Positions 1 through 64,000 of a DNA stretch of 64,000 nt are shown here, one piece after another; positions within the stretch are counted from its first letter, which is position 1; the number at the start of each line of letters is the position of its first letter. The DNA is from Rariglobus hedericola (GTDB lineage Bacteria > Verrucomicrobiota > Verrucomicrobiia > Opitutales > Opitutaceae). A model generated the notes under the pieces. It made no database searches and was not told where the DNA came from. It was given only the letters and a program-made list of their open reading frames with translations. The stretch spans positions 922,501 to 986,500 of the forward strand of contig NZ_VMBG01000002.1 in assembly GCF_007559335.1 (NCBI RefSeq), given 5' to 3'. The translations under genes and the position numbers were made by a program.

Positions 1-123
1 CAGCTCGTCGGTAAAGTCACCGCGGAAATCCGCAGCTATTATCCGCCCGAGCCTTACAAGGGCAAGGGTGTCCGCATCGTTGGCGAGCGCGTCCGTCGCA
101 AAGAAGGCAAGACCGTCGCTTAA
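1..123 (+). CDS. rplF: 50S ribosomal protein L6, C-terminal end (partial)
   Basis: The frame is open from the first base of the window to a TAA at 121-123, giving the last 40 residues. They contain the L6 C-terminal signature [19 protein letters not shown], which lies in the second L6 fold near the GTPase-associated region of 23S rRNA. The start lies to the left of the window. rplR follows 47 bases later, the normal spc-operon order, so the identification is secure although the fragment is short. Confidence 0.95.
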
Positions 124-170
124 CGTTTCTTTTTATAACACTCTACCTGCTCGCAAGAGCTCAAAACTAA

Positions 171-533
171 ATGTCCACCACTCGCAAAGCAGACCTTCTT
201 CAGAAGCGCCGTTGGCGCATCCGCAAGAAGGTGTTCGGCACCGCCGCACGTCCTCGTCTTGCCGTCCGTTTCACCAGCAAGCACGTCTATGCCCAAGCCA
301 TCGACGACGAGGCCGGCACCACGCTCGCGTTCCTCTCCAGCCTCGATGCCGATCTGCGCAAAGAGAAGCTGTCCGCCAACATCGCCGGTGCCAAGTCCCT
401 TGGCGTCGCCTTTGCCGCCAAGGCCAAGGCCGCCGGTATCTCCTCCGTCGTGTTCGATCGCTCCGGCGCCCGTTACCACGGCAAAGTCAAAGTATTCGCT
501 GATGCCGCCCGCGAAGGTGGTCTTGCATTCTAA
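171..533 (+). CDS. rplR: 50S ribosomal protein L18
   Basis: 120 residues, the normal length for L18, which binds 5S rRNA together with L5. The N-terminus is very basic (KRRWRIRKKVFG), followed by the family motif RPRLAVRFTSKHVYAQAIDD, and it ends in the conserved FDRSGARYHGKVKVFADAAREGGLAF-type tail. The ATG at 171 follows rplF by 47 bases, and the stop is three bases before the rpsE start, so the genes are probably translationally coupled. Confidence 0.97.
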   Translation: MSTTRKADLLQKRRWRIRKKVFGTAARPRLAVRFTSKHVYAQAIDDEAGTTLAFLSSLDADLRKEKLSANIAGAKSLGVAFAAKAKAAGISSVVFDRSGARYHGKVKVFADAAREGGLAF

Positions 534-536
534 TAT

Positions 537-1109
537 ATGAGCACTGGCACCACTCCTCCCGCCGCCCCTTCCTCCGAGCATCGCTCTGAACGCGCGCCCC
601 GTCGTGAAAACCGCGGTCCCCGCGAGGTTCCGAAGTCCCTCGACGAACACGGTAACGAGCTCGTTGAAAAGATCGTCTTCATCAATCGCTGCGCCAAGGT
701 GGTCAAAGGTGGCCGTCGTTTCAGCTTCGCCGCACTCTCCGTTGTCGGTGACCGTAAAGGTCGCGTCGGCATCGGTTACGGCAAGGCCAACGAGGTCCCT
801 GACGCCATCAAGAAGAGCACCGAAAACGCGAAGAAGAACTTCGTTACCGTGAAGCTCAAGGGCGACACCATTCCCCATGACGTCATGGGCGTTGCCGACG
901 GCGGCAAGGTTCTCCTCAAGCCCGCCTCGACCGGCACTGGCCTCATCGCCGGTGGTGCCGTTCGCGCCGTGCTCGAAGCGGCCGGCATCAAGAACATCCT
1001 CACCAAGTCCAGCGGCTCCAGCAACCACATCGCTGTGGTTCATGCCACCTTGAACGGTCTGCAACAGCTTCGTCTGGCTGCCGACATCAAGGCCATCCGT
1101 TCGGCCTGA
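537..1109 (+). CDS. rpsE: 30S ribosomal protein S5
   Basis: 190 residues. The double-stranded RNA-binding N-terminal domain starts near residue 40 ([20 protein letters not shown]) and the C-terminal S5 domain follows ([21 protein letters not shown]). S5 lies at the mRNA entry site and contributes to decoding accuracy. The first 40 or so residues are a charged, Pro/Arg-rich extension longer than in E. coli S5 (167 residues). It starts three bases after rplR. The next gene is rplO, not the usual rpmD. Confidence 0.97.
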
Positions 1110-1180
1110 TTTAGAAACCATAATCCGAGTCCCGCCCTGCGCTAAAGCAGGGTGGGGCGACCCTCCCAAAAGGAACCCAC

Positions 1181-1627
1181 ATGAAACTTCACGAACTCAA
1201 GAACGTTAAAGGCGCGATTCATCGCAAGAAGCGCGTCGGCTGCGGCGAAGGCGGCGGCCACGGTAAGACCTCCGGTCGCGGTGGCAAAGGTCAGTCGGCT
1301 CGTTCCGGCTCCTCCATCCGTCCCGGCTTCGAAGGCGGCCAGATGCCCCTTTACCGTAAGCTCCCCCATCGTGGTTTTAACAACTACGAATTCCGCACCG
1401 AGATCGCTGTGATCAACGTCGGTGACCTCGCCAAGCTGGACGCCAGCATCACCGAGGTGAACGCCGAAGTCCTCGTCAAGGCTGGTCTGATCCGCAACGG
1501 TCAGCCGGGCTTGAAGGTCCTCGGTGACGGCGAAATCAGCCGTGCCCTCAAGGTCACTGCTGGCAAGTTCTCCGAGTCGGCCAAGGCCAAACTCGAGAAG
1601 GCCGGCGGCCAGGCCATCGTCGCCTAA
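1181..1627 (+). CDS. rplO: 50S ribosomal protein L15
   Basis: 148 residues, normal length. The N-terminus has the L15 signature: KKRVGCGEGGGHGKTSGRG and a Gly/Arg-rich segment ending in GFEGGQMPLYRKLPHRGF, an extended tail that threads into 23S rRNA. The globular C-terminal half follows. A perfect intrinsic terminator begins 12 bases after the stop, so the upstream ribosomal-protein unit largely ends here and secY may have its own promoter or depend on readthrough. Confidence 0.97.
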   Translation: MKLHELKNVKGAIHRKKRVGCGEGGGHGKTSGRGGKGQSARSGSSIRPGFEGGQMPLYRKLPHRGFNNYEFRTEIAVINVGDLAKLDASITEVNAEVLVKAGLIRNGQPGLKVLGDGEISRALKVTAGKFSESAKAKLEKAGGQAIVA

Positions 1628-1638
1628 TATTAGGTTGA

Positions 1639-1673
1639 GGCCGCGCGACATTAAATCGCGCGGCCTTTTTTTT
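1639..1673 (+). terminator. Intrinsic terminator between rplO and secY
   Basis: A perfect 10-bp stem GGCCGCGCGA / TCGCGCGGCC encloses a 7-base loop and runs directly into eight T residues. It is a strong Rho-independent terminator by composition. Its place inside the spc gene string is unusual and implies attenuation or a separate secY unit. Confidence 0.9.
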
Positions 1674-1708
1674 CTTTCCGACTTCATTCGTCCTTCGTTT
1701 CCATCGCT

Positions 1709-3211
<1,503 letters not shown>

Positions 3212-3230
3212 GGGCTTTACTTCGGCTGCG

Positions 3231-3695
3231 GTGTCTGCACGCTCTGACCTCTTTTCTTCTTTTGGCCCTCCGGCCAAACAGAAGTTCTTACTGCTCGGTT
3301 TGTCCCCGTTCTCCTCGGAAAACGCGATGAATCAGCTTCGTTCTTTGAATATTGAGCACGTCTCTCTTGCCGAACTGATACGGCAGGAGATTTCGCGTGG
3401 CTCGTCCCTCGGCTCAACAGTCGAACGGACGCTCCGTCAGGAATCACTCCTCTCGGACGAAACCAGCATCGCGCTCGCGCGCCGTTGGTTTTGGTCGCGC
3501 AAACCCGATGCGGGATTCGCCCTGACCGGCTTCCCGGCTACGTTGCTCCAAGCCAAAGTGTTTGATGAATGGCTCGATGCCCGTGATGAAAATCTCACTG
3601 GTGTCATCGCTGCCGCCGACTCCTCGGAGTCACTCGTCGAACACTATCGCACCCTCGGTCTTCTTTTGGAAGGCGAGGCACTCTCCGCCGCATGA
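3231..3695 (+). CDS. Degenerate adenylate-kinase-like protein in the adk position (P-loop lost)
   Basis: About 154 residues from a GTG at 3231; an ATG at 3156 is in frame but would overlap secY by 56 bases. Between secY and map one expects adk. The body aligns with Adk: SLAELIRQEISRGSSLG matches the STGD-to-TELG segment, LLSDETSIALARR matches LVSDELVIALVKE, and FALTGFPATLLQA matches FLLDGFPRTIPQA. The P-loop is absent (LLLGLSPFSSENAM where GxPGxGKGT belongs), STGD has become SLAE, the arginine of GFPRT has become alanine, and the LID and C-terminal part are missing. I infer a non-catalytic relic or repurposed pseudoenzyme. It overlaps map by four bases (ATGA). Confidence 0.75.
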   Translation: MSARSDLFSSFGPPAKQKFLLLGLSPFSSENAMNQLRSLNIEHVSLAELIRQEISRGSSLGSTVERTLRQESLLSDETSIALARRWFWSRKPDAGFALTGFPATLLQAKVFDEWLDARDENLTGVIAAADSSESLVEHYRTLGLLLEGEALSAA

Positions 3696-4462
3696 TTCCC
3701 ATTAAAAACAAAGAAGGGATCGCGCGGATGCGTGAGTCCTGTGCGATTGCCGCCCTCGTGTTAAAACAGCTTAAAGAGCTCGTTCGCCCGGGGATCACGA
3801 CCTATGACTTGGATCAGGCTGCACGCGATTTCATCGCCCAGCACGGAGCTAAGAGTGCCTGTTATGGCTACCAGATCGGCAACCGCCGGTTTCCTGCCTA
3901 CACCTGTCTTTCGGTTAACGAAGAGGTGGTCCACGGCATCGGGTCAATGAAGCGCGTCCTGCACGACGGCGATGTCGTCTCCTTGGATGTCGTTATCGAA
4001 TATAACGGCTACATCGGCGACAATGCCACCACGGTCCCCCTCGGCTCGGTTTCACCTCGTGTGGCTGAATTGCTAAAGGTTTCCGAAGAGGCCCTCTATC
4101 TCGGGATCAAAGAGGCTGTTGTTGGCAATCGCATCGGCAACATCTCCCACGCGATCCAGACATATGTTGAAGCCCATGGCTTCGGTGTTGTTCGCGATCT
4201 CGTCGGACACGGAGTTGGCATTTCGATGCATGAAGATCCGCAGATCCCGAACTTCGGCCGCAAGAATTCAGGTGATAAGATCAAGCCCGGCATGACGCTC
4301 GCCATAGAGCCCATGGTAAACTTGGGGACCTATCGCACGAAGACCTTGAGTGATGGCTGGACCATCGTCACCGCCGACAATCTGCCCGCCGCGCACTTCG
4401 AACACACCGTGCTCACCACAGAAAATGGCCCCGAGATCCTGACGATCCCGAAGCCCCTCTGA
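3692..4462 (+). CDS. map: Type I methionine aminopeptidase
   Basis: 256 residues, normal for the short bacterial form that removes the initiator methionine from new proteins. The dinuclear metal ligands are visible: two Asp in SLDVVIEYNGYIGDNATT, His in LVGHGVGISMHEDP, Glu in LAIEPMVNLG and Glu in HFEHTVL. There is no zinc-finger N-terminal extension. The ATG overlaps the stop of the adk-like gene (ATGA), so the two are probably coupled. infA and rpmJ, which often follow map, are not present before rpsM. Confidence 0.96.
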   Translation: MIPIKNKEGIARMRESCAIAALVLKQLKELVRPGITTYDLDQAARDFIAQHGAKSACYGYQIGNRRFPAYTCLSVNEEVVHGIGSMKRVLHDGDVVSLDVVIEYNGYIGDNATTVPLGSVSPRVAELLKVSEEALYLGIKEAVVGNRIGNISHAIQTYVEAHGFGVVRDLVGHGVGISMHEDPQIPNFGRKNSGDKIKPGMTLAIEPMVNLGTYRTKTLSDGWTIVTADNLPAAHFEHTVLTTENGPEILTIPKPL

Positions 4463-4482
4463 TTTGTTTCCTCCCACTTTCC

Positions 4483-4503
4483 GGACCCTCACGGGTCCTG
4501 TTT
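4483..4503 (+). terminator. Weak hairpin upstream of rpsM
   Basis: A 6-bp stem GGACCC/GGGTCC with loop TCAC is followed by TGTTT. It lies between map and rpsM. It could be a weak terminator or attenuator, or a leader element for the following ribosomal genes. The short stem makes either reading tentative. Confidence 0.35.
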
Positions 4504-4543
4504 CCTCCACATTTCCACAGTAAAGTTAAACTAAACCACATCC

Positions 4544-4924
4544 ATGCCACGTATCCTCGGTGTTGATATCCCCGCGAAGAAAAAAATCGCGTATTCCCTC
4601 CGTTACATCTACGGTATCGGTCCCATCCGGGCCGACCTGATCGTCAAAGAAGTCGGTATCGATCCTGACTCCCGCGCCGAAGCCCTCACCGAGGAGCAGA
4701 TGAACAAGATCCTCCACGTCATCACTGAGAACAAGTGGGTCGTTGAAGGTGACCTCCGCCGCGAGCACACCGGTAACTTGAAGCGCCTTCAGGCGATCAA
4801 CTGCTACCGTGGCGTCCGCCACCGCAAGAGCCTGCCCGTCCGCGGTCAGCGCACGAGCACCAATGCCCGCACCCGCAAGGGCCCGCGTCGCACCGTCGGT
4901 GTTACCAAGGCTCCCACCAAATAA
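4544..4924 (+). CDS. rpsM: 30S ribosomal protein S13
   Basis: 126 residues, normal length. It begins [19 protein letters not shown] with the family continuation [20 protein letters not shown], and the basic C-terminal tail carries [20 protein letters not shown], which contacts P-site tRNA. S13 sits in the head of the 30S subunit and contacts L5 and the tRNA. It begins the alpha-operon gene order rpsM-rpsK-rpsD-rpoA-rplQ, 81 bases after map. Confidence 0.97.
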
Positions 4925-4936
4925 TCATTTACTACC

Positions 4937-5542
4937 ATGGCTGAAGAAAAGTCCGCTCCTAAGAAAGAGAAGACCCCGAAGGCTCCCGCCGCCGAGGTTT
5001 CTACTCCCGCTGCTGAAAAGCCTGTCAAGGCTAAGGCTCCCAAAACCGAAGGTGCCGAAGGCGCTGCTCCCGCTCCCGCGGCTGATCAGAAGCCCGTCGA
5101 GCTCATCGGTGGCGTCGCCAAGCAGCCCACCGCTGAAGATCTCCTCAAGGAAGAGCTCGGCACGATCAAGATCCGCAAGGCCAAGGGCTCCAAGAACGTC
5201 ACCTCCGGCGTCGCCAACATCCTCGCTTCTTTCAACAACACGATCGTCTCGATCACCGATGGCAAGGGTGCCGTCATCTCCTGGTCCAGCGCCGGCAAGT
5301 GCAACTTCCGCGGTTCGCGCAAGTCCACCGCCTACGCCGCCCAGGTCGTCGCCCAGGATGCCGCCCGCAACGCCATGTCCCATGGCTTGAAGGACGTCGT
5401 CATCAAGGTCTCCGGTCCCGGCCTCGGCCGTGACAGCGCCATCCGCGCCCTCCAGGCCATCGGTCTGGAAATCTCCACCATCATCGACGTGACCCCGGTG
5501 CCGCACAACGGCTGCCGTCCTCGCAAGCGTCGCCGCGTCTAA
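4937..5542 (+). CDS. rpsK: 30S ribosomal protein S11 with long N-terminal extension
   Basis: 201 residues, against about 130 in most bacteria. The S11 core begins near residue 76 ([20 protein letters not shown]) and runs through the family motifs [23 protein letters not shown] and [19 protein letters not shown]11 forms part of the 30S platform. The first 75 or so residues are rich in Ala, Lys, Pro and Glu, look disordered, and include a short segment LLKEELGTI before the core. The ATG at 4937 is 12 bases after rpsM, and no internal ATG near the core suggests a shorter form. Confidence 0.96.
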
Positions 5543-5594
5543 TCTGACGCGCGTATCCACAAATCGGATTCAATTTTAAAACAAGTAACCCACC

Positions 5595-6206
5595 ATGGCT
5601 CGTTACACAGGTCCCACCACCCGCATCAGCCGCCGTTTCGGTCAGCCGATCTTCGGCGCCACGAAGGCGTTTGAAAAGCGCAACTTCCCCCCCGGCCAGC
5701 ACGGCCCCAAGCTCCGCCGCAAGCTCTCCGAGTATGCCGTCGGTCTGAACGAAAAGCAGAAGCTCCGTTACACCTACGGCCTGCTTGAGCGTCAGTTCCG
5801 CCGCACCTTCGAGACCGCCAAGCGCGAGCGCGGCGTCACCGGCGAACGTTTCCTCCAGCTCCTCGAGACCCGTCTCGACAGCGTCGTTTACCTCCTTGGC
5901 TTCGCCAAGAGCCGCGCCGCCGCCCGCCAGCTCGTCGGCCACGGCCACGTCCGCGTCAACGGTCACAAGCTCGACATCGCCTCCGCTGTCGTGAAGGCCG
6001 GTGACGAAGTCGAGATCAAGAATCTCGCCTCCTCCCGCCAGCTTGCCCAGCGCAACCTGGAAGAGAACCGCGCCCGCCCCGTTCCGGGCTGGCTGACGCT
6101 CAACGCCGAGCAGTTCAAGGCCACCGTGACCCGTCTGCCCAACCGCGACGAAATCGCTTCCGACATCAACGAGCAGCTCATCGTTGAATTCTACTCCCGC
6201 TTCTAA
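5595..6206 (+). CDS. rpsD: 30S ribosomal protein S4 (zinc-free type)
   Basis: 203 residues, normal length. S4 is a primary 16S rRNA-binding protein that nucleates 30S assembly. The N-terminal region carries the conserved KRNFPPGQHG motif but no cysteine cluster, so this is the zinc-independent form. The S4 RNA-binding domain is seen at RLDSVVYLLGFAKSRAAARQLVGHGHVRVNGHK. The C-terminus ends in NEQLIVEFYSRF, typical of the family. It lies between rpsK and rpoA as in most bacteria. Confidence 0.97.
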   Translation: MARYTGPTTRISRRFGQPIFGATKAFEKRNFPPGQHGPKLRRKLSEYAVGLNEKQKLRYTYGLLERQFRRTFETAKRERGVTGERFLQLLETRLDSVVYLLGFAKSRAAARQLVGHGHVRVNGHKLDIASAVVKAGDEVEIKNLASSRQLAQRNLEENRARPVPGWLTLNAEQFKATVTRLPNRDEIASDINEQLIVEFYSRF

Positions 6207-6245
6207 GCTGGAGTTTCTCCTTAAACGCAGCAATCACTCGCCCAC

Positions 6246-7253
6246 ATGCCCAAACGCCTCGGAAAGTTCGAATTGCCCAATAAGCTCACCAAGGTCGAGG
6301 AAGGCTCTACGCCGACCTACGCCAAGTTCATCGCCGAGCCCTTCGAGGCCGGTTACGGACACACCATCGGTAATTCTCTGCGCCGCGTGCTCCTGAGCTC
6401 CATTGAAGGCTCCGCCATCTCCTCGATCAAGATCGAGGGCGTCCAGCACGAGTTCCAGAGCATCGACGGCGTTGTTGAAGATGTCACCGACATCGTCCTC
6501 AACCTGAAGAAAGTCCTCATCGTCTCCACCAAGCGCGAAGCCATCACGCTCGCGATCAAGGTGAAGAACCGCGCCGGTGCCGTCACCGCCGCCGACATCC
6601 AAGCCGATTCCAACGTCACGATCGTCAACCCCGACCAGGTCATCGCGACCTTGGAAAAGGGCGCCTCCTTCGAGGCCGAGATCGAGATCAAGACCGGCCG
6701 CGGCTATTATCCCGGCGAGCAGAACAAGAAAGAAGAGCAGGCCATCGGTGTCATCCCGATCGACTCACTCTTCTCGCCTGTTCGTCTCGTCAAGTATGCC
6801 GTCGAGAACACCCGCGTCGGCCAGATCACCGATTATGACAAGCTCATCCTCGAGATCTGGACGGACGGCCGCATCAATCCGGACGACGCCCTCAAGCAGT
6901 CCGGTTCGATCCTCAAGCACCACCTCGATGTGTTCGATCGCGTCAGCGACGAAGCTTTCGAATTCGAAAACCAGCAGTCCGAGGTTAGCGAGGAGCAGAA
7001 CAAGCTCCGCAAGCTCCTCAACATGTCGGTCAACGAAATCGAGCTCTCCGTTCGCGCCGCGAACTGCTTGAACAACGCCAACATCACCACGGTCGGCGAA
7101 CTCGCCATGAAGACCGAGCAGGAGATGCTCAAGTATCGCAACTTCGGCAAGAAGTCGCTCAACGAAATCAAGGACAAGCTCGAGGCCCTCGGTCTCTCGC
7201 TTGGCATGAAGTTCGACGAGCGCCTCCTCGACGCCGCGAAGAAGGACGCCTGA
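6246..7253 (+). CDS. rpoA: DNA-directed RNA polymerase alpha subunit
   Basis: 335 residues, normal length. The N-terminal dimerisation domain shows GYGHTIGNSLRRVLLSSIEG (residues about 37-56), which is the assembly surface for beta and beta-prime. The C-terminal domain, joined by a linker near residues 240-255, has ELSVRAANCLNNANITTVGEL and KSLNEIKDKLEALGLSLGM, the helix-hairpin-helix fold that binds UP elements and activators. It lies 39 bases after rpsD and 104 bases before rplQ. Confidence 0.98.
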   Translation: MPKRLGKFELPNKLTKVEEGSTPTYAKFIAEPFEAGYGHTIGNSLRRVLLSSIEGSAISSIKIEGVQHEFQSIDGVVEDVTDIVLNLKKVLIVSTKREAITLAIKVKNRAGAVTAADIQADSNVTIVNPDQVIATLEKGASFEAEIEIKTGRGYYPGEQNKKEEQAIGVIPIDSLFSPVRLVKYAVENTRVGQITDYDKLILEIWTDGRINPDDALKQSGSILKHHLDVFDRVSDEAFEFENQQSEVSEEQNKLRKLLNMSVNEIELSVRAANCLNNANITTVGELAMKTEQEMLKYRNFGKKSLNEIKDKLEALGLSLGMKFDERLLDAAKKDA

Positions 7254-7357
7254 ACCGTATCCGCTAGATAACTACTCTTGCGGCGCTCGCGCCGTCCCTT
7301 CGCCCAACGCTGCGACAGGGATTGCCGATCGGGCGCCGCTCTTAACACAACACCACA

Positions 7358-7837
7358 ATGCGCCACAAAAAACACAGTCACTCACTCGCCGGACGCAGCA
7401 GCCCGCATCGCGCGGCCATGCTCTCCAATATGGCCGCCTCGCTTATCGAGCACGACCGTATCGAAACCACCCTGGCCAAGGCCAAGGCCCTCCGTCCCTT
7501 TGTCGAAAAGATTATCACGAAAGCCAAACAGGCTTCCCTGAAGACCGATAAGAAGGATGCCGTCCATCTCCGCCGCCTCGCCCTCAAGGACGTTCGCAAC
7601 GAAGACATGGTCACCCTCCTTTTCAACGAGAAGGTCAAAGAGTTCGCCAACCGCACCGGTGGCTACACCCGCATCTACAAGCTCGCTCTCCCCCGCGTGA
7701 GCGATGCCGCCGAGATGGCCATCATCGAGTTCGTCAAGGCTGACGACCAGGGCTACAAGAAGTCCAAGAAGCCTGCCAAGGGTAAGAAGGCCGCCGCTGC
7801 TCCCGCTGCGGATGCCGCTCCTGCCGCCCAGGCCTAA
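7358..7837 (+). CDS. rplQ: 50S ribosomal protein L17
   Basis: 159 residues. The core begins MRHKKHSHSLAGRSSPHRAAMLSNM and carries the L17 pattern IETTLAKAKALRPFVEKIIT, ending with GYTRIYKLALPRVSDAAEMAIIEF. L17 lies near the polypeptide exit tunnel. After the core there is a roughly 30-residue tail of Lys/Ala/Pro repeats similar in style to the S11 extension. It is the last gene of the alpha operon, and a strong terminator follows 38 bases downstream. Confidence 0.97.
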   Translation: MRHKKHSHSLAGRSSPHRAAMLSNMAASLIEHDRIETTLAKAKALRPFVEKIITKAKQASLKTDKKDAVHLRRLALKDVRNEDMVTLLFNEKVKEFANRTGGYTRIYKLALPRVSDAAEMAIIEFVKADDQGYKKSKKPAKGKKAAAAPAADAAPAAQA

Positions 7838-7875
7838 AGCGTGACGGCGCCTCAGGGCGTCTTCCACGTTTCGCG

Positions 7876-7911
7876 ACGCGCCGAAGAGTAATCTTCGGCG
7901 CGTTTTTGTTT
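7876..7911 (+). terminator. Intrinsic terminator of the alpha operon
   Basis: A perfect 12-bp stem ACGCGCCGAAGA / TCTTCGGCGCGT with a GTAA tetraloop is followed by a run of T. It is placed correctly to end the ribosomal-protein transcript after rplQ. Confidence 0.92.
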
Positions 7912-7955
7912 TCTGGCCCTTCCACCTCCGCTTTGCCTTCCTGATTGCCTGCCTC

Positions 7956-8180
7956 ATGGGTCTGCAAATCGCCGCCTTAATCTACTGCCTGCTGGTCGCC
8001 GCCCTTTTCCTCGGCCTGTGGCTTTACTACGACCGTCGTGACCACGCCCGTTTTGAAGGCGAGCGCCGGCGCACCACGTTTCGCTGCATGCGTTGCAACC
8101 ACCTCTACGTGGTTCGGGGCGAAGTTCAGGAGGGGAATTGTCCTCGTTGCGGACAGGAAAACAGCCGCCTTAAATTTTAA
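7956..8180 (+). CDS. Small membrane-anchored zinc-ribbon protein
   Basis: 74 residues. Residues 4-25 form one hydrophobic segment (IAALIYCLLVAALFLGLWLYY), followed by a charged linker and a C-terminal zinc ribbon with two CxxC pairs (CMRC and CPRC) about 19 residues apart. The topology suggests a single-pass protein with a cytoplasmic rubredoxin-like knuckle. I do not recognise a named family. It stands alone between the alpha-operon terminator and guaA. The intact Cys pairs and sensible composition argue that it is a real gene. Confidence 0.75.
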   Translation: MGLQIAALIYCLLVAALFLGLWLYYDRRDHARFEGERRRTTFRCMRCNHLYVVRGEVQEGNCPRCGQENSRLKF

Positions 8181-8283
8181 CGTTCCCCGAGGCTTCCCGC
8201 CGCATTGACACGTCCGGCCCCGTCCGCGCACTTTTCCTGCTTTAATCCGCCCGATTCACCCGTTTCCGGCACCTTTTCTCTAC

Positions 8284-9822
8284 ATGTCCCAGATCATCGC
8301 CGTCCTCGATTTCGGTTCCCAATACACGCAAGTGATCGCGCGCCGCATCCGCGAGTGCCAGGTCCTCTCCAAAATCTACCACTTCAGCACGCCCGCCGCG
8401 CAGCTGAAGGCCGACGGCGTCATCGGCATCATCCTCTCGGGCGGTCCGAGCAGCGTGTTCGCCAAGGACGCGCCGATGCCCGACAAAGCCCTCTTTGAGC
8501 TCGGCGTGCCTGTTCTCGGCATCTGCTACGGCATTCAGCTCCAAGGCCACTTGCTCGGCGGGAAGGTCTCCAAGAGCACCCACCGCGAATACGGCAACGG
8601 CGTGCTCACGCTTCAGAAGCCCGGCCGTCTCTTCAAGGGCCTGCCGAAGAAGCTCAAGGTTTGGAACTCCCACGGCGACCGTCTCATTGCGTTGCCTCCC
8701 GGTTACACCGCCATCGGCACGACCGAGAACTCCGAGTTCGCCGTCATCGAAGACCGGAAGCGCAACTTCTACGGCATCCAGTTTCATCCCGAGGTTTTCC
8801 ACTCGGAACGCGGTATCGATGTCATTCGCAACTTTCTTCTCGGCATCTGCGGCGCGAAGCAGGACTGGACGACCAAGGACTACATCAAGCACTCGGTGCA
8901 GACCATCCGCGATCAGGTAGGCAAGGAACGCGTGCTCCTCGGCCTTTCCGGCGGCGTCGATAGTTCCGTGGCCGCCGCACTCATTCACAAGGCCATCGGC
9001 AAGCAGCTCACCTGCGTGTTCGTGGACAATGGTCTCCTCCGCGCCGGCGAACGCGAACAAGTCGAAAAACTCTACGCTGATCACTTCAACATCGACCTCC
9101 GCGTGGTCGATGCTTCGAAGCTTTTCCTCAAGCGCCTCAAGGGCGTCAGCGAGCCCGAAGCGAAGCGCAAGATCATCGGTAACACCTTCGTCGAGGTCTT
9201 CGAGAAATCCCTCCGCTCCGTCGGCGGCGCCAAGTGGCTCGCCCAAGGCACTCTCTATCCCGACGTCATCGAGTCCGTTGCCATCGCAGGGAACCCTGCC
9301 GCGCTCATCAAGTCACACCATAACGTGGGCGGCTTGCCTGATCGTATGAAACTCAAACTCCTCGAACCTCTGCGCGAACTCTTCAAAGACGAAGTGCGCG
9401 CCGTCGGCGAGACGCTCGGTCTCCCCCGCGAGGTTGTCTGGCGCCAGCCGTTCCCCGGCCCGGGCCTTGGCGTTCGTGTCGCCGGTGACATCACCCAGGA
9501 AAAGCTCAACGTTCTCAAGGCCGCCGATTCCATCCTCCAACACGAGATGATGGCCTCCGGTTACTACTGGAAAGTCTGGCAGTCCTTCGCTGTTTACCTG
9601 CCCGTTAAATCGGTCGGCGTCATTGGTGACGAGCGCAACTACGCCGACGTCATCTCGCTCCGCATTGTCGAAAGCCGCGACGCCATGACAGCCGACTGGG
9701 CTCGTCTGCCCTACGACCTGCTAGCGAAAATTTCTTCGCGCATCACCAACGAGGTCCGCGGAGTTTCCCGCGTGCTCCTCGACATCAGTTCGAAGCCACC
9801 CGCGACCATCGAGTGGGAATAA
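8284..9822 (+). CDS. guaA: GMP synthase (glutamine-hydrolysing)
   Basis: 512 residues, normal length. It converts XMP to GMP using glutamine and ATP. The N-terminal class I glutamine amidotransferase has the nucleophile in [12 protein letters not shown] and the His-Glu pair in [11 protein letters not shown]. The ATP pyrophosphatase domain starts near residue 200 with the PP-loop [16 protein letters not shown]. The C-terminal dimerisation domain ends in PPATIEWE, the usual GuaA terminus. It appears to be transcribed alone or with the following secreted-protein gene (30 bases apart). Confidence 0.98.
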
Positions 9823-9852
9823 TCCCGATTCCTCGACGTCCTTCATCACCCC

Positions 9853-10620
9853 ATGAAAACACCGTTCCGTCATCTCGCCGTCATCACCGTTTGTTTGCTC
9901 TCCGCGTTTACGGTTCATGCCGCCGCGGATGTCGATCAGGTGATCGCGCGTGCGCGTGCGGGCGTGGGGACGGAGGCGGCGCTGACTGCGTTGCAGTCGT
10001 TGCATTACACGGGCACGCTCACGACCACGACCCTGGATGACAAAGGGGTTGCCCGTCCTATCGAGGTGGCGATCGAGATCATTTTTCAATCGCCGTATCG
10101 CCAGCGCATCGTGGCCACCTCGGTTAATAAAATCGAGATCACCGCTCTTGATGGTTACGAGGGCTGGCAGCGTGAGCAGGATCCGTCCGACTCCAGTCGT
10201 TGGCGCATGACGTTGCTTTCGAACGAGCAGATCAAACGGCTTCGCGCCAACACATGGGAGAACCTTTCATTCTTCCGCGGAATCGAACACCGCCGCGGCC
10301 ACGTTGAAGACCTCGGCAAGGCTGTGGTCGACGGCAAGCCCGCCCGCAAACTCGCGTTCCACCACGACGACGGCATCGTGTTCACCCGATATTTTGACGA
10401 TGCATCAGGTCGTCTCGTGCTGACCGAGACGGAAAACGGCATCACCATCCGCGAAGAAGACGAAGCCGTGGTTGAAGGCATTCGATTCCCGCGTAAAATT
10501 ATCAGCACAAGTAAGTTGCCTGACGGCAGTGAGCGCACGGTTTCGATTAATTTTGATAAGATTCAGGTTAATGAGACGTTTGCAGACAGTTTGTTTTTGG
10601 TGCCCTCGATGAACCGCTGA
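9853..10620 (+). CDS. Secreted LolA-like outer-membrane-lipoprotein-sorting family protein
   Basis: 255 residues with a signal peptide at 1-24 (basic start, hydrophobic HLAVITVCLLSAFTV, cleavage after HAA). The mature part has the pattern of the LolA/LppX-like half-barrel seen in many periplasmic proteins of unknown role: LQSLHYTGTLTTTTLDD, GYEGWQREQD, a lysine-rich DGKPARKLAFHHDDG and FDDASGRLVLTETENG. The exact substrate cannot be read from the sequence. It sits between guaA and hisD without an obvious functional link. Confidence 0.65.
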   Translation: MKTPFRHLAVITVCLLSAFTVHAAADVDQVIARARAGVGTEAALTALQSLHYTGTLTTTTLDDKGVARPIEVAIEIIFQSPYRQRIVATSVNKIEITALDGYEGWQREQDPSDSSRWRMTLLSNEQIKRLRANTWENLSFFRGIEHRRGHVEDLGKAVVDGKPARKLAFHHDDGIVFTRYFDDASGRLVLTETENGITIREEDEAVVEGIRFPRKIISTSKLPDGSERTVSINFDKIQVNETFADSLFLVPSMNR

Positions 10621-10701
10621 GCGCGCTGGGGCGGTTTGATGGTTTTCCGACTGGCGCCCGTAAGCGGGGCAGGGTAGTGCTTTCCGACTAATCCTTTCAC
10701 C

Positions 10702-11997
10702 GTGCGCGTCATCCAGTTTGCCTCTAAAACCTTTGATTCCGATCTGGCCGGCTTTTGTCAGGGAGCATCCGTTCCCAAGGACATTCAGGACACCGTCACC
10801 GCCATCCTGGCCGACATCCGCCAACGTGGCGACGAAGCCGTTTGCTATTACGCCGCGAAGTTCGACGGCGCCAAGCTCCGCGCCCGTGATTTCCGCGTAA
10901 AGCCCGCCGAGATCGCCGCTGCCGCCAAGCGTTTGCCCGCCGCCGAGCGCAAGGCCCTCGTCGCCGCGCACGAGAACATCGTCGCCTTCAACAAGCAGAG
11001 CCTGCCCAAGGACTGGCTCGGCAAAAACAAACACGGCGCGCAGGTCGGCGAGATCAACCACCCGATCCGCCGCGTCGGTCTCTACGTCCCCGGCGGCGAA
11101 GTCCCGCTTGTATCCACCGTCCTCATGACGGCCACGCTCGCGAAGATCGCTGGCTGCCCCGAGATCGCCGTCTTCACGCCTTCCAATTCGCAGGGCAAGA
11201 TTGCCGATGGTGTTCTTGCCGCTCTCGATCTCATCGGCATCGACGAAGTTTACCGCATCGGCGGCGTGCAAGCCATCGGCGCCGCCGCCTTCGGCACGCT
11301 CACGGTTCCGGCCGTCGATAAGGTCTTCGGACCCGGCAACGCTTACGTGTGCGAAGCCAAGCGCCAGGTGTTCGGCACCGTCGGTGTCGATTCGCTTCCG
11401 GGCCCGAGCGAGGTCATGATCATCGCCGACGAATCGACCAACGTTACCTTCGCCGCCGCCGATCTTCTCGCGCAAGCCGAGCACGGTTCCGGTCGCGAAA
11501 AAATCTACCTCGTGGCGACCTCAGCCGAGATCATCAAAGAGATCTCCGACGAAGTGCAGGTGCAGTTGAAGCTTATCTCCCGTTCCGAGAAAACCCAGCG
11601 CGTGCTCGCCAACGGTTTCCTCGCCATCGAAGTGAAGACCCTCGCCGAAGCCGTGAAGGTGGCCAACTACGTCGCGCCCGAGCATCTCGAATTACTCGTC
11701 AAGGAGTCCGCGCACAAAGGTCTCCTTCGCGACATCACGACCGCCGGTGCGATCATGCTCGGTAACTACACGGCGACCGCCCTCGGTGATTTCACCGCAG
11801 GTCCCAGCCACGTGCTGCCGACCGCCCGAGCCGGCCGTTTCTTCAGCGGCCTGCGGGTCGCCGACTTCATGCGCCGCACGAGTGTGGTGCGTTACGACAA
11901 AGCCTCCGTCAAAAAGGCCGAACCGGTTGTTTCCGCCTTCGCCGCGATGGAGAAACTCGACGCGCACGGCCGCAGTGTGAAGATCCGCGCCCTCTGA
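10702..11997 (+). CDS. hisD: Histidinol dehydrogenase
   Basis: 431 residues, normal length. It catalyses the last two steps of histidine synthesis, histidinol to histidine, with NAD and zinc. Family signatures include RVGLYVPGGEVPLVSTVLMTA, IDSLPGPSEVMIIAD-type text (here VDSLPGPSEVMIIAD), LLAQAEHG and the C-terminal GPSHVLPTARAGRFFSGL. The start is a GTG at 10702 just before VIQFAS. It leads the compact set hisD-hisC-hisB-hisH; hisA, hisF, hisG, hisI and hisE are not in the window. Confidence 0.97.
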   Translation: MRVIQFASKTFDSDLAGFCQGASVPKDIQDTVTAILADIRQRGDEAVCYYAAKFDGAKLRARDFRVKPAEIAAAAKRLPAAERKALVAAHENIVAFNKQSLPKDWLGKNKHGAQVGEINHPIRRVGLYVPGGEVPLVSTVLMTATLAKIAGCPEIAVFTPSNSQGKIADGVLAALDLIGIDEVYRIGGVQAIGAAAFGTLTVPAVDKVFGPGNAYVCEAKRQVFGTVGVDSLPGPSEVMIIADESTNVTFAAADLLAQAEHGSGREKIYLVATSAEIIKEISDEVQVQLKLISRSEKTQRVLANGFLAIEVKTLAEAVKVANYVAPEHLELLVKESAHKGLLRDITTAGAIMLGNYTATALGDFTAGPSHVLPTARAGRFFSGLRVADFMRRTSVVRYDKASVKKAEPVVSAFAAMEKLDAHGRSVKIRAL

Positions 11998-12019
11998 TTT
12001 GTCGGGATCGTTTTAGTCC

Positions 12020-13120
12020 ATGTCCTCTTCTTTTTCCGTTCCGGCCCTCCCGCACATCCAGAAGCTTCACGCCTACACGCCCGGTCTTCAGCCGACTGGC
12101 CCCGGTTGGGTGAAGCTCAACACCAACGAGTGCCCTTACAGTCCCAGCCCGCGCGCAGCCGAGGCCATCAAGCACGAGCTCGCCGACGAGGGCGATTTGC
12201 TCCGGCTTTACCCGAATCCGAAGAGCACGCCTCTCCGTCAGTTCGTCGCCAAGCTTCACGGTTTACGTGAAGAAAACGTCCTCATCGGCAACGGTTCCGA
12301 CGACGTGCTCAACCTGCTCGTTCGCGTCTTCGGCGGACCCTCCGCGGCGACCGGTTTCACGCTGCCGAGCTACTCGCTGTATCCCGTGCTCGTCGCGATC
12401 AACGACGGCACAACCACGATCATCGAGTTCGACCGCTCGATGAAGTTGCCCGTGGAAAAAATCGTATCGTCCGGCGCGCGCGCGTTTTTCCTCACGTCGC
12501 CCAATGCGCCCACCGGCGTCGCGTTCACCAATGCCGAACTCTCCGCCGTCCTCGATAAATTCCCGGGCGTGCTTGTCGTGGATGAAGCTTACGCGCCGTT
12601 CGCAAAGGAGAATGCCGTGTCGCTCCTCGCGCGTTATCCGAACCTCGTGATTACGCGCACGCTCTCCAAGGCGCACGCGCTCGCCGGTCTTCGCGTGGGC
12701 TACGCACTCGCCAGTGCGGAAATCATCGAGCTGCTCGACCGCGTGCGCGACAGCTACAACGTCAACCGCCTCTCGCAGGCCGCCGCGCTCGCGGCACTGA
12801 GCGACACCGGCTACTACGACGCCATCATCGGAAAGATCATCTACACCCGTGATTATTGGGTGAGCGACTGGTCGGACCGTCTCGGCTGGTTCATCTACCC
12901 GACGCAGACCAACTTCATTTTCGCGGAGCCAAAAAACTCCAAAGGCGAAACCGGTCCCGCCGTCGCGAAGTCGCTCTACGATTTCTTCCTCGCGCAGAAG
13001 ATCCTCGTGCGTGCGTTCCCCAGCCACGCCTTGACCGCGCCATTCCTGCGCATCAGCGTCGGCAGCGACGACGAAATGTTCTCCGTCAACAAAGCAATCG
13101 AAGCATGGCTCGCAACATAA
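12020..13120 (+). CDS. hisC: Histidinol-phosphate aminotransferase
   Basis: 366 residues, a fold-type I PLP enzyme that transaminates imidazole-acetol phosphate. Visible landmarks are [48 protein letters not shown] and the PLP lysine in [18 protein letters not shown]. It begins 22 bases after hisD, and its last 16 bases overlap the start of hisB, so the two are translationally coupled. Confidence 0.96.
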
Positions 13121-13695
13121 CACTCACCCGTAAGACCGCCGAAACCGACATCCAGCTGACGCTCGAAGTGGACGGCACCGGCGTGTCGAAAATCGACACC
13201 GGCGTGCCATTCTTCGACCACATGCTCACGCTGTTCGCGAAGCACGGCTTGTTCGATCTTAACGTGAAATGCGTCGGTGATGTCGCGGTCGATTATCACC
13301 ACACCGTTGAGGACGTCGGCCTCGTGCTCGGTGACGCCTTCAAACAGGCGCTCGGCGACAAGCTCGGTATCAAACGCTACGGCTTCTTCCTGCTGCCCAT
13401 GGATGAATCCCTGGCGCGCGTCGCCGTGGACATCGGCGGACGCCCGCACCTCGTTTACCAGGTCGAGGCGCCCACGCAGTTCGTGCGCGATTTTAACATC
13501 ATTCTCGTGAAGGAATTCGCCCGTGCGTTTAGCAACGCGCTCGGTTGCAACCTGCACATCACGCTCGAATACGGCGAGGAGCCGCATCACGTCGCCGAGG
13601 CGATCTTCAAAGGCCTTTCGCGCGCCCTTGACGCCGCCACGCAGATTGACCCGCGCACGGCGGGCCAGCTGCCCTCGACCAAGGGTAAGATCTAA
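13105..13695 (+). CDS. hisB: Imidazoleglycerol-phosphate dehydratase
   Basis: 196 residues from the ATG at 13105, which overlaps hisC; upstream in-frame codons belong to a shadow frame. This is the single-domain dehydratase without the histidinol-phosphatase domain found in E. coli. The metal-binding His clusters are visible in [27 protein letters not shown] and [25 protein letters not shown]-type text. It removes water from imidazoleglycerol phosphate in the sixth step of histidine synthesis. Confidence 0.96.
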
Positions 13696-13743
13696 TTCAA
13701 CCGCTGGCGGTTTTCAGCCGCCGCGGTTAGCGTTTTCGCCGTC

Positions 13744-14394
13744 ATGCCCATCATCGCCGTCATCGACAACGGACTTTGCAACCTCGGTAGCGTTACCAAG
13801 GCCTTCGAGGTCGTGGGCGCCGAGGTGAAGGTCGTGCGCACTCCGGCCGAGGTGATCGCTTCCGGTGCCGATGGGCTCGTGCTGCCGGGCGTCGGCGCAC
13901 TGGCTGATTGTGTATCGTCGCTCAAGGCCAGCGGACTTGCCGATACGGTTCGTGAATGGATCGCCGCGGATCGGCCCTTCCTTGGCGTGTGCCTCGGCAT
14001 GCAGGCGCTCTTCGATTATTCCGAAGAGGGCGGGAAAACCGAAGGCCTCGGTATTTTCCCGGGCAAGGTTGTGCGCTTCCAGTTGCCGTCGGAATTCAAG
14101 ATTCCGCACATGGGCTGGAATACCGTGCGTTTCCTCCAGTGCGGCTCTCCGCTTCAGGCGGGGCTTCATTCGGAAGGTGAAGCGTTTTATTTCGTGCATA
14201 GTTTCCACTGCGTGCCGGATGACCGGTCGCTGGTGCTGGCCGAGTGTGATTATGGCCAAGTCTTCACCGCCGCCATCGCGCGCGGACGGTGCTTCGCCAC
14301 GCAGTTCCATCCTGAAAAAAGCCAGGCCAAAGGGCTGCAAATCTATCGTAGTTTCACGGCCGTCGCAGCGATGACCGCGTCGGCTGCGCGTTAA
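13744..14394 (+). CDS. hisH: Imidazole glycerol phosphate synthase, glutaminase subunit
   Basis: 216 residues, normal for HisH, which supplies ammonia to HisF. The amidotransferase motifs are present: DNGLCNLGSVTKAFE at the N-terminus, the nucleophile in FLGVCLGMQALF, IPHMGWNTV, YFVHSFHC and the catalytic His/Glu in FATQFHPEKSQ. It starts 48 bases after hisB and appears to be the last gene of the his group here. HisF is not in the window. Confidence 0.96.
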   Translation: MPIIAVIDNGLCNLGSVTKAFEVVGAEVKVVRTPAEVIASGADGLVLPGVGALADCVSSLKASGLADTVREWIAADRPFLGVCLGMQALFDYSEEGGKTEGLGIFPGKVVRFQLPSEFKIPHMGWNTVRFLQCGSPLQAGLHSEGEAFYFVHSFHCVPDDRSLVLAECDYGQVFTAAIARGRCFATQFHPEKSQAKGLQIYRSFTAVAAMTASAAR

Positions 14395-14566
14395 TTTTTG
14401 AGGCCTGCGTCGGTTTTGCATCAAGGGTGGGCGGGGATTCCCGCGCCCAGGGTGAATACATCTGCTAACAAGCCGCACGTCGTGCACTTATTGCTGCAGT
14501 AAAGTCACGCAATGGCATGACACTTTGCTTTGCATCCGGTGCGGATTTTGCTCTGTTCGAACGGAT

Positions 14567-15859
14567 ATGGCTAATACTGCTACCCTGAAGTTGGAGGACA
14601 AAGAAATCACCCTGCCCATTTTGATCGGTTCGGAAGGTGAAAGAGCCATCGATACCCGCAAGCTGCGCGCCGACACCGGCTACATCTGCTACGATCAAGG
14701 CTACGGCAACACCGGCTCTTGCGAGAGCACCATCACTTACCTCGATGGGGACAATGGCATCCTTCGTCACCGCGGTTATCCCATCGAGCAACTCGCCGCT
14801 CATTCTAACTACGTCGAGACGGCTTACCTGGTCATCTACGGTGAACTCCCCAACGCCGAACAGCGCCTGAAATTCGGCAAGCTCCTGCGCGAAAATGCGA
14901 CGGTTGCGCCGCAGATGCAGAAGTTTTTTGACGCCTTCCCGAAGGATGCTCCTCCGATGGTCATGCTGAGCTCCATGGTGGGTGCCCTCGCTTCCTATCA
15001 TCCCGAACTCGCCACCAATAATTTCGAGACCGACCTCAAGAATTTCGACCAGTCCGCCGCCGTTCTCATTTCGAAGATCCGCACGATCGGTGCGATGATC
15101 TACCGCCATCAAAAAGGCCTGCCGTTCATTTTCCCGAAGGATCTGCCGTTCGCCGACAACTTCCTTCACATGATGTTCTCGGAGCCCTACGAGGATTATA
15201 AAATCATCCCTGAGGTTTCCCACGCGCTCAACCTGCTGCTCCTCCTCCACGCCGACCACGAGCAGAACTGCTCCACCTCGACCGTGCGCATGGTGGGCTC
15301 CAGCGCCGCGAATATTTTCACATCGCTCTCCTCCGGTATCGGCGCGCTTTCGGGCCCGCTTCACGGCGGCGCCAACACCGCGGTCATGCAGATGCTCCAG
15401 TCGATCCATGACGAAGGCGATGACGGCACCCGTTTCGTCGAAGCCGCCAAGCAGGGCAACAAGAGCAACCGCCTGATGGGCTTTGGCCATCCCGTTTACC
15501 GCAACTACGATCCCCGCGCGACGATCATCGGCAAGGCGTGTGATGAGGTGCTCGCCAAGCTCGGCATCAAGGACCCGCTCCTTGATATCGCCAAACGCCT
15601 CGAGCACGCCGCGCTCAACGAAGACTACTTCATCTCGCGCAAACTCTACCCGAACGTCGATTTCTACAGCGGCATCATCATGCGCGCGCTCGGTATTCCC
15701 ACGAGCATGTTCACGGTGATCTTTGCGATCGGTCGTGCGCCCGGTCAGATTGCCAACTGGCGCGAAGTCGCTTCGAATGCCAAGGGCCGCATCTACCGCC
15801 CGCGTCAGATCTTCAACGGCCATCCTCAGCGTGATTACACGCCGATGAACCTGCGTTGA
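14567..15859 (+). CDS. gltA: Citrate synthase (type II)
   Basis: 430 residues from the ATG at 14567; an upstream in-frame start at 14525 would add 14 residues foreign to the family. It condenses oxaloacetate with acetyl-CoA at the entry of the TCA cycle. Landmarks are [42 protein letters not shown] and the catalytic region [14 protein letters not shown], ending in [16 protein letters not shown]. Length and motifs match the hexameric gram-negative class. A strong bidirectional terminator follows. Confidence 0.97.
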
Positions 15860-15900
15860 TCGCAGGTTTTCGCCGGGGCGTGACCTTCGCTGACGTCTAC

Positions 15901-15933
15901 AAAAAAGCCGGACGAAAATCGTCCGGCTTTTTT
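15901..15933. terminator. Bidirectional intrinsic terminator between gltA and a leftward gene
   Basis: The 15-bp inverted repeat AAAAAAGCCGGACGA / TCGTCCGGCTTTTTT with an AAA loop has an A-run on one side and a T-run on the other. It can therefore stop transcription from gltA and from the convergent membrane-protein gene. Confidence 0.92.
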
Positions 15934-15949
15934 GTGTCTGAAGGGAGAC

Positions 15950-16672
15950 TCAGGCTTTCTTGGTTTTGGGCTTTTCGGGCGGTGTTTTGAAAATGGCGTC
16001 GAGCTCCAGGCCGGTGAGTTTTTTGATACCGCTCAGTAATCGCCAGAGGGCGAACATCATCATCGCCATGCTGGGGATCACGATGACCGGCCAGCTGAGG
16101 AAGTGCATCTTGCCGAGCTCGGCATTGAACTCCGCAGTGCCCGCGGGGCTTTTCAACAGGTAGCGGGCGAGCCCGAAGTTGAGCGCGGCACTTACCAGAA
16201 ACGACAGCGAGAGCAGGCAGCTCGCATTGAACAGCAGCCGGTCGAAGTCCTTGCGGTTACCTTTGAGGTTGAGGGCCGTGTCGACGCGTTCCACGTCGAT
16301 CACCTGTTCGTTGTAGAGCATGGTGCGCACGAGCGGCGTCTTGGTCTTCAAGGATAAGAGCACTGCAATGCCGATCACGGTGGGCACGGCGGCTTCCTTG
16401 ATGGCGAAGCCCATTCCGCCGATATGCATGAGCGCGAGTCCGCCGGTGAGCAGCACGCTCACGAAGCCGATGATCGAAATAAAATTGGCCTTCTTGCGCT
16501 CGAGAAAATCCCAGACGCCATAACCCAGCGGGAAGGCGAGGGCGACGACGAGTCCGACGACCGGCCCGAGCAGCGTGTCCTTGCTGAGCTTGGAAAGCAC
16601 CAGCGTGGGAATGAGAATGTTGAAAACCAGGTTGAGCAGCAGGTTTTCCTTCTTGGGGGCGGGCGTGGCCAT
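15950..16672 (-). CDS. Integral membrane protein, VC0807-like family
   Basis: 240 residues from the ATG at 16672; a TTG three codons upstream is less likely. About six hydrophobic segments are visible, beginning LLLNLVFNILIPTLVL, then GPVVGLVVALAFPLGYGVW, FISIIGFVSVLLTGGLALM and two C-terminal segments. The pattern resembles the VC0807-type membrane proteins, which are distantly like the YciB intracellular-septation family and have no assigned reaction. Its Lys/Pro-rich C-terminus is probably cytoplasmic. It is divergent from pdxJ. Confidence 0.6.
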   Translation of the reverse strand: MATPAPKKENLLLNLVFNILIPTLVLSKLSKDTLLGPVVGLVVALAFPLGYGVWDFLERKKANFISIIGFVSVLLTGGLALMHIGGMGFAIKEAAVPTVIGIAVLLSLKTKTPLVRTMLYNEQVIDVERVDTALNLKGNRKDFDRLLFNASCLLSLSFLVSAALNFGLARYLLKSPAGTAEFNAELGKMHFLSWPVIVIPSMAMMMFALWRLLSGIKKLTGLELDAIFKTPPEKPKTKKA

Positions 16673-16770
16673 AAAGGCCAACCAATCCGGAACTCGTGGA
16701 TGCAGGAAGAAAATTCAGGTCATATTCCTGATTTCCTGATTTCCTCATTCGTGCTTTATTACCGCATCCC

Positions 16771-17520
16771 ATGATTCTTCTCGGCGTCAATATCGACCAC
16801 TGTGCCACCGTCCGGCAGGCGCGTTACCGGGGTTATGACCAGACGGCTCCCGGTCCCGTGGAGCCCGATCCTGTTGCGTTGGCCGTGCTGGCCGAACGCG
16901 CCGGCGCGGATGGCATCACCATCCACTTGCGCGAGGATCGCCGGCACATTCAGGAGCACGATGTCTGGCGGCTGAAGGCTGCGTCCAAGACACGTATCAA
17001 CCTCGAGATGGCGTGCACGCCGTGGATGATCGACTTCGCATTGAAAGTGAAACCCGCCTCGGTGTGCGTGGTTCCGGAGAGTCGCGAGGAGATTTCCACC
17101 GAGGGTGGTCTGGATGTCGTCGCACGCCGCGCCCAGGTCAAAGCCTGCGTTGATGCGATGAATGCCGCTGGAATTATCACGAGCCTCTTCATCGATGCGG
17201 ACGCCGCGCAGATTGATTTGAGCGCCGAACTCGGTGCGCCGTGGATTGAGCTGCACACCGGTGCGTGGGCCAATGTCTGGCACACGCCTCGCCGTGCTGA
17301 GGAGTTTGCCCGTTTGCGTGACGGCGCGTTGCGCGCACACGCCGCCGGAGTCGTGGTCAATGCGGGGCACGGTATCAATTACGACAACGTGGCGGAGATC
17401 CGCACGCTGCCGCACGTTCACGAGCTCAACATCGGCCACACGATCATCAGTCGTGCGTTGACCACGGGTATTGATGAAGCGGTCCGTGAAATGAAAAAGC
17501 GCATGAATCCCGCCACATGA
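16771..17520 (+). CDS. pdxJ: Pyridoxine 5'-phosphate synthase
   Basis: 249 residues, a TIM-barrel enzyme that joins 1-deoxyxylulose 5-phosphate and 3-amino-2-oxopropyl phosphate in DXP-independent-of-salvage vitamin B6 synthesis. The N-terminus LLGVNIDHCATVRQARY is diagnostic. Other landmarks are ITIHLREDRRHI, NLEMACT, VCVVPESREE and NAGHGINYDNV. Its stop overlaps the acpS start (ATGA), the classic pdxJ-acpS pairing, and starts the operon pdxJ-acpS-nnr-ligA-dprA. Confidence 0.97.
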   Translation: MILLGVNIDHCATVRQARYRGYDQTAPGPVEPDPVALAVLAERAGADGITIHLREDRRHIQEHDVWRLKAASKTRINLEMACTPWMIDFALKVKPASVCVVPESREEISTEGGLDVVARRAQVKACVDAMNAAGIITSLFIDADAAQIDLSAELGAPWIELHTGAWANVWHTPRRAEEFARLRDGALRAHAAGVVVNAGHGINYDNVAEIRTLPHVHELNIGHTIISRALTTGIDEAVREMKKRMNPAT

Positions 17521-17939
17521 GCGAAGCACGCATCATCACGTTGCCGCCTGGGGGCATGCTGCTCGGCCTCGGTTCCGATCTTATCGACGTCGATCGCATC
17601 GCGGGTGTGTTGGAGCGACAGGGCGACCGGTTTCTCAACCGCGTATTCACCGATGAGGAGCGCGCGTATTGCTTCAGCATGAAGTATCCGCACAAGCACC
17701 TCGCGGCGCGTTTTGCCGCGAAGGAAGCCGTGTCCAAGGCGTTCACGACGGGCATCGGTGCGGAGCTTGGGTGGAAGTCGATTTCAGTTTATCACGGCAG
17801 CCGCCACGAACCGCTGGTGCGACTCGATGAAAAAGGTGAAGGGCTGCTCAAGCAGGTCGGCGGCACGAGTGTGCTGCTAACGCTTTCGCACACGGACACG
17901 GCGGCAATGGCGGTTGCGGCGATCGTGAAAGCGGTCTGA
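17517..17939 (+). CDS. acpS: Holo-[acyl-carrier-protein] synthase
   Basis: 140 residues. It transfers the phosphopantetheine arm from CoA to acyl carrier protein. The family motifs GLGSDLIDVDRIAGVL (magnesium-binding Asp) and FAAKEAVSKAF are present. The first 13 residues precede the usual N-terminus, and an internal ATG at 17556 is possible. I keep 17517 because it overlaps the pdxJ stop. The product has the length and trimeric-type sequence of AcpS. Confidence 0.95.
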   Translation: MSEARIITLPPGGMLLGLGSDLIDVDRIAGVLERQGDRFLNRVFTDEERAYCFSMKYPHKHLAARFAAKEAVSKAFTTGIGAELGWKSISVYHGSRHEPLVRLDEKGEGLLKQVGGTSVLLTLSHTDTAAMAVAAIVKAV

Positions 17940-17950
17940 GTCTTTCAGTC

Positions 17951-19414
17951 ATGAACGCCGCGCACCCGATCCTCACCTGCGCTGAAGCGAAAGAATTCGA
18001 GGCGACGCTTTTTGCGGGCAACGAAGTGGCGGAGTGGGCTGCGATGCAGCAGGCCGGACGTGCGGTGGCGGACGCGATTCTGAAAGACTTTGAAGAGATC
18101 TGTGGGTTTCCCAATGAGGGCACGGTGTTGGTGCTCGCGGGAAAAGGTCACAATGCGGGCGATGCGATGATCGCCGCGCAGCGGATAGTTGAGCGGTATC
18201 CGCTGACCTGTGTGGAAGTGGTTTTTTTATTGGGGGAACGCACGCTGCGTCCGCTGGCTCAACGCGCGTGGCGCGATCTTCAGCCGACTGCTGCCAAGCG
18301 CACTGCGGCCAAGATGCGCTCCTACGACGTCGTGATTGACGGTGTGTTTGGTTTCCAATTTCGCGCGCCATTGGATGAGTCGGTGGCCAAGGTGCTGCAC
18401 GATGTAAATGAGCTGCCGGTGCGCCTGCGCGCAGCGGTGGATTTACCGAGCGGACTTGATGAGGCGGATGCCTTCCGTGCCGATTTCACCTATGCGACTG
18501 GTATCGTGAAAACACCGCTTCTCACGCTACCCAACGCCGGCCGCCTACGTTACCTCGATCTCGGTTTTTTCCAGATAGGCGGAAAATCCGTTTGTAACTT
18601 AATAAGTGACAAACTCGATCGAGTGCTCACGTCCGAGGTGCTCGATCCGTTGCGTGGGTTGAGAGCGTCGCGGTCGGATAAACGCACTTACGGGCATCTT
18701 TTTATTGTGGGCGGTTCGCGCGGTTATCCGGGTGCGGTGTTGATGAGCGTGCTGGCGGCTTTGCACAGCGGCGCGGGGTTGGTCACGGCGTTTGTGCCGG
18801 AGTCTCTGGTCGCGGCGTTTGCCGCGCGGGCACCCGAGGCCATGTGGGTTGGCTGGCCGGAGACGCCCGAAGGCGGACTCGCACTCGAAGGCAGCCATCT
18901 GCTGCGGGCCAGGATCGCACGGGCGACGGCGTTGTTGATCGGTCCGGGACTCGGTCGTGAAGCGGAGACGATGGCTTTGGTGAAAGATATCGTAGGGCAA
19001 TCATCGGTGCCGTTGGTGATCGATGCGGATGCATTGCAACCGGACATCGTCGCGGCGGGAACCGCTCCGCGTATCTTGACTCCTCATGCCGGGGAGTTCG
19101 CGCGCATCGAACGTGCGATCACGAAGGAGGCCATCACGATTAAAAAAGATCCGGTGACGTGTATTCACTCCGGCACGACACGGTATCATGGTTTCTTTGG
19201 CGGTCCGGTGCTGGCGAGGGGAGGCAGTGGTGATATCTTGGCAGGGCTTACGGGTGGACTGCTGGCCCAGGCTCCGGCGGATTTGACGGGAGCTGCGGCG
19301 CGCGCGGTGGTCTGGCACGGAATGGCGGCTGATCATCTGGCGCGAACGCATGGCCAGGTGGCGGTCACCATCACACAATTAATCGATTTTTTGCCGGCAG
19401 TTTTGCGATCATGA
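17951..19414 (+). CDS. nnr: Bifunctional NAD(P)H-hydrate epimerase / ADP-dependent dehydratase
   Basis: 487 residues with two domains. The N-terminal YjeF epimerase-type domain (about 1-215) has VLVLAGKGHNAGDAMIAAQ and AAVDLPSGLDE. The C-terminal ribokinase-like dehydratase (about 225-487) has LFIVGGSRGYPGAVLMS, LLIGPGLGRE, VIDADALQ, LTPHAGEFARI and GGSGDILAGLTGGLL. Together they repair hydrated NADH and NADPH. In the epimerase loop the usual GNNGGDG reads GHNAGDA, a mild deviation. It lies 11 bases after acpS. Confidence 0.95.
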   Translation: MNAAHPILTCAEAKEFEATLFAGNEVAEWAAMQQAGRAVADAILKDFEEICGFPNEGTVLVLAGKGHNAGDAMIAAQRIVERYPLTCVEVVFLLGERTLRPLAQRAWRDLQPTAAKRTAAKMRSYDVVIDGVFGFQFRAPLDESVAKVLHDVNELPVRLRAAVDLPSGLDEADAFRADFTYATGIVKTPLLTLPNAGRLRYLDLGFFQIGGKSVCNLISDKLDRVLTSEVLDPLRGLRASRSDKRTYGHLFIVGGSRGYPGAVLMSVLAALHSGAGLVTAFVPESLVAAFAARAPEAMWVGWPETPEGGLALEGSHLLRARIARATALLIGPGLGREAETMALVKDIVGQSSVPLVIDADALQPDIVAAGTAPRILTPHAGEFARIERAITKEAITIKKDPVTCIHSGTTRYHGFFGGPVLARGGSGDILAGLTGGLLAQAPADLTGAAARAVVWHGMAADHLARTHGQVAVTITQLIDFLPAVLRS

Positions 19415-19459
19415 TGCGTTAACTTGCTTAAGTGGCGTGCAATCTGCATATGCAGGGTA

Positions 19460-21199
19460 ATGGCAATTTCATTGAGCGGGGTGATCAGGCGCTGGTTTCT
19501 CACGCTGGCTTTGCTGGTGGTCCTGATAGGATTGGGAAGTCAGGGACTCTCGGCGGCTGACTCGAACGAGCGGTTGATTTGGTTGCGGGCAGAGATCGCG
19601 CGGCACGATGAGCTGTATTTTAAGAAGGCGGCACCGGAGATCACTGATTCCGAATACGACACGTTGAAACGTGAATTGCGGACGCTCGAAAAAACGCAGC
19701 AACCCGTGATGGGTGATGATCGCAGCGGTGACTTTGCGACGCAGCGCCATCGACAGCCGATGCTCAGTTTGGAGAAGGCCTACACCGCGGAGGAGTTGCG
19801 GACGTTCATCAATAAAGCCGAGCGCACACTGCGGCGCGAGGACGTCGTCTGGGTGATCGAGCCTAAGTTTGACGGACTGGCTATCAGCGTGACCTACGAA
19901 GGCGGAAACTTGGTGCGCGCGGTGACGCGTGGTAATGGGCTTGAGGGCGATGATGTGACCGCGAATGTGCTGACGATCACGGCAATCCCGCGTCAGTTGC
20001 CGGCCGGTGCTCCCGCTGTGGTCGAAGTGCGGGGCGAGGTGTTTATCGATTACGCAGAATTTGCGCGGATCAATGTGGAGCGGGACGCTGCGGGGGAGGA
20101 GTCGTTCGCGCATCCGCGGAATCTTGCAGCAGGGACATTAAAATCGAAGGACCCCGCAGAAGTCGGCAAGCGCCGGTTGAGCGCGGTGTTTTATGGTTTG
20201 GGTGTGTGGGAAGGAGCGGAGAAACCACCGGCCACGCAGCAGGCCTTGCATGCACGGTTCAAGGCGTGGGGATTGCCGGGAGTTGATAAAGTTACGGTGG
20301 TGAAAGAAGCCGCAGTCTGGTCTGCGGTGGAGGAGTTCGGTCGTGAACGATCACGGCTCAGTTATCCGACCGATGGAGTGGTGGTGAAAATCGATTCACG
20401 ATCAGAGCAACTTGAATTGGGCGCGGGCGAGGATGCGCCGCGTTGGGCGGTTGCCTATAAATTTGCACCCGAGCGGGTCGCGACACGATTGAAGGCGATC
20501 ACGTTGCAGGTGGGGCGCACGGGAGCGATCACGCCCGTGGCGGAGTTGGATCCGGTGAAGATCGGCGGCACCACGATTACGCGGGCGACGTTGCACAATC
20601 TGGAGGAGATCAAGCGACGTGATCTGCGCGTCGGAGATTTTGTCTATGTGGAAAAAGCCGGTGAAATCATTCCGGCAATTGTCGGCGTAGATTTGGAACT
20701 TAGAGGCAGTGAGGTGAAGTCGTATGTGTTACCAGAAAAGTGTCCGGAGTGCGGCGTGGCTTTCGTGCGTGAAGGCACGTCGGTGCGATGTGCGAATAAT
20801 GAGTGCGGGGCGCAGGTGCGGAGACGGATTGAGTATTTTGCTTCTCCATCGGGCGTGGGTATCGGCGGACTGGGGCCGGCGCTGATTGATACGCTCGTGG
20901 CGAAAAAGAAACTGACCGGCGTGGCGGATATTTACCGGTTGCGAAGTGAAGACGGCGTGTCGGCGCGCGTGCTGGCTGAGATCGAGAAGAGCCGGCGCGT
21001 GGATCTGGCGCGATTGATTGGTGCGATGGGGTTGCCCGGTGTCGGAAAGAAGGGGGCGACGGCGCTTGCGGTTCGTTACCGGACCTTGGATGAATTGGTG
21101 CAGGCTGAAGAGTTGAGCGAGGAGTCGCGAACGCTGCTGAAGGACTTGATGGCGGCGGGAGTGACTTCATCGGTGCCGGGCGTGCTGGAGAAAAAATAA
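19460..21199 (+). CDS. ligA: NAD+-dependent DNA ligase, BRCT-less, with a Tat-like N-terminal signal sequence
   Basis: 579 residues from the ATG at 19460, against about 670 for typical LigA. Residues 1-33 look like a signal peptide: twin arginines in IRRWFLT, a hydrophobic LALLVVLIGLG and LSAA before Asp. Domain Ia follows (HDELYF, APEITDSEYD; the NMN-binding His of E. coli is Phe). The adenylation lysine is K136 in EPKFDG, then GDDVTANVLTI, DGVVVKID, the OB fold, and a zinc finger with Cys 428, 431, 444 and 449. The helix-hairpin-helix domain is shortened, and the protein stops before a BRCT domain. A TTG at 19532 would give a signal-less form. It is eight bases before dprA. Activity looks intact; export is an inference. 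Confidence 0.88.
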   Translation: MAISLSGVIRRWFLTLALLVVLIGLGSQGLSAADSNERLIWLRAEIARHDELYFKKAAPEITDSEYDTLKRELRTLEKTQQPVMGDDRSGDFATQRHRQPMLSLEKAYTAEELRTFINKAERTLRREDVVWVIEPKFDGLAISVTYEGGNLVRAVTRGNGLEGDDVTANVLTITAIPRQLPAGAPAVVEVRGEVFIDYAEFARINVERDAAGEESFAHPRNLAAGTLKSKDPAEVGKRRLSAVFYGLGVWEGAEKPPATQQALHARFKAWGLPGVDKVTVVKEAAVWSAVEEFGRERSRLSYPTDGVVVKIDSRSEQLELGAGEDAPRWAVAYKFAPERVATRLKAITLQVGRTGAITPVAELDPVKIGGTTITRATLHNLEEIKRRDLRVGDFVYVEKAGEIIPAIVGVDLELRGSEVKSYVLPEKCPECGVAFVREGTSVRCANNECGAQVRRRIEYFASPSGVGIGGLGPALIDTLVAKKKLTGVADIYRLRSEDGVSARVLAEIEKSRRVDLARLIGAMGLPGVGKKGATALAVRYRTLDELVQAEELSEESRTLLKDLMAAGVTSSVPGVLEKK

Positions 21200-21207
21200 C
21201 CCCAATA

Positions 21208-22341
21208 ATGATTATGAATGCAGGTGAGCTTACCGAACGGCAGGCGTTTTTGGTGTTGAATGCGCTGCCGAATATCGGGCCGATCACGCTGACTCGCTTG
21301 CTGGCGGAACTGGGTGATGATCCGCGCGCGGTGTTTGCGGCGGGCGCCCAACGGCTGGAGGAAGTGCGCGGGGTCGGACCGGCGATCAGCGGGACGATTG
21401 CGGGTTGGGCCGAGCATTTTGATCTGGCGCGCGAAGAGGAGCGGATGGCGCAGGCCGACACGGATTTTGTGACGCAGCGGGACGGGTATTATCCGCGGTT
21501 GTTGCGCGAGATTGATAGTGCGCCCATCGGTTTATATCGAAAGGGGCCTTATGATTTTTCGCAGCCGAGCGTGGCGATTGTCGGCAGCCGGCGGACGACG
21601 CTTTACGGTCAAAGCGTGGCCAAAAAGCTGGGTGCGGATCTGGCGCGAATGGGGTTCTGCGTGGTGAGCGGACTGGCGCGCGGCATCGATACGGCGGCGC
21701 ATGAAGGTGCGTTATCGGTGGGAGGAAAAACGGCGGCGGTGCTGGGTAACGGAATCGACATCATATATCCGGCCGAAAACTTGAATCTTTACCGGCAGAT
21801 TGCGGAAACGGGAGCGGTGTTGTCGGAGTTCCCGTTTACCCGACGCGCGGACAAGCAATCGTTCGCTATGCGCAATCGCATCGTGGCGGGCATCTGCGAT
21901 GCGGTCGTCGTGGTAGAGAGTGACGTGGCGGGTGGTTCGATGATCACGGCGCGTTTCGCGGGAGAGCAGGGGCGGTTGATTTTTGCGGTGCCGGGGCGTA
22001 TCGATCAGGCGACGAGCGCGGGGTGCCATCAATTGATTCGTGATGGGGCGACGTTGCTGACGGGCGTGGACGATATTTTGAGCGAGTTGAACTATCTCGA
22101 TGGACTGCGACCGTCGGCGATTCCGGAAAAGACCACGGGCGGCACGGCTTTGGCTGCTTCGAATCTTACCGCTGAAGAACAGAAGGTTTACGCGTGTTTC
22201 TCGGGTGGTGCGATGGTTTCGATTGATGCGATTACCGGACAAACCGGTCTGCCCACGTCTCAATTATCCGCGACATTGATGATGCTGGAGCTCAAGCGAC
22301 TCATCGTGAAACGGGCAGATGGAACCTTCGAAGCGCGATAA
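21208..22341 (+). CDS. dprA: DNA-processing protein DprA/Smf
   Basis: 377 residues. DprA loads RecA onto incoming single-stranded DNA in natural transformation. An N-terminal helical SAM-like part (GPITLTRLLAELG, GVGPAISGTIAGW) is followed by the Rossmann-like DprA core: VAIVGSRRTTLYG, CVVSGLARGIDTAAHEGAL, TAAVLGNGIDIIYPAEN, GAVLSEFPF, NRIVAGICDAVVVVE and a C-terminal winged-helix domain. An ATG at 21214 is an alternative start. The stop at 22339-22341 abuts the stop of a convergent gene with no spacing. Confidence 0.96.
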   Translation: MIMNAGELTERQAFLVLNALPNIGPITLTRLLAELGDDPRAVFAAGAQRLEEVRGVGPAISGTIAGWAEHFDLAREEERMAQADTDFVTQRDGYYPRLLREIDSAPIGLYRKGPYDFSQPSVAIVGSRRTTLYGQSVAKKLGADLARMGFCVVSGLARGIDTAAHEGALSVGGKTAAVLGNGIDIIYPAENLNLYRQIAETGAVLSEFPFTRRADKQSFAMRNRIVAGICDAVVVVESDVAGGSMITARFAGEQGRLIFAVPGRIDQATSAGCHQLIRDGATLLTGVDDILSELNYLDGLRPSAIPEKTTGGTALAASNLTAEEQKVYACFSGGAMVSIDAITGQTGLPTSQLSATLMMLELKRLIVKRADGTFEAR

Positions 22342-23082
22342 TCAGAGACGGGTCACACGCAGGCGCAAAAACTGGCGGGGCATCGACGACTGCGGGTTGA
22401 GCGATCTTTCCGTCACGGTGGTGGTGCCATCGCCGTTTTCGCTGGTCGTGTAGGTTGCGGTTACGGTTGGCCCCGAGCTCCATGTCTGAAGATCGCCAGA
22501 CCATTCTACGATGTAGGTGACATCGGGGATGGCGGTGGGGCGTTGGTAGGTGAGCGTGAGGTGGTTGTCGGCGAGAGTGACGACGGGCGTATGTTGGACG
22601 GCATCGGCTGATTTGGGCTCTGCGTTGAGCGCATATTCCAGGAGGTTGGGTTGTCCGTCGGAGTCGGGATCAGCGGCAGGGCCACTGATGGCATCGTTGG
22701 TGAGTTCTTCGGTGCTGAAACGTGAGAAACGCCAGTGATCGTAGGGCTTGTCCTGAATAGTGATGTCGGCGTGCGCAGGGGTGCCGGCTGATAACGAATA
22801 GTCGTTGGAGACGAGCAACGTGACGGTGCGGTCGCCTTGGGCCAGGGAGTCGGCGATCGGGGTGATCGTGATGGTGCCGGTCGAGCTACCGGCGGGTATC
22901 AACAACGTCGATGGAGGTGTATTGTAGTGAATACCGGATACGGCAGTTCCGCTCCAGTTGAGGGGAACCAGCAGGGGAGACGAGGTTGGTCCCGTGCGCG
23001 TGATCGTGAAGAGGCCGGTGGAGCCGTCGATTTCCTTGGTGATGGATGTCGTGGCGGCGACGGTGACCGTGGGTGAGGTGCG
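22342..23082 (-). pseudogene. Severed C-terminal part of the S8 peptidase gene (Calx-beta domain and C-terminal module)
   Basis: This frame is the direct in-frame continuation of the upstream peptidase after its TGA at 23083-23085. It reads RTSPTVTV..., a Calx-beta-like domain (FTITRTG, PLNWSGTAVSGIHY, IPAGSSTGTITITP), then a domain starting YDHWRFSRFSTEEL with the calcium-loop-like DPDSDGQPNLLEYAL common at the ends of verrucomicrobial secreted proteins. No good translation start exists at its beginning, so it is probably translated only by readthrough or not at all. Confidence 0.7.
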
Positions 23083-24402
23083 TCAGGCGAGCGCGTAGTT
23101 GGTGGAAGAGCCGGCGGCGGACGTGACTTGAAGTGCGTAACGGCCCGGGGCGAGCGTGGCTTGATAAATGTGCTCTACGTTGTCGACGGTGCTGAGGCTG
23201 GCGTCGAGTTGAGTGCCCAGGGTGAAGGTGCCGGATGAAACCTCGTATAGTTTAAGATCAAGGTTGGCTAAAGTGGGCACGTAAAAAGAGCCGGAAAAAA
23301 AGGTAAGAGGACGATGCCACGTGAGGGCGGCGGAAAAGCGGGTCGATGCGGTTCCGGCGGGAACGTCAAAGTAGTAGGTGCGACTGGCTGAGGTTGTAGA
23401 GTTACTGACAGTGGTAACGTTCCAGCCGGTGTCTGCCACGGTGGTGGTCTCGGACGCGCTTTGTTTGCCGCCCATCAGAATGCGGTAGGAGAGCAGGACG
23501 TTCAGCGCGCCTGCACCGTAAACGGCATCGTAGGGTTTGGCGGTATCTTCGCGGCTCCATGAACTGAGCGGCTCTTTGGCGGCACCGGCGAGAAGGAGTG
23601 CTTTGGTGAGGCGGGGATAATCGGCCGTGAGGAGAGATGCAGAGTAAGTGTTGCGGAGTTTTTCCGAGATCAAGCCGGCGGCGCTCGCGACTTGGGGCGT
23701 GGAAAAACTGGTTACTCCTTCGAAGGCGACGAGGTCGGGTTTCATGCGTCCAGCGCCATCGTAAGCCGTGAGGCCGGCGCTGTGGTTGCCGTTGACGAGA
23801 CCAACGGAGAGCGAGTGGTAACCTTGTCCGAGCAGATCAGGGAGGATGGTGCTCGCGCCGTTGTTCATGCCCACGACACTGGTGAAGCCGTCGCGATTGA
23901 TAGCGAAGTCGAGGCGTTGGTTGACGTTGCTGATGCTCGGATTGTTTCCGCTGAGGGATCCTATCCAACTGTGGTTTTGCACGCGGCGGGTTTCCGGCAG
24001 CGGTGCGCTGGCCGTGCCGTAGTTCAGGAAGTCGGCATTAAGCCAGCCGTTGGCACTGTAGGAATCGATGGCTGTGGTGCCTGCGATCAGGCTGGTGTAG
24101 CCACCGTAAAAGTAAGCACCCACCGTCGTGGCGTGGCCGGAGAGTCCCGTGGTGGGGCTTTTTACGGTCAGGGTTTTTCCGCTGAACTCGGGGTGGGTGA
24201 AGTCAGGCTGGTAAAAGTTGCCATTAGCATCACCGGCCTCCGCCTGCGTGATTCCATCTGCCACGGAGGTGGGCACGCCACCGGTGAACGTTTGCTGCAG
24301 CCGAGTGTAGCCGACGTCATCTTTCCAATCGGCGCGGAGCGAAAGCGCGGAAAAGGCCGCGAAAACCAAGAAGGATAAAAAGCGTGTGCGAAAGGGGTTC
24401 AC
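23083..24402 (-). CDS. S8-type (subtilisin-like) serine peptidase, truncated by an in-frame TGA
   Basis: 439 residues with a signal peptide (FLSFLVFAAFSALSLRA). The His region SGHATTVGAYFYG and the Ser region GVTSFSTPQVASAAGLI match subtilases. The Asp motif is not in standard form (the position reads ADGITQAEAGD), so the variant S8 group or loss of activity is open. A beta-sandwich follows to residue 439. The frame stays open past the stop; a single G-to-A change (TGG to TGA at 23083) would explain it. It is the last gene of the leftward set trpG-nrdR-hypothetical-HIT-S8. Confidence 0.75.
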   Translation of the reverse strand: MNPFRTRFLSFLVFAAFSALSLRADWKDDVGYTRLQQTFTGGVPTSVADGITQAEAGDANGNFYQPDFTHPEFSGKTLTVKSPTTGLSGHATTVGAYFYGGYTSLIAGTTAIDSYSANGWLNADFLNYGTASAPLPETRRVQNHSWIGSLSGNNPSISNVNQRLDFAINRDGFTSVVGMNNGASTILPDLLGQGYHSLSVGLVNGNHSAGLTAYDGAGRMKPDLVAFEGVTSFSTPQVASAAGLISEKLRNTYSASLLTADYPRLTKALLLAGAAKEPLSSWSREDTAKPYDAVYGAGALNVLLSYRILMGGKQSASETTTVADTGWNVTTVSNSTTSASRTYYFDVPAGTASTRFSAALTWHRPLTFFSGSFYVPTLANLDLKLYEVSSGTFTLGTQLDASLSTVDNVEHIYQATLAPGRYALQVTSAAGSSTNYALA

Positions 24403-24429
24403 GCCTGGGGAATGAAAAAGGAGACCGGC

Positions 24430-24771
24430 TCAACCGGGAGGCCAGGTGAGTTGGCGCTTGGCAAGAAGGTGGACGTGTAGATGGGGAACGGTTTCGCAGG
24501 CATCGGGACCGTGGTTGATGACGAGCCGGAAGCCCTTGGGGATACCGATTTTTTTTGCCACGATACCGGCCGTGACCAGCAGATGTCCTAGCACGGCTTC
24601 GTCGGAGTCTGTGGCTTCTCCCACCCGCGGGATCACCGACTTGGGGATGATCAGCAGGTGAACGGGTGCGGCGGGGGCGATGTCGTGGATGACGATGCAG
24701 CGGTCGTCCTCATACTCAATTTTGGCGGGGATTTCGCGGTCGATGATGCGTTGGAAAAGGGTCTTCGACAT
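24430..24771 (-). CDS. HIT family (histidine triad) nucleotide-binding protein
   Basis: 113 residues, the size of HinT-type hydrolases of purine nucleoside phosphoramidates. The start LFQRIIDREIPAKIEYEDD is typical, followed by HDIAPAAPVHLLIIPK. The triad is VPHLHVHLLA (HxHxH followed by two hydrophobic residues). It is transcribed leftward, 51 bases after the uncharacterised gene and 27 bases before the S8 peptidase. Confidence 0.95.
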   Translation of the reverse strand: MSKTLFQRIIDREIPAKIEYEDDRCIVIHDIAPAAPVHLLIIPKSVIPRVGEATDSDEAVLGHLLVTAGIVAKKIGIPKGFRLVINHGPDACETVPHLHVHLLAKRQLTWPPG

Positions 24772-24783
24772 GGGACGGAGTTA

Positions 24784-24808
24784 AACGCAAAGACGCGAAG
24801 GCGCAAAG
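24784..24808. repeat. Copy of the widespread AACGCAAAGACGC-type intergenic repeat
   Basis: The short tandem pattern AACGCAAAGACGCGAAGG followed by CGCAAAG sits between the HIT gene and its upstream neighbour. Translated on the other strand it gives the hallmark peptide LCAFASLRL seen in many spurious short ORFs of environmental bacteria. It is recognised from memory of that pattern. No other copy was seen in the window. Confidence 0.6.
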
Positions 24809-24822
24809 TTCGGAATATGATC

Positions 24823-25329
24823 TTACAAAAACAACAGCCGGAGATCCGCGCTGGGAGCAGTGCGGGCGGCGGTGAGGTCGCGGATGTAGGCGAGGGCGTC
24901 CTCGTATTCGCGCTGGCGACGCGGGGTGGCGCGTTTCTCGGGCGGCATGAGGGCGGGGCGCAGGTTGGTGACGAGTAGCGTGGATTCGCGGAAGGGCGTG
25001 AGGCGCTTTAACCCCGTCATCAGCTCGGCTCGTGCAAACAGCGGCGTGGCCGAGGTCAGCGTGCTCAGCGCGTCCCAATGGAAAAAGCCGTGGCGCGGTT
25101 GGCCGGAGAACAGGCTTTCAAGCAGGCGGGCGGCTGAGGCGTTGAAGGCGACGTCGTATTTGACGGCGAACTCGGGGTGCTCGGCGGTTTGTTTCTCCAG
25201 TTCGCCTAGACTGAAGGCGATGGCTTCTTTGATTTGCTCGGCCAGATAGAGGTCGTGGCCGGTGACATGCGCGAAGAGCGCGTTGATGAAATGCAGGCGA
25301 CGGAGGTCGTCGCGGGCGGGGGCGGCCAT
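24823..25329 (-). CDS. Uncharacterised protein in the nrdR cluster
   Basis: 168 residues, mostly helical by composition, with no signal peptide or membrane segment. The N-terminal part reads RDDLRRLHFINALFAHVTGHDLYLAEQ and the middle LGELEKQTAEHPEF. I do not recognise a family. Its ATG shares one base with the nrdR stop (TGATG), so it is translationally coupled to nrdR, which suggests that its expression is tied to that regulator even if its function is unrelated. Confidence 0.65.
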   Translation of the reverse strand: MAAPARDDLRRLHFINALFAHVTGHDLYLAEQIKEAIAFSLGELEKQTAEHPEFAVKYDVAFNASAARLLESLFSGQPRHGFFHWDALSTLTSATPLFARAELMTGLKRLTPFRESTLLVTNLRPALMPPEKRATPRRQREYEDALAYIRDLTAARTAPSADLRLLFL

Positions 25330-25796
25330 CAGTCGTGAGACGGCACCTTTTTATCCAGCCCGTTTATCTCGTGCATGAATTCGGAGACGTCGCGGAATTC
25401 CTTATACACGCTGGCGAAGCGCACGTAGGCGACCTCGTCGATCTTGCGGAGGCGCTGCATGACGGCGTCGCCGATGGCGCGGGAAGGAATGTCGGTGTCG
25501 TATTGGGCTTCGAGTGCGTCGATCACGTCCTCGATCAACATGCTGATCTGCTCGGCATCGACGGGGCGTTTCTGGCACGCTGCTTGGGCCGAACGCACCA
25601 GCTTTTCGCGGTCGAAATCCTCGCGGCGTCCATCGCGTTTGATGACGACAATACCTTCGCGCACGATGAACTCGGTGGTGCTGTAGCGATGGCTGCACTC
25701 AAGGCACTCGCGACGACGGCGGATGGAACTACCCTCCTTGCTGATGCGGGAGTCGATGACCTTGTCCTCGATGGAAGTGCACTTGGGGCAACGCAT
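25329..25796 (-). CDS. nrdR: Transcriptional repressor NrdR
   Basis: 155 residues, normal length. The zinc ribbon is MRCPKCTSIEDKVIDSR with the second pair in ECLECSHRYSTTE, and the ATP-cone follows (VIKRDGRREDFDREKLVRS). NrdR represses ribonucleotide reductase genes when dATP is abundant. It begins seven bases after trpG and is coupled to the next gene. No NrdR-box pair was identified with confidence in the window. Confidence 0.97.
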   Translation of the reverse strand: MRCPKCTSIEDKVIDSRISKEGSSIRRRRECLECSHRYSTTEFIVREGIVVIKRDGRREDFDREKLVRSAQAACQKRPVDAEQISMLIEDVIDALEAQYDTDIPSRAIGDAVMQRLRKIDEVAYVRFASVYKEFRDVSEFMHEINGLDKKVPSHD

Positions 25797-25803
25797 GGTG
25801 GGG

Positions 25804-26370
25804 TCAGTTCAGTTTGAGAAAGTTTTCGAGGATCTTCATGCCGCCCTCGGTCGCGATGGACTCGGGGTGGAATTGCACGCCCCAGATGGGGAGCTCGCGA
25901 TGGCGCAGGCCCATGACTTCACCTTCCTTGGTCTCGGCGGTGATTTCCAAGGAAGCCGGGAATGTGGAGCGCTCGACGAGCAGGGAGTGATAGCGAGTGG
26001 CGGCAAAACCCTGAGGCAGGCCTTTGAAGACGTCGGTATCCTTATGGAGAATGGGGGATGTCTTGCCGTGCATCAGACGGTCGGCGCGAACGACGTTTCC
26101 GCCGAAGTAGTGGCCGATGGACTGATGGCCGAGGCAGACGCCGAGGATGGGTTTTTTGCCGGCAAAAGCGCCGATCATGTCGAGCGAGACGCCAGCCTCC
26201 ACGGGGGAGCAAGGGCCGGGGGAAATGAGCACGCGGTCGGGGTTGAGGGCGAGCGCTTCGGCGGGCGTGATCTCGTCATTGCGAAACACGCGTTGCTCCA
26301 CGCCCAATTGACCGAAGTATTGGACGAGGTTGAAAGTGAACGAATCGTAGTTGTCGATGACGAGCAGCAC
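25804..26370 (-). CDS. trpG: Glutamine amidotransferase of anthranilate/aminodeoxychorismate synthase
   Basis: 188 residues from a GTG at 26370, where the family N-terminus begins ([19 protein letters not shown]). It supplies ammonia to TrpE or PabB. The oxyanion/nucleophile motifs are [12 protein letters not shown] and [17 protein letters not shown], and the His-Glu pair is in [16 protein letters not shown]. No trpE or pabB lies next to it, so sequence alone does not decide between TrpG and PabA; many bacteria use one subunit for both. It is divergent from tgt, with 69 bases between the starts. Confidence 0.92.
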
Positions 26371-26439
26371 GGCGGATGTAAGTAACCTACTATCCTCGCG
26401 GGTTGACACTTGGGTCAAGCATGGCGGTAGGTTTGGGAG

Positions 26440-27576
26440 ATGCCCGACCATTTCCAACTTTTGAAGACCGACACGGCGACCGCAGCCCGACGCGGCCGGT
26501 TGCAGACCCGGCACGGTGTGATCGAGACGCCTATCTTCATGCCGGTGGGCACCCAAGGCACGGTCAAGTCTCTCACGCCCGCGCACCTGCGCGAAATCGG
26601 GTCTCAGATCATTCTCGGGAATACCTATCACCTCAACCTGCGTCCAACGAGTGAGTTGATCAAAGAGCTGGGCGGCCTCCACGCATTCATGGGCTGGAGC
26701 GGACCGATCCTCACGGACAGCGGCGGCTTTCAGGTCTTTTCCTTGGCGAAGCTTCGAAAGATGCACGACGACGGCGTGGAGTTTCAGTCGCACCTGGATG
26801 GCAAAAAACTGTTTCTCGGCCCGCGCGAGGTCATGACGATCCAGCAAAATCTCGGCAGCGATATCGCGATGGTGATCGACGAATGTCCGCCTTGGCCTTG
26901 CGACCGTGACGCGACGGCCGAGGCCTGCGCGCGTTCTCTGCGTTGGGCGGTGAAGTGCAAGGAGATCGCCACGGACAACGGCTTTCTGGCGGCCGGTCAC
27001 CATGTCTTCGCGATCGTGCAGGGTTCGACTTACGACGACCTGCGACGCGAAGCGGCCGAGTCGCTCGCGGCCTTGGACTTTCCCGGTTATGCGGTGGGCG
27101 GAGTGAGCGTGGGCGAGCCGGAGCCCGAGATGTTGAAACAGGTGGGCGCCACCACGCCGTTCATGCCGGTGGACAAACCGCGCTACACGATGGGCCTCGG
27201 GACGCCGCCGCAGTTGCTCAAGATGGTTGCGCTCGGCGTGGACATGTTCGACTGCGTGCTGCCTTCGCGCGTGGCCCGCAACGGCCTCGTCTTCACGCCC
27301 GACGGACCGATGAATTTGAAGAACGAAAAGTATCGCGCGGATCCGCGGCCGATCAGCGAGGAGATCAATAACTACACGACGCAGTTTTCCCGCGCTTATC
27401 TGCGCCACCTGACCGTCGCCGGCGAGATCCTGGCCTGCACGTTGTGCACGCTGCATAACCTGCATTTCTACCTCGATCTGATGGCGCAGGCCCGCGCGCA
27501 CATCGAGGCGGGCGATTATGGGACATGGTATCGCGCCTGGGTGGAACGTTACGAAACGGGTGCGGCCGCCCGGTAA
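26440..27576 (+). CDS. tgt: tRNA-guanine transglycosylase lacking the canonical zinc cysteines
   Basis: 378 residues, normal length. It exchanges guanine for preQ1 at position 34 of GUN tRNAs. The substrate Asp region [13 protein letters not shown] and the nucleophile region [16 protein letters not shown] are intact. The zinc site is not: where the family has CxCxxC before YSRAYL, this protein has I309, N311 and T314 ([18 protein letters not shown]). The zinc His (H339) remains, and two cysteines appear just before it (C333 and C336 in [12 protein letters not shown]), which the usual enzyme lacks. Activity is likely, but metal binding must be lost or rebuilt. Confidence 0.93.
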
Positions 27577-27578
27577 TC

Positions 27579-27606
27579 ACTGGCGCGGTTGCGCCAGTTT
27601 GGTTTC
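27579..27606 (+). terminator. Probable terminator after tgt
   Basis: A perfect 8-bp stem ACTGGCGC / GCGCCAGT with a GGTT loop begins two bases after the tgt stop codon and is followed by TTTGGTTT. The interrupted T-run makes it a moderate terminator candidate. Confidence 0.5.
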
Positions 27607-27642
27607 GACTTAGGTGCGGCCAACTTATCGACTGTCGCCATC

Positions 27643-28572
27643 ATGCGTATTCTCGTGACTGGCGGCGCCGGCTTTTTGGGATCTCATCTCTGCGATCGTC
27701 TGCTCAAAGACGGCAACGATGTCATCTGTCTCGATAATTTTTTCACCGGCCGGAAGAGCAACATCGCGCATCTTCACGGGCGCCCCGACTTCGAACTCGT
27801 GCGCCACGATGTGATCGATCCCTTCAAGTTCGAGGTGGACCAGATCTACAATCTCGCCTGCCCGGCCTCGCCTCCGCACTACCAGTTCAACCCGATCAAA
27901 ACCACCAAGACCTCGGTCATGGGTGCGATCAACGCCCTCGGTCTCGCCAAGCGCGTGCGGGCGCGCGTGTTTCAGGCGAGCACCTCGGAAGTTTACGGCG
28001 ATCCTAGCGTGCATCCGCAGCCCGAAAGCTATTGGGGCAATGTGAACCCGATCGGTAAACGCTCGTGTTACGATGAAGGCAAGCGCGTCGCCGAGACGTT
28101 GTTCTTCGATTATCACCGCGAGAACAAAGTCGATATCCGCATCGTCCGTATTTTTAACACCTACGGCCCGCGCATGCATCCGAACGACGGCCGCGTCGTT
28201 TCCAACTTCATCGTGCAGGCGCTCAAGGGCGAAGATATCACCATTTACGGCGACGGGTTGCAGACGCGTTCGTTCTGCTACGTGGACGATTTGATCGAGG
28301 GCTTCGTGCGCCTGATGAACCAGACCGAGACCGTCGGCCCGATCAACATCGGCAATCCCGGTGAATTCACGATGCTGCAACTGGCCGAGCTCACCCTCAA
28401 ACTCGTGGGCGGAAAATCGAAGATCGTTTATCGTCCGTTGCCTTCCGACGACCCGAAACAACGCCGCCCCGATATCACGCTCGCGCAAAAATACCTGAAC
28501 AACTGGTCGCCCAACGTTCAGCTTGAAGAAGGCCTGAAGCGCACCATCGCCTACTTTAAAACACAGGTTTGA
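27643..28572 (+). CDS. UDP-glucuronate decarboxylase (UDP-xylose synthase)
   Basis: 309 residues from the ATG at 27643, which begins directly at the Rossmann motif [20 protein letters not shown]; an earlier in-frame start adds 18 unrelated residues. The extended-SDR features are present: the [11 protein letters not shown]-type loop diagnostic of UXS ([20 protein letters not shown]), the Ser in STSEVYGDP and the YDEGK catalytic Tyr-Lys. It would make UDP-xylose for cell-surface polysaccharides. It stands between tgt and the sugar-utilisation region. Confidence 0.95.
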
Positions 28573-28607
28573 ACGAACGGGCTGGTGGGGCGGCGGCCGG
28601 TGGTTTT

Positions 28608-28636
28608 ATTCTGTATCTATAAATTAAATACAGAAT
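28608..28636. repeat. AT-rich perfect inverted repeat between convergent genes
   Basis: Nine-base arms ATTCTGTAT and ATACAGAAT flank an 11-base AT-rich spacer. It lies between the end of the UDP-xylose synthase gene and the end of the leftward regulator. The arms are too AT-rich for a typical intrinsic terminator, so it may be a protein-binding site or a weak bidirectional terminator. Confidence 0.55.
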
Positions 28637-28684
28637 GTCGGGTGTGCGGATTGGCCGCGTGCGCGGCAGGGTTGGGGCAGTGGA

Positions 28685-30568
28685 CTAAGGTTTCAGCACC
28701 GTCACGGCGAGCACGCCGAGAGTCGTGGAAAGCGTGGCGTCGACGGACACTTCGAGGCTGTCGACGATCTTGTCGGGCGACGGATTGATCCATTCGAGCG
28801 TGTAGAGATAGACGTGTCTCGGCAGATGGCCGGCCTCCTCGCTTTCCATGATAGGCGCCATGCGTGCGCCAGGGAAATCCATGTGCGGGAAATCGGGCCA
28901 CCAGTCCTGAATGTTGGGAGTGACGGCGTCGGTGGTCTGTTGCGAGGGGTTGTAGTCGGGCGGTGGCTGACCGAGGGAAACCAGCGGCACATTTCCGAGG
29001 CAGGTCTTGCGATTGAGGAAACGGTAACGGGCGAAGGGATGCAGAAATTTCGCGTAACCGCAGCCGTGGAGGATGTAGACGGCACGGACTTTTTGTTTGA
29101 TCGGGATGATCAATGTGTCGGGCAATTTTTGAGAGTTCCCCGTGGTGTTGACCGCCGAGTGGAAAACAATGGCTCCGCAATCCGAGCGGCGCGGGCCGCC
29201 AAGGATGTTAAACGGCACGCCATGGATTTCGTGAGGGCCGGGGGGGAATTGTTTGAGCGGCAGATCGCCGAGCCAGCCGCGGCGAAAGTTGAGCGGACGG
29301 TTTACAAGCGTTCCCAGATCAATCGGCGCGAAACGCGGGCGTTCGGACAATGATGCTTTTGCTGCCAGCGGGTAGGCCATGCGCAGGCAGGATTCGAGTG
29401 CGCGTGCGATCTCGGCGGGAGGCTGGAGTTTTCGGCTGGCCGTGTGTGACGCGATCGAGGGGTCTTCCTTTGGTTCAGGAGATGTATCGTTGAGGACTGC
29501 CGGGGGCCGAGTGGAGTTGCGTGCTATGAACTGCGACTGGATGAGCACGGAGCAGGGTGGGGGCAGGATACCTAGATTTTTTTTCTTTCGGGTCGCGCGC
29601 TGGGCCAGATTGAAAGCGGTTTCCTGCAAGAGTGCCACGTCGATGGTCAGGCTGGTGACCGGAATTGTGGCGTGTGCCGGAGATTTAGAGGCGCCGATAA
29701 ACAGGAGCGACAACTCGGCGGGCACGCGCCGTCCTTTCTGGTGTAACTGTTCCTGCAGCAACTGGACGTTGTAATCCAATCCGGAGAACACGATCAAAGC
29801 GGTGATTTCCCTCCATGAGTTGACCAGCAGATCGGCGACCTCGACGGCTTCCTCTTTCAGGCGCGCATTCGTTTGCAGGTAGATGCGACTGGCGGATTTA
29901 TTGAGTTGGTTACGCCGGCATATCTGCTCCCAGCCATAAAGCACCTCAATGGCTCCGGGATTGGTGGGCGGTGCGGTGACGAAACCTATTTCGCGATGCC
30001 CCAGCTTGAGCAGGTGGTTGATGGCGATTTCCAGATCATGAAGATTGTCACTGTTAACCGAATAAATGGCGGCCGACGACTGGCCGATGCCAACCACCGG
30101 TATGCCGTGTTTGAGCAGACGGGCGGCAATCGGTTCCCACAACGATACGGGCGCCACATAGGGCGGATCGAAGATGACGGCCTCGGTGTCGCGGCTATCC
30201 AGACGGTCGAGTGCCAAGGCAGCTTCGTCGGCGGATTGCCAGGTGTGCACAACGAGTTTGACGCCCATTTCCTTGGCGACGCGCTTGTAGCTCGGGAGAT
30301 GAACGGATCGTTGGGCAATCACCAGATGGCAGGTGAGACCGGCGTCGATGCGGGTGCTGGCGGCGACCGTGAGCTTGTAGCCTTCACGCTCGACGCGCCC
30401 CTCCGATATGAGACGGGCCATCGCGCGATTGAGTGCGTAGTGTTGAATGCCGAGCTGCACGGCGAGCGCACGTTCTGAAGGCAGGCGGGTGCCGGGTTTT
30501 TGGGCGGAAGTATCCAGCCATTCGCGCAGGCGGGTATCGGCTTCGTTAACAAGACGGCCAAAGGACAT
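28685..30568 (-). CDS. GntR/LacI-type sugar regulator with C-terminal beta-sandwich domain (paralogue 1)
   Basis: 627 residues from the ATG at 30568. Residues 1-75 are a GntR winged helix (LPSERALAVQLGIQHYALNR, AMARLISEGRVEREGYKL). About 80-360 resemble the LacI/GalR periplasmic-binding sensor (HGIPVVGIGQSSAAIYSVN, HLLKLGHREIGFVTAP), the AraR-like arrangement. After a linker, about 395-627 form an extra domain (NFRRGWLGDLPLKQ, AVYILHGCGYAK, NIQDWWPDFPHMDFP, YLYTLEWINPSP) that looks like a beta-sandwich ligand-binding module and is shared with the regulator at 46336-48222. A palindrome ten bases before the start suggests autoregulation. It is divergent from the GH94 gene. Confidence 0.88.
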   Translation of the reverse strand: MSFGRLVNEADTRLREWLDTSAQKPGTRLPSERALAVQLGIQHYALNRAMARLISEGRVEREGYKLTVAASTRIDAGLTCHLVIAQRSVHLPSYKRVAKEMGVKLVVHTWQSADEAALALDRLDSRDTEAVIFDPPYVAPVSLWEPIAARLLKHGIPVVGIGQSSAAIYSVNSDNLHDLEIAINHLLKLGHREIGFVTAPPTNPGAIEVLYGWEQICRRNQLNKSASRIYLQTNARLKEEAVEVADLLVNSWREITALIVFSGLDYNVQLLQEQLHQKGRRVPAELSLLFIGASKSPAHATIPVTSLTIDVALLQETAFNLAQRATRKKKNLGILPPPCSVLIQSQFIARNSTRPPAVLNDTSPEPKEDPSIASHTASRKLQPPAEIARALESCLRMAYPLAAKASLSERPRFAPIDLGTLVNRPLNFRRGWLGDLPLKQFPPGPHEIHGVPFNILGGPRRSDCGAIVFHSAVNTTGNSQKLPDTLIIPIKQKVRAVYILHGCGYAKFLHPFARYRFLNRKTCLGNVPLVSLGQPPPDYNPSQQTTDAVTPNIQDWWPDFPHMDFPGARMAPIMESEEAGHLPRHVYLYTLEWINPSPDKIVDSLEVSVDATLSTTLGVLAVTVLKP

Positions 30569-30578
30569 AGGGGTATAA

Positions 30579-30588
30579 TGTTTAAACA
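30579..30588. promoter_or_regulatory. Candidate operator, regulator promoter
   Basis: Perfect palindrome TGTTTAAACA; read towards the regulator gene it is TTGTTTAAACAT. It lies 10 bases upstream of the regulator start and overlaps its predicted -10, which fits negative autoregulation. Confidence 0.6.
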
Positions 30589-30664
30589 AGGGAGTCGCAG
30601 CCGGTGTCAACGCGCGCGAAGGAATTGTTTATGCTATTATGATTTCACGTAGGCGGGCGGCCGG

Positions 30665-30676
30665 TTGTTCAAACAA
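30665..30676 (+). promoter_or_regulatory. Candidate operator upstream of the GH94 operon
   Basis: TTGTTCAAACAA, inverted half-sites TTGTT/AACAA. The identical 12-mer, in the same orientation relative to the gene, precedes the esterase gene at 54237-56156, and an 11/12 match precedes the SGNH gene. It resembles AraR-type operators in form. Confidence 0.6.
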
Positions 30677-30964
30677 ATAGATTAAATAATCGAGTTTGGC
30701 CGAAAAATTTATCCGCCATGCCGAGGAGTGATGCTTACGGCTTAACGTGAATTCGTGCCGCTTTAAATCGCTGGCTCGACCCTTCACCCCATGCCCCTTT
30801 CCCGTCTGCTTATCGCCGGCCTTTTGGCTGCACGTTTCATGCACGTCGCCCATCCCGGTGACTTGCCGGTCGTGTGTGGGGTTTCGGCCTGAAGCTCCAG
30901 CGACGGGCTGCCGGACGTCCTTAAGCTCTCAGTAATTTTTATATAACAACACTCAGCCTTCTCG

Positions 30965-33364
30965 ATGAATTACGGACGCTTTGATTCCGCCGCCCATGAA
31001 TACGTAGTCACCCGTCCCGACACGCCGCGGGCCTGGTCCAACTACCTCGGTTCTCGTCGCTACGGCGGCATCGTGACTAACAATGCCGGCGGTTATTCCT
31101 TCACCCGTTCGCCGGCCGAAGGTCGCATCCTCCGTCATCGCTACAACTCCGTTCCGGCGGAGCAACCCGGACGTGTTTTCTATCTGCGCGATCGGGACAG
31201 TGCCGATTACTGGTCGTCCGCCTGGCAACCGGTCGCCAAGCCGCTGGACCGCTATCGCACCGAGACACGCTTCGGCCCCGGTTACGCCGATATCACCAGT
31301 GATTACGCGGGAATCAAAACAGAGTCGCTCTACTTCATTCCGCTGAATCAGGAATTTGAATACTGGCGTTTACGCGTCACGAACACCGGCACCAAGCCCC
31401 GCCGTCTGAGCGTATTTGCCTGTGCCGAGTTCACCACCGAGTGGAACCTGCTCAACGACCTGCTTAATCTTCAATACACCCAATATATCGGCGAGGCCGC
31501 CTGGCGTGATGGCTTCATCCGCGCTTCGTCCTGTTCGCGTCTCCCCGAGGATAAAGCCAACTTCGCCAATCGCGACCAATCGCGCTGGTGGTGGATGACT
31601 CTCGTCGGCGGCGACATCGCCGGCCACGACTGCGACCGCGATTCCTTTCTCGGTTCTTATCGCAGTTACGACCGGCCGCTTGCAGTCGAACGCGGCACCT
31701 GCGGCAACAGTGCCGGTTTTTCTGACAACACCTGTGGCGTCATCCAGAGCGACATCGAGCTTGCGCCCGGTGAAACACGCGAGGTGCTCGTGTTGCTCGG
31801 CATCGGTAAAAGCGAACGCGAAGGCCGTGCCACGCGCCGCAAGTTCGGCACCGCCGCCGCGTGCGAAAAGGAATTCACCGCGCTCAAGGCTCATTGGCAC
31901 GCATTGCTCGAAACGCTCCATGTTGAAACGCCCGATGCCGACTTCGACCACATGACGAACACGTGGGGCGCCTACAACGCGCTCGTGACACTCGAGTGGT
32001 CGCGCTCGTGCTCGCTCGTTTACACCGGTGAACACCGCGACGGTTTCGGTTTCCGTGACACCGTGCAGGACATGCTCGGGGTGGTCGCGATGGTGCCGGA
32101 CATCGTGCGCGAACGCCTCGTGCTCATGCTCTCGGGCCAGGATGCTTCCGGCGGCGCGCAGCCTGATGTGCGTCCGTGGTTGCATGTGCCGGGCCAGATG
32201 AAACCGACTCCGCCGGGAAATTATCGCAGCGATGATTGCCTGTGGTTTTTCAATACGATCCCTGCCTACGTCGCCGAGACGGGAGACAGCGCTTTTTATG
32301 ACGAAGTCGTGCCGTTTGCCGATAAGGGCAAGGCGACTGTCCTCGGTCATCTGCGCCGTGCGCTGGAGTTCAACCTCGCGCGCACCGGTCGCAACGGTCT
32401 GCCCTGCGGACTGCTCGCCGACTGGAACGACTGCCTTAAGCTCGGTTATAAGGGCGAGTCCGTCTTCGTCGCGTTCCAAGTGCGTCTCGGTCTTGCGACC
32501 TATGCGGAGATCGCCGGTGCGAAAAAACTCACGCGTGAACGCTCTTGGGCACTGGCCGAACTCAAGAAAATCGACCGTGCCATCACTCGAACCTGTTGGG
32601 ACGGCAAGTGGTTCATCTGGGCCATCGCCGAGGACGGAACGGTTTACGGATCGGCCAAGGCGAAGGAGGGTCGCATTTATTTGAATACGCAGTGCTGGGC
32701 GATTCTTTCGGGCTATGCCGACACGAACCAGGCGAAGAGTGCGCTGGCCTCCGTGAAGAAGCTGCTCGCCTCGGACTACGGTGTGGCGATGTGCGCTCCG
32801 CCGTTTGCGAAGACTCCGGTCAAGGTCATGCGCGCCGTGCTCTTTAATCCGGGTAACAAGGAAAACGCCGGTATCTTCTCCCACACGCAAAGCTGGGCGG
32901 TGCTCGCCGAGATCATGGCCGGGGACGGCGATCAGGCCTATGACTACTACCGCTCCTTCATGCCCTCGGCGCAAAATGATCAGATCGAGAAGCGCGAGAT
33001 CGAACCGTTCGCGCATTGCCAGAGCACCCACTCGCAGTTCTCGAAAAAGTTTGGCATGTCACGCGTGCCTTGGTTGTCGGGCACCGCGTCCTGGGCGCAT
33101 TACACGGCGACGAATCACATTCTTGGACTGCGCCCCGAGACCGGCGGCTTGCGCATCGATCCGTGTATTCCGAGCACCTGGCCCGGTTTTAAGGCGCGCC
33201 GTCTGTTCCGTGGCCGCGAAGTGCACGTCGAGGTGCGTAATCCGAACGAACTTAATCGCGGCGTCTCTCACCTGCTCGTCGATGGCGAACGCATCGAAGG
33301 TAACTTGCTCCCCTTGTCGGCACTCAACGCGGTTACACGTGTGATCGCAGTCATCGGAAATTAA
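30965..33364 (+). CDS. Glycoside phosphorylase of family GH94 (cellobiose-phosphorylase-like)
   Basis: 799 residues, cytoplasmic (no signal peptide), the size of cellobiose and chitobiose phosphorylases. The N-terminal beta-sandwich starts MNYGRFDSAAHEYVVTRPDTPRAW-like, with RDSADYWSSAWQPV. The catalytic (alpha/alpha)6 barrel has GFGFRDTVQDMLG, SGGAQPDVRPWLHVP-type text, the general acid in YRSDDCLW (D423-D424) and LLADWNDCLKLG. It would phosphorolyse an imported beta-linked disaccharide to a sugar 1-phosphate. The substrate (cellobiose, laminaribiose or other) cannot be fixed from sequence. It leads an operon with the deacetylase and beta-helix genes. Confidence 0.88.
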   Translation: MNYGRFDSAAHEYVVTRPDTPRAWSNYLGSRRYGGIVTNNAGGYSFTRSPAEGRILRHRYNSVPAEQPGRVFYLRDRDSADYWSSAWQPVAKPLDRYRTETRFGPGYADITSDYAGIKTESLYFIPLNQEFEYWRLRVTNTGTKPRRLSVFACAEFTTEWNLLNDLLNLQYTQYIGEAAWRDGFIRASSCSRLPEDKANFANRDQSRWWWMTLVGGDIAGHDCDRDSFLGSYRSYDRPLAVERGTCGNSAGFSDNTCGVIQSDIELAPGETREVLVLLGIGKSEREGRATRRKFGTAAACEKEFTALKAHWHALLETLHVETPDADFDHMTNTWGAYNALVTLEWSRSCSLVYTGEHRDGFGFRDTVQDMLGVVAMVPDIVRERLVLMLSGQDASGGAQPDVRPWLHVPGQMKPTPPGNYRSDDCLWFFNTIPAYVAETGDSAFYDEVVPFADKGKATVLGHLRRALEFNLARTGRNGLPCGLLADWNDCLKLGYKGESVFVAFQVRLGLATYAEIAGAKKLTRERSWALAELKKIDRAITRTCWDGKWFIWAIAEDGTVYGSAKAKEGRIYLNTQCWAILSGYADTNQAKSALASVKKLLASDYGVAMCAPPFAKTPVKVMRAVLFNPGNKENAGIFSHTQSWAVLAEIMAGDGDQAYDYYRSFMPSAQNDQIEKREIEPFAHCQSTHSQFSKKFGMSRVPWLSGTASWAHYTATNHILGLRPETGGLRIDPCIPSTWPGFKARRLFRGREVHVEVRNPNELNRGVSHLLVDGERIEGNLLPLSALNAVTRVIAVIGN

Positions 33365-33387
33365 ACCCCCAGCTCATCTTTTACCCT

Positions 33388-34359
33388 ATGAAAACATCCG
33401 CACTCATTACTTGTCTGGCTCTCGTGCTTAGTCCGTTCGCTGCGTTTGCCGAGACGGGCACCACCCGCATCGCACAATGGAAGGACGACAAGAAAAGCCC
33501 CTTCATGCTGATGTTTGACGACGCGTGTCCTTCGCAAGTCGGCAACGCCGTGCCTGAACTTAAGAAACGCGAACTGGCCGCGACATTTTATAATTTTCCA
33601 GCGGCCGGTCATTACCAGGGAAACAAAGCGTTTTGGGAAACGACGGTGCCGGCGATCCCCGGATTCGTTTACGGAAACCACACGATCAATCACAAGGGTT
33701 TCTCGTCCGTGACTGACGCGGAAAAAGAAATCGCTGATGCAAACGCCACGATCATGCGCCTGTTTCCAGGGAAATCGCCGCGCCTGGTTTCCTATGCTGA
33801 TCCGGGCGGCGTGAAGAACGCCATCAGCGGCCCCGAGATCGATTCGATCTTGGCCAAGAACAACCTCGTGCGCCGTCCTGAATTCGGCGGGCATGGCGGT
33901 GGTATTGCGTATCGCACCGCGAGCGACGTGCTGGCTGCGGTTGACCGTGCGATCGGCAAGGGCACGCAGGAATACATCATCTTCCATGGTGTCGGTGGCG
34001 ACTGGATCGTTTTCCCGCAAGCGGAGTTCACCCAGCTGCTCGATGGGTTGGTGACTCGTCGCGACTCGCTGTGGATCACCGATACCATTTCGGTCCACAA
34101 ATATGAAACCGCCCGCGCCAAGGCTCAGGTGAAATTCAAAAACGACGGTCCGGCGCAAATCCGGGTATTACTCACTGCCGATGTGAACCTCGCGCTCTAT
34201 GACCAGCCGTTGACGCTGATCACGCAGGTGCCTGCCGCTTGGAAAAAATGCCAGGTCGTCCAAGGCACCTCGAAGGTCACGGTTCCCGTTGAAAACGGCG
34301 AGGCCCGCTACGATGCGGTGCCCGGCGCGACGATGATCACGCTGACGCCAGCAGGCTGA
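33388..34359 (+). CDS. Secreted polysaccharide deacetylase (NodB/CE4-like)
   Basis: 323 residues with a signal peptide (ALITCLALVLSPFAAFA). The NodB domain shows the Asp pair in LMFDDACPSQVG and the metal histidines in YGNHTINHKG, and later IIFHGVGGDW. A roughly 75-residue C-terminal beta-rich tail follows the barrel (QVKFKNDGPAQIRVLL). It would act in the periplasm or outside the cell on acetylated polysaccharide. It lies 23 bases after the GH94 gene. Confidence 0.82.
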   Translation: MKTSALITCLALVLSPFAAFAETGTTRIAQWKDDKKSPFMLMFDDACPSQVGNAVPELKKRELAATFYNFPAAGHYQGNKAFWETTVPAIPGFVYGNHTINHKGFSSVTDAEKEIADANATIMRLFPGKSPRLVSYADPGGVKNAISGPEIDSILAKNNLVRRPEFGGHGGGIAYRTASDVLAAVDRAIGKGTQEYIIFHGVGGDWIVFPQAEFTQLLDGLVTRRDSLWITDTISVHKYETARAKAQVKFKNDGPAQIRVLLTADVNLALYDQPLTLITQVPAAWKKCQVVQGTSKVTVPVENGEARYDAVPGATMITLTPAG

Positions 34360-34381
34360 TCCACCGGCTGATCTGTTTAAC

Positions 34382-35791
34382 GTGAAAACTTGTTTACGGG
34401 TCGGGGTGCAATCACTGCTCTGGATTTTGGCCTTCGCGTGTGCGGGCGCGAGCAAGGCTGCGGAGAGTTCTGATTTGCCCGGAGATTCTCTGCAGCCGGT
34501 GGTGGCGTATCAGCACCCGCGGTCTTTGGCGCGTTCGGCGGTTTATCGTGTCTGGGCCAACGGCCAGCCGGTCGAGGTGTTGCAGGGCGGCAATGCGGAT
34601 TTCGTTACGTTTGAATCGGACGGACCGGTGGAATTGCGCATCGAAGCGACCGGCCTTATGGCCAAGGCGACCGTGAGACCGCTTTCAAGAGGCGTGGCTT
34701 TTGAAATCAATGACCGCGTGATGACCTTCAGGATTGAGAAACCTCAATATCTGGGCGTCTCCGTTCCGGGGCTCATTGATCTCTATATTTACGCCAACGC
34801 GATCGAGCGAAACCGGCCGGCGAAATCAGATCCGGGTCTTCACTATTTCGCAGCGGGGCAGGTTTACGAAATCGGTGATTTTAAACTGAAATCGGGCGAG
34901 ACGTTTTACATCGAAGGCGGCGCGGTCGTGAAAGGAAATCTGCATGCGCCGAAGGCCTCGCACGTGCGCATCGCGGGCCGCGGAATACTGGATGGCAGTT
35001 ACTACAATTTCGCGAAGAAAGAGGAGAAGCGGTCGATCGTGTTCGAGGAGTCTCAGGGTATTTTGATCGAAGATATCATCATGATTCACCCGTCGTCGTG
35101 GATGATTGTGATCGGCGCGAGTCGTGATGCGCACATCCGGCGCGTGAAACAAATCGGCTCAGTCATGTCCACCGACGGAGTGGATATTTGCGGCTCACGT
35201 GACGTGCTCATCGAGCAGTGTTTTTTTCGCAACGACGACGACAACATCGCCATCAAATCCATCGCACGAAAAGGTTATCTGCCTTGGGTGGGTAACATTG
35301 AAAACGTGACCGTGCGCGACTGCGTTTTCTACAAGGGACAGCCTGGGAATTCCATGGAGATTGGCTTTGAGCTGAGCGCGGACCGCGTGAGCAACATCGT
35401 CTTCGAGAACATTGATGTGGTGACCAAGGGTGGGGACGGCGCGGTGTTTGCCATGCACAACAGCGACCGTGCGCTCATTGAGAATGTTCGCTGGGAAAAC
35501 ATTCGAGTCGAAAGTTACTGGGGGAAGTTGATCGACCTCCGGGTTTTCAAGAGCCGCTTTACGAAGGATGAAGAGCGTGGCCAGATTCGAGGTGTGACGT
35601 TTAAGAACATCCGCGTGAACCATCCGCCCGGGCACAACGGCTATGTGGTTTCGTTGTTGGGCGGTGCGTCCGCCGACAAACCTGTTCAGGGCGTGGTCAT
35701 CGAGGATTTGTATTTAGGTGAGACAAAGGTCACCACGATTGAACAACTCGAACTCCTGACCCGGCATTGCGACGAGGTCATCTTCAAGTGA
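34382..35791 (+). CDS. Secreted GH28-like parallel beta-helix protein
   Basis: 469 residues from a GTG at 34382, 22 bases after the deacetylase, with a signal peptide (SLLWILAFACAGASKAA). A beta-sandwich of about 100 residues precedes a right-handed beta-helix with GRGILDGSYYNFA, STDGVDICGSRDVLIEQ and RNDDDNIAIKS, which match the polygalacturonase NTD and DD motifs. The GHG and RIK motifs of true GH28 enzymes are not seen (GQPGNSMEIGFE stands in place of GHG), so the substrate and mechanism may differ. It is strongly similar to the partial gene at 62954. Confidence 0.75.
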   Translation: MKTCLRVGVQSLLWILAFACAGASKAAESSDLPGDSLQPVVAYQHPRSLARSAVYRVWANGQPVEVLQGGNADFVTFESDGPVELRIEATGLMAKATVRPLSRGVAFEINDRVMTFRIEKPQYLGVSVPGLIDLYIYANAIERNRPAKSDPGLHYFAAGQVYEIGDFKLKSGETFYIEGGAVVKGNLHAPKASHVRIAGRGILDGSYYNFAKKEEKRSIVFEESQGILIEDIIMIHPSSWMIVIGASRDAHIRRVKQIGSVMSTDGVDICGSRDVLIEQCFFRNDDDNIAIKSIARKGYLPWVGNIENVTVRDCVFYKGQPGNSMEIGFELSADRVSNIVFENIDVVTKGGDGAVFAMHNSDRALIENVRWENIRVESYWGKLIDLRVFKSRFTKDEERGQIRGVTFKNIRVNHPPGHNGYVVSLLGGASADKPVQGVVIEDLYLGETKVTTIEQLELLTRHCDEVIFK

Positions 35792-35880
35792 GATTGAGGG
35801 CAGTTAATACTGTGAAGTTGCGACGCGGCTATCAAGGAACGCCCTGTTGCAAGCACGCTGCTTTTGGCCGTGTTCCCAAA

Positions 35881-35891
35881 TGTTTAAAACA
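35881..35891. promoter_or_regulatory. Possible weak operator upstream of the beta-repeat gene
   Basis: TGTTTAAAACA is an inverted repeat TGTTT/AAACA with a one-base centre. It resembles the TGTTYAAACA motif seen elsewhere in this region but has different spacing, so the assignment is tentative. Confidence 0.35.
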
Positions 35892-36010
35892 CTTTGTGAA
35901 ATTTTTCGCTCTGTAGGGGGAATAGCCTATCAACCGCGACCAAGTCGGTTCATTTGAGATTCAGTAAAGTTTTACCCCTGCGGTTCCCCTCCGCTCTTAC
36001 CCCTGAAATT

Positions 36011-39000
36011 ATGAATGTGAAATTCCGGCTCGTTATTTCTGCGCGCACGCTTCGTGGACGCCTGTCGATGGCCTCAAGCGTATTGGCGTCGATCAGTGGC
36101 CTGGCGCTTTTTTCGACCTCGGTTCAAGCCGCGACGTTTACCTATACCGGGAATGGCACGACTGCGGATGTCTGGTCGGCGGGCACGCGTTGGACTGGTG
36201 CGGCTGCCCCAAGCAGTGCGACGGATACGACCTTGGTTTTTAGCGGAGCCATTAACGCCAATACGACCACTACAAATGACATAGCCGGACCTTTCTTACT
36301 GAATGCGCTGACTTTGAGTGGATCTGGCTCCCAATTTAATAATCGTATTTACACGATTGCGGCCGGGGCCATCGGCAGCCCGTCCTTTACCTTTTCAGTC
36401 GATGGTGCCAACGCGCCGGTTATAAATCTCAATTCTAACAATACCGGTCTGGGCACAAATATCAGCTACACGATCGGGGTTAATGGAGCTATTAATGGGG
36501 GCTCCCTTGTGGTGCAGGGAAACGGTAATTCCACCTTTAATTATAGTGGCATTTTAAGTGACGGAAACGGTGCAGCGACTCTCACAAAAAACGGCACCTC
36601 AACCATTGCTTTAGCCGGCACGAATTCTTACACCGGCGGCACGATCTTAAATGCCGGCGGGTTAAGTCTCAATAATGCGTCGGCATTGGGTAACGGAGGC
36701 GCGCTTACCATTAACGGCGGCTCTCTGAGCAACACGAGTGGATCGGCGATCACGTTAAATACCCATGCTGAAAGCTGGAACGGAGATTTCACTTTTGGCG
36801 GCAACCAGTATGCCACCACCAGCGCGTTGAACCTAGGCACCGGGGCGGTTACCTTGGGCGGTGATCGCACTCTTACCATCTCTGCCACCAACAACGGGAG
36901 CAATGCGCTCACCGTGGGTGGTGTGATTGATGACGGAGTGAACACGTATGGTTTGACCTTGGCCGGAAGTGCCACGGCAGGCACGGGAACCCTCATCTTG
37001 AACGGCGCCAATACTTACGGCGGACCGACCACCATCAATGCCGGCGTTCTTCAGTTGGGATCCTTGGCGTCTCTCGGCGGATCGGGTGCGGACACGTTGG
37101 TTAATTCCGGAGGCACGCTTTCCACAGCCTATGCTTTGGACGCCGCGACCTTTGCGCGTCTGAATACTCTGTCTTCCGGCACGGTGGCGATGGCCGGCGT
37201 CACCAGTAGCACCAATCTGGATTTGACCGGACGCAATGTCAGTCTCGGAGCGAGTGGTGTTTCGGCCAGCACGTATTCGGGAATCCTGACTCCGAACGGA
37301 ACGACCTATCGTCTTGGCGGCGGGTATGGGACCTTGAATTTTAATTCCCTGTTGAGCGGATCTCGAAACCTGGTTGTGGGTGGCGGTGGAACTCCGGGAA
37401 CGATTAACCTTGGGGTGGCCGGAACCTACAACGGTGGAACTACAGTGATCGGCGGGGTGGGCACTTCAGCCAGTGTTCTGCAAACGAATCTGACTGGAGC
37501 TACGACACCTTTTGGATCGGGAGCTATTTCGCTGAACAACGGTGTTCTCGGTTTCGGCACGGGTCCCACTGCTTTGACCACCGGCCAAAACATGGCGGTC
37601 TCCCTCGGAGCCGTTACCTTTCAAGGTCAGAACGAAATTAAGTTGGCCAAGGGATCATCCACACAGCCCCTGCCTGTTTCGGTTACGATTGATTCATTGA
37701 ACCGCACGAACGGTGTTTTGTTTATCACGCCGAGCGCGGGGGCCAATCTGGGTGTCAGTGAAAAGGTGTTTGTGACCAATCCCGGGTCGATCTCGCTGAC
37801 CCCGGTCAATGGCATGATTACGGGGACTGTTATTGATGGGACGAACAAGACGTTTCTGACCTATGGAGCCAATGGTTTTGTGGATGCAGCGACTACCGGG
37901 ACGTATGGATCGAATAATATTGTCGGTCTTAGTGCAGACCCGGCCACGACTGTCAGGGCCTATGCTTTGCGCATTACGACCACGCCTCTCTCAAGCAGTG
38001 ACAACTTCATAATTGGTGCGGGCGGATTTATCGCAAACACCGGCATGAATAATGCCGTCGGAACTTTGAACTTTGGCTCGAACCATGCCTTGATGGGCTT
38101 TTTTGGTGTCAGCGGTGACGGCAACGGTCTGGCGATTAATAGCACGGGGGGAGCGACTTTTTACGGAGTGGGCACCAGGCTTGTGGGCGCCAATCTGAAT
38201 ATCAGCGGAGGGATCAATTTTGCCGGTGGCACTTGGACGCTGAACAGCCAGCCGACGGGTAATGAAAGTTTCCAAACCACGAACCCGAATGCGGTGACTA
38301 TTTCCCGAGGGGCCACAGTTACTAATTCTCAAGGCTCGAAGTTCACCCTGGCCAGCCTCTCGGGAGACGGCCTTCTGACGAGTAACACGAACGACGGCGG
38401 CGGCAGTGTCTTTCAGGTTACCATCAACGGCCTCAACGATACGGGAACGACGACCTTTTCGGGTGGGATCACCGATGCTTTTCAGTCCACCCTGAATATC
38501 ATTAAAACCGGCGTAAACACGCAGGTCTTGAGCGGTGTGAACACCTATCGTGGCGGCACGACAGTAAATGCTGGAACACTCAAGGGGACGCAGACCAGCG
38601 GCACGCCGTTCGGAACGGGTAATGTCACGCTTGGCGGAGGTAAGCTCAGCATCGCTCCTTACGGTAGCGGAGCGAACGTCGCGGTGAGCGGCGCAAATGC
38701 GGTGGCCGGGTCCACATTCATCTTCAATGCGAATTCCCAGCTGAATTTGGACAAGGGCGCCAACACCAGCCTTACCTACACGGCGGGCAATAGCGCAGCA
38801 GCAGCTAACAGCGTGCTGGTTCGCGGAACCAACGGCACTTTGATCATCACTCCGGCCAGCGGGACGGCGGCTCTCGGCACTGCGACCGGTGAGAAGTTCA
38901 TCGTAAACGGTGGCGTCGCCACCACCAACGGTATCGCGAGTGCTGCGATCATTGGACAGGATTCCAACGCGAACAAGGACGGCACGTTCCTAGCTTACAA

Positions 39001-42000
39001 TGCGACCAACGGTTTCACAGCTGCGGGCGTTTACACCGACACGGACTTCGGGTCACCTTCATTTGCTAACGTTGAAGATGTGACCACCGCAGGGTTTGCT
39101 CTTCCTGGTTCTACAAAGGTGTTTGCCTTGAGGAATGCCGGCGTGCTTTCGATTGGCACTGGTAATACGCTCACGATCGGTGACGCTTCATCCTTGCCGG
39201 GTGGCGTGATTTTAAATGGTGGCTCGATCAACGGTGGCACGCTGGCCTTTGATGCATTACTGGGAGCTAATGTGCCGGGTGTGATTTATTCGAATCTCGT
39301 GGGTGGCAGCATCAGCAGCGTGATCACCGGCACCGCTGGCGTTTCTATTGTCGGTCCAGGAGTGACCACCCTTTCGGGTGTCAACACCTACACCACGACT
39401 ACGCAGGTCAACGACTCCACCCTGAGCATCAGCAGCAATGCCAATCTGGGTAACACGGCTAATTCGGTGGGACTCAATGGAGGCACGCTGCAAAGCACCG
39501 CGACCCTAAATCTCGGCACCCGTGCCGTAGCTTTGAACGCCGGTCAGAATTCCCTCGGGGGCACATTTGACGTGGCCACTGGCACGGATTTGACGGTGGG
39601 CGGGGTTATCTCCAGTCCCAGCGCGGGGCTCGTTACGGGAGTGGGAGCACTCTACAAGAAAGGCGCAGGAAATCTTAAGCTTTCTGGCGCCAATACGTTT
39701 ACTGGATTTACTTCGGTTTCTGAAGGCACGTTGACTCTGTCGAACAGCTTGGCGTTGCAATATAGCACTTTGACCTCGGGAGGAATTATTTTTGACTCTT
39801 CGGTAGGTTCACATGCCTTCACCATTGGAGCTTTGAGTGGAAGTGGTAATTTGAACCTGATGGATAATGCTAGCAACGCGGTGACATTATCCGTTGGTAA
39901 TCTGGGCACATACTGGAATGGTGCTGCGACTGTTTCCACCCCTGATGCGGGCAAGGCCACTACCTATTCTGGCGTGCTGAGCGGCACGGGTTCGTTGGTG
40001 AAAATTGGTCCAGGCACCCTGATGCTCGATGGAGAAAGCACCTATACTGGTCAGACCAAGATTCAGGCGGGCACTCTGACGGTTTCTTCCTTGAACAGTG
40101 TGGTGGGCGGAACTTCCAGTAGCAGTCTGGGCGCTCCGGTCACGATGGGTAATGGAACAATCGGCATTGGAGCCACGACCTCCGCAGGAACTTTGTCTTA
40201 CACTGGTTCAGGAGAAACCACTGATCGCGTTGTAGACCTCGCTGGAACCACGGGTGGGGCCGCGATATCCGCTAACGGAACCGGCGCCCTTGTCTTCAGC
40301 AGTAATTTAACCGCGACCGGTGTTGGCGCGAAAACCCTGACCCTCAGCGGAAGCAGCGAGTCGACTATCGATAACCGCATTCAGGGTGCGATCGTTGACA
40401 GCAGCAGTGGAGCAACCGCTGTGACTAAGAGCGGAGCCAACACTTGGCTGCTGGCCGGTAATAATAGTTACACTGGTGCTACCATTGTAGGCGCGGCCGG
40501 CACCCTTAAATTAGGTGCGTCGGGCAGTAGCGGCAACGGTCCTCTCGGCACCGTGGCGGCTGGAACAACGGTCAATTCCGGCGGCACGCTGGATCTAAAC
40601 GGCTTTACACTCACTAACGCGGAAGCCCTTACCCTGAACGGTAACGGGGTCTCGAGCGGCACCTCCACGGCTGGTGCGTTGCGCAACAGCAGTGCGACGG
40701 GAGTGAACTATAGCGGGTTGCTGACATTGGGATCCGCCAGCAAAATTGTGGCCAACGGTAACATCAATCTTACGAACGCCGGCACGATCACGGGTGCCAC
40801 GTTTGGTCTGACTCTGGACGGAATAGCTACCGGCAGCAGTGTGACCAGTATCATCGGAACCACTACTGGCGGTGTGACCAAGGCTGGACTCGGAACCTGG
40901 ACACTGTCCGGTGCGAACACCTACACTGGCACGACTGCGGTGAGCGGTGGCACCTTAGTGCTAAATGCTAATACCGGCAGTCTGGCCGCAAGCGCACTCA
41001 CTTTTAACGGTAACGGCGGCACCTTTAACTACGACAATACCAGCTCAAGCGGCGTCAAGGCCCAGAACCTTGGTGCGCTGGCCTTCAGCGCTGGTCAAGG
41101 CACGGTGTTGTCCACCTTAGGCGGGGCCACCAGCAGCACGCTGACATTTGCCTCGCTGACTGCTCGCACTGCCGGTGCCACTGGCAATTTTGTAACCACT
41201 GGCGGCACGAACGGCGTAAGCAACATCATCAAGTTCACTTCGGGGCCGACTGCGGGAACGCTCATCGACAAAGGAGTGTTTTATAACGGTTCCAACTATG
41301 CGGCTTATGATAGCACTGGTTTTGTGAGGGCTTATGGTGTTGGTGACACCGGCTACCTTGTGGCTCCGACAGGCGCGACGATTGGTGCATCGACCATCTC
41401 CAACAACGTGAGTGTGACGGGCGATATCACTGCGCAGACGACTGCGACGGCCAACACGATCAACCTCAACGCGAACAGCCTCACGATGTCTGCCGTGGGC
41501 CAAGTGCTAAGCACCAACGGTATTCTCTCCAGCGGCAACAGCAACGCCACGCTTGGTGGCACAGGCGGCATCTTGCAGTCTGGCGCCTCGGGCGCTGAAT
41601 TGGTGGTGCGCGTCAATGGTAGCAGCGATCAGCTGACGATTGGTTCGATTGTTCGAAACAATACGAATCCCAGCGCTTTCACCAAGTCGGGCTCAGGCAC
41701 GCTGGTGCTCACTGGACTCAATACCTACACCGGTGCGACGGCGATTAACGCGGGCACACTCATGATTGGAGGAGCGGGTAACCTCGGTGGCGGCGCCTAT
41801 GCGGGCGCGATTGCGAATAACAGCACGTTTGCCTACAACAGCTCCGTTTCTCAAACGCTGTCGGGTGCAATTACCGGCATCGGTTCCGTGGTCAAGAATG
41901 GCTCTGGCATTCTGACGCTTTCCGGTGCGAACACCTACAGCGGCGGAACCTCAATCGGTGCTGGCACCTTGGTTTATACCAACAGCTTCACGATGAGCGG

Positions 42001-42424
42001 AGCTAACTCGATCAGCGTGGCGGCGACCGGCGTGGCCGGCACGAACTACGCTACGGTGACGAGCACCGCCGGTGCGCTCACGTTTGGCGGCACCTTGGGA
42101 ATCAACATCACGGCTTCTCTCACGGGTGGTGAAACCTTCAATCTGTTCACCGCCACCACGGGTTCGCTGGCTGGCGACTTCGGCACCACGGCGGGCAACG
42201 TCAGTATCACGGGCGGCTATCTCGCCTCTCTCACGAATAACGGTTCGGGTATCTGGACCGGAACAGACACCAACGGCAGCGGACTCAGCTTCACCTTTGC
42301 CGCGTCGGGCATCAACGCGGGCATGCTCTCGGTTTCCGCCATTCCCGAGCCCTCCGCTTATGTCGCACTCGCGGGTGCGCTTGTTCTGGCGAGCGCCCTG
42401 TGCTCGCGCCGGCGTCGGGCCTGA
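36011..42424 (+). CDS. Giant PEP-CTERM surface protein with autotransporter-associated beta-strand repeats
   Basis: 2137 residues from the ATG at 36011. A long signal peptide (ARTLRGRLSMASSVLASISGL region, ending near VQA) is followed by an N-terminal part (ATFTYTGNGTTADVWSAGTRW) and at least ten repeats of the form SGANTYTGxTxxxxGTL spread to about residue 2000. It ends in IPEPSAYVALAGALVLASALCSRRRRA-type text: the PEP motif, a membrane helix and a basic tail for exosortase sorting. There is no autotransporter barrel, so it is a cell-surface or matrix beta-helix protein, not a type V secretion system. It lies between the GH28-like and GH74 genes and is visibly richer in A/T than its neighbours. 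Confidence 0.9.
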   Translation: MNVKFRLVISARTLRGRLSMASSVLASISGLALFSTSVQAATFTYTGNGTTADVWSAGTRWTGAAAPSSATDTTLVFSGAINANTTTTNDIAGPFLLNALTLSGSGSQFNNRIYTIAAGAIGSPSFTFSVDGANAPVINLNSNNTGLGTNISYTIGVNGAINGGSLVVQGNGNSTFNYSGILSDGNGAATLTKNGTSTIALAGTNSYTGGTILNAGGLSLNNASALGNGGALTINGGSLSNTSGSAITLNTHAESWNGDFTFGGNQYATTSALNLGTGAVTLGGDRTLTISATNNGSNALTVGGVIDDGVNTYGLTLAGSATAGTGTLILNGANTYGGPTTINAGVLQLGSLASLGGSGADTLVNSGGTLSTAYALDAATFARLNTLSSGTVAMAGVTSSTNLDLTGRNVSLGASGVSASTYSGILTPNGTTYRLGGGYGTLNFNSLLSGSRNLVVGGGGTPGTINLGVAGTYNGGTTVIGGVGTSASVLQTNLTGATTPFGSGAISLNNGVLGFGTGPTALTTGQNMAVSLGAVTFQGQNEIKLAKGSSTQPLPVSVTIDSLNRTNGVLFITPSAGANLGVSEKVFVTNPGSISLTPVNGMITGTVIDGTNKTFLTYGANGFVDAATTGTYGSNNIVGLSADPATTVRAYALRITTTPLSSSDNFIIGAGGFIANTGMNNAVGTLNFGSNHALMGFFGVSGDGNGLAINSTGGATFYGVGTRLVGANLNISGGINFAGGTWTLNSQPTGNESFQTTNPNAVTISRGATVTNSQGSKFTLASLSGDGLLTSNTNDGGGSVFQVTINGLNDTGTTTFSGGITDAFQSTLNIIKTGVNTQVLSGVNTYRGGTTVNAGTLKGTQTSGTPFGTGNVTLGGGKLSIAPYGSGANVAVSGANAVAGSTFIFNANSQLNLDKGANTSLTYTAGNSAAAANSVLVRGTNGTLIITPASGTAALGTATGEKFIVNGGVATTNGIASAAIIGQDSNANKDGTFLAYNATNGFTAAGVYTDTDFGSPSFANVEDVTTAGFALPGSTKVFALRNAGVLSIGTGNTLTIGDASSLPGGVILNGGSINGGTLAFDALLGANVPGVIYSNLVGGSISSVITGTAGVSIVGPGVTTLSGVNTYTTTTQVNDSTLSISSNANLGNTANSVGLNGGTLQSTATLNLGTRAVALNAGQNSLGGTFDVATGTDLTVGGVISSPSAGLVTGVGALYKKGAGNLKLSGANTFTGFTSVSEGTLTLSNSLALQYSTLTSGGIIFDSSVGSHAFTIGALSGSGNLNLMDNASNAVTLSVGNLGTYWNGAATVSTPDAGKATTYSGVLSGTGSLVKIGPGTLMLDGESTYTGQTKIQAGTLTVSSLNSVVGGTSSSSLGAPVTMGNGTIGIGATTSAGTLSYTGSGETTDRVVDLAGTTGGAAISANGTGALVFSSNLTATGVGAKTLTLSGSSESTIDNRIQGAIVDSSSGATAVTKSGANTWLLAGNNSYTGATIVGAAGTLKLGASGSSGNGPLGTVAAGTTVNSGGTLDLNGFTLTNAEALTLNGNGVSSGTSTAGALRNSSATGVNYSGLLTLGSASKIVANGNINLTNAGTITGATFGLTLDGIATGSSVTSIIGTTTGGVTKAGLGTWTLSGANTYTGTTAVSGGTLVLNANTGSLAASALTFNGNGGTFNYDNTSSSGVKAQNLGALAFSAGQGTVLSTLGGATSSTLTFASLTARTAGATGNFVTTGGTNGVSNIIKFTSGPTAGTLIDKGVFYNGSNYAAYDSTGFVRAYGVGDTGYLVAPTGATIGASTISNNVSVTGDITAQTTATANTINLNANSLTMSAVGQVLSTNGILSSGNSNATLGGTGGILQSGASGAELVVRVNGSSDQLTIGSIVRNNTNPSAFTKSGSGTLVLTGLNTYTGATAINAGTLMIGGAGNLGGGAYAGAIANNSTFAYNSSVSQTLSGAITGIGSVVKNGSGILTLSGANTYSGGTSIGAGTLVYTNSFTMSGANSISVAATGVAGTNYATVTSTAGALTFGGTLGINITASLTGGETFNLFTATTGSLAGDFGTTAGNVSITGGYLASLTNNGSGIWTGTDTNGSGLSFTFAASGINAGMLSVSAIPEPSAYVALAGALVLASALCSRRRRA
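36560..41990 (+). repeat. Coding repeats, autotransporter-associated beta-strand type
   Basis: Degenerate units of about 30 codons recur irregularly. Clear copies encode AGTNSYTGGTILNAGGL, NGANTYGGPTTINAGVL, SGVNTYRGGTTVNAGTL, SGANTFTGFTSVSEGTL, SGANTYTGTTAVSGGTL and SGANTYSGGTSIGAGTL. They are diverged at the DNA level, so they are old structural repeats rather than recent tandem duplications. Confidence 0.85.
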
Positions 42425-42453
42425 AAAGATTGCATCGACTCTTGTTGGTAACC

Positions 42454-42486
42454 CAACCCCCGCTCAACCGAGCGGGGGTTGTTTTT
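42454..42486 (+). terminator. Intrinsic terminator after the beta-repeat gene
   Basis: A 12-bp stem CAACCCCCGCTC / GAGCGGGGGTTG with an AACC loop is followed by TTTTT. It begins 30 bases after the stop codon. Confidence 0.92.
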
Positions 42487-42761
42487 CTATGTAGTCAGGA
42501 AGTGAATACGCAACCAACCAACTGCTCAGCCTTCATTGTAAATATTTTTACAGATATTGATGCCATTTGTTTAAATTACTTCATTTAAGAATTCGGGCGC
42601 AGCCAGAGGGATATTGCGTGAGGGGTTTTGGGGTGTGTTTGCATGGGATGCTTTCAAGTCGGTCGCCCACCGACGCCGTGTTTTCCATCCCCAATTTGGA
42701 AACACAGTCATTCGGGCGCGATGGACTTTTCACCCTGCGCTTAACCCCTGAAATGATTCGC
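42487..42761. other. Leader region of the GH74 gene
   Basis: About 275 bases without a supported gene; the frame is open, but the codons do not look coding. A partial match to the operator motif (TTGTTTAAATTA, 42567-42578) is present. Just before the start codon is CTTAACCCCTGAAATGATT (42740-42758), which resembles the leader of the preceding gene. Confidence 0.5.
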
Positions 42762-45700
42762 ATGAAAACACATGACTCGGGCTGGAATTCAGCCCTTAAG
42801 ACCGGGAAACGACTGGCGGCTCGCACCCTGATTATCATCGGTAGCTCCGGATTGCTGACAGCGGATGCCCTCGCTCTCACCGGCACGATAAACGGATTGG
42901 CCAACGATGCGGAGGCACGCAGCAACGGAACCGTCGGCAATGCGGCCGGCAATCCAGGTTTGGTTGGCGGTGTCTCCGGCGTTCAATCGGCGGTGGTAAA
43001 TATGTTTCAGATTCCCGCCGCCATTCTGAGCGATCCAACGCAGCAGTTTTCGGCGGCAACGTATGGTATGAGGACAGGCTTCATGTCGTCGTTCGCCTTT
43101 AATGGAGACCTTTATGGTATCGGATTTAGCACTACGAGTGCGGCGGTGGATCCGACGGACTATTACGGCGGGTCTCTGGATGCGGCCAGCACGCTCATTC
43201 AGGATAATTTCATCACGGGGAGCACGCCTTCCTACACCGGAGTCAGCACTTCGAATGCGGCCTTGGTCAGTTACTTGAACAACCAGTTGAATGCGGCTCG
43301 CGAGTCGGGTGCATCGACTGCTTATGTGTTTTTCCGGGTGAACCCGGACGCCTACGTTTATTGGAACTCCTACCAGCTCGGCACGACCGAGGGCGGCGGC
43401 TATTACATCCCCACGCTGAACTACACCACGGTGACGGTGCCGCGCTGGACTTCTGTCCCGTTGGGCGGCGGCGGTTATGTGACGGGACTGGTCAGCGACC
43501 CGTCGGGTGCGGCCATCTATGCGCGCACCGATGTGGGCGGCGCGTTCCGCTGGGTGCCGACTGGCGATGTCGCGGGCAATGGTGGTTGGGTTTCGCTGAG
43601 TGACACCCTGGTGCCTTTCGCCACGGCGGGCGCCACGGCGTTGCATTGCGTGGAAAGTATCGCAGTGGATCCTAGCACGCCCAACCGGCTCTACATGGCG
43701 GTGGGCAATCCCAGCATCTCCAGCACGGCCCGCGGCATCTACGGCTCCGATAATCAAGGTGCTAGCTGGTATCTGGTGGGTGCGAGCAACACCTTCGTCA
43801 TCCAGGGCAACGGCGGCAGTCGCGCCAACGGCGAACGCCTCGCGGTTGATCCCAACAATCCCAACATCCTTTGGTATGGTTCCACGACCAGTGGCCTGCG
43901 GAAATTCGTGAAGAGCGGCGGCGTTTGGACGGCTACGCAGATTGCCTCTTCGTCGGTTCCTTTCGGATCGACAAATACGGGGATTACCTTCGTGGCCTGT
44001 GATGCGAACAGCGGCAGCACGATCGTTTACGCCGGTGTTTCAGACGCGACTACCGGTGGCGTTTATCGAAGCACGGACGGAGGCACCACGTGGAGCATCG
44101 TCGGCGGTGCGACGGTCTTTAATCCGCGTCGTGCGCAGCTGGCCGCCAATGGCACGCTGTATGTGACTGCGGGCACCGCCGGTGTGGCGAAGTTGCCGCG
44201 CGCAGGCTCGCTGAGCTTGTTGAGCGGGCTGCCGACCGGTCAGACCTATCACGGTATCGCGGTTGATCCCAATGATGCTACCGGACAAAAAGTTTTCGTC
44301 GCATCGATTTCTTCCACCAACATCTCCCGCTCCGCTGACGGCGGCAGCACGTGGACGACGCAGACGACCACCTTCAACGAAGGCCCGTTGACCTCCACGA
44401 ATCATCAGCGAAAAGAGCCCGACGGCCTTGCTTCGCAGACCGGATATTGGTTTGGAACCACATCGTCGCTGATGGTGACGCCCGGTGACGCCAACGAACT
44501 CTGGTTGGGTGATTTCTTCGGAGTTACCCGCACGCGCAACGCGCAGAACCTGGGCACGAATCCCGGCGCCTGGTGGTATACGCTTCAGAAGAATCAGGAG
44601 GAGACCGTCGTTCTCTCGCTTAAAAACGCACCGACTGGTGCCAAGTTGCTGACGGGGCTCTCCGATGTCGCGGGCTTCCGATATCTCGACACGACACTGC
44701 GTCCGACCGGCGCGGGCGGCAGCAGTATGGGTGCAGCCAACACCACGAGTTTGGATTTCTCCGAATCCGACAACAACGTGTGGGCGCGTTCCACTGTTGC
44801 GACCAATCAGAGCTCGGGTTCGGGTGCGGTTTCCATCGACGGCGGTCTCAACTGGACGACGTTTGGCCAGCTGGCCGCACGCAACGTCGCGAACAGCGCT
44901 ACAGCCGGCTGGGAAGAGTTTGATATCGGTCCTTATCTCAAGAAGCAGCAGGCGGCGGGCGTCACCTCGGTGACCATGGCCGTGCGTTCGAGTCATTGGC
45001 TCACGCAGAATAATTATCTTCGCTTCTCGTCCAAAGAAGGCGCGAATCCGCCGCAGCTCGTGCTCAACGGCACCGGCTCGCCGCTCACGCCGACGGCAGA
45101 CGCGATGGTCTATGCCGGCAACGCATCGACCAATTTCGGTGCGTCCACTGAACTGGCTGCGCAGAATTACTACGACCAGCCTGGTTATGTTCGCTGGAGT
45201 TACCTGAAGTTCGACCTCACGGGGCAGCCCGCCATTACCTCGGCCAAGCTGCGCCTGTATCGCCTGGCGTCTGCTGATACGAATTCGTATTCCACGAGTA
45301 TCTCGTCCACGCCGACCACCACTTGGGTCGAGGGCGATGGTGGCACCGATAATCTGCCGGCGAGCGAGATCACCTGGACCAATAAGCCGACTAACTTCTA
45401 CAGCACGCCTAGCGCGTTGTGGATGGGAGGCGGTCGTGTCGCGGTCTCGGCGAGCAATCCCACCAACATCGTTTGGATGGGCATCAAGAACGGCGGAAAC
45501 GCCACGCCGATGTATTACAGCACGGATCGCGGCGTGACTTGGGCTGCGGCTTCGGGCGGACCTAACTCCAATATCACGGGCATTTACACCAACGGCAGCA
45601 GCATCTCGCCGTCCGGGCAGCCACTCACGGCAGACCGTGGCAACGGCAACTTCTACGCGGCGGCCTTCGGCGGTGCGGGTCATGTTATCTATCGCAGCAC

Positions 45701-46151
45701 GAACAGCGGCGCCACTTGGACGCAGGTTTCCACGGTGAACAACGGCAACAGTTACAACATGCGCACGCCCCAGCTGGTGGCCGCACCGGTGTCGTCCGCT
45801 TATCCCTCGGGCGGAGACGTCTGGCTCTGCGATGATGGCACCTACAATGGCAATGGCGGCGGTCTCTGGCGTTCGGTCGATTCGGCCGGCACTTGGTCGT
45901 CCCTTTCCGGGATCGGCAAGGTGACGGCGGTCAGCTTCGGAAAAGCCGCTTCGGGAACCGGCTACAGCGTATTCATCAATGGTTACAAAGCCGGAATCAA
46001 AGGCATCTACCGCTCTGATGATTACGGTTCGACCTGGGTGAAGCTGTCCGATCCCACGATCAAGGACATCCTCTCGCTGGCCGGTGACCGTCAGAATCAT
46101 GGCAAGGTCTTCATCGGCACTGACGGACGCGGAGTGTTCCAGAGTCAGTAA
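42762..46151 (+). CDS. GH74 xyloglucanase-like enzyme with an inserted, permuted DNRLRE-type domain
   Basis: 1129 residues from the ATG at 42762; 42753 is an alternative. A signal peptide (RTLIIIGSSGLLTADALA) precedes a beta-sandwich of about 190 residues (FQIPAAILSD, NGDLYGIGFS). The GH74 double seven-bladed propeller starts near residue 235: GGGGYVTGLVSDPSGAAIYA, catalytic-type D257 in ARTDVGGAFRW, and EETVVLSLKNAPTGAKLL. Residues about 705-886 are an insertion: first the C-terminal half of a DNRLRE-like module (GWEEFDIGPYL, LRFSSKEGANPPQLVL), then an N-terminal half (TADAMVYAG, SYLKFDL). The propeller resumes at GGGRVAVSASNP and ends normally in GKVFIGTDGRGVF. It probably cleaves xyloglucan outside the cell. 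Confidence 0.88.
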   Translation: MKTHDSGWNSALKTGKRLAARTLIIIGSSGLLTADALALTGTINGLANDAEARSNGTVGNAAGNPGLVGGVSGVQSAVVNMFQIPAAILSDPTQQFSAATYGMRTGFMSSFAFNGDLYGIGFSTTSAAVDPTDYYGGSLDAASTLIQDNFITGSTPSYTGVSTSNAALVSYLNNQLNAARESGASTAYVFFRVNPDAYVYWNSYQLGTTEGGGYYIPTLNYTTVTVPRWTSVPLGGGGYVTGLVSDPSGAAIYARTDVGGAFRWVPTGDVAGNGGWVSLSDTLVPFATAGATALHCVESIAVDPSTPNRLYMAVGNPSISSTARGIYGSDNQGASWYLVGASNTFVIQGNGGSRANGERLAVDPNNPNILWYGSTTSGLRKFVKSGGVWTATQIASSSVPFGSTNTGITFVACDANSGSTIVYAGVSDATTGGVYRSTDGGTTWSIVGGATVFNPRRAQLAANGTLYVTAGTAGVAKLPRAGSLSLLSGLPTGQTYHGIAVDPNDATGQKVFVASISSTNISRSADGGSTWTTQTTTFNEGPLTSTNHQRKEPDGLASQTGYWFGTTSSLMVTPGDANELWLGDFFGVTRTRNAQNLGTNPGAWWYTLQKNQEETVVLSLKNAPTGAKLLTGLSDVAGFRYLDTTLRPTGAGGSSMGAANTTSLDFSESDNNVWARSTVATNQSSGSGAVSIDGGLNWTTFGQLAARNVANSATAGWEEFDIGPYLKKQQAAGVTSVTMAVRSSHWLTQNNYLRFSSKEGANPPQLVLNGTGSPLTPTADAMVYAGNASTNFGASTELAAQNYYDQPGYVRWSYLKFDLTGQPAITSAKLRLYRLASADTNSYSTSISSTPTTTWVEGDGGTDNLPASEITWTNKPTNFYSTPSALWMGGGRVAVSASNPTNIVWMGIKNGGNATPMYYSTDRGVTWAAASGGPNSNITGIYTNGSSISPSGQPLTADRGNGNFYAAAFGGAGHVIYRSTNSGATWTQVSTVNNGNSYNMRTPQLVAAPVSSAYPSGGDVWLCDDGTYNGNGGGLWRSVDSAGTWSSLSGIGKVTAVSFGKAASGTGYSVFINGYKAGIKGIYRSDDYGSTWVKLSDPTIKDILSLAGDRQNHGKVFIGTDGRGVFQSQ

Positions 46152-46187
46152 TTCAAAGGGGCGTCCGATCCTTGTCCGGTTAATGGT

Positions 46188-46224
46188 AAAGTCGGGAGGT
46201 TTAGACCTCCCGACTTTATTTTTT
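46188..46224 (+). terminator. Intrinsic terminator after the GH74 gene
   Basis: A perfect 13-bp stem AAAGTCGGGAGGT / ACCTCCCGACTTT with a TTAG loop is followed by ATTTTTT. It separates the GH74 gene from the second regulator. Confidence 0.93.
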
Positions 46225-46335
46225 AACGCCACTTGTCGTCAGCTAATTCATGATTTTGGAAACTTTTAAAACCTATCCTGCGAAACCAGAACAGCGCTTG
46301 TGCGCATCGGTTAAATTTGTCTTAGCTCATTGCTC

Positions 46336-48222
46336 ATGGCCACAGGCAAGCTGGTAAGCGACGCGACCCGACAGCTGAACGACTGGCTGGAGGCAGGCAA
46401 ATTCAAGGAGGGGGATCGCCTGCCCTCGGAGCGCGCCATCGCCAAGGAGCTTGGGGTGAAATATTACGGACTGAACCGTGCGATGGGCCGGTTGATTTCG
46501 GAAGGCCGGGTGCTTCGTGAAGGTTACCGTCTCTCGATCGCGGTGGCTCCACGCGTTTCGCGCCGTATGGTTTTCCATCTGATTGTCGCACGCCGCACGC
46601 ATCACCTCGCAAGTTATCGGAGGGCGGCCGCCAACTTGGATATCGAGCTGGTGGTGCATGATTGGGTCGCGGCCGAGGAGGTCGCTTCCATTCTGAATCA
46701 ACTGGATTCAAAAGAGACCGCCGGTGTGGTCTGTGATCCGCCTAGCGAATCCGTGCACGCTACCGATTGGCTGCCCGCTGCGCTCCAACTTATCCGTCAT
46801 GGTATTCCAGTGGTCTGCACCGGAGGCTGGGGATTGAACGGCGAATTGTCCGCCGTGGGCGCCAATGTAAATAACGGCGTTACTCTGGCACTTTCGCATC
46901 TTCTGGGGCTTGCTCATCGCGAGCTGGCGCTGGTTACGTTTCCCGCCGGAAGTGAGCGCGAGATGAGTGTGTTAGATTACTGGAACCGGCTTTGCGTGCG
47001 CAACCAGCTGGGTTCCTCTACCGAACGCATTTTGCTGCAGCCCTCGTGGCTGACGGAAGAGCGGGATATCGATGACTTGGTGGAGTTGCTGGTCACCGGT
47101 CCGTGGAATAATGTAACGGGTCTGGTCATCCTCGTCGGCTACAATACGGACATCCAATCTTTGTTCACCAAACTTGCCCGCCGAGGACGGCGGGTGCCCG
47201 AATCACTGTCGGTGGTGGTCGTGGGTAATGCGAAGGCTTTGGCGTCCGCCGAGCCCCGCGTCAGCGCGGCGGGTTTTGACATGGTGCTTTGGTTTGAACT
47301 GACCTTCGACCTCCTTTTGCGCGAAGTTCACGAACAACGTCAGTTGGGCGTGCCGCGTGAGCCGTCGAGTATTCAAATGATGCCACGCCTGGTGGTGCGC
47401 GAATCGACGCGGGCATTGGAAGGAGCGGAGCTTGGCCCGAAGGCGGCCGCGTTCACGAGCGAATCGGCGGCTGTCACCAAGGACATCGCGCATTTGGAGC
47501 GTCTGGCAAAGCAGCCGTATCCGCTCGCTGCGAAGGCATCGCTTTCGGAGCTTCCGCGGTTTACCCCGGTGGATCTGCGTCCTTTCGTCAATCGTCCGCT
47601 AATTTTCCGCCGCGGCTGGCTGGGCGACATTCCGTTGCGCTGCCTCGCGCCGGGCACGCACGAAATTCAGGGCGTGCCATTTGAAATTCTTGGAGGCCCC
47701 AACCGTGCGAATGGTGGCGCGGTTATTTTCCAGTCGACGACCAATACTACTGGAAATGCGCGAAAGCTTCCGGATCGCCTGGTCATTCCGATCAACGGTC
47801 CGGTCGAGGCCGTTTATATTTTGCACGGATGCGGCTACGCAAAACCGATGCAGCCTTTCGCGCATTACCGTTTTCATGCGAATAAGCGCGTGATCGGAAA
47901 CGTTCCGTTGGTCAGCTTGGGGTGGATGCATGCGGCGGCGAGTGGTGATCCCGGTTTGGATAAGGAAAAACCGAGCGCCAATATCCAGGACTGGTGGCCT
48001 GATTTTCTTCACCAAGATTTCCCCCATGCGCGTGTGGTTCCCTTGTTGGAAAACGATGAAACCAACCATGTGAACCGGCATGTTTTTCTCTATACGCTGG
48101 AGTGGATCAATCCCACGCCGAAGCAGCCGCTCACGCACATTGAAATCCAGGCTGATCCCACGGTGCCCACGACGTTGGGCCTGCTGGCGATAACGGTGGT
48201 GAGGCCTCGCACTCCGGTTTAA
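46336..48222 (+). CDS. GntR/LacI-type sugar regulator with C-terminal beta-sandwich domain (paralogue 2)
   Basis: 628 residues from the ATG at 46336. The architecture is the same as the regulator at 28685-30568: GntR winged helix (LPSERAIAKELGVKYYGLNR, AMGRLISEGRVLREGYRL), a LacI-like sensor (IRHGIPVVCTGGWG, LSHLLGLAHRELALVTF) and a C-terminal domain with RRGWLGDIPLRCLAPGTHE, AVYILHGCGYAK, NIQDWWPDFLHQDFPHA and LYTLEWINPTP. The linker block YPLAAKASLSELPRF is also shared. The recognition helices are similar but not identical, so overlapping operators are possible. Its own gene has no clear copy of the TTGTTYAAACAW motif. Confidence 0.88.
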   Translation: MATGKLVSDATRQLNDWLEAGKFKEGDRLPSERAIAKELGVKYYGLNRAMGRLISEGRVLREGYRLSIAVAPRVSRRMVFHLIVARRTHHLASYRRAAANLDIELVVHDWVAAEEVASILNQLDSKETAGVVCDPPSESVHATDWLPAALQLIRHGIPVVCTGGWGLNGELSAVGANVNNGVTLALSHLLGLAHRELALVTFPAGSEREMSVLDYWNRLCVRNQLGSSTERILLQPSWLTEERDIDDLVELLVTGPWNNVTGLVILVGYNTDIQSLFTKLARRGRRVPESLSVVVVGNAKALASAEPRVSAAGFDMVLWFELTFDLLLREVHEQRQLGVPREPSSIQMMPRLVVRESTRALEGAELGPKAAAFTSESAAVTKDIAHLERLAKQPYPLAAKASLSELPRFTPVDLRPFVNRPLIFRRGWLGDIPLRCLAPGTHEIQGVPFEILGGPNRANGGAVIFQSTTNTTGNARKLPDRLVIPINGPVEAVYILHGCGYAKPMQPFAHYRFHANKRVIGNVPLVSLGWMHAAASGDPGLDKEKPSANIQDWWPDFLHQDFPHARVVPLLENDETNHVNRHVFLYTLEWINPTPKQPLTHIEIQADPTVPTTLGLLAITVVRPRTPV

Positions 48223-48275
48223 AGTGTTCGCGCAAAACGTCGCGGTTGAGAGGCGCGTTAGAGGTTTGTTGACCG

Positions 48276-48306
48276 GCCGGGATGCGCGCGCGTCCCGGCT
48301 TTTTTT
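48276..48306 (+). terminator. Intrinsic terminator after regulator paralogue 2
   Basis: Stem GCCGGGA / TCCCGGC, extended inward by a GC-rich palindrome, is followed by seven T residues. Confidence 0.85.
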
Positions 48307-48330
48307 GCGGGCGGTGATACGCCTCTTAAT

Positions 48331-48340
48331 TGTTCAAACA
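48331..48340 (+). promoter_or_regulatory. Candidate operator upstream of the SGNH esterase gene
   Basis: TGTTCAAACA within TTGTTCAAACAT, an 11/12 match to the site upstream of the GH94 gene and in the same orientation relative to the gene. It lies about 160 bases before the start codon, after the terminator of the preceding gene. Confidence 0.6.
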
Positions 48341-48498
48341 TCTGCATAAGGATCGCTTGGGGTTCGGGAGGTTTCCGTTGCCGAAGAGGTGATCGCCTAT
48401 GGATTAGCTTGGATCCCTTACCCCCTGTATTCCCCTTTTTGCCTGAGTGCAGTGCTTCCTGCTTCTGCGCCCACAGTCGGTATGGCTCAAAACCCGTT

Positions 48499-49275
48499 AT
48501 GACCCCTCGAATGAAATCTCTCTGCGGCGTTATCGCTGCGCTGTCTTTGGTGTTGTCGGTGCCAATGGCGGTTCATGCCCAGCCTGCCGGCGGGTTTGAT
48601 CCGAAGACGTTGGCCCAGGCGCCCCAAGGCAAGCCATGGGAACCGGCTTGGGGCTTCTGGGCCCAGGCGACGCCCGAATCGTGGCAGCAGACGCATTGGG
48701 GCTTCGTTAACCAGGCAAAGAAGGGCGGGGTTGATGTGCTGTTCCTGGGTGACTCGATCACCAAGGGCTGGGCGGGAGCCGGCAAAGAAGTCTGGGCGCA
48801 ACATTACCAGCCGCTGAAGGCACTCAACATCGGTATTGGCGGAGACACTACACGCCAGACCTTGTGGCGTCTTGAAAACCAGGCGATGGAAGGCATCCAG
48901 CCCAAGGTCGTGGTGCTGATGATCGGCGTGAACAACATTTTCACAGCCACGGGCACCGACGAGGAAATCGCCCAAGGCATCGCCGAGATCATCAAGCAGA
49001 TCCACGCCAAGCGTCCGGCGGCCAAGGTTCTCCTGACGAGCGTATTGCCTTTGGGTAATGCCGGGCAGAGTGCGCGGGCGGCGAAGATCAACCGGCTGGT
49101 GGCCGCGAAGCAGCCATCGTTTGTGCGCTTTCTGGATCTGACCGGAACGTTTCAGGGAGCGGACGGCAAGGTCGTCGCGGAGCTTTACACGGCCGACTTG
49201 GTGCACCTGGCCAAGCCCGGCTACGAGGCCTGGGACAAAGCGATGCGTCCCGTGTTGATTGCGATGCTGCGCTAA
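48499..49275 (+). CDS. Secreted SGNH/GDSL-family esterase
   Basis: 258 residues from the ATG at 48499 (an ATG at 48511 is also possible), with a signal peptide (GVIAALSLVLSVPMAVHA). SGNH blocks are visible: VLFLGDSITKGW (Ser), IGIGGDTTRQTLWRL (Gly), LMIGVNNIF (Asn) and the Asp-x-x-His in ADLVHLAKPGYEAW. The sequence resembles PAF-acetylhydrolase-type and carbohydrate O-acetylesterases. In this setting, removal of acetyl groups from plant polysaccharide is likely. It lies 66 bases before the transporter gene. Confidence 0.9.
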   Translation: MTPRMKSLCGVIAALSLVLSVPMAVHAQPAGGFDPKTLAQAPQGKPWEPAWGFWAQATPESWQQTHWGFVNQAKKGGVDVLFLGDSITKGWAGAGKEVWAQHYQPLKALNIGIGGDTTRQTLWRLENQAMEGIQPKVVVLMIGVNNIFTATGTDEEIAQGIAEIIKQIHAKRPAAKVLLTSVLPLGNAGQSARAAKINRLVAAKQPSFVRFLDLTGTFQGADGKVVAELYTADLVHLAKPGYEAWDKAMRPVLIAMLR

Positions 49276-49341
49276 ACGGCCTGTGCGCCCGCTTTGTTTT
49301 AACCCGTCTGTCCGCCCCTGATTGTCGAAGAGTATGCCCGT

Positions 49342-51300
49342 ATGAATGAGTCTCCGCTAAGACCAATTGCCGCATCTGGAATCCAGCCTGCCAAGACTTG
49401 GCACTGTGGAACGCTGACCTACACCAAGGCGGGGATCATCACGCTGTTCACCTTCCTGTTGTTCGGGAGTTTCTCGTTCAATCTGATGATGACGGTGGTG
49501 CCGAGCATCCTGCCGTTGAAACTCAAGAGCCTCGGGGCGTCTGATGTGCTGATCGGCATGCTGCTCACCAGTATCTTTCCGATGTTCGGCTTGGTGATCT
49601 CGCCGTATCTGAGCTTCAAGAGCGATTATCTGAGAACGCGGTGGGGACGCCGCAAGCCGTTCTTCTTTTTCACGCTGCCGTTCGTCACGCTGAGCATTCT
49701 GGCGCTCGCATTTTCCGAGGACATCGCGCGTCTGATGCAAAGTTCCGGTTTGCTCGCCAACCTGACGCCAACTGCCGCGGCGATCGGTGTCATGAGCGTG
49801 TGTATCGTGGCGTTTCAGTTCTCCGACGTGGTGATCGCCTCAGTTTATAATTACATTTTCAACGACACGGTTCCCGTCGCGCTGACCGGCCGGTTTTTCG
49901 GTCTGATGCAGATGGTCGGAGCCTCGATCGGCTTCCTCTACAATTATTTCATCTTCAAATACGCGGAGAGCCACATGAAGGAAATCTTCGTGGCGACCGC
50001 GCTGGTGTATTTTGTCGGCATCGGGTTGCTCTGTATCTTCGTGAAAGAGGGCGAGTATCCGCCCGTTAACGAAAAGGAGAAGGTTAACACGCGGGGTCTG
50101 GCGGGGCTCAAGACGTTCTTCCGCGAAAGCTTCTCACATAAGTTTTATTGGACGAAGTTCATCTACTCGATGTCGCCTGCGCTGGGTGCGGCGCTGTGGC
50201 CGTTCGGCATTTTTTATTACAAGGAGATGGGCCTGTCGCTCGATTACATCGGGAAGGCCAGTGCCGTGACCGCACTGGCGGGCATGATCGCCGCCTACTT
50301 TGCCTCGGTCTATATCGATCGCTGGCATCCGCTGCGCATTCTGGCCTATTCCGGCGTGTTCGCGGCCACGCTTTCGGTGGGCGGCTGGGTCTGGGCTTTT
50401 GTGACCCTGCCACCGGCGGCATTCTTCTGGCTGAACATGCTGGGCGGCGGGTTGATCGGCGTATTTCACGGTGCGCTGTGCGGAGTGGCCGCCGTGCCGT
50501 TTGACATGCGCCTGCAGCCCAAGTCGCGCTACGGCCAGTTTTGCTCGGCGCAATCGATCGTCACGAATGCCTGCAAGATGGTCGCCGGTGCGGCGGCCGG
50601 ATATTACTTCTACGCGCTTAAAACGTATTTTTTCAGCGGCTCGGACTACGCCTATCGTTTCAACTTCGTGTGGTCGGCGGTGGCCAGCATCGTGATGGGT
50701 TATGTCATCTACAGTCTCTACCGCCAGTGGCAGGCTCTCGGTGGCGACCTTCGTTTTAATCCGCCTGCGCCGTGGTCCGAAAAAGGCTACGAAGAAATGG
50801 AGCGGCCGTTGTTTGTGGGCACCCAGGTGCGCTGGCTCAATTATGCATTGAGTATGACGAATCTGGTGATGTTCAGCACCCTAGCGTTCATGATTTGGGT
50901 GGCTTACTGGCTGTGGCACATCGACTGGACGACGGCCTTCCATGTTTACGTGTTCGGATTGGTGCCGGTGTCGGTGCTGCTCTATCTGTGGTGGGTCAAA
51001 GTGGAGCGCGCGATCAAGGCCGATGTGGCTCGTTGCGTGGCGGGCGAATCACCGAAGGACGGCATTCCGCATCATGGTATCTTTTTCGTGAAAGCCATCG
51101 TGTTGCTCCTGGGCATGCCGGTGAAGATCGGCCTCATGATCGTGGCCATGCAGGAAGGGCTGCACAATGGTGTGATCGTGTTCGGCATCGGGGCGCAGGT
51201 GGCCGATCTCGGCGTGATCCTCGCGGTGTTGATTTTGCGCCGCATGGAGCGCGGCAATGATCCAATGCTTAACTACGACGGACGCAAAGTGGTCGCCTGA
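49342..51300 (+). CDS. Major facilitator superfamily sugar transporter (GPH-like)
   Basis: 652 residues, longer than a standard 12-helix MFS protein because of an added C-terminal region with further membrane segments. The core has the loop motif SDYLRTRWGRRKPFFF between helices 2 and 3, typical of glycoside-pentoside-hexuronide carriers, and a repeat of the fold from about residue 260 (MSPALGAALWPFGIFYY). It would import the oligosaccharides released by the surface enzymes. It follows the esterase gene and ends at a bidirectional terminator. Confidence 0.87.
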   Translation: MNESPLRPIAASGIQPAKTWHCGTLTYTKAGIITLFTFLLFGSFSFNLMMTVVPSILPLKLKSLGASDVLIGMLLTSIFPMFGLVISPYLSFKSDYLRTRWGRRKPFFFFTLPFVTLSILALAFSEDIARLMQSSGLLANLTPTAAAIGVMSVCIVAFQFSDVVIASVYNYIFNDTVPVALTGRFFGLMQMVGASIGFLYNYFIFKYAESHMKEIFVATALVYFVGIGLLCIFVKEGEYPPVNEKEKVNTRGLAGLKTFFRESFSHKFYWTKFIYSMSPALGAALWPFGIFYYKEMGLSLDYIGKASAVTALAGMIAAYFASVYIDRWHPLRILAYSGVFAATLSVGGWVWAFVTLPPAAFFWLNMLGGGLIGVFHGALCGVAAVPFDMRLQPKSRYGQFCSAQSIVTNACKMVAGAAAGYYFYALKTYFFSGSDYAYRFNFVWSAVASIVMGYVIYSLYRQWQALGGDLRFNPPAPWSEKGYEEMERPLFVGTQVRWLNYALSMTNLVMFSTLAFMIWVAYWLWHIDWTTAFHVYVFGLVPVSVLLYLWWVKVERAIKADVARCVAGESPKDGIPHHGIFFVKAIVLLLGMPVKIGLMIVAMQEGLHNGVIVFGIGAQVADLGVILAVLILRRMERGNDPMLNYDGRKVVA

Positions 51301-51305
51301 TAAAT

Positions 51306-51335
51306 AAAAAACCCGGCGCGAAGCCGGGTTTTTTT
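51306..51335. terminator. Bidirectional intrinsic terminator
   Basis: The 12-bp inverted repeat AAAAAACCCGGC / GCCGGGTTTTTT with a 5-base loop serves the rightward transporter gene and the leftward PEP-CTERM gene. Confidence 0.92.
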
Positions 51336-51356
51336 ATGCGGGTCGTTGACGAAGGA

Positions 51357-52166
51357 TCAGGCCTTGGGGCGGCGACGTAAGAGCGCGAGACCGAGAACGG
51401 AGGTGCCGAAAAACGCGGCGTAGGTCGAGGGCTCGGGGATGGAGTTGATGGTAAAGTTGTCCACATCCACGGTGGTGTTCGCGGCCGAACCACCGGTATC
51501 GAAGATGCGTAGAATCACCGTGGTGTTGGCCCAGTCGAAATCACCTGAAACAGGCACGTTCGAGAAAGTTTGAGAGCCAACGGTGAGCGTAAGCGATGGA
51601 GACGTTCCGGTAACGCTGAGAGTGACCGAATAGTGCCCGAATGCGGAACCGATATCCACGCCGGTAGAAGCTGTTTGGTTGGAGCCCGATTGAAGACCTG
51701 CGGTTACACTGGCCGAAGTCACAGTGCCGTCCTTAAAGAAACGAACGAGGTCGGTGGTGCCGGTGTTATCGATATTAAAGAGGGCCAGCATATTGTTACT
51801 GGCGTTAGTGGAGTCGGCGAAAATGATTCCGATCGATGAGCCTGCGGTCGTGGCGCGGAAATCAAAGTCTATCTTGAGTGGCGAACTCACCGAAAAGGTG
51901 GACTGGGTGCCGGTGGTCGTGTCTCCGGGGGTGGTGTCGTAGAGCAAAGCGGCCGCAGTGACCGAAGCGTCCGGGACGTTGTGGATAATGTAGTCATTGG
52001 CCACTCCGTTGGATGACTGGGTGTTGATGGGATTACTGGGGCCGAGATTGCGGAAGTTATCCGTGAGCTGGCCTGCGGTTTCGAAATCCAAGGATACTTG
52101 GGCGTGAGCCGTCAGTGCGGTGAAAGCGGCCAGCGACAAAAACAAAGAACGGAGGGGAGTGCGCAT
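51357..52166 (-). CDS. PEP-CTERM sorting-domain protein with a jelly-roll-like domain
   Basis: 269 residues from the ATG at 52166, preceded by GGATGAGG; an ATG three codons upstream is possible. A signal peptide (SLFLSLAAFTALTAHA) is followed by a beta-rich secreted domain (VSLDFETAGQL, SPLKIDFDFRATTAGSSIG, VDVDNFTI) and the C-terminal PEP motif SIPEPSTYAAFFGTSVLGLALLRRR-type segment. It would be surface-sorted by an exosortase, which is not in the window. The function may be sugar binding, but this is not shown. Confidence 0.88.
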   Translation of the reverse strand: MRTPLRSLFLSLAAFTALTAHAQVSLDFETAGQLTDNFRNLGPSNPINTQSSNGVANDYIIHNVPDASVTAAALLYDTTPGDTTTGTQSTFSVSSPLKIDFDFRATTAGSSIGIIFADSTNASNNMLALFNIDNTGTTDLVRFFKDGTVTSASVTAGLQSGSNQTASTGVDIGSAFGHYSVTLSVTGTSPSLTLTVGSQTFSNVPVSGDFDWANTTVILRIFDTGGSAANTTVDVDNFTINSIPEPSTYAAFFGTSVLGLALLRRRPKA

Positions 52167-52234
52167 GAGCCTCATCCTACTCTAAACGAGGGAAAACGTG
52201 TTAGCCTGCCGCCTCGTTAAAAATGGAATAATTC

Positions 52235-53239
52235 TCAGGTCACGCTCTCTGCGAACTGGAACACTCTGGGGGTTTTGCCAGTGCGGCGCTTGAAGACGCG
52301 GACGAAGTGGCTGGGATCGGCGAAGCCGCAGTGGTGGGCGATTTCTCCGACCGAGAGCTTGCGGGCGTGAAGCATGGCCTTGGCGCGTTCAATGCGAACC
52401 CACTCGATGTAAGCGGTGAGATTGTCGCCGGTGTGGCGTTTGAATTCACCGCTGAGATAGTTTGGGTGGCAGCCGGCGTGCGCGGCAATGTCTATCACGC
52501 GGCAAGACTGGCCGAAGCGTCGCGCGACGAATTTGATCGCGGTGCGCACGAGCGGCGGGGCGTTGTGGTGGGTGATCCAGTGAACGTTTTTCCTGAGCGG
52601 CGGGTAGCGTTCGACCGGAATTGCGAGAGCTTCACACCACAGGCGGACCGACTCGACCACGGTGCGAAGGCGCTCCTGGTGCGCGGCGATATCGGCCTCG
52701 CGGATACGGGACACCGCTTTCCATGCGGCGAGATGATGGGAAGGATCGATGGCGCGTCGCTGGCAGTAGCGGTGCAGCCGGCGGAGTGACTCGGGTTCAC
52801 GTTCGATGACGACCACGGAGCCATAATAAAACACGCCGAGCACGGCGCCGCTGACGATGAGCGGCTCGACCAAGTCGAAGAGTCCGAGATGACACAGACC
52901 GCCGAAGCCCTTCGCGCGGTGAATGGCCATGCGGTTGGCCGCGCCTTTATTGATCGAGCAGTCGCGTGCTCCCGCGCTGTCGGTCTTCGCATACATGCAT
53001 GCGGCGCAGGTGTGGATCTCGTAGGATATGGGCAGGAGTAACTGAGGGTAGTCGATAGTAACGCCGGTGAAATCTTCAAAGCTGGCCCGGAGTGGAGCGG
53101 TGGCGTTGAGCAGGTCCAGGGTGCGCTGGAACAACGAAGCGGCGGCGGTGGGCGGGGTTATAGTCACGTGCTGCGCCAAGCTGCGAATCGTATCAACCGG
53201 TCGTGGGCGCAGGGTGGCCGTAGATGCCGGATTTTTCAC
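52235..53239 (-). CDS. AraC-family regulator with PocR-type sensor domain
   Basis: 334 residues from a GTG at 53239; this overlaps the end of the upstream gene by 47 bases, so a later start is possible. The N-terminal PocR-like domain has the cysteine cluster HTCAACMYAKTDSAGARDC and GLCHLGLFDLVEPLIVSG, followed by YYGSVVV. The C-terminal 100 residues are two AraC helix-turn-helix motifs (VIDIAAHAGCHPNYLSGEFK, VGEIAHHCGFADPSHFVRVF). It probably senses a small molecule and controls nearby sugar genes. The ligand cannot be predicted. Confidence 0.92.
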   Translation of the reverse strand: MKNPASTATLRPRPVDTIRSLAQHVTITPPTAAASLFQRTLDLLNATAPLRASFEDFTGVTIDYPQLLLPISYEIHTCAACMYAKTDSAGARDCSINKGAANRMAIHRAKGFGGLCHLGLFDLVEPLIVSGAVLGVFYYGSVVVIEREPESLRRLHRYCQRRAIDPSHHLAAWKAVSRIREADIAAHQERLRTVVESVRLWCEALAIPVERYPPLRKNVHWITHHNAPPLVRTAIKFVARRFGQSCRVIDIAAHAGCHPNYLSGEFKRHTGDNLTAYIEWVRIERAKAMLHARKLSVGEIAHHCGFADPSHFVRVFKRRTGKTPRVFQFAESVT

Positions 53240-54212
53240 GACGGCCCATGCCTTCGTGGACGAGACCGTCCATCTTGAGCACGCGGTAGTGCTCGAACTT
53301 CAGATCGATCAGCGCGTTTCCATCGAGCAGTCCGTCCCACGTGCGACGGAGCGGGTCGGCGTAAAGGCCTTCGCCGTAGAGTGAATGGCCGCCGCAGACA
53401 TCGACGTTGACCGCGCCGTAGTCCTGCAACGCGCGGGCGATGACTTTGGCCGCGGGTGAAAGGCCAAGCGTTTCGAGGTTAAGTGCGGGATCGAGCTGCA
53501 CGACGGCGCCTTCAGGCAGACCCTCATCCCAGCCGCCGTCGGTCCAGCAGGCCGGCGGGTTGACGAAGCGTTGCAACGCGGAGCACTGGGTGGCGAAGGC
53601 GAGTTTGTGGGGGATGACCCCTGCGACCACGTCGTCATGCATGATCGTGCCGGCGAGAATCGGCACACCCGCGGCGCGGGCGGGGCCGTAGGGATGGATG
53701 CTCTCGCCGTTGTGCACGGTGAACTCGGCGCGATCGAATACGCCGGACCCGTCGGCGCGATACTTCATGCCGGAGTTGCATTCCCATTCGCCATCGGGGC
53801 GGATGCGCACGGCCCACATGTCCCAGATCCAGCCGTTCTGCCAATCAACGAGGGCGATGTGGCTGTCGCTTTCAGGGTCGGGCCGCGCGTGGGCGGGAAT
53901 CGGAATGAGGCCGGCCTCCGCATCGGCGGCGAAGTCACGACCGTGGCCGAACGGATGCTTCGCGTGGAGGTAAGCCGTGCTGCGTGCCAAACAGCCCGGG
54001 CTGCCCGGATGAAACCGACGATGAATGCGGCGACGCGGTGTCGAAGCATCGACCTCGTAGATCGGAATGGTCCACTGGTTAAGATTGAGCCAGAAGCCGC
54101 GGTCGTCGTGCTTCGCGAGAAAATCCAGCATCGGGTGCGAGGCCGGATCGATGGCGTGATTGGGGCCGATGGGTTGATTCCAGAAGCTCGTGTCGTTGAA
54201 AAAACGTTTCAT
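53193..54212 (-). CDS. Uncharacterised protein of the polysaccharide region
   Basis: 339 residues without a signal peptide. It starts KRFFNDTSFWNQPIGPNHAI; other notable segments are HIALVDWQNGWIWDMWAVR, GTIMHDDVVAGVIPHKLAFAT and LDPALNLETLGLSPAAKVIA. The WNQPI start and the IPHKLAF / LDP / ALQDYGAVNVD blocks resemble a hypothetical family I have seen in soil bacteria, without an assigned activity. It lies 24 bases after the esterase gene in the same direction, so they are probably co-transcribed. Confidence 0.65.
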   Translation of the reverse strand: MKRFFNDTSFWNQPIGPNHAIDPASHPMLDFLAKHDDRGFWLNLNQWTIPIYEVDASTPRRRIHRRFHPGSPGCLARSTAYLHAKHPFGHGRDFAADAEAGLIPIPAHARPDPESDSHIALVDWQNGWIWDMWAVRIRPDGEWECNSGMKYRADGSGVFDRAEFTVHNGESIHPYGPARAAGVPILAGTIMHDDVVAGVIPHKLAFATQCSALQRFVNPPACWTDGGWDEGLPEGAVVQLDPALNLETLGLSPAAKVIARALQDYGAVNVDVCGGHSLYGEGLYADPLRRTWDGLLDGNALIDLKFEHYRVLKMDGLVHEGMGRREKSGIYGHPAPTTG

Positions 54213-54236
54213 GGGGTGGGAAACGGTGGGGTGATG

Positions 54237-56156
54237 TTACCAACGATCCGAGCGGAACGGACTCGCGGGCAGGCCGGTGGGGCCGGCGAGATTGCAGCCC
54301 TCGGGGTTGTCGGCCCAAGCGTAGCGCACGGCGGCGGGACGGGTGACGGCGGGATGGCTTACGACTACATCCGCTCCGTCGATACGTGCGGTAGCGGGGT
54401 GGAACACGCGGTCTTCTCCGGCGATGAAGAATAGGCGCGGGGGTTGACCGTCAGTGGTGGTGAGACGGGCGCCGGCATCGTTAAAGCGGCAGCGGGCGGA
54501 GCCATCGGCGTCGATCACGAGCGAGGCGAAGAGCGGGCCGTTGGGGACGAGGTCTCGGCCGTAAGTGCGCGCGAGCGCGCTGGTGGCGAGACGTTCGCCG
54601 ACAGGAACTTTGTCCTTCGGGTGAATATCGCCGGCTTCACCGACGTCGATGGTGATGGCCATGCCGGTGTGGGGCAGGGTGAGTGCGGCGGCCTGCGCTT
54701 CGCGGAAGTGGGCCCAGTGACTGGCGGCTTGGTATTCCTTGGCGGCTTGGAAACCGGGCAGCTGCACCAGATGGAAAGCGAGGTCGGCCTGTCCCCATTG
54801 GCGGCGCCAATCGAGGATAAGGTCCTGCATGAGCCGCTTGTAAATCGCGGCTTCGCCGGCGTTGCCTTCGCCTTGATACCAGATGACTCCGCGCAAGGCG
54901 TAGGGCACGAGCGGCCGGAGCATGTTGTCGAAAAGCATATTCGGCGAGTTGCGCTCACCGTGGCCCATGAGATGCGTCTCGGTCACGAGTCCCAGGTTGT
55001 GTTCGCACTGGTAGCGCCAGTCGCCGGCCAGCGGAAGGTGGGCGTCGGGCGCGTCGGCGGGGCCGATATGCAGGGAGCTGTCGGCACCGATGATGCCGCC
55101 GTCATAGATAAATGAATACGCGCGCACGGCGATGAGCAGCGTGCGGCCGGTGACGACGGCAGCGGGGACGGTGTAAACGCGCGGGGTGTTCCAGTATTGA
55201 TCTTCCTGGCCCTTGCCCGTGCGGCCGACTTCGATGCCGTTGACGTAGGAGATATCCTGTTTGTCGACGCCGCCTAAATGCAGCTGCAGTTCGCGACCGA
55301 CCCAGGCCTGCGGGATCTCGACGGTGCGGCGGAACCAATAGACGCCCGAATGTTTATGGCCGGCGGATTGCCATGTGCCGGGAAGACTCATCGTCGGCCA
55401 GGTGGCGTCTGCGAAATCGGTCTGGTGCCAGCCGAGGGCGAGGCTCGTGTTGCCGGGGTCTTTCGGGGTGCCGCTCACGCGACCATCTGATCCGGGGGAT
55501 TCCATGAGCGCCCAGCGATCATCGCTCCAGGCCTGCGCCTCGTAACGGGCGAGCCAGTCGCTCACCTCGGGGTTAAGCGCGAGCGCGGGACGGCTGAGCC
55601 AACTCTGGATGATGCTGCCGCCCCACGAGGACGAGATGACACCGACGGCTACGCCAAGTTCGCTATGAAGACGACGGGCGAAGACGAACGCGGCGGCGGA
55701 GAAAGTCCCCGCGACCTCGGGCGTGGCGACCTGCCAGTTGCCGCCCACGCTATGTTGCGGTCCGAGATGGGCGCGGGTGGGGACGGTGAAAAAACGGATC
55801 TCGGGGAAGTCGGCCGTGGCGATGACTTCGGCGGTGAGTGGAAGACAGGCGTTGAGCCGCATCTCCATGTTGGACTGACCGGAGGCGAGCCAGACCTCGC
55901 CGACGAGCAGGTCGTGAACCGCAATACTCTCGCCGGTTTTGACGACGGTCACGGTCAGCGTGTGAGGACCACCGGCGGGCAGCGCGGGTAATTGCACGAA
56001 GAAACCGCCCGCGGCGTTGCTGAGCGTGCAGGCGGTGTTGCCGGCGAGCGCGACACGAATTTTAACCAAGGGCGGAGCCGAGCCCCAAACCGGGAGGGGC
56101 CGGTCGCGTTGCAACACGGCGTGATCTTGGAAAAGCGAGGCGAGTTGAAGGCTCAT
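54237..56156 (-). CDS. Sialate O-acetylesterase-like / CE20-type carbohydrate esterase
   Basis: 639 residues, without an obvious signal peptide. The SGNH Ser is in GEVWLASGQSNMEMRL, the Asn-block region is MLRPLVPYALRGVIWYQGEGNAG and the Asp-His pair is in VGEAGDIHPKDKVPVG. A beta-sandwich insertion near residues 255-330 (WYWFRRTVEIPQAW-type, LHLGGVDKQDISYVNG) is usual for the family. Known relatives deacetylate sialic acid or, in CE20, xyloglucan. With a GH74 gene in the region, acetylated xyloglucan is the most likely substrate, by inference. The 12-base operator-like motif lies upstream. Confidence 0.85.
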   Translation of the reverse strand: MSLQLASLFQDHAVLQRDRPLPVWGSAPPLVKIRVALAGNTACTLSNAAGGFFVQLPALPAGGPHTLTVTVVKTGESIAVHDLLVGEVWLASGQSNMEMRLNACLPLTAEVIATADFPEIRFFTVPTRAHLGPQHSVGGNWQVATPEVAGTFSAAAFVFARRLHSELGVAVGVISSSWGGSIIQSWLSRPALALNPEVSDWLARYEAQAWSDDRWALMESPGSDGRVSGTPKDPGNTSLALGWHQTDFADATWPTMSLPGTWQSAGHKHSGVYWFRRTVEIPQAWVGRELQLHLGGVDKQDISYVNGIEVGRTGKGQEDQYWNTPRVYTVPAAVVTGRTLLIAVRAYSFIYDGGIIGADSSLHIGPADAPDAHLPLAGDWRYQCEHNLGLVTETHLMGHGERNSPNMLFDNMLRPLVPYALRGVIWYQGEGNAGEAAIYKRLMQDLILDWRRQWGQADLAFHLVQLPGFQAAKEYQAASHWAHFREAQAAALTLPHTGMAITIDVGEAGDIHPKDKVPVGERLATSALARTYGRDLVPNGPLFASLVIDADGSARCRFNDAGARLTTTDGQPPRLFFIAGEDRVFHPATARIDGADVVVSHPAVTRPAAVRYAWADNPEGCNLAGPTGLPASPFRSDRW

Positions 56157-56307
56157 GGGGAAAGGTCCGTCGAACGAACGCGCAGATCGGAACGGATGCA
56201 GTTCAAGGTCATCGTTGCGGACGGAGGCAAATACTCAGCACGGCGGCCGTGAGTGAGCGAGAACAGTGTAAGCCGTGAAAAGCCACGGCTGACGTAATCT
56301 CAGGTCA

Positions 56308-56319
56308 TTGTTTGAACAA
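56308..56319 (-). promoter_or_regulatory. Candidate operator upstream of the O-acetylesterase gene
   Basis: Read towards the leftward gene the sequence is TTGTTCAAACAA, identical over all 12 bases to the site upstream of the GH94 gene. It lies about 150 bases before the start codon. Confidence 0.6.
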
Positions 56320-56354
56320 CGCCGGCAGGGGTGAATTTCCCCGGTGTTGCCGCG

Positions 56355-57539
56355 TTACCGATTGGTGGTCTGAGGAGGCGCGATGGCGCGCCAGATCGGG
56401 CCGTCCGGCATGAAGGGAAGCGCGCTTCGACTCGAAGCGGTTTTACTGTCCGCTATGCGAAAAATCGGGAGAAGGGGATTGCCCAGCGAATCTTTTTCGT
56501 AGGTCACCCCTTCCTGTTCGAAGAGCAGCATGGCGCTGAAGAGGCCGCCCGGACCTTCCGCCAAAACGATGTCGATATCGTAGTAAAGACCGGCACGCAG
56601 TTCGAGGCGATTGCCGACGACGACGCCGCCGCGGTTGCTGGTGATCCATCCTTTGGCGACAAAATCGTAGGAATAATTAGCCGATTTGGGGCGGTCGGTT
56701 TTGAAGTCGGAAACGGCCTTGCCGCCGGCGTCGAGCGCGAGTTTTCCGTCGATTCGCACCGCTATGATATCATCGCCCACACCGACAAAACGGTAGGCTC
56801 CGGTGACGGGCGGGCTGACCTTGCCCCGGTAGTGGGCGAGCCAGGCTTTAGGTTGGACTTCCTTTTCCACTCCGTAGGCCTTCGGTGCTTCGTTGGCGGA
56901 CATGACCGGGACGAAAATCTGCGTGGCGTAGAGCGCGGTGGGCGCCTGGTAGAACTTGTAAAGCGAGCTGCTCGACCATCCCGATTTGATAAAGGACGTG
57001 ACTTCCTTGGCGGCGAGAACGCCCGGCCCGACCTTTTCGACGTCGGGGTTGGGCTTTCCCGTGCGGAATTGTTTCAGATCGTAAAGGCGTCCGACCAGTG
57101 TGCCGCCGGTCTGGGCCTCCTTGAAGCCGAACAAGGGCATGATCGGAGACTTGAGGTTGCCGAGACCGGCGCCCGCGCCGGCTCCGCTGCCGGAGCCGCC
57201 CAAACCACCGGCGGACGAAGGACCGCCGGGACCGCCGGTGCTCATGGGCGGAAGGTCGGGCAGCGTGACGGACGAGGCGGCGGATTCCACGACGAGACGT
57301 TTGTTCAACGTATCCAGTTTGGGCTGGGTGTTGGACATCTTCACCGAACGCATGGTGTCGGCGGGGCCGGACGGATTTCCACCGCCTTGGAAGTTGGCCT
57401 TGCGCGCCGGCTGCACGGAACTGACGACCCAGATGGTGGCGCCTCCGAGGATGAACACATGGACGATGATGCTGATCATCATCGAACCCGCGCCGGCCCT
57501 TTTGAGGTAGCGCATGAAGGTCGTTTTGAAATTACTCAT
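56355..57539 (-). CDS. TonB-like anchored protein ending in a PA14-like domain
   Basis: 394 residues. One membrane helix near residues 18-40 (MMISIIVHVFILGGATIWVV) resembles the TonB anchor, including the embedded Ser and His. A low-complexity Gly/Pro/Ser stretch follows (about 95-130). The C-terminal part (about 155-394) is not a TonB domain; it shows PA14-like text (LAHYRGKVSPPVTGAYRFVG, DDIIAVRIDGKLALD, LRAGLYYDIDIVLAEG). It is the last gene of the ExbB-ExbD-ExbD operon, where tonB would be expected, 17 bases after exbD. Confidence 0.8.
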   Translation of the reverse strand: MSNFKTTFMRYLKRAGAGSMMISIIVHVFILGGATIWVVSSVQPARKANFQGGGNPSGPADTMRSVKMSNTQPKLDTLNKRLVVESAASSVTLPDLPPMSTGGPGGPSSAGGLGGSGSGAGAGAGLGNLKSPIMPLFGFKEAQTGGTLVGRLYDLKQFRTGKPNPDVEKVGPGVLAAKEVTSFIKSGWSSSSLYKFYQAPTALYATQIFVPVMSANEAPKAYGVEKEVQPKAWLAHYRGKVSPPVTGAYRFVGVGDDIIAVRIDGKLALDAGGKAVSDFKTDRPKSANYSYDFVAKGWITSNRGGVVVGNRLELRAGLYYDIDIVLAEGPGGLFSAMLLFEQEGVTYEKDSLGNPLLPIFRIADSKTASSRSALPFMPDGPIWRAIAPPQTTNR

Positions 57540-57556
57540 GGGGCGTTGCTTTAAAC

Positions 57557-58009
57557 TCAGAAGCCGTCGTCGACGGTGAAGGTGACGTTGTCCACGGAGG
57601 CGGCGGCGAGGGCGTTGAGCACATCGATCGTGCGGTAGTAAGGCGCCTTCGCATCACTCGAGATGGTGATCAATAACTTGGTCTTGGCGTTGTCGGCGTT
57701 TTCCTTGAGGCGTTTGAGCGTGTTGGAAAGGTTGGGCAGCGCGGCGTCGCCGGGGGTGTCGAACGGGGCGTCGTTGAGGAGAACCTGGCCGTTGGCCTCG
57801 ATGCCGATGGTCTGTTCATCGGGGAGATCGACGGAGGTGGCGGAGGCGATGCCGCCGGGGAGTTTGGTGTTGAGCTCCGCCTCGATCTTGATGGCGGCGG
57901 TGAGCGACATGAAGAAAACGAGCACGACGAACACCACGTCGATCATGGGGGCGATTTGGAAGCCCAGGTCAGGGCTGGCTTCGGTGGAACGTCTCTTGCG
58001 ATGGCTCAT
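57557..58009 (-). CDS. ExbD/TolR-type biopolymer transport protein (second copy)
   Basis: 150 residues. One N-terminal membrane helix (IAPMIDVVFVVLVFFMSLTAA) contains the Asp that conducts protons in ExbD/TolR. The periplasmic part has VLLNDAPFDT and ITISSDAKAPYYRTIDVLNA, the usual dimerisation domain. It begins three bases after the first exbD and differs from it clearly, so the two may form a heteromer in the stator. Confidence 0.93.
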   Translation of the reverse strand: MSHRKRRSTEASPDLGFQIAPMIDVVFVVLVFFMSLTAAIKIEAELNTKLPGGIASATSVDLPDEQTIGIEANGQVLLNDAPFDTPGDAALPNLSNTLKRLKENADNAKTKLLITISSDAKAPYYRTIDVLNALAAASVDNVTFTVDDGF

Positions 58010-58012
58010 GGG

Positions 58013-58441
58013 TCAGCGAGGGGCGGCGGCGAAGGTGATATCGGCGATGCCGGCGGAGGCTGCGGCCGACATTGCGATGGAGATCTGCTCGGCCGGAACA
58101 AGACGGTCGCCACGAATGACGAGACGGTAGTTCGACGAATGCTTTTTGCGTTCGGTGAGAATGGGCACGACGGTATCGAGCCGCTCGTAACCGACATCCT
58201 CGAAGACAAACGTGGTGAGCTGTTTGGCGGCGTCCCAGCGCACGTTGATGATCGACTGGTCGCGGGCGCTTTCCTGTTTCGAGGCGTTGGGCGCGACGGG
58301 CAGGCTGATGGATTTGTCCACGCGGGCGACCTGCGAGGTGATGGAACTCATGAAAAAGATGAGCAGCACGAGCAGCACATCGATCATCGGCGCTATTTGG
58401 AATTCCGGCTCTTCGCCGTCTCCTGATCCTCCTCCGGCCAT
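58013..58441 (-). CDS. ExbD/TolR-type biopolymer transport protein (first copy)
   Basis: 142 residues. The helix IAPMIDVLLVLLIFFMSSI holds the conserved proton-path Asp, followed by a periplasmic domain with IINVRWDAAKQLTTFVF and YRLVIRGDRLVPAEQISIAM. A Gly-rich acidic start (MAGGGSGDGEEPEF) precedes the helix. It lies 21 bases after exbB and is nearly contiguous with the second copy. Confidence 0.93.
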   Translation of the reverse strand: MAGGGSGDGEEPEFQIAPMIDVLLVLLIFFMSSITSQVARVDKSISLPVAPNASKQESARDQSIINVRWDAAKQLTTFVFEDVGYERLDTVVPILTERKKHSSNYRLVIRGDRLVPAEQISIAMSAAASAGIADITFAAAPR

Positions 58442-58462
58442 GGTGGTGGGGCGGGTTGAGGG

Positions 58463-59275
58463 TTATGAGTTGGCCGGACGCAAAGCGGCCTGTTTGCGCG
58501 GGGGCGCGGGGACAAACGCATCGTTTTCCAAGCGCAGGCCCTGAAGGTGTTCGTAAGGCAGGTGGTGGAAGATGGCGTTGATCTCGACTTGCAGATGGCG
58601 GAAGCCCGCGGAGATGCGATTACGCATGACGTAGTAGAACGCGAAGGCGGGGATCGCGACCACGAGGCCGCCGCCGGTGCACACGAGCACGTGGCCGATG
58701 GCCTCGGAGAGTTTGGACGGATCGCCCACGCCGGAGGAGCCCAGCGTGTCGAAGGCTTGGATCATGCCGAAGACGGTGCCGGTGAGGCCGACCATCGGCG
58801 TGATGACACCGATGACGGAGAGGTAGCTGATGCGGGAGTTGAAGACGCCGCGGACGCGTTCGGTTTCCTCGAAGATGGCGTCGTCGGTGGCGTCTTTGCC
58901 GAGACCGACCTTGGTAAACGCGGCGGCGGCGACGTTGCCCAGTGCGGTGTCGCTGGCGATGGCCACGCCGGCGGCGGATTCATAGTCGCCGTCGATGAGG
59001 TGCTGGCGGACGGCGGCGAGGACCGGAGGTGGCACGAGCTTGGCTTTGGCGGTGCGGATCACGCCGTCGATAATGAGCCACACCATGAAGACCGAAGAGA
59101 GAAACAGGATCAGCATGAACGTCGGACCGGCCAGCATGATCTTGTCGAAAAGGGTCTTGGACTCGGCGAGAGCAACGGTGCCGGCGGGTGCGGCCTCCTG
59201 GGCGAACGCAATCGAGGCGAAGCAGCACGCAAGGGTGGAAAGACCGATAAGGCGAAGGGAGCGGAGTGATTTCAT
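58463..59275 (-). CDS. exbB: MotA/TolQ/ExbB-type proton channel protein
   Basis: 270 residues. After a signal-like first helix (SLRLIGLSTLACCFASIAFA) come a transmembrane segment (AGPTFMLILFLSSVFMVWLI), a cytoplasmic loop, and two further segments around LSVIGVITPMVGLTGTVFGM and VLVCTGGGLVVAIPAFAFYY, with the family signature GLTGTVxGM. It forms the pentameric stator that uses proton motive force with ExbD. The cleavable N-terminal extension is common in this type outside Enterobacteria. Confidence 0.93.
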   Translation of the reverse strand: MKSLRSLRLIGLSTLACCFASIAFAQEAAPAGTVALAESKTLFDKIMLAGPTFMLILFLSSVFMVWLIIDGVIRTAKAKLVPPPVLAAVRQHLIDGDYESAAGVAIASDTALGNVAAAAFTKVGLGKDATDDAIFEETERVRGVFNSRISYLSVIGVITPMVGLTGTVFGMIQAFDTLGSSGVGDPSKLSEAIGHVLVCTGGGLVVAIPAFAFYYVMRNRISAGFRHLQVEINAIFHHLPYEHLQGLRLENDAFVPAPPRKQAALRPANS

Positions 59276-59296
59276 GGAGTTATAAAGCGGGTAAAA

Positions 59297-60109
59297 TTAG
59301 CGGTTGGCCTCGACGTTTTCAGGTGAGTTCGGAAAACGCGTTTTCAAGGTGGAAAGGGTTTCGGCGGCACGCACGGTGTCGCCAAGTTTTTGATACGCGC
59401 GGGAAGCGCCGAGCAGCGCGGCGGGCATGAGCGCGGTGGAGGACGGGGAGAAAACGGGCACCCGCAAATAAGACAGAAGAGCGTCCTCGGTCCGTCCGGA
59501 TTTTTCGGCGATGAGGCCCTTCATGATCGAGAGTGCGGCGCGGCTGTCCTCGTCGTTTGCGGTGCTTTGCCGGGCGGCGATCCGCGCGTTGGCTTCGTCG
59601 GTTTTGCCGGTGTTGACCAGTTGGGTGACGATGGCGAGTTCGCCGCGGAAAAGATCACCAGCAGGCGCTTTGGCTCGACGCATGCGGTCGAGAACGGCGT
59701 CGGCATCGGCCTCTTTCCCGAGGCGGGCGAGTGCAATGGCTTTGATCACGGCGCCTTGGTTCCACCATGAACCGGGGACTTCGCGCAGCGGTTCTTGTTC
59801 GCGGAGGAGGGGCTCGATTTTTCCGAGGGCGACGGCGGGTTTTCCGGCTTCGAGATCGGCGGCGGCGGCGGCGATACCGGCGGGGGCGGGCCAGTCGATA
59901 TGATCGAGCGTGGCGATCGGCAGCGTGGTTTCAGCCGAGCCGGCCCCCTCGATTTTGATGGAGACGAGAATGTTGGTCCCCTTGATGCGGGCATCGGAAA
60001 GAGGCACCTTGCGGCCGTCCGTGAAATAGAAGGTCTGTGCGTGCGAGAGAGGTGTCCACGCGGTCTCCAGCAAAACGAAGGTGAAGAGAAGGAGGCTTAG
60101 GCGCTTCAT
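59297..60109 (-). CDS. Secreted TPR-like repeat protein (small)
   Basis: 270 residues with a signal peptide (LSLLLFTFVLLETAWTPLSHA). A beta-rich segment follows (FYFTDGRKVPLSDARIKG) and then helical repeats of tetratricopeptide type (IKAIALARLGKEADADAVLD, PAALLGASRAYQKLGDTVRA). It would work in the periplasm as a scaffold. The ATG overlaps the stop of the larger upstream TPR gene by four bases (60106-60109), so the two are coupled. It lies 21 bases before exbB. Confidence 0.85.
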   Translation of the reverse strand: MKRLSLLLFTFVLLETAWTPLSHAQTFYFTDGRKVPLSDARIKGTNILVSIKIEGAGSAETTLPIATLDHIDWPAPAGIAAAAADLEAGKPAVALGKIEPLLREQEPLREVPGSWWNQGAVIKAIALARLGKEADADAVLDRMRRAKAPAGDLFRGELAIVTQLVNTGKTDEANARIAARQSTANDEDSRAALSIMKGLIAEKSGRTEDALLSYLRVPVFSPSSTALMPAALLGASRAYQKLGDTVRAAETLSTLKTRFPNSPENVEANR

Positions 60110-62760
60110 GAGGAGGAGGGATCGAGGGCCTTGAGACGGGTGCGGGCGACGGCGGTCTGCGGCTGGTCGGCCAGGCGTTCGTTACGGAGCATCTCGTGAT
60201 AGGTTTTGGCGGCCTCCGGTTTTTTGCCTAGGCTTTCGAAAGCTTGTCCGCTGGCCAGGTAGGACTTGGCAACCCATTCGGGGTAGCGCACGTGACTGAC
60301 GAAAACGCGTTGATAAAAGATGATGCCCTTGGGGAGATCGCCCTGTTTCACGGCGATTTCGCCGAGGTAAAAAAGGCTGAGTGCGGTGGCCTCTCCGCGC
60401 CATTCCTTCGCGCCGGCGATCAACTCGAAAAGCTTGGTGGCTTCGGCGAAGTTGCCCAAGGCAAACTGGCTGCGCGCCTGGCCGACGGTGGCTTCACGCT
60501 GGCGATGGGGAGCGCCGGTTTTCTTGATGGCGTCGGTGTAATGCGCGAGCGCGGCTTGCGCATCGTTTTTGGTCAGTGCGAGATCGCCCTGTCCCACGTA
60601 GGCGAAGTCGCGGTAATCGGAGTTGGGGAAACGCTCCAGCAGCGCATTGAAGAACAACTCTGCGCGTTCCGTATTGCCGGACTTGAAGAGCGCTTCGCCG
60701 GAGACGGCTAGAAGCGGTGCGCTCAATGACTCGGGCGGGGTCTGGGTGCCAATCGAAAGAATGCTGGCATCGGCTTGAGCCTGTTTCCGGGTAAAGCCGA
60801 ACACGCGCGCCTGATAGTAGAGCACGCGCGCTTTGATCAACGGCGAGGCATCGTCGGCGATATGGAGGCGTTCGCCGAGTTGAACGCTGGGCAAAGGCGC
60901 GGGCGGCGCGCCTTCGGGTGTGCGTTGGCGGGAGCGAATCTGCGCCATGAGCTCGATGATTTTTTCAACGTCCTCGTTGGCGGGATTGTCGAGTTGGACG
61001 CCGACATGGTCCGCGAGGAAATTCCAGGATTCATCGATCTGGCCGGCGCGGGCTTTGGCGCGGGCGACCCAATAATACCAGCCGAGGGCGAGTTTGCTGT
61101 CGGGCTGGCGTTCGATCTGTCCCGAGAAAACGGAGTCGAGCCGCGCCCAGTCGCGTTTTTGTTCGAGCAGGCGGCCGACCTCGTTGAGGGCATACGAGAT
61201 CACGTCATCGCTGGACGAAGCCGCGGTCGCGCCGAGGTAGGACTCGGTCGCGGCGTCGGTGTCGCCCATCGTTTTTTGCACGTCGCCTTGCAATGAAAGC
61301 ACCTCGGGCAGGAGGCTGTTTTCCGGAAAACGTTTCTGCCATTCAGCGCAGGCGGTGAGGGCGGCTTTGTATTCCTGATAAGCGAATTTGCAGACCGCCA
61401 GGCGGTAGTAGGCGTCGGCGAGATATTCGCTCGACGGGTGTGTATCGATGAAGGCCTGAATGGATTTCTCGGCCTTGGTGTAGCGCTCAACATCGGCGAT
61501 ATCCAGGAACCAGGTGATGGCCGAGCGATAGGCGGCATTGTCGGCCCATTGTCCCTTGGGGTAGTCGCGCACGTAGCGATCGAACATCGCGCGGGCTCCG
61601 GCCCAGTCGCTCAGTGAAAACCGGGTCCCGCCGAGCTGGAAGATCACGCGCTCAAGCATGTCGCCTTGGCTGCCGGTCACGGCGACGCCGAAGAAGGCCT
61701 CGGCATTTTTGTCGTCTTGAAGCTGCGAGGAAATCTGACCGCCGATCGCGGCGATTTCAGGGGCCAGCGGACTGGTGGGGAACTGGTCGATGAACCGCTG
61801 GCACAAGCTCTGGGCCTCCGCCAATTTATTGACCATCTGCCGCGCAAAAATGAGCCCGCGCAACGCATAGGCGCGATCAGGAGATTCGGGGAATTGCGAC
61901 AGGATTTCGTTGTAGACAACGGTCGCCTCCCACGGGCGGTCGAGCTCCATGTAACACTGGGCCTGTCGCAGCAGGCGCGGGATATCGAAATCGGTTTTTT
62001 CCTCGATGAACTTAAGGGCGTCTTGGGCGTTTTTCACGCGGGTGGCCAGAGCGTCGCGGTTGGCTCCGATCACGGAATCCGCGCCGGTGCCTGCGCTGGT
62101 GGCCAGTGTGAGTTTATACAGACGTTCGAGTTGTCCGATGCGGCGTCGCTGGGCTTCGATGATTTCATCGCGAAACAACGCGGCCTGGACCAGCTCCAAG
62201 GCCTGCGCGGGTTTTTTATCGGCGAGCAGCGAATCGGTGATGCTGAGGGTGAGGTCGAGCACCGAGGCATAGTTGTCAATGCCCTGTGAGCCGGAGCGCT
62301 CGCGCAAGTTGCGCAGCGAATCGATGGCGGCGAGGGCCTCGGGCATGCGCTTGGTGGCGATGAACGCCTTGGTGAGCCCGGCACGGGCGTCGTTCAATTG
62401 GGCGCCGTTGGGGTAGAGCCTCAGGTAAGTGCGAAAGGCCTCAATGGCTCCATTGTGGTCGCCCATGAGCAGCCGGGCCTGGGCGATGGTGAAATAAATG
62501 GATTCGAGCGCGGGGCTGGGCTTGGCCTGTTTCAAGACCTGCTCAAACAGCGTGATGGAGCGGGCGTAATCGCCTTTGTTGTAGGCATCAGCGCCTTGGT
62601 TGAATGTCGTTTCAAGCGCCGCTGCGGTCGTCTGTCCGGAGAGGGTGCCCAGGCTGATCGAGGTGATGAGCAAGACTCCCGCGGTGCGCAGGCGGATTTT
62701 TCCCGGGCAGGCGCGACCGGTGTTGTGAGTGCCTGATAAAGCGTGACGGGATTTGGGCAT
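60106..62760 (-). CDS. Large secreted tetratricopeptide-repeat protein
   Basis: 884 residues with an N-terminal signal segment (TAGVLLITSISLGTLSG). The remainder is helical repeats: the first clear TPRs are AYNKGDYARSITLFEQVLKQ, IAQARLLMGDHNGAIEAFRT and YLRLYPNG, and later copies include AYYRLAVCKFAYQEYKAALT and LFYLGEIAVKQGDLPKGIIF. The repeats resemble YbgF/BamD-type periplasmic scaffolds. It is the first gene of the leftward operon with ExbB, two ExbD and the PA14-like protein. Confidence 0.88.
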   Translation of the reverse strand: MPKSRHALSGTHNTGRACPGKIRLRTAGVLLITSISLGTLSGQTTAAALETTFNQGADAYNKGDYARSITLFEQVLKQAKPSPALESIYFTIAQARLLMGDHNGAIEAFRTYLRLYPNGAQLNDARAGLTKAFIATKRMPEALAAIDSLRNLRERSGSQGIDNYASVLDLTLSITDSLLADKKPAQALELVQAALFRDEIIEAQRRRIGQLERLYKLTLATSAGTGADSVIGANRDALATRVKNAQDALKFIEEKTDFDIPRLLRQAQCYMELDRPWEATVVYNEILSQFPESPDRAYALRGLIFARQMVNKLAEAQSLCQRFIDQFPTSPLAPEIAAIGGQISSQLQDDKNAEAFFGVAVTGSQGDMLERVIFQLGGTRFSLSDWAGARAMFDRYVRDYPKGQWADNAAYRSAITWFLDIADVERYTKAEKSIQAFIDTHPSSEYLADAYYRLAVCKFAYQEYKAALTACAEWQKRFPENSLLPEVLSLQGDVQKTMGDTDAATESYLGATAASSSDDVISYALNEVGRLLEQKRDWARLDSVFSGQIERQPDSKLALGWYYWVARAKARAGQIDESWNFLADHVGVQLDNPANEDVEKIIELMAQIRSRQRTPEGAPPAPLPSVQLGERLHIADDASPLIKARVLYYQARVFGFTRKQAQADASILSIGTQTPPESLSAPLLAVSGEALFKSGNTERAELFFNALLERFPNSDYRDFAYVGQGDLALTKNDAQAALAHYTDAIKKTGAPHRQREATVGQARSQFALGNFAEATKLFELIAGAKEWRGEATALSLFYLGEIAVKQGDLPKGIIFYQRVFVSHVRYPEWVAKSYLASGQAFESLGKKPEAAKTYHEMLRNERLADQPQTAVARTRLKALDPSSS

Positions 62761-62862
62761 CGGCTGAGCGGGTTGGATTCAGTAGCCGGCGGAAGTCGCG
62801 GCCCGTGCAGTCACTTCGTTGTCGTGCGGCAGGGCGCTTGGGAACAGCACGGGCGCGGACAA

Positions 62863-62885
62863 GGCGCAGCTCAAAGGGCTGCGCC
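62863..62885. terminator. Weak hairpin downstream of the leftward beta-helix gene
   Basis: An 8-bp perfect stem GGCGCAGC / GCTGCGCC with a 7-base loop lies about 70 bases after the stop of the leftward gene. There is no T-run, so termination is uncertain. Confidence 0.35.
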
Positions 62886-62953
62886 CACACAAGGTGGGGT
62901 AGGGGTGGGGCATGAAGGGGCGAAAGGCAGATTCTCTAAGCAGCTGTCAGGGG

Positions 62954-64000
62954 TCAGGAGAAACGGATGTCTTCGGTATTGCGGGTATGCAACTCCAGTT
63001 CATCGGCACACATCACCTTTTTTTCATTCAAATAAAAATCCTCGAAATGCACATCGTGCACAGGCTTTTCCGCGGTGTAGCCGCTGATCAGCGAAGTCGA
63101 ACAGCCGGGATTGAAGTAGGCGTGGATAACGCGAATGTTTTTCAGGTGGATGTTGCGGATGATCCCGCGCTCGGTGTCGCGGTTGTAGCGCGAGCGCACC
63201 ACGCGGAAGTCCACGAGCTTGTCCCAGTAGTGTTCGACGCGGATGTTTTCCCAGCGGATGTTTTCAACGATGGCGCGGTCGCCATTGTGGATGGAAAACA
63301 CGGCGCCGTCACCGTGCGCGTTGATGACGTCGATGTCTTCGAAGACGACGTTGCTCACGCGATCGGTGCTGAGTTCGTAGCCAATCTCCATGGCATTTCC
63401 GGGCTGGCCGTTGAGGAAGATGCAGTGGCGGACGATGACATTTTCGACGTTATTGGTCCAGTGTAAGACTTTTTCGAATACGCCGGCCTTGATCGCGATG
63501 TTGTCGTCGTCGTTGCGCAGGCAGCAGTTTTCGATCAGGACATCGCTGGAGGCGCAGATGTCGATGCCGTCGGAGGACATGCACGAGCCGATCTGCTTGA
63601 GCCCGTCCACATGCACGTCGCGACAGCAGGCGAAGACGAGCATCCACGAGGTGGGCTCGATCATGATGATGTCGGAGACTTCGACTCCGGTGCAGTGCGC
63701 GAAGATGACGGAACGCACGCGATCGCCCTGGGCGTAGCTGTGATAGCGTCCGTCAAGAATGCCGTGGCCGCGGATCGCGACGTTGGTGGCACCGTTGGAA
63801 CGAACGAAACCGCGGACGACTGCGCCGCCCTCGATGTAAAGCGTTTCTCCGTTTTTAAGGACGATCTCGCCGGCTTCGTGAATGGCTCCCGCCGCGAAGA
63901 AGTGGACGCCCTCCTCACCGGCGGAGGGCTTGTTGATTTCCGGCGCGTTGGCGTAGATGAACAACGGCTTGAGGCCCGGCACGTCGATGCACAAGTTGCG
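62954..64000 (-). CDS. GH28-like parallel beta-helix protein (partial, N-terminus outside window)
   Basis: 349 residues are visible and the frame is open to the right edge, so the start lies beyond 64000. It parallels the protein at 34382 along its length: DVPGLKPLFIYANAPEIN, GEEGVHFFAAGAIHEAGE, GHGILDGRYHSYA, SSDGIDICASSDVLIENC, NDDDNIAIKAG and GQPGNAMEIGYEL. The canonical GHG and RIK motifs of polygalacturonases are again absent. The two genes are probably paralogues with different substrates in the same sugar region. Confidence 0.78.
   Translation of the reverse strand, partial: RNLCIDVPGLKPLFIYANAPEINKPSAGEEGVHFFAAGAIHEAGEIVLKNGETLYIEGGAVVRGFVRSNGATNVAIRGHGILDGRYHSYAQGDRVRSVIFAHCTGVEVSDIIMIEPTSWMLVFACCRDVHVDGLKQIGSCMSSDGIDICASSDVLIENCCLRNDDDNIAIKAGVFEKVLHWTNNVENVIVRHCIFLNGQPGNAMEIGYELSTDRVSNVVFEDIDVINAHGDGAVFSIHNGDRAIVENIRWENIRVEHYWDKLVDFRVVRSRYNRDTERGIIRNIHLKNIRVIHAYFNPGCSTSLISGYTAEKPVHDVHFEDFYLNEKKVMCADELELHTRNTEDIRFS

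Follow-up and report, generated by a model that had tools for sequence, protein, structure and literature searches.

GntR-LacI regulators of Verrucomicrobiota with a conserved C-terminal beta-sandwich domain, and a candidate operator in their carbohydrate gene clusters

Two regulators of Rariglobus hedericola, here called R28 and R46, carry behind a GntR winged helix and a LacI-type sensor a C-terminal domain (CTD) of about 218 residues which, judged from sequence profiles, is homologous to a domain on apparently secreted glycoside hydrolases and beta-helix proteins. Both are encoded in the window, that is, the whole stretch of 64,000 nucleotides that was analysed (contig NZ_VMBG01000002.1, positions 922,501 to 986,500). 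The best overall explanation, to which we give about an even chance, is a regulator of CAZyme genes in which a recruited enzyme-type beta-sandwich would serve as a second, probably sugar-binding input. The regulator and operator part of this explanation is held with high confidence, and ligand binding by the CTD is put a little short of even. What is new here is the domain on AraR-like and other one-component regulators, of which we found no description. The first-pass annotation of this DNA likewise knew of no regulator of this form, and searches of the open-access PMC literature turned up no description of the CTD on regulators of the GntR-LacI, LacI or AraC type.

R28 (627 amino acids) is encoded on the minus strand at 28685..30568, with its ATG at 30568 and its stop at 28685-28687. 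The first-pass annotation had given the right coordinates and left the strand unstated; in translations of both strands the plus frame is interrupted by stops and the minus frame is open. The ATG start matches that of a relative, L011, and an in-frame TAG within the genome match of R28 is the protein's own terminal stop, the match extending one codon beyond. The winged helix of R28 (residues 1-66; 30371..30568, minus strand) matches Pfam GntR (PF00392, E 1.8e-10) and has the recognition helix YALNRAMARL. The LacI-type sensor (about residues 77-356; 29501..30340, minus strand; limits transferred from the R46 model) matches PF13377 (E 2.6e-14), and the CTD (residues 410-627; 28688..29341, minus strand) was placed by three alignments and scores 229 bits with the domain profile, of which the R28 row is part. 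R46 (628 amino acids; 46336..48222, plus strand) has the same architecture, consisting of a winged helix (residues 1-66; 46336..46533; PF00392, E 3e-10, and model), a LacI-type sensor (residues 78-353; 46567..47394; PF13377, Peripla_BP_3, E 8e-8, model and Foldseek) and a CTD (residues 406-624; 47551..48207; model and domain profile), all on the plus strand. The GntR and LacI-like parts and the four motifs RRGWLGD, HGCGYAK, NIQDWWPDF and LYTLEWINP are thus present in both proteins as first annotated; the N-terminal helix-turn-helix of LacI-type regulators is absent from both by Pfam, with GntR winged helices instead. The full-length R46 model matches LacI-family cores with a best Foldseek E of 1.4e-14. 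R28 and R46 are about 45% identical end to end (634 aligned columns). The genome encodes four such fusions, all full-length, the two further paralogues showing 54% and 40% identity. Relative to R46, the other three copies are 59, 64 and 52% identical in the CTD and 46, 53 and 40% identical over the full length. The CTD is present in 4 of the 36 matches to the LacI-type sensor (PF13377) in this genome, and domain-only searches with narrow and wide profiles found no fifth copy of it.

The nearest familiar system is AraR of Bacillus subtilis. R28 and R46 share with it the order of the first two domains, a GntR winged helix followed by a LacI-type effector domain, as well as a probable role in the regulation of sugar-polymer genes, and Foldseek aligns the model of the whole protein with 3tb6, the effector domain of AraR, at E 6.8e-13. 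AraR stops after the effector domain, whereas about 270 further residues follow here, including the most conserved domain; in the R46 model these comprise a disordered linker (369-382), two helices (385-404) and the CTD, in agreement with the first-pass view that the architecture exceeds the AraR type. The AraR study gives the box consensus AT(T/A)tGTaCGTAcaa(A/T)T, with two boxes in three of five promoters, and the AraR box has the TTGT-N4-ACAA frame that is also seen in the computationally predicted candidate operator described below (PMC4218819).

The CTD was modelled with AlphaFold2 as a beta-sandwich (R46 CTD, pLDDT 89.9, pTM 0.89), which supports the fold that had been guessed from the letters. 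Neither Pfam nor NCBIfam matched the last approximately 220 residues of R28 or R46. A Pfam-A search with 21 CTD members gave no family at E <= 0.05, hence no curated carbohydrate-binding module (CBM) family, and listed two families in all, both at E 0.1 or worse; for 31 members the best NCBIfam E was no better than 0.06. Among PDB sequences there was no match to a 21-row CTD profile, two chance-level rows with a 31-row profile, and one chance-level row for each of two single enzyme-type copies. Across 23 full-length fusions (R28, R46 and all but one of the 22 full-length loci of the genome scan described below, omitting L021, a close relative of L018, and the two further own-genome paralogues), invariant columns number 33 of 218 in the CTD, 8 of 66 in the winged helix and 2 of 284 in the LacI part, and mean pairwise identity is 48, 45 and 30%, respectively. 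The CTD is the most constrained part of the fusion regulators. Polar and aromatic side chains account for many of its invariant positions, which the model and alignment place both in strands and in loops; the conserved polar and aromatic residues include N419, W428, H497, Y511, D552, W553, E589 and W590 (R46 numbering). Because the domain is so constant across paralogues, its function is likely to be important and common to all of them rather than the reading of a different second sugar by each paralogue; if the CTD does read a second signal, paralogues and homologues would be expected to share it or to respond to closely similar ones.

Loss of the canonical effector arginine, which corresponds to R197 of LacI and R196 of PurR, was considered as a possible sign that sensing had moved to the CTD. 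Arginine occupies this position in 0 of the 23 fusion proteins. Among 30 of the 36 own-genome PF13377 matches that were taken as a control (4 with and 26 without the CTD), 6 of the 26 non-CTD regulators have the arginine (L117, L118, L122, L124, L126 and L128) and 20 do not. This idea was rejected, since the regulators without the CTD mostly lack the arginine too.

When 84,980 prokaryote genomes were scanned for two peptide patterns conserved in the CTD, at least 27 loci emerged, a lower bound, all of them assigned by record title to Verrucomicrobiota or Lentisphaerota. The LacI-type sensor precedes the CTD in 24 of the 27 (22 full-length by alignment to R46 and two cut by contig ends, assigned by eye); one is truncated by the end of its contig and retains just the CTD, and in two, L033 and L035, the CTD terminates proteins with beta-helix repeats. 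Profile searches reached further, with matches at E <= 0.001 in at least 75 of 387 phylum-level genomes and at least 22 of 150 from the organism's own family (10 of the latter strong, with a best E below 1e-80), and in at least 14 of 384 genomes of the class at E <= 1e-15; up to 7 candidates per genome were scored for phylum and class and up to 20 for the family, and a genome with no match may therefore still hold the domain. The phylum survey showed up to eight CTD-like matches per genome. The first-pass annotation had proposed looking for the domain in secreted enzymes, and it was found there. A host survey of 20 stretches yielded 22 open frames with the CTD, 20 of which were scanned with Pfam (all but a 134-residue fragment in L112 and one further frame in L099). 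The enzyme hosts, from Verrucomicrobiota and Lentisphaerota, are GH2, GH39-like with LamG, GH42 and right-handed beta-helix proteins, most of which start with a signal-peptide-like stretch as judged by eye; the other hosts are one AraC-type and one LacI-type regulator, stand-alone copies and proteins without a Pfam match. No enzyme-borne copy was found in the genome of R. hedericola itself. When trained solely on 25 CTDs of GntR-type regulators, a profile recovered 25 of 25 other hosts at E 2e-8 or better and 0 of 525 decoys, and the homology is therefore independent of circular training. The CTD-like domain, which has no name, recurs in large GH2 and other proteins from other families of the phylum (L100-L110 and more), and it may merit its own Pfam entry.

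The CTD is found in regulators on three chassis, namely GntR-LacI, LacI-HTH and AraC. It ends one LacI-HTH regulator (L156; PF00356 and PF13377) and three AraC-type proteins (L096, L154 and L155; PF12833, with PF02311 in two), and in all 31 regulators it lies 0-24 residues from the C-terminus, whichever end bears the DNA-binding domain. In a tree of 50 chosen CTD rows, the 31 regulator copies form one clade (96/86), within which the AraC and LacI-HTH copies group together (90/88); beta-helix copies lie beside the regulators and glycoside hydrolase copies lie apart (100/100). The simplest reading would be that the CTD was recruited once from a secreted protein and later moved between chassis. 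Since the tree is midpoint-rooted and has several long branches (L157, L156, L155, L111, L096, L103 and L101), this reading falls short of proof.

Structural comparison placed the CTD model closest to chain A of 8gs1 and 7wuw, AziU3 or AziU2, which has the same fold. AziU3/U2 is a biosynthetic enzyme of Streptomyces, an aziridine synthase and not a regulator, and this match raises the idea that the CTD is an enzyme-like domain that converts or holds a small metabolite, which would make the fusions trigger-enzyme regulators. That seems improbable to us, as identity is 13-14%, profile searches of PDB sequences found no link between the CTD and any chain, and a common fold does not mean a common function. 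Carbohydrate-binding modules (CBM8, CBM15, CBM29, CBM4 and CBM16) are also beta-sandwiches like the AlphaFold2 model, and they too are appended to carbohydrate-active enzymes, as are the CTD relatives on GH2, GH39-like, GH42 and beta-helix proteins; they differ in that structural Z scores are middling (9.6 and below), no Pfam CBM matches, and the CTD belongs to a transcription factor of the cytosol.

RsgI anti-sigma factors of Clostridium thermocellum are membrane proteins that sense polysaccharides through external carbohydrate-binding-type domains. They resemble the present proteins as regulators with domains of that type and differ in that the RsgI domain is outside the cell, whereas the CTD is cytosolic and fused to a DNA-binding protein. 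RsgI and the ASRAH domain may be regarded as precedents in spirit for sugar-binding sandwich regulators. The ASRAH domain (Anabaena sensory rhodopsin transducer superfamily, DUF1362) is a beta-sandwich proposed to bind sugars, and its description reports secreted enzyme-linked as well as intracellular regulatory versions (PMC2739507). The CTD is likewise a beta-sandwich with enzyme-linked and regulatory versions. According to the same source, intracellular ASRAH versions are stand-alone and are set apart by the authors from one-component transcription factors, and the domain is smaller, ASRT being a 14-kDa protein compared with the approximately 218 residues of the CTD (PMC2739507). ASRAH was not among the families in the Pfam scan of 21 CTD members, in a copy of Pfam that may not include DUF1362, and no ASRAH or ASRT structure was among the best 50 VIA-align matches listed; the two may still be related.

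A candidate operator was obtained by a footprinting comparison of the intergenic regions of R28 and L011, which have two palindromes in common with the form TTGTTYRAACAA. In the window, candidate sites lie at 30578..30589 (ATGTTTAAACAA; upstream of R28, 9 bp from its start codon, with a counterpart in L011), at 30665..30676 (TTGTTCAAACAA; an exact match between R28 and a GH94 gene), at 48330..48341 (TTGTTCAAACAT; upstream of GDSL esterase and MFS genes) and at 56308..56319 (TTGTTTGAACAA; an exact match upstream of a minus-strand SASA esterase gene). These four sites with at most one mismatch compare with 0.35 expected, two of the four having defined the motif. The whole genome (4.15 Mb) has three exact TTGTTYRAACAA sites, two of them in the window, and nine sites of the relaxed form WTGTTYRAACAW, against 0 for the control. 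Eight of the nine fall inside a single 85-kb carbohydrate cluster, C2:953078-1037828. The relaxed sites stand before or between GH94, GDSL, SASA, GH28 and BNR/Sortilin-repeat genes; those linked to GH28 concern two GH28 genes, with one site common to a BNR-repeat gene. The ninth, on C1, stands before a BNR/Sortilin-repeat gene with CBM96 and is overlapped by the called frame of the gene on its other side, whose start is uncertain. A consensus scan found no promoter or terminator consensus between R28 and the GH94 gene.

The palindrome is linked to the class of the recognition helix. A site within 400 bp upstream was found in 8 of 16 CTD regulators with an NRAM or NRAL helix and within 400 bp downstream in 4 of 16, as against 0 of 16 in a coding control and an upstream site in 0 of 9 regulators with an NRAA or NRAV helix; the count omits L010, which has 48 bp upstream only, and includes the relatives L016 and L017, which have 54% ungapped identity there. 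Ten genomes that encode NRAM-type regulators contain 41 sites, of which 31 have a CTD match no more than 30 kb away compared with an expected 1.6, a generous expectation because the 30-kb windows were uncut at contig ends; for three of the 31 (G471, contig C289) the CTD match is weak and spans 28 residues, and G595, G612 and G675 belong to one genus, so that their sites are not independent. Six genomes with the other helix class only, as assigned from frame length and the loci seen, have 0-2 sites. Against the trend, G075 and G574 bear NRAM-type regulators and have 0 and 1 sites, respectively, none nearby. Eight loci (L024-L027 and L029-L032) have an NRAA helix and promoters without TTGTTYRAACAA, and they represent a second class of these regulators.

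The palindrome might instead belong to another LacI- or AraC-type regulator of the cluster, in which the CTD regulators merely reside. The clusters do contain many other LacI and AraC regulators, 0-3 sites are present even in thirteen genomes outside the genus that yielded no CTD regulator, and no site was found upstream of R46 or of L002, which may use TTGTTYRAACAA sites without autoregulation or use other sites. Against such an assignment speak the promoter sites of the NRAM/NRAL regulators, which come from different genomes, compared with none in the other-helix group, and the sharing of the TTGT-N4-ACAA layout with the AraR box. Same-genus genomes with CTD regulators have 9, 10 and 7 sites compared with 1 and 0 in those without a CTD match, which are smaller (3.1-3.2 Mb) and may be missing the whole cluster. 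On balance we regard ownership of the palindrome by another regulator as unlikely and prefer its recognition by R28 and its NRAM-class relatives.

Paired sites bear on the other main question, that of what the CTD does. The two sites between R28 and GH94 are 87 bp apart, those of L011 69 bp, and a further pair at C2:986882/986931 49 bp. GntR-LacI, LacI-HTH and AraC chassis work as dimers. The main rival to a sensing role is a purely structural one, oligomerisation having already been named as an alternative in the first-pass annotation. The CTD would then have no sensing function and would join dimers bound at paired operators, either as an oligomerisation module or by looping the DNA, much as the tetramerisation end of LacI does. 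The dimeric chassis and the paired sites would suit such a module, as would the unvarying place of the CTD near the extreme C-terminus and its constancy while the sensors vary. The three spacings, however, have no common helical phase, the same domain occurs on apparently secreted enzymes, and polar and aromatic invariants in loops and strands would in our judgement be unusual for a pure interface. Pure oligomerisation is considered unlikely, though less so than an enzymatic role. Two different CTD regulators also lie about 23 kb apart on one contig in QAYZ01000016.1 (L017 and L018) and, in another Verrucomicrobia genome, in JAFKMU010000056.1 (L016 and L021). Such pairs may work together, and R28 and R46 might do likewise.

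The genes around the candidate sites encode mainly carbohydrate functions. Divergent from R28 is a GH94-family phosphorylase-like gene (30965..33364, plus strand; PF17167, E 3e-126; no signal peptide by eye), a probable target of R28, and GH94 is also divergent from a related regulator in L011 (86% identity) and L013 (81%). It is followed by a polysaccharide deacetylase-like gene (33388..34359, plus strand; PF01522), which has an 81% relative beside GH94 in L011 and, from its spacing, is probably co-transcribed with GH94, and by a GH28-family gene (34382..35791, plus strand; PF00295). Downstream of GH28, at 35954-42424 (plus strand), is a 2156-residue protein that we take, from motifs seen by eye, to have autotransporter-like repeats and a PEP-CTERM-like end; it is probably a cell-surface protein of the same cluster. 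Downstream of other candidate sites are a GDSL esterase-like gene with an uncertain start codon (48409..49275, plus strand; PF13472), followed by an MFS transporter (49342..51300, plus strand; PF07690), and a SASA-type carbohydrate esterase (54237..56156, minus strand; PF03629). A 339-residue protein without a Pfam match (53193-54212, minus strand) is 75% identical to L019:8666-9715 and is a conserved unknown in two carbohydrate clusters with CTD regulators. Apart from these, the window encodes at 19424-21199 (plus strand) what motifs seen by eye presumably mark as an NAD-dependent DNA ligase-like protein. It has a hydrophobic, signal-peptide-like start and seemingly lacks the usual C-terminal BRCT part, and it is possibly an exported or diverged second ligase.

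Taken together, R28 and R46 would be one-component regulators that act in the cytosol on genes for polysaccharide degradation. Footprinting and genome-wide clustering predict that R28 and the other NRAM-class proteins bind the candidate operator TTGTTYRAACAA through their winged helix, probably repressing, as AraR does, until an imported sugar is sensed. The LacI-type sensor, as the most variable part, may set the releasing sugar of each paralogue. The CTD, for which a secreted protein is the simplest source, would most likely bind a ligand shared across the pathway, either a carbohydrate or a sugar-like compound, and act as a second input that gates DNA binding. Ligand binding is proposed because relatives of the domain occur on enzymes, its fold is a beta-sandwich, its invariant residues include polar and aromatic ones, and most of the regulators also retain a classical sensor; the best match being AziU3/U2, the middling similarity to CBMs and a constancy that would also fit an oligomerisation domain speak against it. 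A broader proposal, which we advance tentatively and with somewhat less assurance than ligand binding itself, is that of a portable sugar-recognising sensor module derived from secreted enzymes, which would supply a shared second signal to GntR-LacI, LacI-HTH and AraC regulators of polysaccharide-degradation clusters in Verrucomicrobiota.

Verrucomicrobiota are important degraders of complex polysaccharides, and to our knowledge little is known about the control of the genes involved. The present analysis provides a family of regulators whose predicted operator and regulon are directly testable, and a domain, so far unnamed and unmatched in Pfam, that connects enzyme-borne modules to cytosolic gene control. 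If the CTD binds a sugar, two signals would be integrated in one protein, and the copies on AraC and LacI regulators would make it an add-on sensor of the phylum and a ready part for biosensors.
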